DNA from: Ectothiorhodospiraceae bacterium WFHF3C12 | GTDB taxonomy: Bacteria > Pseudomonadota > Gammaproteobacteria > Nitrococcales > Nitrococcaceae | Direction of reading: 5' to 3' | Assembly (NCBI GenBank): GCA_013519935.1 | Contig: JACDUA010000047.1 | Location: forward strand, 1-36,488 | Length of the DNA: 36,488 bases | Shown here: piece after piece, positions 1 to 36,488 of the stretch | How the letters are laid out: each line of letters opens with the position of its first letter | How positions within the stretch are numbered: the first letter of the stretch is position 1 | Translations under genes and position numbers: made by a program | The notes under the pieces: model-generated | Told to the model about the DNA's origin: nothing | Databases searched by the model: none | Seen by the model: the letters and a program-made list of their open reading frames with translations, nothing else

Positions 1-113
1 AGGTCCGCCACCACCACGGCCCGCGCGCCTTCCTCGGCGAAACGCCGGGCCATGGCCCGGCCCACGCCGCTGCCGCCGCCGGTGACCACGACGACCCCGT
101 CACGCACCTCCAT
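1..113 (-). CDS. SDR-family oxidoreductase, N-terminal part only (runs off the window)
   Basis: Only the first 37 codons are present; the gene continues beyond the left edge. The start is [13 protein letters not shown], followed by GSGVGRAM, which together form the [10 protein letters not shown] dinucleotide-binding loop of classical short-chain dehydrogenases, then an acidic residue (VVVADL) at the end of beta-2 that usually favours NAD(H) over NADP(H). The ATG lies 3 bases after the stop codon of the upstream quinone-oxidoreductase-like gene, so it is the last visible member of the minus-strand operon starting at 5458. In such acyl-CoA operons these SDRs often act as 3-hydroxyacyl-CoA or branched 3-hydroxyacyl-CoA dehydrogenases. 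The substrate cannot be inferred from 37 residues. Confidence 0.8.
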
Positions 114-116
114 GAT

Positions 117-1112
117 TCAGTCCCCGCTCCGGCCGCGTTCGGTCTGTATGACGATCTTGCCGCGCGCCCGACGCTCGGCGATCTCCCGCAGCGCCCTGGC
201 GGTCTGCTCCAGCGGGTAGCGCTCGGTGATCACCGGCCGGACCCGGCCCTCGACCAGCCAGCCCATCAGCTCGTCCATGAGGGCGACGAAGCGCTCCGGC
301 TCCCGGTCCTGGAAGGCGGCGTAGAAGACGCCGACGATGGCGCAGCCCTTGAGCAGCGTGAGGTTCACCGGCAGTCGCGGGATCTCGCCGGCGGTGAAGC
401 CGATCACCAGGTAACGGCCGCGCCAGGCCATGGAACGCAGGGCGGGCTCGGCGTAGTCACCGCCCACCGGATCGTAGACGACGTCCACCCCCCGGCCGTC
501 GGTCAGCGCACGGATGGCTTCACGCAGATCTTCGTGGCTGTAGTTGACCGTATCCTGCGCGCCGTGCTCGCGGCACAGCGCCAGCTTCTCGTCGGAGGAA
601 GCGGCGGCGATAACCCGCGCGCCCATGGCGCGGCCGAGCTCCACGGCGGACAGGCCCGCGCCGCCGGCGGCACCCAGCACCAGCAGCGTCTCCCCGGTCT
701 GCAGGGCCGCGCGCTCGCGCAGGGCGTAATGGGTGGTGCCGTAGGTGATGACCAGCCCCGCGCCGGTGTCCATGGGCACGGAGTCGGGCAGGCGCACGAG
801 CTTGGCCGCCGGGACCGGCGCCAGCTCGGCGAAGGCGCCCCAGCCGGGGATGCCGATGACCCGGTCGCCGACGGTGAAGCCTTCCACGCCGGGGCCCAGG
901 GCGTGCACGGTGCCGGCCAGCTCGCCGCCGGGGACGAACGGCAGGTCCCGGCTGAACTGGTACCGGCCCTGGATGATCAGGTTGTCGGGATAGTTGGCCG
1001 CGGCGGCGTGGACGGCCACCATCACCTCCCCCGCCCCGGGCTCGGGATCGGGCCAGTCCTCCAGGGTCAGGGATTCCGGCGGCCCGTAACGATTGCAGAC
1101 GATCGCTTTCAT
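117..1112 (-). CDS. NADPH:quinone oxidoreductase-like zinc-independent MDR protein
   Basis: 331 residues, the usual length of QOR/crotonyl-CoA-reductase-like medium-chain dehydrogenases. The N-terminal GroES-like domain begins MKAIVCNRYG and contains PGGELAG at 61-67 and GDRV at 82-85. The Rossmann domain has the GAAGGAG loop at 147-153. The Cys and His ligands of zinc-dependent alcohol dehydrogenases are absent, so this should be the Zn-free type that reduces quinones or enone/enoyl substrates with NADPH. I chose the ATG at 1112 because upstream in-frame codons lack family similarity and overlap the preceding SDR gene, which stops at 1123. The spacing is 10 bp to the upstream gene and 3 bp to the downstream gene, so it is a clear operon member. 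The true substrate in this acyl-CoA operon is unknown; 2-enoyl-CoA reduction is possible. Confidence 0.88.
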   Translation of the reverse strand: MKAIVCNRYGPPESLTLEDWPDPEPGAGEVMVAVHAAAANYPDNLIIQGRYQFSRDLPFVPGGELAGTVHALGPGVEGFTVGDRVIGIPGWGAFAELAPVPAAKLVRLPDSVPMDTGAGLVITYGTTHYALRERAALQTGETLLVLGAAGGAGLSAVELGRAMGARVIAAASSDEKLALCREHGAQDTVNYSHEDLREAIRALTDGRGVDVVYDPVGGDYAEPALRSMAWRGRYLVIGFTAGEIPRLPVNLTLLKGCAIVGVFYAAFQDREPERFVALMDELMGWLVEGRVRPVITERYPLEQTARALREIAERRARGKIVIQTERGRSGD

Positions 1113-1122
1113 GGCATCACGC

Positions 1123-1911
1123 TCAGGCCAGCGCCACGGAGAAACCGCCGTCCACCGGCAGCGTCGCGCCGCTGACGAACGCGCCGCTGGCGGCACACAG
1201 ATAGAGCACGGCGTAGCCGATCTCCTCCGGCTCGCCGAGGCGTTTGACGGTGCTCTTGTCCACGATCTGCGCCTTGGCGTCCTCGTCGTAGGCATCGGCG
1301 AGCTTGGTCTTGATCACGCCGGGCAGCACCGTGTTGGCGCGGATGCCCTCCTCGCCGTATTCCAGGGCAAAGGAGCGGCTCATGCCGATCAGCGCGGTCT
1401 TCAGCGTGGAGTAGAGCCCCAGCATCCGGTCCGGGTGCCAGGCGGCGATGGACGCGATGTTGACGATGCTGCCGCCTCCGCGCTCGCGCATGAGCTTCAC
1501 GCCCTCCACGGACATGAACCAGTAGCCGCGCAGGTCTACCTCGACTGTCTTGGTGAACAGCCCCAGATCGACGTCCTCGATCCGCCGCCAGGGGCTCAGC
1601 ACGGCGTTGTTCACGAGTATGTCCAGCCCGCCGTGGGTCTCGCGCAGGTGGGCCGCCATGGACTCGATGTCCTCCATGCGGCCGATGTGGCAGACCCGGG
1701 CCTCGGCGCTCAGGCCCGCGTCCCGGAACTCCCCGGCGACCCGCTCGCAGTCCTCGGCCTTGCGGCTGCTGATGATCACGTGGGCGCCGGCCCGGGCCAG
1801 GACCCGGGCCGTGGCCTCGCCGATGCCGCCGGAGGACCCGGTGACCAGGGCCACCTGGCCGCCGAGGTCGAACGGATGGGGCATGGCTACCTGCTGACCG
1901 GACGCACTCAT
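1123..1911 (-). CDS. SDR-family oxidoreductase (classical, complete)
   Basis: 262 residues. The cofactor loop TGSSGGIG is at 24-31, NNAV at 101-104, catalytic Ser154 in NIAS, and Tyr167/Lys171 in YSTLK. A substrate-side PG follows at 197-198 and the family's C-terminal PVDGG is at 252-256, so all classical SDR catalytic elements are intact. The ATG at 1911 overlaps the stop of the upstream gene by 4 bases (ATGA), indicating translational coupling; a second ATG nine codons in is possible. A reading frame continues much further upstream, but that part is the shadow of the neighbouring gene. Context suggests oxidation of a 3-hydroxyacyl-CoA intermediate in the same pathway as the adjacent dehydratases and acyl-CoA dehydrogenase. 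This role is inferred from position only. Confidence 0.9.
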   Translation of the reverse strand: MSASGQQVAMPHPFDLGGQVALVTGSSGGIGEATARVLARAGAHVIISSRKAEDCERVAGEFRDAGLSAEARVCHIGRMEDIESMAAHLRETHGGLDILVNNAVLSPWRRIEDVDLGLFTKTVEVDLRGYWFMSVEGVKLMRERGGGSIVNIASIAAWHPDRMLGLYSTLKTALIGMSRSFALEYGEEGIRANTVLPGVIKTKLADAYDEDAKAQIVDKSTVKRLGEPEEIGYAVLYLCAASGAFVSGATLPVDGGFSVALA

Positions 1912-3251
1912 GGATTCTCTCCCCCGCTTTGGCCGCCTCCGCCGGACCACGGCCCCATGCCGATCTGCGCCAGCAGATCCGGATCCATGTCCTCGCGGGC
2001 GGCGGCCTTCTTGTAGGTGAACTGCCGGCAGGCCTCGCCCGGGCGCAGCTGGGCGTGGCCGTCGATGACGAAGAAACGCGGACTGTCGCCCTCCGGGCCG
2101 CTCTTGAGCTGGGCCCGGTTCGAGGCCGCGCAATGCGTGCAGTAGGTGGGCGCCTGGCGGCGGTTGAAATTGATGTCGTGGGGCTCGTCCATCAGCGGCG
2201 CCATGGGCTCGCCGTAATGGAACATGCCCCGCCAGACCTGGCCCCGGAACAGCCGGCCGCCGCTGCCGCAGGGGTCCAGCCGGAAGACGAAGCGGTCGTC
2301 CTCCTCGTGGATGGTGAAATCCGCGCAGTGGTAGTTCCAGGTCCGCGCCACCTCCCGGACGAGCTCCTCGTCGCTCATGGCCCGGTAGCGGGGGAACCCC
2401 GCGTGGAAGGCGGGCTCGTAGGTCTGCTCCAGCATCTCGTCCAGGTAGTCGGCGCCGCCGATCTCCAGGGCGCTGGCGTAGAAATGCTCCAGCCAGACGA
2501 TGCCGAAGTCGTGCCAGGGCATCCAGTCCTTGCGCTGGCCGCGGAGCAGCGGCTCGATGTCCGTGTCGCCGGCGTCGAGCCGGCCGCGGGCCCGTTGCAC
2601 CCGGGTCTGCACCACCGTTGTCCGCTCGCTGTCGGTGAACAGCGCCTCGCCCTGCTGGGCGCGCTTGGCGAAGCGCATGCGGCAGAAGCCGTCGTCCCCC
2701 TTCTCGGTGGTCCAGACGTCCTCGCCCAGCGCGTCGTTCAGCGCCGTCTGACAGGCCTTGCAGGCCTGGCACAGGCCGCTGACCCCGTCGCTCCAGCCGG
2801 CATACCAGTCAGGGTGTTTCTCGGTCAGCCCCTGGCGTTCCAGGCGGCCGCCGCTGCCACAGGGGGCGAGGTCCACCACCACCTCGTCGCCGGTCTCCCG
2901 GACCGGCTGCAGCCGGGCGTCCCCCTGGTGCTTGTAGATGGCGATGATGTCGGTGACGGCGCCGCGCTCGTCGCCGTCGCGAAACTGGCTCACCCAGGTC
3001 TTCATCTGCTCGGCGCCAATGCGCTCCAGCGTTTTCCGGGCGCGGTCCTCGCCGAGATCCTGACGGAGCTTGCCCACCTTGCGGGCCAGTGCGTGCCCGG
3101 ACAGCGCGTCCAGCCCGGCCTGACCCTGGGCCATGTCGTCCAGCCAGGCCCGGACGCCGTCGAGATCGCCCCGGCGCAGGGCGTCGATGGCGTGCTCCTC
3201 CGGTGGCCGGGCAATCTCCGCGAGCGCGGCGTCGCTGTACTGTCTGGTCAT
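1908..3251 (-). CDS. Unrecognised 447-residue protein with two CGSGGRL/Cys-cluster half-domains
   Basis: I cannot assign a function. The protein is built from two similar halves. Each has a short strand ending in PCGSGGRL (130-137 and 327-334), then a Cys pair or triplet about 24-37 residues later (CQACKACQ at 161-168; CTHC at 371-374), then a single Cys before a basic/aromatic strand (C190 in FCRMRF; C408 in ACRQFTY). The spacing looks like a duplicated metal-binding or thiol-active domain. The linker (200-320) is rich in Trp, His and acidic residues. There is no signal peptide or membrane segment, so it is probably cytosolic. It sits between the acyl-CoA dehydrogenase (35 bp upstream) and an SDR (4-bp overlap), so it is almost certainly co-transcribed with acyl-CoA genes. 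The ATG at 3251 was chosen because family-like charged sequence begins there. A distant link to the thiazoline-carboxylate (ATC) hydrolase family came to mind but cannot be verified here. Confidence 0.85.
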   Translation of the reverse strand: MTRQYSDAALAEIARPPEEHAIDALRRGDLDGVRAWLDDMAQGQAGLDALSGHALARKVGKLRQDLGEDRARKTLERIGAEQMKTWVSQFRDGDERGAVTDIIAIYKHQGDARLQPVRETGDEVVVDLAPCGSGGRLERQGLTEKHPDWYAGWSDGVSGLCQACKACQTALNDALGEDVWTTEKGDDGFCRMRFAKRAQQGEALFTDSERTTVVQTRVQRARGRLDAGDTDIEPLLRGQRKDWMPWHDFGIVWLEHFYASALEIGGADYLDEMLEQTYEPAFHAGFPRYRAMSDEELVREVARTWNYHCADFTIHEEDDRFVFRLDPCGSGGRLFRGQVWRGMFHYGEPMAPLMDEPHDINFNRRQAPTYCTHCAASNRAQLKSGPEGDSPRFFVIDGHAQLRPGEACRQFTYKKAAAREDMDPDLLAQIGMGPWSGGGGQSGGENP

Positions 3252-3286
3252 TCGAGCACCTCCCGGCCGTTGCCGCCGGCGACGGG

Positions 3287-4492
<1,206 letters not shown>

Positions 4493-4563
4493 GGGGTGGC
4501 TCCCGTCTCTGGCACCTCGGCATTCACTTCAGGCTAGGTACGCCTCGGGCCAGGGGTCTTGCG

Positions 4564-4998
4564 TCAATTGGCTGGCCGCCCGGACTCCGGGCGGAAACGC
4601 ACCACGGCCTCGCCGGGGGTGTTGGTCTGGCCCTGCTCATTGACCACGGCCAGTGTCAGGCGGACGTCGCCGGTGTCCGGGTCCACCACCTCGACGCGGC
4701 CTTCCGCCCGCAGGGTCTCGCCCAGATAGGCCGCCCGGCGGTTGGAATACCGGAACTCGACCAGCTCCCCCGCGCCATCGATCCACTCCAGCACCAGCTG
4801 GGTCAGCCAGTCGCCCTGCAGGGGACCATCGATGACGATGCCCGGGTGGCCCTCCACCTCGGTGGTGTAAGGGGCGTCGTAGTGGATGCGGTGGGGGTTC
4901 CAGATGGCGGCGTTGTACATGAAAAGCTGCACCTCGTCGGGCTTGAAGGTGCGCGCCGGCAGGGCCTCCCCCTCCTTGATGTCTTTCAGTTCGGGCAC
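4564..4998 (-). CDS. MaoC-like hot-dog dehydratase (enoyl-CoA hydratase 2 family)
   Basis: 144 residues, a single hot-dog domain. The hydratase motif is NPHRIHYD at 34-41, with His39 and the following Asp41 as the expected catalytic residues of R-specific hydratases. It starts with GTG (complement of 4996-4998), preceded by GAGGTGA about 5 bases upstream; that ribosome-binding site overlaps the stop of the FAS1-like gene, so the two are translationally linked. Pairs of this kind (short MaoC plus FAS1-like N-terminal-type dehydratase) commonly form a heteromer that hydrates a 2-enoyl-CoA. The product would feed the SDRs downstream. Substrate chain type is unknown. Confidence 0.9.
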   Translation of the reverse strand: MPELKDIKEGEALPARTFKPDEVQLFMYNAAIWNPHRIHYDAPYTTEVEGHPGIVIDGPLQGDWLTQLVLEWIDGAGELVEFRYSNRRAAYLGETLRAEGRVEVVDPDTGDVRLTLAVVNEQGQTNTPGEAVVRFRPESGRPAN

Positions 4999-5002
4999 GG
5001 GA

Positions 5003-5458
5003 TCACCTCGCTATGCGGGTCACGCGTTCGATCATGACCGGCTCGCCGTCCCGGGTCTCGACCCGGTTTTCCACCACCGCGAAGATCAGCGGCCCCTGGC
5101 TGCCGGCTTTCTCGTAGAGATCCACCAGCGTCTGCGTTGAGACCAGCACGTCGCCCGGGTAGATGCCGCGATGGAAGGTCGCCTCGGATCCGCCGGCCAT
5201 GACCCGGGTCAGCGGCAACTCCGGCACCAGTCCGTCGTCCGGCTGGCGGCCGTCGGCGAGCATCCGTTCGCGGGGCAGGATGTCCAGGAACAGCCCGAAC
5301 AGGAACATGGGCGGCGCCTCGTCGCCGTCGATGAAGCGCTTCAGCCGCTGCCCGGTGGCAGCGGCGTATTTGCGGATCTCGCGCCGGGTCACCTCCGCGG
5401 TTACCGGCGGCAACGACCGGCCTACCTCGGCCTTGAGTTCTGGCGTCAACAAAGACAT
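5003..5458 (-). CDS. FAS1-like/MaoC N-terminal-type dehydratase subunit
   Basis: 151 residues. The sequence resembles the N-terminal MaoC dehydratase half, with IRKYAAATGQ at 28-37, a Pro-rich loop (APPMF at 48-52), and HRGIYPGD at 96-103 followed by a strand typical of the hot-dog fold. It lacks the NPxxxH catalytic motif of its partner, as expected for the structural half of a two-subunit hydratase. The start is the ATG at 5458, preceded by GGTGGG; an in-frame TTG four codons upstream is less likely. It is the first gene of the minus-strand operon and is transcribed from the region carrying two tandem ACCAA-N4-TTGGT palindromes, 134-167 bp upstream. Confidence 0.85.
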   Translation of the reverse strand: MSLLTPELKAEVGRSLPPVTAEVTRREIRKYAAATGQRLKRFIDGDEAPPMFLFGLFLDILPRERMLADGRQPDDGLVPELPLTRVMAGGSEATFHRGIYPGDVLVSTQTLVDLYEKAGSQGPLIFAVVENRVETRDGEPVMIERVTRIAR

Positions 5459-5591
5459 GGCCCACCGCAAGTTCCGGGATTCACCCGGAGTCTATTCAGC
5501 GCTGGCGGCGGGCGTCTTGCGGAGACTGGCTGCGCCCCGGAACGCGTGGTCCTCACGCCGCCGGTCAGCGGCCGCCGTGGACGGCGGCTCT

Positions 5592-5625
5592 ACCAATCGT
5601 TTGGTTTGACCAAATGATTGGTTTG
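5592..5625. promoter_or_regulatory. Two tandem operator-like palindromes between divergent genes
   Basis: ACCAA-TCGT-TTGGT (5592-5605) and ACCAA-ATGA-TTGGT (5609-5622) are adjacent, 17 bp centre to centre. Together they also form a longer inverted repeat with 14-bp arms (13 of 14 pairs) around a TTG spacer. The second copy is preceded by TTG and followed by TTG (TTGACCAA...TTGGTTTG). They lie in the 349-bp divergent region between the dehydratase operon (start 5458, minus) and the TRAP binding protein (start 5808, plus). The same palindrome recurs at 11971, 16308 and 19775. This is a candidate binding site for a TetR-type repressor. I see no convincing -35/-10 pair in this gap apart from TTG-rich hexamers within the palindromes, and the rest of the gap holds no gene. 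Confidence 0.7.
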
Positions 5626-5807
5626 TACTACCCCTACACACGTGCATCGTGACGGGCAAAGGAGACGCCCTCGGTCCCGCCGGCGGAACGCTGCCGGCCG
5701 GTGCCGATGCCCGGTGCATGGCCGGCCATCCACGGGCGGATCGGCGCGGCGCGGAGGCGAATCAACGAGAACCACGACAACCGCAAAAGTGGAGGAGGCA
5801 ACGCCGC

Positions 5808-6965
5808 ATGTTGCACAAGTACAGCCTGAAAGGCATCGCCGCGACGGCCGCGGTCCTGGCGGCCACGTCATTGACGAGCGCCGTGGAGGCCCGCCAGCTC
5901 AACTACGCCATCGGTTTCCCGTCCGGGGCCATCGCCGTCAACGCCGCCGAGCGCATGGCGGACACCGTGGAAAACCGTACGGACGGCGAGGTGACCGTCA
6001 AGGTCTACCCCATGTCGCTGCTGGACATGGCCGAGACGCCCGGCGGTGTCAAGCAGGGCCTGGCCGACGCCGGCTTCGTGCTCACCCAGTACAACCCGTC
6101 GGAGTTCGCCCATACCAACCTGGTGTCCGAGTCCACCATGGTCCTGCAACTGATGGGCGATGAGGTCGAAGGCCGGCAGGCCATGGCGTACGCCGGCGCC
6201 ATCGCGGAGTTCGTCCTGCTCAACTGCCCCGAGTGCAACCAGGAGTTCGCGGACCAGAACCAGGTGTACACCGGCGCCGGCGCGGGCACCTCCTACGGGC
6301 TGGTGTGCAATACCCCGGTCACCAACGGTGACGAGCTGGAAGGCAAGCGGCTGCGGGTGGGCGCCTCTCAATGGGCCCGCTGGGCGTCGGCCATGGACGC
6401 CAGCCCCGTGAGCATGACGGGCAACGAGATGTACGAGGCCCTGGACCAGGGCGTGGTGGACTGCGTGGTCGTCTCCGCGCCGGAGATCCACAACTTCAAC
6501 ATGCTCGACGTGGTCACCGACCTGACCATGGCCGTGCCGGGCGGCATATTCACCAGCGCCACCGTGAACGTCAACGAGCGCGTCTGGGACGGGCTGGACG
6601 AGAACGCTCGCCGCGCCCTGCTTCGGGGCAGCGCCGAAATGGCCGCCATGGGGGCATTCCGCTACCACGCCCTGGAAGGCGAGGTCATGGACAAGGCACG
6701 CGAGGCGGGCGTGGCCATTCATAAGCCCAGCGACGAGCTGGTGAAGCAGACCCGGCGGTTCATCCGCAACGACCTGGACACCATGGCGGAGACCTACCAG
6801 CAGAAGTACGGCGTGAAACGCGGCGAGGAGATGCTTGCCGACCTGCGCGAGATCCTCGACAAGTGGGTGGCCCTGGTCCAGGACGTGGACAACGCCGACG
6901 AGCTGGCGCAGCTGTACTGGGACGAGATCCATTCCCGGGTGGACGTCAGCGAACACGGCCTGTAG
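5808..6965 (+). CDS. TRAP transporter solute-binding protein (orphan)
   Basis: 385 residues. Residues 1-28 form a Sec signal peptide (basic start, hydrophobic core, VEA cleavage), so the mature protein is periplasmic. The body has the DctP-type fold, with the substrate-anchoring Arg in GKRLRVGA (179-186) and the long C-terminal helix near KWVALVQDV (352-360). Four cysteines (140, 143, 167, 219) include a CPEC pair that is probably disulfide-bonded. It is a clear paralogue of the binding protein at 26758: all four Cys align and 20 of 30 residues are identical across 131-160. No membrane subunit genes follow, so it must borrow the DctQ/DctM pair at 28039-29914 or another set. GGAGGAGG lies about 10 bases before the ATG. 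Ligand unknown; organic acids are typical for the family. Confidence 0.93.
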   Translation: MLHKYSLKGIAATAAVLAATSLTSAVEARQLNYAIGFPSGAIAVNAAERMADTVENRTDGEVTVKVYPMSLLDMAETPGGVKQGLADAGFVLTQYNPSEFAHTNLVSESTMVLQLMGDEVEGRQAMAYAGAIAEFVLLNCPECNQEFADQNQVYTGAGAGTSYGLVCNTPVTNGDELEGKRLRVGASQWARWASAMDASPVSMTGNEMYEALDQGVVDCVVVSAPEIHNFNMLDVVTDLTMAVPGGIFTSATVNVNERVWDGLDENARRALLRGSAEMAAMGAFRYHALEGEVMDKAREAGVAIHKPSDELVKQTRRFIRNDLDTMAETYQQKYGVKRGEEMLADLREILDKWVALVQDVDNADELAQLYWDEIHSRVDVSEHGL

Positions 6966-7037
6966 GGCCGCGCTCACCGGCTGCCGCAGGCAACCGCCAA
7001 CGCCCGGGGCGCCCCTGCCGCCCCGACAGTCCCCATC

Positions 7038-7060
7038 CAGGGCCCGGATTCCGGGCCCTG
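7038..7060 (+). terminator. Stem-loop after the orphan TRAP binding-protein gene
   Basis: Perfect 10-bp stem, CAGGGCCCGG / CCGGGCCCTG, closing a 3-base loop, 73 bp after the stop at 6965. No T-run follows, so it may stabilise the 3' end or act with Rho. The rest of 6966-7190 shows nothing else I can support. Confidence 0.5.
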
Positions 7061-7194
7061 CCTCCCGAACACCGCCCGGAGCCGCCGGCCCGTCTCACGG
7101 ACGGCGCGGGCCGCGCCCGTTCCCGCACGACGGACGGCTGCGCCGCAACCGCCAGGCGACGCACGTCAGCGGGCGGTGATCGAAAACCGGAAAC

Positions 7195-7242
7195 CAAAAA
7201 AGAGGGCGCTGCCCTGGGGATTCTGGGAGGGAGGCAGCGCCC
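7195..7242 (-). terminator. Intrinsic terminator of the carboxylase/hydratase operon
   Basis: Read on the minus strand: a 10-bp stem GGGCGCTGCC (7233-7242) / GGCAGCGCCC (7204-7213) followed directly by a tract of six T (complement of the A-run at about 7195-7200). It lies about 50 bp after the stop of the enoyl-CoA hydratase gene (7294) and is the clearest Rho-independent terminator in the window. Confidence 0.88.
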
Positions 7243-7293
7243 GAATTGAGGAGAAGAGCCCTCGGAAATTGCGGGGAAGCGCGACGCGCTTCC

Positions 7294-8073
7294 CTAACGA
7301 CCCGTCCACTGGGGTTTGCGTTTCTCGTTGAAGGCCGCGAGGCCCTCCTTCGCGTCTTCGGTCAGGGCCATGGTGCCGATCTGGCTTTCGGTGTAGGCGA
7401 TGGCCTGTTCGAAGGTCATGCCCTCGATGGCGCGCATGGCGTACTTGCCCCGGCGGATGGCCGTGGGCGACTTGTCCGACAGCCGCTCGATGAGCCAGTC
7501 GACTTTCTCGTCCAGCTCGCCGCGCGGTACCACGTGGTTGACCAGGCCGTGGATACGGGCCTCCTCGGCGGGGAACGGCTCGCCGGTGAAGCACCATTCC
7601 CGCAGCACGCGCTGGGGCACCAGCCGCTGCATGAGGCTGAGCACCTGCATGGGGAACACGCCGACCTTGACCTCCGGCAGGCCGAAGATAACGTCGTCGG
7701 GGGCCACGGCCATGTCGACCATGCACAGCAGCCCCATGCCGCCGGCCATGCAGACCCCGTTCACCCGGGCGATGCTCGGCACGGTGGAGCCCGAAGCCAG
7801 CCGCAGCAGATCGGCGTACTCCACGTTGGGCTGGGAGAAATCGAAGGCGAAACCCTTGCCCGGCTGCAGGTCAGCGCCGGCGCAGAAGGCCTTCTCGCCG
7901 GCGGCGGTCAGCACGATGACGCGAATGTCCGGGTCGGCGTGGGCCTGCTCGTAGCCCTCGCGAATCCCGGCAATCACCGCCTGGTTGATGGCGTTGCGCT
8001 TCTCCGGGCGGTTGATGGTGATCCACAGCTCGTGGCCGCGGCGCTCGTGGAGCACTTCCTGCCCTTCGGCCAT
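7294..8073 (-). CDS. Enoyl-CoA hydratase/isomerase, AtuE/LiuC-like
   Basis: 259 residues, crotonase fold. The CoA/oxyanion elements are CAGADL (64-69) and MAGGMG (109-114). The second catalytic glutamate is kept as Glu134 in GLPEVKVG, but the first (Glu144 of rat crotonase, in GGGCEL) is Gly114 here. Loss of the first Glu with retention of the second is, as I recall, seen in LiuC-type (methylglutaconyl-CoA) and AtuE-type hydratases. It is the last gene of an operon with the biotin-dependent carboxylase, 12 bp behind the alpha subunit. That fits hydration of a carboxylated branched enoyl-CoA such as 3-methylglutaconyl-CoA or isohexenylglutaconyl-CoA. Family certain; substrate inferred from context. 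Confidence 0.92.
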   Translation of the reverse strand: MAEGQEVLHERRGHELWITINRPEKRNAINQAVIAGIREGYEQAHADPDIRVIVLTAAGEKAFCAGADLQPGKGFAFDFSQPNVEYADLLRLASGSTVPSIARVNGVCMAGGMGLLCMVDMAVAPDDVIFGLPEVKVGVFPMQVLSLMQRLVPQRVLREWCFTGEPFPAEEARIHGLVNHVVPRGELDEKVDWLIERLSDKSPTAIRRGKYAMRAIEGMTFEQAIAYTESQIGTMALTEDAKEGLAAFNEKRKPQWTGR

Positions 8074-8085
8074 GGCGTACCTCCG

Positions 8086-10074
8086 TTATTCCTTCGTTTG
8101 CTCTTCGCCCTCGATCTCGACGACGACCTTCTGCGCGGCGACCTGATCGCCCTCGCCCACGGTCAGCGAGGCGACCTTGCCGGAGACGGTGGCCACGTGG
8201 ACGTGCTCCATCTTCATGGCCTCCAGCACGATCAGCGACTGACCGCTCTCGACGTAATCGCCCTCGCTGACGTGAACGGCAACGACACGGCCGTTCATGG
8301 CGGCGCGCACCTTGCCGTCGCCCCCGGAGAGGTCCTCGCGGGTCGCGGGGGCGTAGGTATGATCATGGATGCGGTAGGCGTGGCCGCGGTAGCGGAACAT
8401 CAGCACTTCCTGGTCGCGGACCAGGATCGCCGTCTCGGTGAGCCCGTCGCAGGAGAACGTGACCCGGTCCGCCTGGATGCCCAGCAGGTCCACCGTCAGG
8501 CCATAGTCCTCGCCCTCCATCACCACCTCGAAGCGGCCGTCGTCGTCGAGCTGGATGTCGGCGACGCAACGCTCGGGGCCGACGTCGAAGCGGAAGATCA
8601 ACGGCAGCCGGTGAGCGATGGGACTGACCTCGCCCCGGTGGGTGCCCTGCATGTCCGTGGTGAACAGCAGCACCGCCGCCAGGGCACGGGCCCTGGCGTC
8701 CACGTCCTCGTCGCGGGCCAGCAGGGCCTCGCCGTGGGCGTCGATGTAGGCCGTGGTGGCGCCGCCCTCGGCGAAGACGTCGTGGCGCAGGCAGCGCATC
8801 AGGAAGGCCTGGTTGGTCTCCACGCCCAGGGCGACGGCATCCTCCAGGGCGCTGGCGAGCCGGCGCCGGGCCTCGTCCCGGTCGTCGCCGTGGCTGATGA
8901 GCTTGGCGATCATCGAGTCGTAGAAGGGCGGGATCTCCGACCCCGACTCGATGGCGTCCTCGACGCGGATACCGGCCGGCATGCGCCACAGCGCCATGGT
9001 GCCGCTCTGGGGCATGAACGACTGCTCGGGGCTCTCTGCGCAGAGGCGGACCTCGATGCTGTGGCCGCTGTAACTCACCTGATCCTGGCTGATGGGCAGC
9101 GGCTCGCCGGCCGCCGCCCGCAGCTGCAGCTCCACCAGGTCCAGGCCGGTAATGGCCTCGGTCACCGGGTGCTCGACCTGCAGCCGCGTGTTCATCTCCA
9201 TGAAGTAGTAGTTGCCGTCGCGGTCGAGCAGGAACTCCAGGGTGCCGGCGCCCTCGTATTCGATGGCCTTGGCCGCCGCCACGGCGGTGGCGCCCATCTC
9301 GGCGCGCAGGCTCTCGTCGACGGCGGGCGAGGGGGCCTCCTCGATGACCTTCTGGTGGCGGCGCTGCACGGAGCAATCGCGCTCGCCCAGGTGGATGGCG
9401 TTGCCGTGGCGGTCGGCGACGACCTGGATCTCCACGTGGCGGGGCTCCAGGATGGCGCGCTCCAGGATCACGTCGGCGTCGCCGAAGGCGCTCTCCGCCT
9501 CGGACCGGGCGCTGCGCAGCGCCTCGGGAAAGCTGGCGGCGTCCTCGACCAGGCGCATGCCGCGGCCGCCGCCGCCGGCGGTGGCCTTGATCATGATGGG
9601 GAAGCCAATGCGCTCGGCCTCCTCGACCAGCTTCGCCTCGCTCTGGTCCTCGCCCTGGTAGCCGGGCACGCAGGGCACGCCCGCCTCGGTCATCAGCCGC
9701 TTGGCGCCGGCTTTGTGGCCCATGGCCTCGATGGCCCCGGCCGACGGCCCGATGAACACGATGCCCGCCTCGGCACAGGCCCGGGGCAGGTCCGCGTTCT
9801 CGGCGAGAAAGCCATAGCCGGGATGGATGGCGTCGGCGCCGCTGATCCGCGCCGCCTCCATGATGCGGTCGATGCGCAGATAGGACTCCGCCGGGAGCGC
9901 CTCGCCGATGTGCACGGCCTGATCGGCGGCCCGGACGTGCCGGGCGCTGCGATCGGCGCTGGAATAGACCGCCACCGTGCGGTAACCCATGGCCCGGGCG
10001 GTGCGGATCACCCGCAGGGCGATCTCGCCGCGGTTGGCGATGAGAATCTTGTTGAAGGGGGTCGGTTTGCTCAT
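8086..10074 (-). CDS. Acyl-CoA carboxylase alpha subunit (biotin carboxylase + biotin carrier)
   Basis: 662 residues, the length of MCC/GCC/PCC-type alpha subunits. The biotin carboxylase N domain starts at 8 (ILIANRGEIAL), the ATP-grasp glycine loop GGGGRGM is at 167-173, ERDCSVQRRHQK at 231-242, and EMNTRLQVEH at 293-302. The C-terminal biotinyl domain has EAMKM with the biotinylated Lys at 621. It carboxylates biotin with ATP and bicarbonate for the beta subunit. It lies 62 bp after the beta gene and 12 bp before the hydratase. The set carboxylase beta-alpha-hydratase matches both leucine (Liu) and acyclic terpene (Atu) modules. I cannot separate methylcrotonyl- from geranyl-CoA specificity from the alpha subunit. 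Confidence 0.95.
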   Translation of the reverse strand: MSKPTPFNKILIANRGEIALRVIRTARAMGYRTVAVYSSADRSARHVRAADQAVHIGEALPAESYLRIDRIMEAARISGADAIHPGYGFLAENADLPRACAEAGIVFIGPSAGAIEAMGHKAGAKRLMTEAGVPCVPGYQGEDQSEAKLVEEAERIGFPIMIKATAGGGGRGMRLVEDAASFPEALRSARSEAESAFGDADVILERAILEPRHVEIQVVADRHGNAIHLGERDCSVQRRHQKVIEEAPSPAVDESLRAEMGATAVAAAKAIEYEGAGTLEFLLDRDGNYYFMEMNTRLQVEHPVTEAITGLDLVELQLRAAAGEPLPISQDQVSYSGHSIEVRLCAESPEQSFMPQSGTMALWRMPAGIRVEDAIESGSEIPPFYDSMIAKLISHGDDRDEARRRLASALEDAVALGVETNQAFLMRCLRHDVFAEGGATTAYIDAHGEALLARDEDVDARARALAAVLLFTTDMQGTHRGEVSPIAHRLPLIFRFDVGPERCVADIQLDDDGRFEVVMEGEDYGLTVDLLGIQADRVTFSCDGLTETAILVRDQEVLMFRYRGHAYRIHDHTYAPATREDLSGGDGKVRAAMNGRVVAVHVSEGDYVESGQSLIVLEAMKMEHVHVATVSGKVASLTVGEGDQVAAQKVVVEIEGEEQTKE

Positions 10075-10136
10075 AGTCGTTACGGGCCCTGCTCAGCTCT
10101 GTCCGGCTTGCCGTCTCGTCGCGACCGTGTACGGCG

Positions 10137-11756
10137 TCAGGGCCGCGCCACGGAGAACTGCATGCGGTGCGGATCTCTCGCCTCCGCCTCGCGGCAGACC
10201 GAGAGCACGAAGGAGAGGACCGTGCGCGTGTCGCGGGGATCGATCACGCCGTCGTCCAGCAACCGGGCGCTGGTGGTGAACACGTCCATCTGGCTGTCGA
10301 AGGTCTCGATGATCTGCTTCTCCAGCTTCTCGAGCTTTTCATGGTCCACCTCGCCCTTTCGCTTCATGGCCGCCTCGGTGACGATGCTCATGGTCCTGGC
10401 CGCCTGCTCGCCGCCCATGACCGCCGTCTTGGCGTTGGGCCAGGAGAAGCAGAAGCGCGGGTGGAACCCCCGGCCGCACATGCCGTAGTTGCCCGCCCCG
10501 AACGATGCACCGCAGTAGAGCGTGATCTGGGGGACGGTGGCGTTGGTGACCGCCTGGATCATCTTCGAGCCGTGCTTGATCATGCCGGCCTGCTCGGTTT
10601 CCGTGCCCACCATGTAGCCGGTGGTGTTGTTGAGATAGATGATCGGCGTGCGGGCCTGGCAGCAGGACTGGATGAAGTGGGTGGCCTTGTTGGCCCCGGC
10701 CACGTCGATGGGGCCGTTGTTCGTGATGATGCCCACCGGCCGGCCCTCGATGCGGGCGTTGCCGCAGACGGTCGAAGGCCCGTAGTTGGCGCCGAACTCC
10801 ACGAAATCGGAATCGTCGATGATCCGGGCAATGACCTCCTTCATGTCCACGGGCCGCTTGTGGTCCATGGGCATGATGCCCAGCAGCTCGTCGGCGTCGT
10901 ACCGCGGCGCCCGGTAATCCCGCGCCGGCTCCTCGGGCACCTGGCTGTTCCAGTCGAAATTGCCGACGATCTCCCGGACCAGGCGCAGCGCGTCGCGATC
11001 GTCTTCTGCGAGGTAGTCGCCCAGGCCGGAGATGGTGGTGTGCATCTCCGCGCCGCCCAGATCCTCCTCGGTGGCCTCCTCGCCGGTGGCCGCCTTGAGC
11101 AGCGGCGGCCCCGCCAGGAACGCCCGGGAGCGGCCGCGCACCATGATGATGTAGTCCGAAAGCCCGGTCTGATAGGCACCGCCGGCTGTGGAGGAGCCGT
11201 GGGTCACCGTGACGACGGGCAGGCCCGCCGCCGACAGCCGGGCCAGGTTGCGGAACAGGCTGCCGCCGCGGACGAAGTCCTCCACCCGGTAGTTGGGCAG
11301 GTTGGCGCCGGCGCTCTCCACCAGCTGCACGTAGGGCAGCTTGTTCTCCAGGGCCAGCTCCTGGGCCCGGAGCTGCTTGTCGAGGCCCATGGGCTGCATG
11401 GCGCCGGCATCGATGCCGGAATCCGACGCCGCCAGCATCACCCGCACGCCGGAGACGTAGCCGATGCCCACGATGGTGCCGCCCCCGGGCACGCTCTCGT
11501 CGGGGTCCGGACGGTCCATGCAGTAGCCGGCCAGGGTGGAGAGCTCCAGGAACGGTGCGCCGGGGTCGAGGACCAGGGCGATGCGTTCGCGGGGCAGGAG
11601 CTGGCCGCGGCGCTCGAAACGCTCCTTGGAGCGGGCGGACTTCTGCCGGGTACGCTCCTCCAGCCCCCGCACCCGTTCCAGCAGGGCGCGCATGCCTTCG
11701 GTGTTGTCCCGGAAGGTCTCGCCGGAGATGGGAATCTTCGATTCGATGACTGCCAT
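10137..11756 (-). CDS. Acyl-CoA carboxylase beta subunit (carboxyltransferase)
   Basis: 539 residues. Two crotonase-like carboxyltransferase halves are visible. The N half has the oxyanion segment TAGGAY at 190-195 and GPPLLKAATGEEA at 216-228; the C half has NNTTGYMVG and CGASFGAGNYGMCGRG. This is the MCC/GCC-type carboxyltransferase that moves CO2 from biotin to the gamma carbon of a 3-methyl-2-enoyl-CoA, or to a related acyl-CoA. The stretch RGRSRAFLAGPP and GGAEMHTTISGLGDY look more like AtuC-type and 'acyl-CoA carboxylase' homologues than like textbook MCC beta, but this is a visual impression. The ATG at 11756 was chosen because upstream codons are repetitive Arg/Ala. It is the first gene of its operon, with an operator-like palindrome about 215 bp upstream. 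Confidence 0.93.
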   Translation of the reverse strand: MAVIESKIPISGETFRDNTEGMRALLERVRGLEERTRQKSARSKERFERRGQLLPRERIALVLDPGAPFLELSTLAGYCMDRPDPDESVPGGGTIVGIGYVSGVRVMLAASDSGIDAGAMQPMGLDKQLRAQELALENKLPYVQLVESAGANLPNYRVEDFVRGGSLFRNLARLSAAGLPVVTVTHGSSTAGGAYQTGLSDYIIMVRGRSRAFLAGPPLLKAATGEEATEEDLGGAEMHTTISGLGDYLAEDDRDALRLVREIVGNFDWNSQVPEEPARDYRAPRYDADELLGIMPMDHKRPVDMKEVIARIIDDSDFVEFGANYGPSTVCGNARIEGRPVGIITNNGPIDVAGANKATHFIQSCCQARTPIIYLNNTTGYMVGTETEQAGMIKHGSKMIQAVTNATVPQITLYCGASFGAGNYGMCGRGFHPRFCFSWPNAKTAVMGGEQAARTMSIVTEAAMKRKGEVDHEKLEKLEKQIIETFDSQMDVFTTSARLLDDGVIDPRDTRTVLSFVLSVCREAEARDPHRMQFSVARP

Positions 11757-11951
11757 AGTGCCTACAACCCGGGGTTTGATACCGTCGTATCGGTCACCGC
11801 GGCGCCGGCGCTGTTCGAGCGCGGCCGGCGCCGCGGGCCGTCCAGCCAAGTTCCGATCACCCTAACCGGGCGCTGGTAGCCGGTCTTGCGAGAATTGGCT
11901 GTCCGAGACCGCTCCGGCGCAGGGTGCTTGGGTGTCACCGCCAGTGAAGCT

Positions 11952-11957
11952 AGTATA
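11952..11957 (-). promoter_or_regulatory. Candidate -10 element for the carboxylase operon
   Basis: On the minus strand this reads TATACT, five of six bases of the sigma-70 consensus. It lies immediately downstream of the palindrome at 11971-11984, which would cover the -35 zone. No good -35 hexamer is seen at 16-18 bp, as is common for activated or repressed promoters. The predicted leader to 11756 would be about 190 bases. Confidence 0.4.
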
Positions 11958-11966
11958 GAACGGTGC

Positions 11967-11988
11967 GTTGAGCAAGCGTTCGGTCAAG
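11967..11988. promoter_or_regulatory. Operator-like palindrome between carboxylase and GST genes
   Basis: The core AGCAA-GCGT-TCGGT (11971-11984) is flanked by TTG and CAAG, giving TTGAGCAA...GGTCAAG. It is a variant of the ACCAA-N4-TTGGT element found at 5592, 5609, 16308 and 19775, and is closest in its flanks to the 19771-19792 copy. It lies in the 312-bp divergent gap and sits against the minus-strand TATACT. The remainder of the gap shows no gene. Confidence 0.6.
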
Positions 11989-12068
11989 AACCCGCCGACG
12001 AGGCCGCCAGTGCACGGGAAACCGGCAGCCCGACATAACCGAAGTGCTGACAAGGGGAGGTGGAATCG

Positions 12069-12710
12069 ATGTTCGTCCTGTATCACTGCATGAGCGCCCG
12101 GTCCTTCCGGCCGCTGTGGACCCTGGAAGAGCTGGGCCTGGAATGCGACCTGCGCATGCTGCCGTTCCCGCCCCGGGTTTTCGAGAAGAGCTACCTGGAG
12201 GTGAACCCGCTCGGCACCATTCCCGCCTTCTTCGACGGCGACACCCGGATGACCGAGTCCGCCGCGATCTGCCAGTACCTGGTCACCCGCTACGGGCCGA
12301 CCCCGCTCAACGTGACGCCGGAGGAGCCCGCCTATGGCGCGTTTCTGAACTACCTGCACTTCGGCGAGGCGACGCTGACCTTTCCGCAGACCCTGGTGCT
12401 GCGCTACTCCACCCTGGAGCCGGAAGAGCGGCGCCAGCCCCAGGTGGCCGAGGACTACCGCAAATGGTTCCTGGCGAGGCTGCGCGGCATCGACGCGCTG
12501 CTCAAGGAGCAGCCCTATCTCTGCGGCGAGCGCTTCACGGCGGCCGACATCTCCGTGGGCTACGCCCTGATGCTCGCCAACAACCTGGGCATCGGCGAGG
12601 ACATTCCCGAGGCCGTGGCGGCGTACTGGGCGCGCCTGACCGAGCGCGAGGGCTACCGCAACGCCCTCAAGCGCCAGAAGGAAGCCGCCGAGGCCCAGGG
12701 CATCAGCTAG
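12069..12710 (+). CDS. Glutathione S-transferase family protein
   Basis: 213 residues. The N-terminal thioredoxin-like domain (about 1-77) has SARSFR near the glutathione site, the cis-Pro segment LGTIPAF and TESAAICQYL (the SNAIL/TRAC-like Glu-Ser pair). The C-terminal all-helical domain contains LCGERFTAADISVG, the GST N-capping box. The ATG at 12069 is preferred over a GTG three codons upstream because GGGGAGG ends 8 bases before it. GSTs next to acyl-CoA or aromatic degradation genes often act as isomerases, dehalogenases or stress enzymes; the reaction here is unknown. Its last codons (EAAEAQGIS, stop) are copied in the tandem duplication that follows. Confidence 0.9.
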   Translation: MFVLYHCMSARSFRPLWTLEELGLECDLRMLPFPPRVFEKSYLEVNPLGTIPAFFDGDTRMTESAAICQYLVTRYGPTPLNVTPEEPAYGAFLNYLHFGEATLTFPQTLVLRYSTLEPEERRQPQVAEDYRKWFLARLRGIDALLKEQPYLCGERFTAADISVGYALMLANNLGIGEDIPEAVAAYWARLTEREGYRNALKRQKEAAEAQGIS

Positions 12711-12986
12711 CGGTCATTGTCGGATGGCAAGCCCATCCCACCTGCGGCTCGGGCAGGGGATCCGTTGTGGGAGCGGCGTCGTCGCCGCAACGGGCCTGTT
12801 CGTGCCATCGCCGCGGGGACGCGCCTCCCACGGGTGGGTCTTATCGTCGGAGCAGGTTATCTACCCGTAGGTCGGCACCGGCGAAGCCGGCGCCGACACC
12901 CGCTCTGGATTGTCGGACAGCAAGCCCATTCGACCTACGGCTGCTGCCGGCACGCCTCGGTGCCCGGCTCCGGGCTGCGGGAGGAG
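12684..12986 (+). repeat. Tandem duplication, copy 1 (303-bp unit, includes GST 3' end)
   Basis: Copy 1 begins inside the GST gene at GCCGCCGAGGCCCAGG, includes its stop (TAG 12708-12710), and continues through REP-like palindromes to 12986. The same order of sequence recurs 303 bp further on with only scattered substitutions. Within the unit a shorter sequence (GTCGGATGGCAAG and relatives) occurs twice, near 12720 and 12914, so the duplication sits on older REP-like repeats. Confidence 0.88.
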
Positions 12987-13285
12987 GCCGCCGAGGCCCA
13001 GGGCATCAGCTAGCGGTCATTGTCGGATGGCAAGTCCATCCGACCTGCGGCTCGGTCAGGGGATGCGTTGTGGGAGCGGCGTCGTCGCCGCGAAGGGCCT
13101 GTTCGTGCCATCGCCGCGGGGACGCGCCTCCCACGGGTGGGTCTTATCGTCGGAGCAGGTTATGTACCCGTAGGTCGGCACCGGCGAAGCCGGCGCCGAC
13201 ACCCGCTCTGGATTGTCGGATAACAAGCCCATTCGACCTCCGGCGGCTGCCGGCACGCCTCGGTGCCTGGCTCCGGCCGTGGGAG
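12987..13285 (+). repeat. Tandem duplication, copy 2
   Basis: Starts GCCGCCGAGGCCCAGG at 12987, exactly 303 bp after copy 1, and carries a second, non-functional copy of the GST C-terminal codons with TAG at 13011-13013. Homology fades near 13275-13285 after a 1-base indel. It contains the clean hairpin GTCGGATGG-CAAGT-CCATCCGAC (13022-13044) and a longer imperfect palindrome (13070-13134) that opens GTGGGAGCGGCG and ends CGCGCCTCCCAC. Confidence 0.88.
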
Positions 13286-13460
13286 GCGCGTCCCCGCGGC
13301 GACCGGCGCCTTGCCGGTTCGCGGCCAGGGGCCGCTCCTACGGCCTGGCGGCCATGGCACCTGTAGGAGCGGCGCGAGCCGCGATCCGGGCCTGGCGGGG
13401 CCTTCCGCCTTGCGGTCCTCCAGCAGGGGCTCGGCGACAGGTCGACGCAAGACCGCGGGG
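13270..13460. repeat. REP-like palindromic elements upstream of bioB
   Basis: A third copy of the GTGGGAGGCGCGTCCCCGCGG element lies just past copy 2. A facing pair CCGCTCCTAC (13332-13341) / GTAGGAGCGG (13363-13372) also occurs, with 21 bases between. GTAGGAGCGG...GCCGCGAT and GTAGGTCGG-type palindromes are typical of extragenic REP families in gammaproteobacteria. No coding potential of its own is credible here. The 13461-13582 remainder holds the bioB leader; I see no BirA-type operator in it. Confidence 0.65.
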
Positions 13461-13582
13461 GGCATGACGGCCTAGCCTGTCCGTATTGTTTCCCGGTCCC
13501 CGGGTCCGGCCATGGGCGCGCGCCGCGCAGCCAACGGCCGACCCCGAGACCGCTTCCACGTGACCGACATCCGAGGTATGCC

Positions 13583-14581
13583 ATGAGCCGCGATAACGAC
13601 ACGGCCATCCGACACGACTGGACGGCGTCGGAGGTGCAGGCGCTTTTCGACGCGCCGTTCAACGACCTGATCTTCCGCGCCCAGGCGGTCCACCGGGCGC
13701 ACTTCGACCCCAACGAGATCCAGGTCAGCACCTTGCTGAGCATCAAGACCGGCGCCTGCCCCGAGGACTGCAAGTACTGCCCGCAGAGCGTGCGCTACAA
13801 CACGGGCCTGGAGCGGGAGCCCCTGATGGACGTGGACGCGGTGCTGAGCGCCGCCCGGGAGGCGCGGGACGCCGGGGCGACCCGGTTCTGCATGGGCGCG
13901 GCGTGGCGCAGCCCGAAGGATCGCGACATGCCCAAGGTGGAGGCCATGATCCGCGGCGTTCGGGAGATGGGCCTGGAGACCTGCATGACGCTGGGCATGC
14001 TCTCCGACGACCAGACGCGGCGGCTGAGCGAGGCCGGCCTGGACTACTACAATCACAACCTGGACACGTCGGAGGCGTTCTACGACCAGGTCATCACCAC
14101 CCGGACCTATCAGGACCGGCTCGATACCCTGGAGCGCGTCCGGCAGGCCGGCATGAAGGTGTGCTGCGGCGGCATCATCGGCATGGGCGAGTCCGACGGA
14201 GACCGGGTGGAGCTGCTGCGAACCCTGGCGAACCTTCCCGCGCATCCGCAGAGCGTGCCCATCAATCAGCTCATCCAGGTTCCCGGAACGCCGCTGGACG
14301 GCGTGGAGGCCCCCGATCCGCTGGATTTCGTCCGCTGCATCGCCGTGGCCCGCATCCTGATGCCGGCCTCCTACGTCCGGCTCTCCGCCGGTCGCACGGA
14401 CATGAGCGACGAGACCCAGGCGCTGTGTTTCCTGGCGGGCGCCAACAGCATCTTCGCCGGCGACCGGCTGCTGACCACCGAGAACCCCGGCGAGGATCAC
14501 GACAGCCGCCTGATGAATCGCCTGGGCCTGCGCCCGGAGCCGGGCGCCGCCGAGCCCCGGGCCGAGGCGGCCACCGGGTGA
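13583..14581 (+). CDS. bioB: Biotin synthase
   Basis: 332 residues, slightly shorter than E. coli BioB. Radical-SAM [4Fe-4S] ligands are Cys59, Cys63 and Cys66 (CPEDCKYC). The [2Fe-2S] ligands are Cys103, Cys134, Cys194 and Arg266 (YVRLSAGR), which match E. coli Cys97, Cys128, Cys188 and Arg260 with a constant offset of six. YNHNLDTS at 156-163 is the family signature. It inserts sulfur into dethiobiotin. GAGGT lies 5 bases before the ATG. It stands alone here without bioFHCD, but close to the biotin-dependent carboxylase operon whose alpha subunit needs its product. Confidence 0.97.
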
Positions 14582-14589
14582 CGGGTCGA

Positions 14590-14615
14590 GCGGGCGGTCG
14601 TATCAGGCCGCCCGC
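14590..14615. terminator. Hairpin at the convergent bioB / AraC 3' ends
   Basis: GCGGGCGG (14590-14597) / CCGCCCGC (14608-14615), perfect 8-bp stem with a 10-base loop. It starts 8 bp past the bioB stop and overlaps the last codons of the AraC-type gene. No T-run follows, so termination is only a possibility. Confidence 0.4.
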
Positions 14616-15412
14616 ACCCGGGAGCGCTCCTGTACCAGCAGCGAGAGGCGCCGCGAGCCGGCGAAAATCTCCCGCGGCGGCAACCCGTAGACCTGGCGGA
14701 TGGAGTGACTGAAATGGGTGGAGTCCGGGTAGCCAACCTCCAGGGCCACGTCCAGCAGGGTGGTGCGGCGCGTGACGTGATAGAGCATGCTTCGCGCCCG
14801 CTTCCAGGCCCGGAACTTGCGAAAGGTGGCGCCGACGTCGTCCTTGAAGACGTGCAGGAAGCGGGAGAAGGAGAGCCCCGCCGCCGCCGCGCATTCCTCA
14901 GCCGTGTACTGGGCGTTGGGCGCCTGGGCGATGCGCTCGACGATCATCTCCACGCGGGGATCGAGATGCCGCCGCGGCAGCGCCTCGCCCCAGAACAGCT
15001 GATCGCCGTCGAGCCCCTCGACGGAGGCACTCATGCCGATACGCTGCAGATAGGCGTAGGCGGCCCGGATACGCTCGAGCATGGCGGCGTCCGGCCCCCC
15101 GTCTGTCGGCTGCAGGGCGGCCGGCAACCGGCCGAAGTCGATGCTCTCCGGCTCGATCATGATGGCGCCGATCATCTGATCGTCCGTCGCGATGCGGTGG
15201 GGCTGGAACGGCGGCACCACCGCCATGTCCCGTTCCACCCAGTCGCCGCCCGGCAGGGCGATGCGCAAAGGCCGCTGCAGTGAGGCGTACACGGTCAGCG
15301 AACCGAAGTTGCGCAGCGAGGGGGCGCCCAGCAGCCCGAGGTAGAACACCCGGTCCGTGCCCATGAGCATGACGCGCTCACGGCCGATGCGGGTCCGCGA
15401 ATCGGCTCCCAT
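14603..15412 (-). CDS. AraC-family transcriptional regulator
   Basis: 269 residues. The N-terminal part (1-150) is a poorly conserved effector-sensing domain with a cupin-like strand pattern (LRIALPGGDW, PPFQPHRI). The C-terminal AraC DNA-binding domain has two helix-turn-helices, about 171-190 (AEECAAAAGLSFSRFLHVFK) and 219-241 (with VALEVGYPDSTHFSHSIRQ), and the typical YGLPPREIF end. The start at 15412 has GGAGGAGA about 7 bases upstream. It converges on bioB and shares a 69-bp gap with the end of the crotonase gene at 15482, transcribed in the same direction. Target genes are unknown; the adjacent crotonase is the obvious candidate. Confidence 0.93.
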   Translation of the reverse strand: MGADSRTRIGRERVMLMGTDRVFYLGLLGAPSLRNFGSLTVYASLQRPLRIALPGGDWVERDMAVVPPFQPHRIATDDQMIGAIMIEPESIDFGRLPAALQPTDGGPDAAMLERIRAAYAYLQRIGMSASVEGLDGDQLFWGEALPRRHLDPRVEMIVERIAQAPNAQYTAEECAAAAGLSFSRFLHVFKDDVGATFRKFRAWKRARSMLYHVTRRTTLLDVALEVGYPDSTHFSHSIRQVYGLPPREIFAGSRRLSLLVQERSRVRAA

Positions 15413-15481
15413 GATGTCTCCTCCTCTCCGGCCGGCTTTGTGTTATCGATCGCCGCGCTCCTGGCGCATGCCGGATTGCCG

Positions 15482-16261
15482 TTATTTGAACGCGGGTTCG
15501 CGCTTCTCCTGAAAAGCCTTGATGCCCTCGCGCGCCTCGGCACCGGCGCCGGAGGCGGCCATCGCCCGGCGCTCGGCGGCCAGCTGGGCGTCGAGTCCCT
15601 GATTCTCCGCCGCGTGGAGCAGCGCCTTGGTGCGGCCTATGGCCCCGGTGGCGGCACTCGCGAGACGGCCCGCCAGCGCCGTGACACGCTCCTCGAGCGC
15701 CCCGGCCGGCACGACCTCGTCGAACAGGCCCCATTCAAGACAGGTCTCCGCCTTGAGGCTCTCGTTGAGGAACAGGATGCGCTTGGCGCGCGCCATGCCC
15801 GCGCGGCGCAGCAGCAACGCGGACACGCCCACGTCCGGCGTCAGGCCGATGGCCGTGTAGCCGCCACGCAGCTTGGCGGTATCCGCGGCGATGACCAGAT
15901 CCGCGGCAAGGGCCAGGCCGATGCCGCCGCCGCCCAGCGGGCCGTTGACGGCGGCGATGACCGGCACCGGCAGCTCCACGAGCTGGGAAACCATGGCATT
16001 GAGCCGGGCCAGGCTGTCGGCCAGCGTGCGGGGCAGCGCGTCGATATCGGCCATGGAGCGTTTGATGTCGCCGCCCACGCAGAAGGCCTCACCCCGGCCC
16101 GAGAGGATCAGCACCCGCAGGTCCGGCGCCGCGGCGGCCGCCTGGACGACCTCGCAGAGCCCATCGCCCAGCTCGGCGCCGATGGCGTTGCCCTGTTCCG
16201 GCCGGTTGAGCTCGATGCGACCGATGCCGTCTTTGACTGAGAAAAGCACTGCCTCGGTCAA
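15482..16261 (-). CDS. Enoyl-CoA hydratase/isomerase, PaaG-like
   Basis: 259 residues from a TTG start at 16261. That codon is preferred because GGGAGGGAG ends 5 bases before it; a GTG at 16249 would give 255 residues. Crotonase elements are CVGGDI (61-66), GGGGIG (110-115) and YTAIGLTPDVG (135-145). Neither crotonase glutamate is present (Gly114 and Tyr135 replace them), while the IGLxPD segment is typical of PaaG/isomerase-type members that use an Asp. It is therefore more likely an enoyl-CoA isomerase than a hydratase. It is divergent from tpm across an operator-like palindrome. An in-frame extension upstream is a shadow of tpm. Confidence 0.88.
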   Translation of the reverse strand: MTEAVLFSVKDGIGRIELNRPEQGNAIGAELGDGLCEVVQAAAAAPDLRVLILSGRGEAFCVGGDIKRSMADIDALPRTLADSLARLNAMVSQLVELPVPVIAAVNGPLGGGGIGLALAADLVIAADTAKLRGGYTAIGLTPDVGVSALLLRRAGMARAKRILFLNESLKAETCLEWGLFDEVVPAGALEERVTALAGRLASAATGAIGRTKALLHAAENQGLDAQLAAERRAMAASGAGAEAREGIKAFQEKREPAFK

Positions 16262-16307
16262 ACCGACTCCCTCCCGAGCGTCGTGCCTGAATGTTCGTCG
16301 AATGTAA

Positions 16308-16321
16308 ACCAAACACTTGGT
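16308..16321. promoter_or_regulatory. Operator-like palindrome between crotonase and tpm
   Basis: ACCAA-ACAC-TTGGT, a perfect match to the shared half-sites, followed by CAAG (TTGGTCAAG). Read on the other strand it gives TTGACCAAGTGTTTGGTTT, which matches the 5606-5624 site at most positions. It overlaps the -35 box of the tpm promoter (16317-16322), so binding would repress tpm and could affect the divergent crotonase gene. Confidence 0.68.
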
Positions 16322-16345
16322 CAAGAACAATGCCGCGCTTATACT
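16317..16345 (+). promoter_or_regulatory. Sigma-70-type promoter for tpm
   Basis: TTGGTC (16317-16322), 17-bp spacer, TATACT (16340-16345). Predicted start near 16352, giving a leader of about 105 bases to the ATG at 16457. The -35 lies inside the operator-like palindrome. Confidence 0.65.
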
Positions 16346-16456
16346 CGCTACGCGAGGCAGCACTGCACGGGCCCGCCCCATGCATGATGGCTGCAAGCGG
16401 CGGGGCCCGCCACCCAATAGAAGAAGAGATTCGCCGAAAACCGGACGAGTGCCACC

Positions 16457-17134
16457 ATGGATGCCGATTTCTGGAACGAGCGCTGGGAGAAGGGGGAAAC
16501 GGGCTGGCACGAAGGACGCCCCAATCCCTATCTGGTGCAACACTGGGAGCGCCTCGCGCTGCCCCCGGGGAGCACCGTTCTGGTGCCCTTGTGCGGGAAG
16601 AGCGTCGACCTGCTCTGGCTGCGCGAACGCGGGGCACACGCCGTGGGCGTCGAGCTCAGCGGCATCGCCGTGCGCGACTTCGCCGAGGAGTCGGGACTGA
16701 CGCTGAACGCGCGGCGCGACGGCGCGTTGACTCGACACTTCACCGGGGGGCTGGAGCTGTGGGAGGGCGATATCTTCGATCTATCGCCCGGGCAGCTTCC
16801 GGCCATCGACGCGGTGTTCGACCGTGCGGCGCTCATGGCGCTGCCCTCGCGAATGCGCGGCCCTTATGCCCGTCAGCTCCAACGCCTCGCCCCCGCGGCC
16901 CGGGCGATGCTGATCGTGACCACATACTCGCCGCAGGCCTCGGACGAGCGCCCGCCGTTCTCCGTGGATGCCGACGAGATCCGCGCCCATTTCGGCGAGA
17001 CGTACCGCGTCGAGGTGCTGGAGACGAAGGACATACTGGCCGACTTTCCGGCCCTGCAGCGGCGTGGGTTCCGGAGCCTGACGGAAACCGCCTACCAGCT
17101 CGTGCGACGGGACGAATCGAAACCGACCGGGTAA
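16457..17134 (+). CDS. tpm: Thiopurine S-methyltransferase family protein
   Basis: 225 residues. The N-terminal FWNERWEKGETGWHEGRPNP is diagnostic of bacterial TPMT, followed by the SAM-binding motif VLVPLCGKSVDL (41-52) and the acidic turn GVELSG (64-69). FDRAALMALP (120-129) and the C-terminal ETAYQLVRR also match. It is a soluble SAM-dependent methyltransferase that, in pseudomonads, methylates tellurite, selenite or thiopurines; the natural substrate here is unknown. It is preceded by a good promoter overlapped by the shared palindrome, so it may be co-regulated with the acyl-CoA genes, which is unexpected. The ribosome-binding site is weak. Confidence 0.93.
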   Translation: MDADFWNERWEKGETGWHEGRPNPYLVQHWERLALPPGSTVLVPLCGKSVDLLWLRERGAHAVGVELSGIAVRDFAEESGLTLNARRDGALTRHFTGGLELWEGDIFDLSPGQLPAIDAVFDRAALMALPSRMRGPYARQLQRLAPAARAMLIVTTYSPQASDERPPFSVDADEIRAHFGETYRVEVLETKDILADFPALQRRGFRSLTETAYQLVRRDESKPTG

Positions 17135-17138
17135 GCCC

Positions 17139-17158
17139 GCGCCGGCCCGTGCCGGCGC
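17139..17158. terminator. Hairpin between convergent tpm and SDR genes
   Basis: GCGCCGG (17139-17145) / CCGGCGC (17152-17158), perfect 7-bp stem with 6-base loop, 4 bp after the tpm stop. No T-run on either strand. Could terminate both convergent transcripts weakly. Confidence 0.4.
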
Positions 17159-17209
17159 CTGGACACCCCTGGAGATGAGGCGAGCCATCTACCGCGCCCG
17201 CCCCGCCGA

Positions 17210-18082
17210 TCACCCGCGCTTGGCGCGGTCCTTATCGTTCTGCGCCTGTATGGCCTCACGCGCCTCCCGCCACTGGTCATCGGTCCATTCGCGCAGCTCG
17301 TAGAAATTGCCGCCGTGGGCCAGGGCGCCGGCGCCGTCCATCATGATCGACTCACCCGTGAGCCAGGGGCAGCCGTCGGAGAGCAGGAACGTCGCGAGAT
17401 TCTGCAGCTCCTCGATGGAACCCACCCGGCCCATGGGATTGGCCCGGGCCGAGCGCTCTCCGGGGGCCTCGCCCGGGTTGAGGCGCTTGCTCATGCCTTC
17501 GGTGGGGATCTCCCCAGGGCCGATGGCGTTGAGACGGATGCCGTAGCGGCCCCACTCCGTGGCCAGGGACTTGGTCATGGTGTGCACCGCAGACTTGCTC
17601 ATGGCCGACGGCACCACGAAGGGCCCGCCGTTGAGCACCCAGGTGGTCACGATGGAGACCACGCTGCCCGGATGCCCGCCGCTTATCCAGCGCTTGCCCA
17701 CCGCCTGGGTCACGAAGAAGGTGCCGTGCATGACGATGTTGGCGATGGCGTCGAAGCCGCGCGGCGAGAGATCCTCGGTGCGGCTGATGAAATTGCCGGC
17801 GGCGTTGTTGACCAGGCCGGTCAGCGGACCGTCGGCGAAGATCTGCTCCACCATGTCGTCGACGGCCTGGGCGTCGCGGATATCCAGGCCGAAGGTCTTC
17901 ACCGTACCGCCGTGCTGGGCCATGAGGGCCTCGGCGGTCTCGTCGCAGACCGCCTTGCGCCGCCCGCAGATGTAGATGTCCGCGCCCAGCGACAGGAACT
18001 TCTCGGCCATGCCCTTGCCGAGACCCGTGCCGCCGCCGGTGACCAGAATACGCTGGCCCTGGAAGAGGTTGTCCTGAAACAT
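17210..18082 (-). CDS. 2,4-dienoyl-CoA reductase-like SDR (DECR1 type)
   Basis: 290 residues. The cofactor loop TGGGTGLGKG is at 15-24, and Arg41/Arg42 after beta-2 suggest NADPH. The classical SDR Tyr is replaced by Ser159 in PSAMSK, with Lys163 kept. This Ser-x3-Lys arrangement and the segments FVVPSA, EWGRYGIR and ITG-like WLTGESIMMDG resemble mitochondrial DECR1, which reduces 2,4-dienoyl-CoA. The auxiliary Tyr of DECR1 aligns with Trp148 here. The start at 18082 has GGAGGG 5 bases upstream; an earlier TTG is unlikely. It is 33 bp behind the ligase gene, so the two form an operon. The enzyme would serve unsaturated or methyl-branched acyl chains. Confidence 0.9.
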   Translation of the reverse strand: MFQDNLFQGQRILVTGGGTGLGKGMAEKFLSLGADIYICGRRKAVCDETAEALMAQHGGTVKTFGLDIRDAQAVDDMVEQIFADGPLTGLVNNAAGNFISRTEDLSPRGFDAIANIVMHGTFFVTQAVGKRWISGGHPGSVVSIVTTWVLNGGPFVVPSAMSKSAVHTMTKSLATEWGRYGIRLNAIGPGEIPTEGMSKRLNPGEAPGERSARANPMGRVGSIEELQNLATFLLSDGCPWLTGESIMMDGAGALAHGGNFYELREWTDDQWREAREAIQAQNDKDRAKRG

Positions 18083-18115
18083 TGCGTCCCTCCGGTTGCT
18101 CAATACGCCGAGGAT

Positions 18116-19654
18116 TCAATCGCCCGTCCGGAGACGCTCCCGCAGCGCGACCTTGTCGACCTTGCCGGGCCCGGTGACGGGCAACGCGTCGAGGAAATCG
18201 ACGCCGCGCGGCACCTTGTACCCGGCGATGTGCTCGCGGCAGTGCGCCTGCAGCGCCTCCACGGTAACCGACTCGCCCTCCCGCGGCACCACGAAAGCGT
18301 GCACGGCCTCGCCCCAGCGCTCGTCCGGCCGGGCCACCACGGCGCAGGAGAGCACGGCGGGATGCCCCGCGAGCACCTGCTCCACCTCGGTGGAATAGAC
18401 GTTCTCCCCGCCGGTGACAATCATGTCCTTGCGCCGGTCCACCAGGTAAAGATAACCCTCGGCGTCGAAATAGCCCACGTCGCCGGTGCGCACGCTCCAG
18501 CCGTCCGGCATGGTCTCGGCGGTCAGCTCGGGCTTGTTCCAGTAGCCGAGCATCGCGTTCAGGCCGCGGGCGTGGATCTCGCCGATCTCCCCGGGCGGCA
18601 GGCGGTTGCCGGCATCGTCGGCGGCGAACACCTCGACGTAGGGCGTCGCCCGTCCGGCGGATCGCGTCAGCCCCCGCGCCATGGCCTCGGGCGTGTGGTC
18701 CTCGTCGCGCAGTACCGTCAGCGGCATGATCTCGGTCTGGCCGTAGACCTGGCACAGCCGTGCCTGGGGCAGGCGTTCCGCCACCCGGGCCAGCAGCGCC
18801 TCCGAGATGGGCGAGCCGCCATAGCGGATGTAGCGCAGGCGGCTCAGGTCGTAGCGCTCGAAATCCGGATGCTCCACGAGCATCTGGATCATGGTCGGCA
18901 CCAGGACGGTGTGGCTTACGCGCTCGGCCTCGAACAGCCGCATGGCGGCCACCGGCTCGAAGGCCGGCAGCACCACCACCGGGTTGCCGTAGGCCATGTT
19001 CATCAGCACCACGCTCAGCCCGGTGACGTGGAACAACGGCGTGGTCAGGCAGGCCCGCTCGCCTTCCAGGAAGAAGCGGTCGCCCTGGAGCGCGGCGGCG
19101 GCGTGGCTGAAGGCCGCGTGGGACATCATCACGCCCTTGGAGCGCCCGGTAGTACCGCCGGTGTAGTTGATGATGGCGGCCCGGTGGGGATCGTCGTTGG
19201 CCTCCGCCACGGGCGCCGCGGCCGCGGCTTCATCGGAGGAACTGGCGCCTTCCGGCGGGCCATCGTCGTCCAGGTAGAGCACCACCGCCAGCTCCGGGCA
19301 CGCCTCGCGGAGCGCCGGAAGGTGGCCGGCGAAGGCGCCGTCCACCGCCAGGATGCGGGCGCCGCAGTCATTGATGGCATAGCTCAGCTCGGCGGCGCTC
19401 CAGCGGATGTTGAGGTTGTTGGCGATGCCGCCGCCCCAGATCGCCCCGAGCATGACTTCCACGGCCCGGTCGGAGTTCAGCGACAGGATGGCCACCCGGT
19501 CGCCGGCGGCCATGCCCTGCTCGCCGAGCCATCCCGCCATGCGGCTGACGCGCTCGCGCAGCGCGCCGTAGCTGGTCTCGCGGCCGTTGCAGATCAGCGC
19601 CGGCGCCTCGGGGGTGAGCCAGCTCCACTTGTTCAGCCCATAGGTCAGATACAT
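18116..19654 (-). CDS. AMP-dependent acyl-CoA synthetase/ligase (ligase 1)
   Basis: 512 residues. ANL-superfamily motifs are complete: P-loop YTGGTTGRSKG (164-174), YGQTE (304-308), RTGD (389-392), hinge region DRRKDMIVTGGENVYSTEVE (406-425), and the catalytic Lys498 in GPGKVDKV. It activates a carboxylic acid to acyl-AMP and then acyl-CoA; soluble, FadD/fatty-acyl-like. The ATG at 19654 is chosen over a GTG eight codons upstream because GGGAGG ends 6 bases before it. First gene of a two-gene operon with the dienoyl-CoA reductase, divergent from an acyl-CoA dehydrogenase across the operator-like palindrome at 19775. Substrate unknown. Confidence 0.93.
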   Translation of the reverse strand: MYLTYGLNKWSWLTPEAPALICNGRETSYGALRERVSRMAGWLGEQGMAAGDRVAILSLNSDRAVEVMLGAIWGGGIANNLNIRWSAAELSYAINDCGARILAVDGAFAGHLPALREACPELAVVLYLDDDGPPEGASSSDEAAAAAPVAEANDDPHRAAIINYTGGTTGRSKGVMMSHAAFSHAAAALQGDRFFLEGERACLTTPLFHVTGLSVVLMNMAYGNPVVVLPAFEPVAAMRLFEAERVSHTVLVPTMIQMLVEHPDFERYDLSRLRYIRYGGSPISEALLARVAERLPQARLCQVYGQTEIMPLTVLRDEDHTPEAMARGLTRSAGRATPYVEVFAADDAGNRLPPGEIGEIHARGLNAMLGYWNKPELTAETMPDGWSVRTGDVGYFDAEGYLYLVDRRKDMIVTGGENVYSTEVEQVLAGHPAVLSCAVVARPDERWGEAVHAFVVPREGESVTVEALQAHCREHIAGYKVPRGVDFLDALPVTGPGKVDKVALRERLRTGD

Positions 19655-19770
19655 GAACGGCCTCCCGCGGTCAGCCACCCGCGTCCGGCGCGGCGTATCC
19701 CGGGACGGTAGCGCCGCGGCCGGGGGCCGTCTTGCGCCGATTGGCTGCCCGCCATGCCGCCGGCCCGGCG

Positions 19771-19792
19771 CTTGACCAACCAGTTGCTCAAG
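19771..19792. promoter_or_regulatory. Operator-like palindrome between ligase 1 and acyl-CoA dehydrogenase
   Basis: The core ACCAA-CCAG-TTGCT (19775-19788) is extended by CTTG and CAAG to a 22-bp palindrome in which nine of ten arm positions pair (CTTGACCAAC / GTTGCTCAAG). It lies in the 231-bp divergent gap. A possible plus-strand promoter is TTGCTC (19784-19789), 18-bp spacer, TACGTT (19808-19813), which would overlap it. This -10 is weak. Confidence 0.65.
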
Positions 19793-19885
19793 CGTGCCGG
19801 TATGGTCTACGTTCTAGGCTCCGCGTAACCGGCTGCCACGGCATCGGGCGCCGGAACCCATCGACGCCAGACAGAGAGCGGTCTC

Positions 19886-21040
<1,155 letters not shown>

Positions 21041-21050
21041 GGTCCGCGGC

Positions 21051-21076
21051 CCGGGGCCCCCGAACGGGGCCCCCGG
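21051..21076. terminator. Strong hairpin between convergent dehydrogenase and TetR genes
   Basis: CCGGGGCCCCCG (21051-21062) / CGGGGCCCCCGG (21065-21076), an 11-bp GC stem with one C-C mismatch. Symmetric, so it can form in both transcripts. No T-run. Confidence 0.5.
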
Positions 21077-21083
21077 CATCGCC

Positions 21084-21746
21084 CTAGCGTACCGTCGACG
21101 CCGCCATGCCGCCCCGCGGCGCCCCATCGCTGCGATAGGGCAGGACCAGCCGCAGCACCTCGTCGCACAGCGCTTCCAGCGTCATGGGCCCGTCCGGGCG
21201 GTACCAGGTGGAAGTCCAGTTCAGCGCACCGGCAAGCAGCCGCCGCAGGAGGAACGGGTCCATGCTCATGTAGCCGGCGTCCCGCGCCTCCCGGAGCACC
21301 TGCAGCCAGAGCTGCTCGTATTCGTCGCGCAGCTGGAGGATTTCCGTCTGTCCCTCCGGCGAGAGGCTGCGCCACTCGTAGACCAGCACGGCCCAGGCCT
21401 CGCCCGTCTCGCCGTTGGTGGCGTAGAGCTCCCAGCCGATCAACGCCCGCAGCCGGTCCTCCAGGCTCTCGGCGGCCTCCAGGGCGGCGCGCATGCGGCT
21501 GAGATTGAGAATGATGCTCTCGCGCATCACCGTCCGCAGGATTTCGTCCTTGCTGCGGAAATGATGGAAGATGCTCCCCGGCAGGATGCCCACCTCGCGG
21601 CCGATATCACGCACCGTGGTGCGCTCGAAGCCGTGCTCGCGGAACAGGTGCGCGGCCTTGCTCAGCAGCTGTCCCTTGGGGCTCGATGGGTCCGTGATGG
21701 CCCCGCTGGCGATGAGCTGATTCTTGATGTCCTGGGTGATGCTCAC
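21084..21746 (-). CDS. TetR/AcrR-family transcriptional regulator
   Basis: 220 residues from a GTG start (complement of 21744-21746), with AGGA about 9 bases upstream. The N-terminal HTH is about 27-75: a short helix, TTVRDIGREVGI (43-54) as HTH core, then GSIFHHFRSKDEIL (57-70), the TetR signature. The C-terminal ligand domain ends NWTSTWYRPDGPMTLEALCDEV, resembling the KstR2/FadR-like TetR group whose ligands are acyl-CoAs. It is the only TetR-type gene in the window and is therefore the best candidate to bind the five ACCAA-N4-TTGGT palindromes. However, no copy lies in its own promoter region, so autoregulation by the same site is not evident. Confidence 0.92.
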   Translation of the reverse strand: MSITQDIKNQLIASGAITDPSSPKGQLLSKAAHLFREHGFERTTVRDIGREVGILPGSIFHHFRSKDEILRTVMRESIILNLSRMRAALEAAESLEDRLRALIGWELYATNGETGEAWAVLVYEWRSLSPEGQTEILQLRDEYEQLWLQVLREARDAGYMSMDPFLLRRLLAGALNWTSTWYRPDGPMTLEALCDEVLRLVLPYRSDGAPRGGMAASTVR

Positions 21747-21816
21747 GTCTGGCTTCCTGACTGAATTGCCCGCATCTTAGCGCCTCCCCCGACCCGTGCC
21801 AAAGCACCGTATGGGC

Positions 21817-21956
21817 GGCCGGCTGAACCCGGCCGGTACCAGCAAGTCTACGCAAGACGGTCCACCCACCCGTTGCTACGGTCGATCGGACGTTCTACGG
21901 GCCCGGCGGTCCCCGGCATTCAACCGGGGATGGGGCCGCCCGGTCCGGATCGACCG
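21817..21956 (+). promoter_or_regulatory. Structured region in the TetR / ligase 2 divergent gap
   Basis: Three dyads are visible in this 272-bp gap: GGCCGG-CTGAAC-CCGGCC (near 21817-21834), CCCCGG (21911-21916) / CCGGGG (21924-21929), and an enclosing pair CGGTCGATCGGAC (21879-21891) / GTCCGGATCGACCG (21943-21956) that matches with one extra base. The last two nest into one long hairpin about 60 bases before the ligase ribosome-binding site. Either a leader structure or operator sites. No shared ACCAA-type palindrome and no clear promoter is seen here. Confidence 0.35.
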
Positions 21957-22018
21957 ACGCGTTCGCGCCTACAAAAACCGAACAGCGCGAAAGCACGCAT
22001 TTCGAGGAGGAGAGAGGC

Positions 22019-23587
22019 ATGTCGGAACAGGCTACCGCGGCGAACGATGTCCATTTTACCGGCGGGATCGGTGAATGGCTGCGTTATCACCGGGAACAGC
22101 ACCCGCAAAACGAGGCGCTGATCTTCGGCGACACGCGGCTCGATTACGGCACGCTGAACAGCCGGGTCAATCGCGTGGCGCAGGCCCTGGCGGCCCGGGG
22201 CGTCGACAAGGGCGACCGGGTGTCGCTGCTGATGCTCAACAGCAACGCCTTCCTGGAAACCTTCTTCGCCTGCGCCAAGCTCGGCGCCATCGCCGTGCCA
22301 CTGAACTTCCGGCTCAGCCCCGGGGAAATCAGCTTCATTCTCGCCGACGCCGGGGCCCGGGTGATCGTCTATCATCCGCGGTTCACGCCGCTGTTCGAGT
22401 CCATCCGCGGCGAGACGGCGCTGGAGCACGGCATCGCCGTCTGCGGCCCCGACGAGGCCCCTCTCGATGGGGACGCGGACTACGAGCGCACCATCGCGGA
22501 GCAGCCGGACGCCGAGCCGCAGGCCCTGGTGCGGCAGGACGACCCGCTGATGATGATGTACACCTCGGGCACCACCGGCAAGCCCAAGGGCGCCGTGCTG
22601 ACCCACGCCAATCCGACCTGGATCACGCTGAACACCCAGCTCAGCGAGCTGGCGATCCGCTCGGACGAGAACATCCTGACCGTCGCCCCGCTGTTCCACA
22701 TCGGCGGGCTGGCGATCCATACGCTGCCGGCGCTGCACCTGGGCGGCAAGACCATCCTCCACGCCATGTTCGACCCGGAGGAAACCCTCCGCACCATCGA
22801 GCGGGAGCGTGTTGGGGCGCTCTTCCTGCTGCCGGCCATGTGGCAGGCCCTGACCCAGGTACCGAATTTCGATGACTACGACCTCTCCTCGCTGCGCTAC
22901 CTGGTCTCCGGCGGCTCGCCCTGCCCGATTCCGGTCATCGAGTTCTTCCAGGGCCGCGGGCTGCCGTTCATCGAAGGCTTCGGCATGACCGAGACCACCG
23001 CCAGCGCCTGCGTGCTGGGCAATGCCGATGCCGTGCGCAAGAACGGCTCGGTGGGCAAGCCGCTCACCCACGTGCAGATGCGCATCGTCGACGAGGACGA
23101 CAACGACGTGGCCCCCGGCGAGACCGGCGAGCTGGTGCTGCGCGGCCCGAGCATCTTCAAGGAATACTGGAACCGGCCGGAGGCCACGGCCGACGACTGC
23201 CGCAACGGCTGGTTCCACAGCGGCGACCTGGCCCGCCAGGACGAAGAGGGCTTCTACTACATCGTCGACCGCAAGAAGGACATGCTCATCTCCGGCGGCG
23301 AGAACGTCTATCCCACCGAAGTGGAGCAGGTGCTGTACAAGCATCCCAAGGTCCAGGAGGTGGCGGTGATCGGCGTCCCCGACGAGCGCTGGGGCGAGGT
23401 GCCCATGGCGCTGGTGGTGCCGCCCCAGGGCGAGACCGTCACCCTGGAGGAGATCGAGGACTATTGCCGCGACAAGCTCGCCCGCTTCAAGACGCCGAAG
23501 CACCTGGCCGTGCTGGAGGAGCTGCCCCGCACGGCCACCGGCAAGGTGCTCAAGCGGGAGCTGCGTCAGGAGTACGCGCCGCAGTGA
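22019..23587 (+). CDS. AMP-dependent acyl-CoA synthetase/ligase (ligase 2, FadD-like)
   Basis: 522 residues. P-loop YTSGTTGKPKG (181-191), GMTE (322-325), HSGD (400-403), DRKKDMLISGGENVYPTEVE (417-436) and catalytic Lys509 in ATGKVLKR. All ANL-family motifs are canonical, so it should be fully active in forming acyl-CoA through acyl-AMP. GAGGAGG (22004-22010) gives a strong ribosome-binding site 8 bases before the ATG. It opens the plus-strand block that runs through the acyl-CoA dehydrogenase, AtuA-family protein and TRAP transporter. Closest by motif to medium/long-chain FadD and 2,3-type acid:CoA ligases. Substrate unassigned. Confidence 0.94.
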   Translation: MSEQATAANDVHFTGGIGEWLRYHREQHPQNEALIFGDTRLDYGTLNSRVNRVAQALAARGVDKGDRVSLLMLNSNAFLETFFACAKLGAIAVPLNFRLSPGEISFILADAGARVIVYHPRFTPLFESIRGETALEHGIAVCGPDEAPLDGDADYERTIAEQPDAEPQALVRQDDPLMMMYTSGTTGKPKGAVLTHANPTWITLNTQLSELAIRSDENILTVAPLFHIGGLAIHTLPALHLGGKTILHAMFDPEETLRTIERERVGALFLLPAMWQALTQVPNFDDYDLSSLRYLVSGGSPCPIPVIEFFQGRGLPFIEGFGMTETTASACVLGNADAVRKNGSVGKPLTHVQMRIVDEDDNDVAPGETGELVLRGPSIFKEYWNRPEATADDCRNGWFHSGDLARQDEEGFYYIVDRKKDMLISGGENVYPTEVEQVLYKHPKVQEVAVIGVPDERWGEVPMALVVPPQGETVTLEEIEDYCRDKLARFKTPKHLAVLEELPRTATGKVLKRELRQEYAPQ

Positions 23588-23589
23588 CG

Positions 23590-23646
23590 CGGGGGTCGGC
23601 CCCCGGCATCCTTAGCGGGACGGTCCGGTGCATGCGCCGGGCCGTC
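23590..23646 (+). other. Two stem-loops between ligase 2 and the next acyl-CoA dehydrogenase
   Basis: CGGGGG-TCGG-CCCCCG (23590-23605) starts 3 bp after the stop, and GACGGTCCGG (23619-23628) / CCGGGCCGTC (23637-23646) follows, a 10-bp stem with one G-U pair and an 8-base loop. They could attenuate read-through or protect processed mRNA ends inside the 87-bp gap. No T-run. Confidence 0.4.
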
Positions 23647-23674
23647 CATTCCAGACAGAGCCAGAGGACCATCA

Positions 23675-24823
23675 ATGTCTCCGGACCACAGCCCCTTCTA
23701 TACCGAGGAGCATCTCGCGTTTCGCGACAGCCTGCGCAGCTTCGTGGCCAAGGAAATCGAGCCCCATGCCCACGAATGGGATGAGGCGGGCAGCTTCCCC
23801 CGCGAGCTCTACGCCAAGGCGGCGGACATCGGGCTGATCCCCCTGGGCTTTCCCGAGGAGCTCGGCGGTATCGAGGCGGACCTGTTCTATCTCATCATCG
23901 CCTCCCAGGAGCTGGCACGGCCGGGGCTCGGGGGGCTGTCGGCCAGCCTGATGAGCCACAACATCGGCACGCCGCCCATCGTCCGCGCTGCCCGCCCCGA
24001 GGTCCGGGAGCGGGTCGTCCCCGGCATCCTCGCCGGGGAGAAGATCAGCGCCCTGGCCATCACCGAGCCCGGTGGCGGCTCCGACGTGGCCGCCCTGCGC
24101 ACCACGGCGAAACGCGACGGCGACGAGTACGTGGTCAACGGCTCCAAGACCTTCATCACCTCCGGCATGCGCGCCGACTATTACACCGTGGCGGTGCGCA
24201 CCGGCGAGCCGGGCCACAGGGGCATTTCGCTGCTGCTCATCGAACGCGACCGCTCCGGGTTCAGCCGCACCTCCCTGGACCGGAAGATGGGCTGGTGGTG
24301 CTCGGATACCGCCACGCTGTATTTCGACGACTGCCGGGTGCCGGCGGAGAACCTCCTCGGCGAGGAGAACGCCGGCTCGCGGCTGATCATGGAGAACTTC
24401 AACCACGAGCGCATCTTCATGGCCGCCGGCTGCAACGGTTTCGCCCAGGCCTGCCTGGACGAGGTGGTCGACTACGCCCGGCAACGCCGGACCTTCGGCC
24501 AGCCGCTCATCGAGCACCAGGTGATCCGCCACAAGCTGGCCGACATGGTGATGCGCATCAATGCCACCCAGGGTTACCTGGAGAACGTGGCCTGGCGGGT
24601 CGAGAACGGCGAGAACCCGGTGGCGGACACCTGCCTGCTGAAGAACCAGGCGACGCTGACCATGGAGTTCTGCGCCCGGGAGGCCGTGCAGATCCTGGGG
24701 GGCGCCGGCTATCTGCGCGGCCCCAAGTCCGAACGCATCTACCGCGAGGTCCGGGTCAACGCCATCGGCGGCGGCGCCGAGGAGATCATGCGCGACCTGG
24801 CCTCGCGCCAACTCGGATTCTGA
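23675..24823 (+). CDS. Acyl-CoA dehydrogenase (third in window), IVD/LCAD-type base position
   Basis: 382 residues. Motifs: ITEPGGGSD (129-137), FITSG (160-164), LGGAGYLRGP (341-350). As in the 19886 enzyme, the YEGT Glu is absent (IGGGAEE at 364-370) and Glu245 in FNHERIFMAA occupies the helix-G catalytic position. Two Trp at 207-208 in the beta domain (KMGWWCSDT) are unusual and lie near the acyl pocket in family structures. The ATG at 23675 has AGAGGA about 8 bases upstream. Next gene (AtuA family) starts 12 bp downstream, so co-translation is likely. Probably acts on the CoA ester made by ligase 2. Confidence 0.94.
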   Translation: MSPDHSPFYTEEHLAFRDSLRSFVAKEIEPHAHEWDEAGSFPRELYAKAADIGLIPLGFPEELGGIEADLFYLIIASQELARPGLGGLSASLMSHNIGTPPIVRAARPEVRERVVPGILAGEKISALAITEPGGGSDVAALRTTAKRDGDEYVVNGSKTFITSGMRADYYTVAVRTGEPGHRGISLLLIERDRSGFSRTSLDRKMGWWCSDTATLYFDDCRVPAENLLGEENAGSRLIMENFNHERIFMAAGCNGFAQACLDEVVDYARQRRTFGQPLIEHQVIRHKLADMVMRINATQGYLENVAWRVENGENPVADTCLLKNQATLTMEFCAREAVQILGGAGYLRGPKSERIYREVRVNAIGGGAEEIMRDLASRQLGF

Positions 24824-24835
24824 ACGGAGCACGCA

Positions 24836-26638
24836 ATGTCTGAGAGAGCCATTCGCATCGGCGGCGCCTCCGGGTACTGGGGCGACACCGCCATCGGTCC
24901 CTTCCAGCTCGTCGAGGCGGGGGACGTGGATTACCTGATCTTCGACTACCTGGCGGAGATCACCATGTCCATCCTGGCCAAGGCCCGGGAGAAGGATCCC
25001 CAGGGCGGCTACGCCACCGATTTCATCTCGCGGGTCATGAAGCCGCTGATCACGCAGATCGCCGAGAAGCGGATCAAGGTGCTGGCCAACGCCGGCGGCG
25101 TGAACCTGCAGGCCTGCCGGGAGGCGCTGGAGCAGGTGGCGAAGGACGCCGGGGTGGACCTGAAGATCGGCACCGTCGAGGGCGACAACCTGCTGCCCCG
25201 GCTGGAGGAGCTGCGCGGCATGGACATCCGGGAAATGGGCACCGGGGAACCGCTGCCGGACCAGGTCATGAGCGTCAACGCCTACCTGGGCGCCTTCCCC
25301 ATCGCCGCCGCCCTCGACGCCGGCGCCGACATCGTGGTCACGGGCCGCTGCGTGGACAGCGCCCTGGCAGTGGCGCCGCTGATCCACGAGTTCGGCTGGC
25401 GGCCGGACGACTACGACCGGCTCGCCGCCGGCGGCCTGGTGGGCCACGTCATCGAGTGCGGTGCCCAGGCCACCGGCGGCAACTTCACGGACTGGGACGA
25501 GACCTGGGAAGACTGGGAGAACACCGGTTTCCCCATCGCCGAGGTGGGCGCCGACGGCAGCTTCGTGCTTACCAAGCCGCCCGGCACCGGCGGCGCGGTG
25601 ACCCCCTTCACGGCGGGCGAGCAGATGCTCTACGAGATCGGCGATCCCGGCGCCTACGCGCTGCCCGACGTCATCTGCGATTTCACCGGCGTGACCATGG
25701 AGCAGGCCGCCGAGGACCGGGTGCTGATCCAGGGCGCGCGGGGCTACGAGCCCACCGCGACTTACAAGGTAAGCGCCACCTATCCCGACGGCTTCGGCTG
25801 CGTCGGCGTGTTCACCATCGCCGGCCGGCGGGCGGCGGAGAAGGCACGCCGCCAGGGCCAGGCGGTGCTGAACAAGACCCGGGACATGCTGCAGCGCGCC
25901 GGGCTTGGCGATTACACCAAGACCGCGCTGCAGCTGGTGGGCACGGAGCATCTCTACGGCGACCAGGCCCGCCCGGAGGCCCGCGAGAACCGCGAGGTGG
26001 TGCTGCGGCTGGGGATCCACCATCCCCGCCGGGAAGGCGCGGACATCTTCTCCAAGGAGTTCGTGGGCGCCGGACTGTCCATGGCGCCGGGTCTGACGGG
26101 GCTGTCCCCCGGCCGGCCCCGGCCCACGCCCATAGTGCGGCTGTTCTCCTTCCTCCTGGACAAGGACGCCGTGCCGGTGGACGTGCGCGTCGGCGGCGAG
26201 CCGGTGTCCGTGCCCCACACCGTTGCCCGCGGCAACGGCGTCATCCCGGCCGGATCCGCGACCCCGGGGCCGACGCCGGAGGCCGAAGGCGAGACCGTGG
26301 AAGTACCCCTGTACCGCCTGGCGGTGGCCCGCAGCGGCGACAAGGGCGACAAAGCCAACATCGGCGTCATCGCCCGGAAGCCGGAATACCTGCCCTACCT
26401 GCGCGCGGCGCTGACGCCGGCTTTCGTGGGCCGGTACTTCAGCCACGTGACGCGGGGCGAGGTGGAACGCTTCGACCTGCCGGGCACCCAAGCCATGAAC
26501 TTCCTGCTGCATGAATCCCTGGACGGGGGGGGCGTGGCCTCGCTGCATCTCGACCCGCAGGCCAAGACCTACGCCCAGGTATTGCTGGACGCCCCGATTC
26601 CCGTTCCCCGGGAGAAGCCCGCCGAATGGGGGATCTAG
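24836..26638 (+). CDS. AtuA-family protein (DUF1446 plus C-terminal ferredoxin-like domain)
   Basis: 600 residues. The large N-terminal domain starts IRIGGASGYWGDT (6-18), includes VLANAGGVN and VTGRCVDSALAVAP, and spans about 1-450. A C-terminal domain (about 488-600) carries SGDKGDKANIG (500-510). This two-part layout is that of AtuA from the acyclic terpene utilisation cluster of Pseudomonas, where the protein is needed for citronellol/geraniol growth but its reaction is unknown. No signal peptide, so cytosolic. GGAGC lies about 7 bases before the ATG and overlaps the end of the dehydrogenase gene region. Followed after 119 bp by the TRAP binding protein. Strong marker that the pathway handles a branched or terpenoid-like acid, but not proof. 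Confidence 0.93.
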   Translation: MSERAIRIGGASGYWGDTAIGPFQLVEAGDVDYLIFDYLAEITMSILAKAREKDPQGGYATDFISRVMKPLITQIAEKRIKVLANAGGVNLQACREALEQVAKDAGVDLKIGTVEGDNLLPRLEELRGMDIREMGTGEPLPDQVMSVNAYLGAFPIAAALDAGADIVVTGRCVDSALAVAPLIHEFGWRPDDYDRLAAGGLVGHVIECGAQATGGNFTDWDETWEDWENTGFPIAEVGADGSFVLTKPPGTGGAVTPFTAGEQMLYEIGDPGAYALPDVICDFTGVTMEQAAEDRVLIQGARGYEPTATYKVSATYPDGFGCVGVFTIAGRRAAEKARRQGQAVLNKTRDMLQRAGLGDYTKTALQLVGTEHLYGDQARPEARENREVVLRLGIHHPRREGADIFSKEFVGAGLSMAPGLTGLSPGRPRPTPIVRLFSFLLDKDAVPVDVRVGGEPVSVPHTVARGNGVIPAGSATPGPTPEAEGETVEVPLYRLAVARSGDKGDKANIGVIARKPEYLPYLRAALTPAFVGRYFSHVTRGEVERFDLPGTQAMNFLLHESLDGGGVASLHLDPQAKTYAQVLLDAPIPVPREKPAEWGI

Positions 26639-26757
26639 GTTCGTGTCGCGCCAGGGACGGCGGACACCCATTGACGACGACCCAAGCGCCACGAACGCCG
26701 GATCAGCGTGAGGCGGTGCCCCGAGAAAAACAGCGCGGTATCACGACGAGGTGTGTC

Positions 26758-27918
26758 ATGAAATACACAAGGTCCTTCCTGAGAGTTGCGTTGTCCGGCC
26801 TGATCGGCGCGGGCGCCCTGCTGGGCTCGGCGGCTTCGGCCGAGGAGCTTCGCTATGCCATGGGCATGCCCCCGGGCTCCATCTCCGCGCAGATCGGCGA
26901 GGACTACGCGGAGGCCGTCAAGGAGTACTCCGACGGCGAAGTCACGGTGAAGGTCTACCCGCTGTCCCTGCTCAACTTCGCCGAAACCTCGGCGGGCGTG
27001 CGCGACGGCATCGCCGACATCGGCTATCTCCTGGCCCCCTACTTCCCCTCCGAATACCCGCACTTCAACATGATCGCCGAGGCGTCGATGGTCCTGACCC
27101 TCATGGGCGAGGAGGTCCGCGGCAGGGAGGGCATGGCCTACGTGGGCGCCATGTCGGAGTTCGTCTTCTTCGACTGCCCCGAATGCAACCAGGACTTCGC
27201 GGACCAGAACCAGGTCTTCACCGGCAGCACCGGCAGCTCGCCCTACATCCTCCAGTGCACCGAGCCGGTCACCACCATCGAGGACGTCAAGGGCAAGCGC
27301 CTACGGGTGGGCGCGGCCAGCTGGTCGCGCTGGGCGGAGGACATCGGCGCCGTGCCGGTGACCATGTCCGCCAACGAGATGCTGGAGGCCCTGGACCAGG
27401 GCGTCGTCGACTGCATCGTGCTGTCCGTGCCGGAGATCCGCAATTTCGGCCTCGGCGATACGGTCACCGACATCACCCGCGTGGTGCCGGGCGGCATCTT
27501 CGCCGGAACGGCGGTGACCAACTTCAACCGCGACACCTGGCAGTCGCTGAACGACAACGAGCGCGCGGCGCTGCTGCGGGCCGGGGCCATCACCTCCGCG
27601 GCCACCCCCTGGGAATACCACAAGCGCCACGAGACCATCCTCGCCGAGATGGAGCAGGAAGGCGCCGAAGTCCACGACCCGGACCCGGCCCTGGTCGAGG
27701 AGATCCGGGCGTTCACCCGGGAGGACATGGAGACCATCGCCGAGAACTATAGCGACAAGCACGGCGTGGAGCGGGGCGAGGAAATGATCGCCCGCTTCCG
27801 GGAGCTCCTCGACAAGTGGGTCGGCCTGGTCCAGGACGTGGACAGCCGCCAGGAGCTGGTGGATCTGTACTGGGAGGAGATCTTCTCCCGCGTGGATCCC
27901 GCCACCCACGGGATGTAG
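26758..27918 (+). CDS. TRAP transporter solute-binding protein (with its membrane subunits)
   Basis: 386 residues. Signal peptide 1-28 with SAASA cleavage site; mature protein periplasmic. The substrate-anchoring Arg lies in GKRLRVGA (179-186). Cysteines at 140, 143, 167 and 219 match those of the orphan paralogue at 5808. GAGGTG lies about 5 bases before the ATG; the reading frame extends upstream but without family similarity. Followed by a stem-loop and then DctQ- and DctM-type genes, so this is the complete transporter of the window. The placement between AtuA-family and ligase genes indicates that it imports the acid activated by the ligases (inference). Confidence 0.95.
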   Translation: MKYTRSFLRVALSGLIGAGALLGSAASAEELRYAMGMPPGSISAQIGEDYAEAVKEYSDGEVTVKVYPLSLLNFAETSAGVRDGIADIGYLLAPYFPSEYPHFNMIAEASMVLTLMGEEVRGREGMAYVGAMSEFVFFDCPECNQDFADQNQVFTGSTGSSPYILQCTEPVTTIEDVKGKRLRVGAASWSRWAEDIGAVPVTMSANEMLEALDQGVVDCIVLSVPEIRNFGLGDTVTDITRVVPGGIFAGTAVTNFNRDTWQSLNDNERAALLRAGAITSAATPWEYHKRHETILAEMEQEGAEVHDPDPALVEEIRAFTREDMETIAENYSDKHGVERGEEMIARFRELLDKWVGLVQDVDSRQELVDLYWEEIFSRVDPATHGM

Positions 27919-27931
27919 CAGCGGCGGCGCG

Positions 27932-27957
27932 CCGCGGCGGGGACGGAACCGCCGCGG
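27932..27957 (+). other. Stem-loop between binding-protein and membrane-subunit genes
   Basis: CCGCGGCGG (27932-27940) / CCGCCGCGG (27949-27957), perfect 9-bp stem, 8-base loop, no T-run. Such hairpins often let the binding protein be made in excess over the membrane subunits by protecting the 5' part of the mRNA. Confidence 0.5.
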
Positions 27958-28038
27958 CCGCCGTCCGGCTCTGGCGCCCTAGCCGAACGTGCGACATCAG
28001 GCCCGCGGCCGGAGATCAGCAAGAGGCACAGTCAAGTC

Positions 28039-28584
28039 ATGCTCTATCGCCTGGGTCGGTTACTCGCGGCAATCACCAACGTCACGACGGTCATCGGCGG
28101 TCTGGCCATCGCCCTGATGATGTTCCATGTAACGGCCGCCGTGGCGGCAAGGTACCTGTTCGGTACGCCGCTGCCCGGCACCATCACCATCGTCTCCTAC
28201 TACTACATGCTCATCGCCGCTTTCATTCCGCTGGCCTACGCGGAACAGAAAGAGGCGCACATCTCCGTCGAGGTCCTCACCGAACGCCTGCCGGCGGGTC
28301 TGCAGCGACACCTGGCCGGCTGGGGGCTGCTGCTGTCGGCGGCGGCATTCACGGTGCTGACCTGGCGCACCTGGCTCGAAGCCGTGGGCAAATACGCCGA
28401 CGGCGCATCGGTGGTCCAGGGCAACACCAGCATCATGGTCTGGCCCACCTACTTCGTGCTGCCCGTCGGTTTCGGGCTGATGGCGCTGGTGGCCGTGTAC
28501 AAGTTCCTGCTCTACCTCACCGGCGCGCGCTCGGGTCTGGACGAACATCGCGCCCGGCCCGAGGAGATCGAGACCGCGGAATAG
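28039..28584 (+). CDS. TRAP transporter small membrane subunit (DctQ type)
   Basis: 181 residues with four predicted membrane helices: about 9-35, 48-70, 90-112 and 131-157. The short loop AYAEQKEAHISVEVLTERLP after helix 2 is the DctQ signature region (xxKxxxHIxVD/E). It pairs with DctM to form the sodium-coupled inner-membrane transporter. Ribosome-binding site AAGAGG lies further than usual (about 11 bases). Located 120 bp after the binding protein and 19 bp before DctM. Confidence 0.93.
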   Translation: MLYRLGRLLAAITNVTTVIGGLAIALMMFHVTAAVAARYLFGTPLPGTITIVSYYYMLIAAFIPLAYAEQKEAHISVEVLTERLPAGLQRHLAGWGLLLSAAAFTVLTWRTWLEAVGKYADGASVVQGNTSIMVWPTYFVLPVGFGLMALVAVYKFLLYLTGARSGLDEHRARPEEIETAE

Positions 28585-28603
28585 CTGGAAGGCAAAACTC
28601 AAA

Positions 28604-29914
28604 ATGAGCGACGTAGAAATCGGCCTTACCGCGCTGGGGGTGCTCGTCGCCCTGATCGCCCTGCGGGTACCCATCGGAATCGCCCTGCTCACCGTATCGT
28701 TCGCCGGTTTGTGGATACTCATGGGCTGGCGCGTGGCCTGGGGCTCGCTGGGCATCATCCCGTACCAGTTCGCCTCCAACTGGGTGCTCTCGTCCGTACC
28801 CATGTTCCTGCTGCTGGGCTTCATGTGCTACCACACCCAGCTCACCCAGGGCCTGTTCCGGGCGGCGCGATTATGGCTTTCCGCCATCCCCGGCGGCATG
28901 GCCATCGCCGCCATATTCGGCTCCGCAGGCTTTGCCGCCGTATCCGGCTCGTCCGTGGCGTGTTCGGCCGCCATGGGCCGCATCGCGGTGCCGGAGATGA
29001 TCAAGCATCGGTATCACCCGGAGCTGGCCACCGGCACGGTGGCGGTGGCGGGCACCATTGGCGCGCTGATCCCGCCGTCCATCATCATGATCCTGTACGG
29101 CATCATCGCCGAGGTGCCCATCACGGGCCTGTTCCTCGGCGGCATCAGCGCCGGGTTGCTGACCACCGTGGGGTATATCGTCGTCGTGCTGGTCCGGGTC
29201 AAGCTCAACCCGGCGCTGGCGCCCCCCATCGACGAGAAGATTCCAACCTGGGAGAAGGTCGCCGCGCTGAAGGAGACCTGGCCGGTCATCCTCATAATGA
29301 TCGGCATATTCGGCGGCCTCTTCGGCGGCGTGTTCACGCCCACCGAGGCCGGAGCGGTGGGTGCTTTCCTGTCCGTGGTCGTCGCCGCGGTCAAGCGCTC
29401 GCTGAACTGGGAGCGCTTCCGCAACGCCGTGACGGAGACGCTGCTGACCACCGGCGCGCTGATCATCATCGCCGTGGGCGCCAGCCTGCTGACGCGCTTT
29501 CTCGCCCTGTCCGGCGCGGGCGGCTATCTCTCCGAGCTCATCATCGGCATGGATGCCAGCACGACGGTGCTGATGCTGGCCATCGTGGTGGTGTACCTGC
29601 TGCTGGGCATGTTCCTGGAGCCCATCGGCGCCATGCTGCTGACCCTGCCCATCGTGCTGCCCATAGTCAGCGAGGCGGGGCTGAGCCTGCTGTGGTTCGG
29701 GGTGTTGCTCACCAAGCTGCTCGAGATCGGCATGATCACGCCGCCCATCGGCATGAACGTATTCGTCATCAAGGGCGTGGTGCGGGATCTCGCATCCACC
29801 ACCAGCATCTTCAAGGGCATCTTCTGGTTCCTGGTCATGGACCTGGCCGTGATGCTGTTCCTGATGCTCTATCCCGATTTCATTCTCTACCTGCCCGAGA
29901 ACTTCGGTCGGTAG
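28604..29914 (+). CDS. TRAP transporter large permease subunit (DctM type)
   Basis: 436 residues, about 11-12 membrane helices. Signature segments include IFGSAGFAAVSGSSVA near the N-terminal hairpin, GTIGALIPPSIIMILYG (half-way helix break), FTPTEAGAVGAF and MITPPIGMNVFVIKG near the C-terminus; the two TP/PPS and TPP segments are the transport core repeats. It moves the ligand delivered by the binding proteins with sodium. 28 bp upstream of ligase 3, so operonic. Confidence 0.95.
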   Translation: MSDVEIGLTALGVLVALIALRVPIGIALLTVSFAGLWILMGWRVAWGSLGIIPYQFASNWVLSSVPMFLLLGFMCYHTQLTQGLFRAARLWLSAIPGGMAIAAIFGSAGFAAVSGSSVACSAAMGRIAVPEMIKHRYHPELATGTVAVAGTIGALIPPSIIMILYGIIAEVPITGLFLGGISAGLLTTVGYIVVVLVRVKLNPALAPPIDEKIPTWEKVAALKETWPVILIMIGIFGGLFGGVFTPTEAGAVGAFLSVVVAAVKRSLNWERFRNAVTETLLTTGALIIIAVGASLLTRFLALSGAGGYLSELIIGMDASTTVLMLAIVVVYLLLGMFLEPIGAMLLTLPIVLPIVSEAGLSLLWFGVLLTKLLEIGMITPPIGMNVFVIKGVVRDLASTTSIFKGIFWFLVMDLAVMLFLMLYPDFILYLPENFGR

Positions 29915-29942
29915 GGGGTAGAACCGCCGGCCGGGGGTTGCC

Positions 29943-31613
29943 ATGGATCAGTTGCTGACGCAGCGAATGCTCGCCAACGCCTGGTACCACCACAGCACCC
30001 AGGCGCTGTTCAATGAGACCTGCCAGAGGCGCGCCGGCCATCCGGCCATCGTATTCGATGGTACGGAAATCACCTTCGGGGCGCTGAAGACGCGGGTGGA
30101 TGCCCTCTCCATGGGGTTGATGGCCCTCGGCGTCGGACGCGGCGACGTGGTCTCCACCCTGCCGAGCCCCACCCCCGAGTTCGCGGCGCTATACCTCGCC
30201 ACCCTCCAGGTGGGCGCGGTGGTGAATCCCCTGAACCTGCTGTGGGGCGTTGAGGAGCTCGCCGGGGTGCTCCCGCGCAACAATCCCAGGCTGATCGTGA
30301 CCGTGGACGAGTACGCCGGGCGGGACTACCTGGCGCTGCTGCACGAAGCGCTGCCGGATCTCGAGCTCGGCGCGCAAGGGGCCCGCTCGGCCACCGTGCC
30401 GGCACTGCGCCGGATGGTCACCGTGAGCCGTCAGGGCCGCCGGCACACCGGGCTGATGGACTTTGACGAACTGGCGGTGGAGCCGACGGCGGGGTGGCGG
30501 TCACGGCTGGACGGGCGGTTGGCGGAGGCCCGGCCCACGGACATCCAGTTCATGTGCCAGACCTCTGGCACCACGGGCCTGTCCAAGAGCGCGCTGTGGG
30601 ACCATCGCCCGCCGCTCGCCACGGTCAACTTCGGCGCCCGGAACATGGGCTATACCCCCGAGGAGCGCTACATGAACCTGGCGCCCTTCTACCACAACAG
30701 CGGCATCACGGCGCTCAACCTGAACCTGGTCTACGCCGGCAGCACGCTGATCCTCATGGAGCGCTTCGATCCCGCCGAGGCGCTGCGGCTCATCGAGCGC
30801 TACCGGGCCACCTCCACGTTCGGATTCGACGCCCATTTCCAGGCCATGCGCCGGGAACCGTCCTTCGATCCCGAGCGCTTCACCATCGACAAGCTCATGC
30901 TGGCCGGCGAGCCTCGAACCTACGACCTGGTCCGCTCCATGTGCCCGGCCGGCGCGACCATCAACAATCTCTACGCCCAGACCGAAAACGGCCCGCTGGT
31001 CTCCCTCGGCGAGCACGACTGCATGGATGAGCGGCTGAAGAAGTACACCCACGGTCGGCCGGTGCCCGGGGTCGAGGTGGTCATCAAGGACATCGACACC
31101 GGCGAGCCCGTGCCACAGGGGACTGCGGGCGAGATCTGCTACCGCAGCCCGTTCCTGTTCCGCGGCTACCATAGCCAGCCCGAGGAAGTGGAAAAGGCCT
31201 TCGATGACGACGGCTATTTCCACAGCGGCGATTTCGGCCATCTGGATGCCGGCTACGTGACCTTTCTCGGGCGCCTCGGCGGCGTCATCAAGTCCGGCGG
31301 CGAGAACGTCTCCACGGTCCGGGTGACCAACCTGCTGCTGGAGCGCTTTCCGGAGGCCTTCGACGACGTCAAGGCACTGGGCGTGCCCGACGAATACTGG
31401 GGCACCATGCTGGTGGCTTTCGTGCGGCCGGCCGAAGGCCATTCGCTGGCGCCCACTCGCGAGCTACGGGCCCAGTGCAAGGGCCATCTGGCCGACTACG
31501 AGATCCCCCGCGCCTTCCTGCCGTGGACCGACGCCTGGCCCACCACCCCCGAGGGCAAGATCGATTTCAAACGCCTGCAGCGGGACGCGGAAGAACAGCT
31601 CAAACCCGCCTGA
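29943..31613 (+). CDS. AMP-dependent acyl-CoA synthetase/ligase (ligase 3, divergent hinge)
   Basis: 556 residues. P-loop QTSGTTGLSKS (206-216), YAQTE (344-348), HSGD (427-430) and catalytic Lys539 in TPEGKIDFKR are present. The hinge motif is unusual: GRLGGVIKSGGENVST replaces the normal RxKDxxxxGGENVxPxE, with Gly where the conserved Asp/Lys would be and Ser-Thr-Val-Arg in place of the PxEV. The fold is still clearly ANL. It may therefore differ in the thioester half-reaction or in substrate. Last gene of the 22019-31613 block. Confidence 0.92.
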   Translation: MDQLLTQRMLANAWYHHSTQALFNETCQRRAGHPAIVFDGTEITFGALKTRVDALSMGLMALGVGRGDVVSTLPSPTPEFAALYLATLQVGAVVNPLNLLWGVEELAGVLPRNNPRLIVTVDEYAGRDYLALLHEALPDLELGAQGARSATVPALRRMVTVSRQGRRHTGLMDFDELAVEPTAGWRSRLDGRLAEARPTDIQFMCQTSGTTGLSKSALWDHRPPLATVNFGARNMGYTPEERYMNLAPFYHNSGITALNLNLVYAGSTLILMERFDPAEALRLIERYRATSTFGFDAHFQAMRREPSFDPERFTIDKLMLAGEPRTYDLVRSMCPAGATINNLYAQTENGPLVSLGEHDCMDERLKKYTHGRPVPGVEVVIKDIDTGEPVPQGTAGEICYRSPFLFRGYHSQPEEVEKAFDDDGYFHSGDFGHLDAGYVTFLGRLGGVIKSGGENVSTVRVTNLLLERFPEAFDDVKALGVPDEYWGTMLVAFVRPAEGHSLAPTRELRAQCKGHLADYEIPRAFLPWTDAWPTTPEGKIDFKRLQRDAEEQLKPA

Positions 31614-31687
31614 ACGCCCGCGTTCCGGTCGTGCTGAGATGACCGAAACCTGACACGCCGGCAGTTCCCGTGCGCCAGTTCACTTTA

Positions 31688-31716
31688 TTGCGCCGCACAA
31701 CCGGCTGCGATATTAT
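31688..31716 (+). promoter_or_regulatory. Sigma-70 promoter for the small basic protein
   Basis: TTGCGC (31688-31693), 17-bp spacer, TATTAT (31711-31716); predicted start near 31723, leader about 33 bases. The -10 lies inside a TGCGATA-TTA-TTATCGCA dyad (about 31706-31723), a possible operator. The 31614-31687 stretch shows only a weak hairpin after ligase 3. Confidence 0.65.
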
Positions 31717-31755
31717 TATCGCAATTGGTGCAGCGCAGCAGAGAGCACATTCAGC

Positions 31756-31926
31756 ATGACCGATCCGACCTACGTCGACCTCATTTCCCGGTACGTGGAC
31801 GAGCCCAATGCACGGGCCCGGCAGCAAACACGGCGCGTCGAAGACCTGCAGACGGTCGTCAAGCGTGCCCGCGCCGAACGCTCCGCCTTCCTGAGCAACC
31901 TGTTCCGGCGGCACAAGCAGGCCTGA
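31756..31926 (+). CDS. Small 56-residue basic protein of unknown function
   Basis: ATG at 31756, stop TGA at 31924-31926. The sequence starts MTDPTYVDLISRY, has a basic, probably coiled/amphipathic middle (ARARQQTRRVEDLQTVVKRA) and ends AFLSNLFRRHKQA. No signal peptide, membrane segment, Cys or metal motif. Support comes from the well-placed promoter, the GAGAG about 10 bases before the ATG, and a hairpin just after the stop. It resembles no family I can name. It could be a regulatory or nucleic-acid-associated small protein, or a short DUF-type protein. Its neighbours are ligase 3 and the GGDEF-EAL gene, neither with an obvious link. Confidence 0.6.
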   Translation: MTDPTYVDLISRYVDEPNARARQQTRRVEDLQTVVKRARAERSAFLSNLFRRHKQA

Positions 31927-32253
31927 CCGAGATCGGCTTTCGGCCCGGCCATCCCGGCCGGTTCGTCTCCCCTTCGTCGCCTGCCGGCTTCCGCCGGCCT
32001 ACCGACCCATTCCGGCGAGCCATGAGCCCGGGTACTGGTTCTCAGTTTCCCGGGACGCAGTCCTGATAGCTTCTACCAAAGTGGGCAGCCATATGCCCCT
32101 GGGAACGGGGGAAAGTGTGGCAGCTGCCGCCACGGGCCGCAGCGGCGTTACGCCCCGGGGATATGGTGTGATGGGTGCGCGAGTTGAAACGACCCGCGCC
32201 ACGACAGGGGGCAGGGTTCCGCGAGCAATGATCACCGAGCTTCGGGCCGTGGA
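31927..32253 (+). other. Unassigned leader of the GGDEF-EAL gene
   Basis: 327 bp without a credible gene. Besides the hairpins at 31945 and 31983 it holds several short dyads, e.g. GGGCA/TGCCC and GGCAGCTGCC, in the last 170 bp before the ATG. It contains GGGACGCA, a piece of the c-di-GMP-I riboswitch, but the rest of that motif is missing. Possibly a structured 5' leader. Confidence 0.35.
31945..31961 (+). terminator. Hairpin after the small basic protein gene
   Basis: CCGGCC (31945-31950) / GGCCGG (31956-31961) with 5-base loop, followed by a pyrimidine-rich run (TTCGTCTCCCCTTCG). A second short hairpin GCCGGC-TTCC-GCCGGC lies at 31983-31998. Weak terminators at best. Confidence 0.4.
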
Positions 32254-33912
32254 ATGAGCAAGAACGCCGTTGGGGGCGGATGGACGGCCGACGCCGCGTC
32301 GGTGACGCTGTTCTTCGTTCCGGTGCTGCATCCGTTGCTGATTCCGCTCGTCGGGGTTCCATCCCATCTGCTCTGGTGGGTCCACGTCTTCCCCGTAGCC
32401 GTCAGCGCCTACCGGTACGGGCGCGCCGGCGCCGTGCTCGCCGTATTGCTCAGCGCAATGGCGGTCATGGTCGGCGAGAGGCTATTCGGCGCCGGCTACG
32501 GTATTCCCGCCAACTGGGAAACGGCAATCGCGCTGACGACGGCTTTGACGGCCACCAACTTGCTCGTCGCGGGTTTCGCCCTGTCGACCGGCTGGGCGGC
32601 AAGGCGGCTTCACGACCTGGCCTATCGCGACGAGCTGACGTCGCTGCACAACCGGCGTCATCTCGAAGAGGTGCTGGCGGATTCGGGGTCCAGCGCCGGC
32701 TTTGCGATCCTGTTCCTGGACCTCGACGATCTCAAGACCGTCAACGACAGCCTCGGGCACGCCGCCGGGGACGCGGTCCTCGTGGCGTTCAGCGATCGGC
32801 TTCGGGGTTGCGTGCAGCCGGAAGACACGGTCGCGCGGTGGGCCGGCGACGAGTTCGTGGTCCTCATCGGGGGCGTCTCCGACGCCAGTGGCGCGACGGC
32901 GGTGGCCGAACGCATTCAGGACGCGCTGGCACGGCCGGTGATGGTGAGTGGCGTCGAAGTGACCATCAGCGCCAACATCGGCATCGCGCTCGGCGAGGCC
33001 GGGGGCGATTTCGAACGCCTGCTCCGCGAAGCGGACACGGCGCTCTACCGGGCCAAGGAGGGCGGCACCGGCGCGTATCGGCTCTTCGACCATCAGATGC
33101 ACGCCGAGGCCCGGCGGCGCCTGACTATCGTCAACGGGCTTCGCCGGGCGATCGAGAACGGCGAGCTGGTCAACTACTATCAACCGATTTTCGACGCACA
33201 GAACGGCGGGATCAGGGGCGCCGAGGCCCTGGTGCGCTGGCGGCACCCGGAGCAGGGCATGATCCCGCCCGGCGATTTCATTCCTCTGGCGGAAGCCTCC
33301 GGACTGATCGTGGACATCGGCCGAGCGGTTCTGGCGCAGGCGCTCCGGGACCTGCAGCACTGGCAAGCGGAAGATCTGCTACCCGAGGGCTTTTACCTCA
33401 CGATCAACGTCTCGGCCGTCGAGCTGCAGCAGAAGTCGTTCGTGGAGCACTTCACGGACGCATGCCGGCAGGTTGGCGTGGATACCGGGCGGCTCGTCAT
33501 AGAGATAACCGAAACGGCCGTCATGGCGACCGAGCGGCCGGCCGTAATGCCGTTGCACCGGCTCAAGGAAAACGGCCTCAGGCTGGCCATCGACGACTTC
33601 GGCAGCGGCTATTCCTCGCTTCGCTACCTCCACCGCATGCCGGTGGACATCCTCAAGATCGACCGGGAGCTGGTCCAGCAGATCGACGAGGACCAGACCT
33701 CCATCGTGCAGCCAATCGTGGACTTCGCCTCGGCGCTGGGCCTGGACGTCATCGCCGAAGGCATCGAGACCGAGACGCAGATCGCCCGGCTGAGAGCCCT
33801 CGGCGTGACCGGCCTGCAGGGTTTCGCTCTGGGCCGGCCCGGGCCGGCTGGCGATCTATTCGGCCTCGCCCCTGCTGAGGAACGCGGTCCGCAACTCGCA
33901 TCCCGGCGATAG
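32254..33912 (+). CDS. Membrane-anchored GGDEF-EAL protein (c-di-GMP turnover)
   Basis: 552 residues. Residues 15-115 hold about three membrane helices with a short periplasmic loop. The GGDEF domain (about 120-280) has AGDEF at 197-201, one change from GGDEF and often still active; the inhibitory I-site RxxD is lost (Gln188, Asp191). The EAL domain (about 295-540) has EALVRW (324-329), ITET (418-421), DDFGSGYSS (447-455), Lys468 and EGIET (502-506), all residues needed for metal binding and hydrolysis. It could both make and degrade c-di-GMP; the intact EAL makes phosphodiesterase activity the safer prediction. Ribosome-binding site is poor. Not linked by operon to the acyl-CoA genes. Confidence 0.93.
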   Translation: MSKNAVGGGWTADAASVTLFFVPVLHPLLIPLVGVPSHLLWWVHVFPVAVSAYRYGRAGAVLAVLLSAMAVMVGERLFGAGYGIPANWETAIALTTALTATNLLVAGFALSTGWAARRLHDLAYRDELTSLHNRRHLEEVLADSGSSAGFAILFLDLDDLKTVNDSLGHAAGDAVLVAFSDRLRGCVQPEDTVARWAGDEFVVLIGGVSDASGATAVAERIQDALARPVMVSGVEVTISANIGIALGEAGGDFERLLREADTALYRAKEGGTGAYRLFDHQMHAEARRRLTIVNGLRRAIENGELVNYYQPIFDAQNGGIRGAEALVRWRHPEQGMIPPGDFIPLAEASGLIVDIGRAVLAQALRDLQHWQAEDLLPEGFYLTINVSAVELQQKSFVEHFTDACRQVGVDTGRLVIEITETAVMATERPAVMPLHRLKENGLRLAIDDFGSGYSSLRYLHRMPVDILKIDRELVQQIDEDQTSIVQPIVDFASALGLDVIAEGIETETQIARLRALGVTGLQGFALGRPGPAGDLFGLAPAEERGPQLASRR

Positions 33913-34004
33913 GTGACACGCCTCCCATGCTATTGCTGCGTGTGAGCTCAGTGCTTCGCTGGAAGTGACGGCAGTCCGGGTTGCGTTTCACAACGGCAGG
34001 CCAT

Positions 34005-34016
34005 TGACCCGGGTCA
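34005..34016. promoter_or_regulatory. Perfect 12-bp palindrome before the CopD-like gene
   Basis: TGACCCGGGTCA, 88 bp before the ATG at 34104 in a 191-bp gap. Reminiscent of a dimeric regulator site; no -10/-35 around it is convincing. Confidence 0.3.
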
Positions 34017-34103
34017 CCCAACCGCTTGCCACCCCATGTAGGCTTCTACTCCCAATACCGGCTCAATCGAAACGTGCAGCCGACCGAAACAGGGAGCAGT
34101 CAG

Positions 34104-34622
34104 ATGAGCATCCAGCTCTACGGGTTCATACATATGCTTCACATACTGGGCGGGATCTTCTGGGTCGGCAGCAGCGTGCTCATGGCGGCCTTCCTCAATC
34201 CGACAGCCAGGCGGCTGGGCCCGGAGGGCAGGCGCTTCATGCAGTCGCTCCAGGTGGAGGCCAAGCTGCCTCTGGCGGCCAACGCCGCGGCCCTCATCAC
34301 GCTTCTCTCGGGAGCCGTGCTGTTCTGGATGGCTTCGGGAGGATTCGCCGCGAGCTGGTTTACGACGAGGTATGGGGCGGCTCTGACGTTCGGCAGTGTA
34401 TGCGCGTTGGCGGCATTCTCGGCGGGTATCGCAGTCCAACGGCCGGCCATGGCGCAAATAGCGCGGTTGCAGGTCAGGATGCCCCAGGCCGATGAGAATG
34501 AAGCAGCGGCCCTCAAGTCCCAAATAGCAGGCCTGCAGTCCCGCATGGCGGGCGCCGGGAAAGCCGCGGCGGCCTTGCTGGTCGTCTCCGCCGCGGCCAT
34601 GGCGCTTGCCCGCTTTGTCTGA
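34104..34622 (+). CDS. Small four-helix membrane protein, CopD-like
   Basis: 172 residues. Four hydrophobic segments at about 6-30, 58-78, 90-112 and 152-171; the first contains HMLHILGGIFWVGSS with His10 and His13, typical of CopD/DUF2269-type membrane proteins that begin with a WVG helix. A hydrophilic, helix-rich region (113-150) separates helices 3 and 4. GGGAG lies about 6 bases before the ATG; an upstream TTG-start extension of 26 residues is unlikely. Role in copper handling is only a possibility. Sits alone between the two c-di-GMP genes. Confidence 0.75.
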   Translation: MSIQLYGFIHMLHILGGIFWVGSSVLMAAFLNPTARRLGPEGRRFMQSLQVEAKLPLAANAAALITLLSGAVLFWMASGGFAASWFTTRYGAALTFGSVCALAAFSAGIAVQRPAMAQIARLQVRMPQADENEAAALKSQIAGLQSRMAGAGKAAAALLVVSAAAMALARFV

Positions 34623-34664
34623 GTCGGCCCGGTTTGCCATGGCGCAAGCGAAGAACTGGATTGA

Positions 34665-34768
34665 AGGAATAAGGTTTGAGACTTTGCGCGGCTGGAGACC
34701 GCGTAGATCGCTGTTCAAAATTTGCGCACTTTTCGAATAGAGTTCGAGACTGTCTCAAACCTATTCCA
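34665..34768. mobile_element. Possible MITE or insertion remnant bounded by inverted repeats
   Basis: The ends match as an inverted repeat: GGAATAAGGTTTGAGAC (34666-34682) versus GTCTCAAACCTATTCC (34752-34767), with 11 bp perfect and one extra base in the left arm. The interior is AT-richer than the surroundings and has no gene. No clear target duplication is seen, so this may also be a remnant of an insertion sequence. The remaining gap, 34769-34988, holds no supportable gene. Confidence 0.4.
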
Positions 34769-34988
34769 CAACCCTCCAAAAACAACAAGTTATAGAGCAC
34801 GTCAACAAGGGTCGGAGGACGTGCTGTACGCGCGACATCCCCGCGCTTGGGAACCACCTTCAGGGTGAAGTCACGCAGCGCTCCGATGCGGTCGTTGGGC
34901 AGCGGCGTCCCTACGGAAGCGTCTCTCTAGATGTGCGGTTGGTTTCGCGCGGGCACCCTACATCGATACCTCCGCACCATCGGGTGCA

Positions 34989-36488
34989 TCATCCGCCCAT
35001 TTGGCGGTAGGCCGAGGCGTGCAGCTGTTTCCGGATCGGCTCGAATTCCTGAATCACCCGTTTGCCCACGTAGCGGGCCTCGAACTCCGGCGGGCTGAGA
35101 GGCTTGCCAAACAGGAAGCCCTGCACTTCATCGAATCCGAGACGGTTGAGCAGGATCAGCTCGTCCACCGTCTCAACGCCCTCGGCCAGGGTCTTCGTGC
35201 CCAGCGCGTCCGCCAGGCGCTTGATCGCGTCGAGGACCGCCACCTTCTCCGGGACGTCGTGAGCCGCCGTTACGAAGCTGCGGTCGATCTTGATGCAGTT
35301 CACCGGAAAGTGCGTGAGCTGACTAAGGGAGGAATAGCCGGTACCGAAATCGTCCACCGCTATCTGCGCCCCCAGAGCCCGCAACCGCTCGACGATGGAC
35401 AGCGCGATTTCCGGGTTCTGCGCCAGCCAGGTCTCGGTAATCTCCAGGGTGAGGTAGTGGCCGGGCATGCGATGCCGATTCAGCGCTGCTGCAACCGACG
35501 AGATGATGCGTTTGCTGTTGAGGTCGACGCCCGAGAGGTTGATGCCGAGCCGTATTGGCTCGGGGTCCCGCCTGGACCAGGCGCTCCACTGCTCGACGGC
35601 CTTCTCGAGAACTTGGTTCGTGATGTCGCCGACCAGGCCGAGGGACTCCGCGACAGGGATGAACTCCGCGGGGGAGACAATTCCTCGGTGCGGCTCGTGC
35701 CAGCGAACCAGGGCCTCGGCGCCCACCACCCGGAACGTGTGCAGGTCGATCTGCGGCTGAAGCACGATTCCGAATTGTTGCTCGCGAATCGCCCGGCGGA
35801 GATCCGCTTCCAGCTTCAAGACGGTGCGTGTTTCCGAATCACCGGGGCCCGAGAAAACCGTGCAAACCTGGTCGGCCGTCTTGGCCCGCTGCAAGGCGCG
35901 TTCGCACGAATCCAGGACGACCGCGGCCGTATGCCCGTCTCTTGGCGCAATCGCCATCGCGAGCCAGAGGTCCAGGTTGACCTCGGTATCATCGACGGTG
36001 ATGGGCTCGGAAAAGGCGCTGCAGATCCTCGCGCCAATACCGCGCGCACGTTCCTCGCCTGCTCCCGGCGGGAAGACGATGATGAACTTGTCGCCTTCCA
36101 GTCGGGCGACTACGTCCGCCGGACCGGCATTGTCGCGGATACGCTGGGCCACACGTTGTATAACGGTGTCGCAAACCGAGCGCCCAAGCGCGTCGTTGAT
36201 GCGCGCCAATTGCCGCACGTCCAGCAGGAGCACACTGAAAGGGGCGTCACGCTCCAGCTGTCGTTCGATGACCTCTTCGGCCACCGCGCCTACCGGCAGG
36301 CCCGTGAGGGCGTCCGTTCGAATCGAGTGGAGGATTTCGGTGACTTGCTCGCGGCGATGCTCAAGGAGATAGGCGCCGGCCGCGACGAGCACCGACATCA
36401 CGGTGACGAAACCGAAACCCTTATAGGCCTGATAGGCGGCGAGTTCCTGTTTATTGGTAGCCAGGAATGCCGCGAGCTGGTCCGAGAA
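34989..36488 (-). CDS. Membrane-anchored protein with degenerate GGDEF and intact EAL (5' end missing)
   Basis: The frame is open to the right edge, so the N-terminus lies outside the window; 499 residues are visible. A membrane helix (about 24-43, FVTVMSVLVAAGAYLL) follows a short probable periplasmic stretch (AYQAYKGFG). The GGDEF domain has EGDKF at 131-135, so it should not make c-di-GMP. The EAL domain is intact: EALVRW (258-263), ITET (350-353), DDFGTGYSS (379-387), Lys400 and EGVET (436-440). It should hydrolyse c-di-GMP, with the GGDEF-like domain acting as a sensor. It converges on the CopD-like gene. An internal GTG at 36401 is not a convincing start, because the frame upstream keeps family character. 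Confidence 0.92.
   Translation of the reverse strand, partial: FSDQLAAFLATNKQELAAYQAYKGFGFVTVMSVLVAAGAYLLEHRREQVTEILHSIRTDALTGLPVGAVAEEVIERQLERDAPFSVLLLDVRQLARINDALGRSVCDTVIQRVAQRIRDNAGPADVVARLEGDKFIIVFPPGAGEERARGIGARICSAFSEPITVDDTEVNLDLWLAMAIAPRDGHTAAVVLDSCERALQRAKTADQVCTVFSGPGDSETRTVLKLEADLRRAIREQQFGIVLQPQIDLHTFRVVGAEALVRWHEPHRGIVSPAEFIPVAESLGLVGDITNQVLEKAVEQWSAWSRRDPEPIRLGINLSGVDLNSKRIISSVAAALNRHRMPGHYLTLEITETWLAQNPEIALSIVERLRALGAQIAVDDFGTGYSSLSQLTHFPVNCIKIDRSFVTAAHDVPEKVAVLDAIKRLADALGTKTLAEGVETVDELILLNRLGFDEVQGFLFGKPLSPPEFEARYVGKRVIQEFEPIRKQLHASAYRQMGG

Follow-up and report, generated by a model that had tools for sequence, protein, structure and literature searches.

A tandemly duplicated cysteine-motif protein beside an ACAD11-type acyl-CoA dehydrogenase and its distant kinship to ATC hydrolase

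The DUO locus

The window analysed here is the whole 36,488-nucleotide stretch of contig JACDUA010000047.1 from Ectothiorhodospiraceae bacterium WFHF3C12. A gene that we label DUO lies in it as the middle member of a trio, between an acyl-CoA dehydrogenase (ACAD1) and a short-chain dehydrogenase (SDR). The genes and features to which the text refers are as follows.

1908..3251, minus strand: DUO, ATG at 3251 and TGA ending at 1908, 447 amino acids
2637..3251, minus strand: N-half, residues 1-205; retains four Cys, has other residues opposite H308, H373 and N378
1911..2636, minus strand: C-half, residues 206-447; residues common to the Rhodococcus relatives retained
2841..2864, minus strand: PCGSGGRL, residues 130-137, including C131
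2751..2771, minus strand: CQACKAC, residues 161-167; C161 and C164 invariant, C167 not
2682..2684, minus strand: C190, final conserved Cys of the N-half
2250..2273, minus strand: PCGSGGRL, residues 327-334, including C328
2130..2141, minus strand: CTHC, residues 371-374; C371, H373 and C374 invariant
2028..2030, minus strand: C408, final conserved Cys of the C-half
2508..2513, minus strand: H247-D248, unchanged in every C-half and Rhodococcus relative
2328..2330, minus strand: H308, unchanged in every C-half and Rhodococcus relative; Gln opposite in 24/24 N-halves
2118..2120, minus strand: N378, unchanged in every C-half and Rhodococcus relative; Gln opposite in 24/24 N-halves
3287..4492, minus strand: ACAD1, acyl-CoA dehydrogenase of ACAD10/11 type (LvaC-type); carries an HCMR motif and an Asp base and lies upstream of DUO
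1123..1911, minus strand: SDR dehydrogenase; downstream gene of the trio
117..1112, minus strand: quinone oxidoreductase-like (PIG3-like) gene, same direction as DUO
4564-4998, minus strand: small upstream gene, no family matched
5003-5470, minus strand: small upstream gene with FAS1-like dehydratase region
7294..8073, minus strand: enoyl-CoA hydratase (ECH) family gene
8086-10074, minus strand: biotin carboxylase
10137-11849, minus strand: geranyl-CoA carboxylase-type beta subunit
24836..26638, plus strand: AtuA, acyclic terpene utilisation family

A sequence-only reading had tied DUO to its pathway by a 4-base overlap with the SDR and a close acyl-CoA dehydrogenase, and both are found: the SDR start codon at 1911 lies inside the DUO stop codon (ATGA), and the dehydrogenase reading frame ends at 3287, leaving a gap of 35 bases before DUO. 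The pathway itself is that of a CoA-thioester catabolic operon. A search of the organism's own genome returned one match to DUO.

Duplication and the cysteine frame

The same reading had seen two homologous half-domains in DUO, each with PCGSGGRL, a downstream Cys cluster and a single later Cys. The halves are a true duplication that reaches beyond the PCGSGGRL motif. Aligned to each other with hhalign, they score 64 (E 3.4e-9), while the best score in 60 column shuffles was 24.2, and when the protein was shuffled 20,000 times no common 8-mer arose, the longest being a 7-mer (4/20,000). The cysteines stand at residues 131, 161, 164, 167 and 190 in the first half and at 309, 328, 371, 374 and 408 in the second. 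Common to both halves is a conserved frame made of the Cys in PCGSGG, one CxxC and one later Cys, spaced as C-x(29/42)-CxxC-x(25/33)-C and kept in all 24 sequences, with eight invariant Cys per DUO protein. The later Cys (C190, C408) are thus conserved as described, and so is a CxxC in each cluster; the CxxCxxC read into the first cluster falls away, since its apparent third member, C167, is unconserved, as is C309.

The two halves are not equivalent in their other polar residues. H308, H373 and N378 occur without exception in the C-halves and the related Rhodococcus proteins; the N-half lacks all three and keeps every Cys of the conserved frame. Position 378 lies four residues beyond the second Cys of the CxxC in both halves, as Asn in the one and Gln in the other. 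The counterpart of H247 depends on the alignment, being D48 of the N-half in two alignments and the invariant H53 in the half-against-half comparison; D248 is replaced under both, although the register is unsure. A loss of five polar residues from the N-half was therefore rejected as a count, and three (H308, H373 and N378) are counted. Because the N-half has lost these three and kept every Cys, structural metal binding is the most likely role of the cysteines, and we infer that the C-half is the working half.

This pattern bears on the earlier suggestion that DUO is a redox partner or works by a thiol mechanism. Eight invariant Cys per protein would suit redox or thiol chemistry at Fe, an Fe-S cluster or a disulfide, but their retention in a degenerate N-half is how structural Cys behave. 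Moreover, no ferredoxin, rubredoxin or thioredoxin was matched in NCBIfam, Pfam or PDB sequences, three of the N-half Cys align with the ATC hydrolase family (PF14196), and ACAD10/11 were active without the addition that other ACAD assays need, which we read as an electron acceptor (available excerpts of PMC11342911). We regard such a role as highly improbable.

Distant relatives of DUO

The protein had been called unrecognised, and so it is: neither NCBIfam nor Pfam gave a match above cut-off. Below-cut-off matches to Pfam TPR_4 and GATA, the best match among PDB sequences (E 0.55) and one in PHROGs (E 0.2) were rejected as chance. A literature search for the string 'CGSGGR' returned no paper, and the papers listed on naphthenic acids, AtuA and pRHL3 showed nothing on DUO.

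The Pfam model of ATC hydrolase (PF14196, cut-off 28.1 bits) likewise matched neither DUO nor its halves at E up to 10, nor anything across the whole genome at E up to 1. Profile comparison of each half separately, which the sequence-only reading had proposed, succeeded for one half only. The N-half aligned to a PF14196 profile built from 34 sequences over 135 columns (probability 94.9, E 4.7e-8, score 55.2), against a best of 19.6 in 60 shuffles, 16.4 for the reversed profile and 12.6-18.8 for ten unrelated window families compared with the N-half. C131, C161 and C190 align with the three Cys of this family that come after a strand, a helix and a strand and are invariant in all 34 fetched PF14196 sequences. 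The C-half alone gave no match to the ATC hydrolase profile (E 0.21), and its three-Cys register is reached only through its alignment to the N-half; a profile of the combined halves gave E 8.4e-6 and one of the Rhodococcus proteins E 0.0064.

HNOB, V4R and ATC hydrolase have been described as related, with a three-Cys cluster in common (PMC5847659, excerpts). The profile kinship of the N-half to this superfamily is distant and lies above the controls. Against V4R itself (PF02830, a set of seven sequences) the N-half gave E 0.0012 across 38 columns only and the C-half E 0.53. The V4R sensors hold zinc by three Cys and one Glu (available parts of PMC7264223 and PMC10715001), and the metal binding suggested earlier for DUO is supported by homology only, the N-half being Cys-for-Cys like ATC hydrolase, the kin of these zinc-binding domains.

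Along with the likeness there are clear differences. ATC hydrolase converts L-ATC to S-carbamyl-cysteine (PMC10821248, excerpts), while DUO lies below Pfam detection, is a tandem copy, carries PCGSGG and sits in a CoA-thioester catabolic operon; its fourth Cys, C164 of the CxxC, stands opposite the Asp of a CxxD that was counted by eye in 28/34 ATC hydrolase sequences. V4R proteins such as DmpR, PoxR and MopR share the kinship, and PoxR and DmpR appear among the weak structural matches; DUO has no regulator domains and a Cys4 rather than a Cys3Glu set.

Three plasmid-borne hypothetical proteins from Rhodococcus (WP_011600302.1, WP_065493512.1 and WP_226949923.1) match each half, the C-half at E 2.3e-21 and the N-half at E 2.2e-10. 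They share PCGSG, HD, YCxHC, N and K with DUO and also belong to catabolic operons, but these are other operons, and each protein has one motif set where DUO has two.

Predicted structure

The AlphaFold2 model of whole DUO has a pLDDT of 90 and a pTM of 0.88, and the C-half modelled alone a pLDDT of 51, which could reflect mutual dependence of the halves or just a shallow alignment. Foldseek against the PDB gave nothing at or below E 0.001 for the whole model (best E 0.14). The top rows of the whole-model fold search were a designed protein (Z 6.0, the maximum), a receptor entry and BcsD; no fold is assigned from these weak matches alone, and the absence of a better one is not taken as a new fold. 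Weak matches of the N-half (Z 3.5-5.2), found among unrelated rows, were to subunits of TRAPP/Bet3, to H-NOX and to the sensor domains of DmpR and PoxR. PoxR and DmpR lie at Z 3.5-3.8, and TRAPP/Bet3 and H-NOX, at Z 3.6-5.2, have no sequence match to DUO; values under 8 may reflect a common arrangement.

These sensor-like matches fit DUO as a non-enzyme, that is, a metal-stabilised partner of the ACAD11-type enzyme or the kinase that binds a ligand or acyl-CoA. For V4R domains the ligand is a small aromatic compound, and LvaB (12 kDa) was pulled down with the kinase LvaA (PMC6692424, excerpts); in two loci (L018, L019) DUO directly follows a kinase. DUO is far larger than LvaB, however, and its H308, H373 and N378 resemble a reaction site, being fixed in a single half. 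Among the Rhodococcus relatives, L028 and L029 show no annotated acyl-CoA dehydrogenase nearby, and the one in L027 is under 45% identical to ACAD1. A binding role is the strongest competitor, although somewhat unlikely.

Genomic context

The window dehydrogenase matches 8v3u (E 2e-140) and carries HCMR and RIGDGPDQV, giving it the ACAD10/11-type motif and catalytic Asp as defined in PMC12440821 (excerpts). An ACAD1 orthologue (75% identity or more) is present in 14 of the 25 DUO loci and absent from the fetched stretch of the other 11; an SDR orthologue (63% or more) is present in 17/25. ACAD1 of the window and the 14 loci falls in one clade of 19 rows (support 100/98). The clade also holds at least four copies from genomes without DUO among the matches listed, and the dehydrogenase can therefore work without it. 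Since the neighbour is of ACAD11/LvaC type, with orthologues in 14/25 loci forming one supported clade, the context of DUO is 4-hydroxyacyl-CoA catabolism, here within a geranyl-CoA-carboxylase/AtuA cluster.

The window resembles the lva operon of Pseudomonas putida and the ACAD10 and ACAD11 systems in its ACAD11-type dehydrogenase, SDR and acyl-CoA ligases, but a counterpart of DUO is not named in the available text of PMC12440821, PMC11342911 or PMC6692424. It also differs in the kinase. The window contains no LvaA-type kinase, and three APH matches occur elsewhere in the genome. An APH-type kinase is found in 7/25 DUO loci, side by side with DUO in L018 and L019 and nearby in L004, L010, L011, L013 and L021; it lies within about 1.5 kb in 16 of 28 ACAD11-type loci without DUO among the matches listed. 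Replacement of the kinase by DUO was rejected as the main reading, as the two occur together in seven loci and flank lengths differ.

The gene order ACAD-DUO-SDR recurs in L004, L007, L014 and L020, and together with the 35-base gap and 4-base overlap it could place DUO between its neighbours as a hydratase or isomerase that takes the enoyl-CoA from the ACAD11-type enzyme and leaves oxidation of the hydroxyacyl-CoA to the SDR. Hydration of their own product by ACAD10/11 is left open in the available part of PMC11342911. The window already has an ECH-family and a dehydratase-type gene, though, and the NCBIfam and Pfam searches showed no kinship to hydratases. In addition, the SDR of lva, of which the window SDR is the putative counterpart, reportedly reduces 4-oxoacyl-CoA rather than oxidising 3-hydroxyacyl-CoA (PMC6692424, excerpts). 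This role appears quite unlikely.

Proposed function and significance

DUO probably supplies some step of a 4-hydroxy acid breakdown pathway. Our main reading, with a probability of about 0.4, is that it would be a metal-stabilised hydrolase or ring-opening enzyme of the ATC-hydrolase superfamily that feeds the ACAD11-type module; the hydrolase named in the sequence-only reading may thus be right. DUO is one domain in tandem duplicate and would be a distant member of the ATC-hydrolase/V4R/HNOB superfamily, in which the Cys4 site of each half (Cys, CxxC, Cys) most likely holds structural zinc. The N-half would be a degenerate partner and the C-half, with its His/His/Asn set (H308, H373, N378) and H247-D248, the working half. 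The substrate may be a CoA thioester or a free acid, and the reaction most likely a hydrolysis or a ring opening, the latter likened to ATC hydrolase, which opens a five-membered ring. The product, a 4-oxo or 4-hydroxyacyl unit, would be processed further by the ACAD11-type enzyme and by the SDR encoded in the overlapping gene.

Several observations count against this explanation: the half named as working is the one without an ATC profile match; the PDB matches are weak, the PF14196 model has no match and the C-half alone is poorly modelled; and both ACAD1-clade genomes without DUO and DUO loci without an ACAD1 orthologue in the fetched stretch occur. A wider version is unlikely: DUO would be the founding member of a family within the ATC-hydrolase superfamily, made up of tandem Cys4-zinc enzymes that act on acyl-CoAs and that, with one ACAD11-type subclade and an SDR, form a variant route of 4-hydroxy/4-oxoacyl-CoA breakdown. 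This route might make the 4-hydroxy group by opening a lactone or cyclic oxoacid, or it might bypass the LvaA-type kinase.

ACAD10/11-type enzymes have only recently been assigned to 4-hydroxy acid breakdown, and bacteria may use variants of the route. In several proteobacterial groups the unnamed protein DUO accompanies one ACAD11-type subclade, here in a terpene-type cluster. It brings a set of hypothetical proteins into one frame with a family of hydrolases and one of sensors, and two points of this frame can be tested: the identity of the working half and the presence of zinc at the Cys.

The Two Halves of DUO and Their Single-Set Relatives

The unnamed gene DUO is a genuine open reading frame of 447 aa, and it lies between its two immediate neighbours as follows.

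3251 to 1908, minus strand: DUO (N-half, residues 1-205; C-half, residues 206-447)
3287-4492, minus strand: ACAD1, acyl-CoA dehydrogenase, upstream of DUO
1123-1911, minus strand: SDR, downstream of DUO

That DUO is built from two homologous half-domains, as the sequence-only reading had it, was borne out by comparing the profiles of the N-half and C-half with one another (hhalign E 3.4e-9, score 64), for which 60 column shuffles of the N-half reached a score of 24.2 at most. A collection of 72,556 plasmid records holds four Rhodococcus relatives of DUO, three of them in annotated records, where each of the three is labelled "hypothetical protein". The RHA1 relative has 255 aa and one motif set, and those of R. 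opacus 1CP and SB3094 carry an extra N-terminal stretch followed by one full motif set. Since these three Rhodococcus proteins are matched by both the C-half profile (E 2.3e-21) and the N-half profile (E 2.2e-10), the domain also occurs singly, and DUO is very probably a tandem form of it.

In the R. jostii RHA1 pRHL3 operon (L027:3161-14526), the single-set domain is accompanied by an acyl-CoA dehydrogenase, 2-oxoacid dehydrogenase E1/E2/E3, an alcohol dehydrogenase, an SDR and an AMP-ligase, with an IS3-like element within. Another Rhodococcus plasmid operon (L028:6539-18776 and L029:6854-18987) combines the domain with DUF1116, several SDRs, two glutamine synthetase-like genes, an FAD oxidoreductase, an alpha/beta hydrolase and an acetate-CoA ligase, and seems to encode a catabolic route not yet characterised.

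Conserved Residues

Across the 22 rows of A1, our alignment of DUO homologues, the invariant Cys are C131, C161, C164, C190, C328, C371, C374 and C408. The Cys clusters first noticed in the sequence (CxxCxxC and CxxC) thus hold in part: the CxxC of each half is invariant, but C167 of the CxxCxxC varies, as does C309. When 24 C-halves and 24 N-halves were aligned together with the 3 Rhodococcus proteins, both halves proved to have in common the four Cys, K414 and the GSG of PCGSG, whose Ser is found in 23 of 24 N-halves. H308, H373 and N378 are invariant across the C-halves and the Rhodococcus proteins but replaced in the N-halves, with Gln for both H308 and N378 (24/24 each, although the rows are related and do not equal 24 independent events) and mostly Ala, Gly or Ile for H373. 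H247 and D248 follow this pattern in two alignments; the half-versus-half alignment pairs H247 with the invariant H53 of the N-half, and H247 was therefore left out of the lost set.

In our reading of these sequences, the Cys would be structural in both halves, and the His/Asn set would mark the C-half as the putative working half. The agreement between C-half and Rhodococcus proteins may partly be simple closeness, as their E-values indicate.

Probable Kinship to ATC Hydrolase and V4R

Compared with 34 sequences of PF14196 (ATC hydrolase), the N-half profile matched over 135 columns (probability 94.9, E 4.7e-8, score 55.2), with controls at no more than 19.6 for 60 shuffles, 16.4 for the reversed profile and 12.6-18.8 for ten unrelated window families set against the N-half. 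Evidence on the other side comes from the C-half alone (E 0.21), the Rhodococcus profile (0.0064), the combined one (8.4e-6) and the Pfam PF14196 model, which did not match the DUO protein. C131, C161 and C190 align onto three Cys invariant in 34/34 PF14196 sequences, and C164 aligns with the Asp of a CxxD present in 28/34, as counted by eye.

A methanogen domain (MetOD1 section) is described as resembling HNOB, V4R and ATC hydrolase, with a three-Cys cluster common to it and the latter two (PMC5847659). The zinc ligands of V4R are reported as three Cys and one Glu, in DmpR Cys151, Glu172, Cys177 and Cys185 (PMC7264223, PMC10715001). From this kinship, the shared Cys cluster and the V4R ligands, a metal site is expected in DUO, probably a Cys4 variant of the Cys3Glu site.

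The AlphaFold2 model built on A1 (pLDDT 90.3, pTM 0.88) has each half run from a helical stretch into a small sheet, where a helix starts at the CxxC and a strand at the last Cys; the C-half folded alone reached a pLDDT of 51. Foldseek returned no match at E <= 0.001. In a second fold search the top row was a designed protein (Z 6.0), and TRAPP/Bet3 subunits (Z up to 5.2), H-NOX (up to 4.6) and DmpR/PoxR sensors (3.5-3.8) stood among unrelated rows. These matches to a predicted model agree with the profile kinship, but they are weak and concern mainly the N-half.

Distribution and Neighbours

DUO has a single match within its own 4.6 Mb genome, the only one with DUO among the 23 of the family sample, and is rare in the phylum sample (2/398 genomes, its own and G213). 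A genome collection yielded homologues at 25 loci (45-76% identity by best segment), which judged by record title span the alpha-, beta- and gamma-proteobacteria; independent cases are fewer than 25, as L025 and L026 belong to the same MAG on separate contigs and the pairs L010/L021 and L005/L006 nearly duplicate each other. In a Xanthobacteraceae MAG the gene contains an in-frame stop (L008:8001-9311). A MAG titled Bordetella parapertussis (L023), perhaps wrongly so, has a DUO that barely differs from the one in the betaproteobacterial MAG L022.

Among PDB entries, ACAD1 ranks closest to ACAD11 (E 2e-140), then 4hr3, a "putative acyl-CoA dehydrogenase" (8e-128), and FadE3 (2e-45). This ranking, with its motifs HCMR and RIGDGPDQV, assigns it to the ACAD10/11 type, whose marks are described as HCMR and a catalytic Asp (PMC12440821). 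Such enzymes are described as acting after a kinase step, converting 4-phosphoacyl-CoA to 2-enoyl-CoA (PMC12440821, PMC11342911), and the SDR LvaD of the lva operon as reducing levulinyl-CoA to 4-hydroxyvaleryl-CoA (PMC6692424).

Orthologues of ACAD1 (>= 75%) occur at 14/25 DUO loci and of the SDR (>= 63%) at 17/25, and an APH-type kinase at 7/25 (L004, L010, L011, L013, L018, L019, L021). These kinases form two groups, 24-30% alike; the single one compared with the PDB, from L018, matched 3dxp (1e-85) and ACAD11 (1.7e-60). The order ACAD, kinase, DUO, SDR is found in L018 and L019. An ACAD1 orthologue was not found in the fetched stretches of L002, L003, L005, L006, L009, L012 and L022-L026, several of which have genes for acyl-CoA ligases, SDRs or ABC/TRAP transport instead; such absences are soft because several contigs are short.

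In a 48-row tree, ACAD1 of the window and the 14 loci fall into one clade (100/98), outside which lie the L003 ACAD and second copies of L017 and L018. The clade also includes four copies from DUO-less members of a single genus: these genomes gave no DUO match at E up to 1, and the ORFs listed around their ACAD1 no SDR, DUO or kinase match. Of the 28 ACAD11-type loci without DUO among the matches listed, none had a DUO match, and in 16 an APH kinase lay no more than about 1.5 kb away. The window's own genome has three more ACAD11-type genes on contigs 133 (region L120) and 101, one near an APH-type kinase, so that it possesses a usual lva-like pair in addition to the trio with DUO.

The Wider Cluster and a Proposed Function

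Further cluster genes are the following, together with three acyl-CoA ligases.

10137-11849, minus strand: carboxylase beta subunit
24836-26638, plus strand, opposite to the carboxylase: AtuA
26626-29914: TRAP transporter

The beta subunit is far closer in the PDB to geranyl-CoA carboxylase (5ikl, E 1e-196) than to methylcrotonyl-CoA carboxylase (2e-140), which is the best PDB match of the alpha subunit. With this beta subunit and AtuA, the cluster looks like one for acyclic-terpene or related branched-acid catabolism. Two GGDEF-EAL proteins lie near the contig end (32254-33912, plus; 34989-36401, minus). Within the fetched stretches, the carboxylase and enoyl-CoA hydratase family genes (>= 45% identity) recur only in Marinobacter loci, among L003, L005 and L006, and the quinone oxidoreductase-like gene (>= 45%) in those and in L018 and L019, so that DUO is tied to ACAD1 and the SDR rather than to the terpene genes.

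The motif letters of DUO were not found in the literature searched; its family is one without a name within a known superfamily. As for its role, rival readings take DUO for a non-catalytic partner, a hydratase/isomerase or a redox protein. The reading that we prefer, with a probability of about 0.4 for the whole statement, is that DUO is a Zn-stabilised enzyme which would open a ring or hydrolyse its substrate to yield a 4-oxo/4-hydroxyacyl unit.
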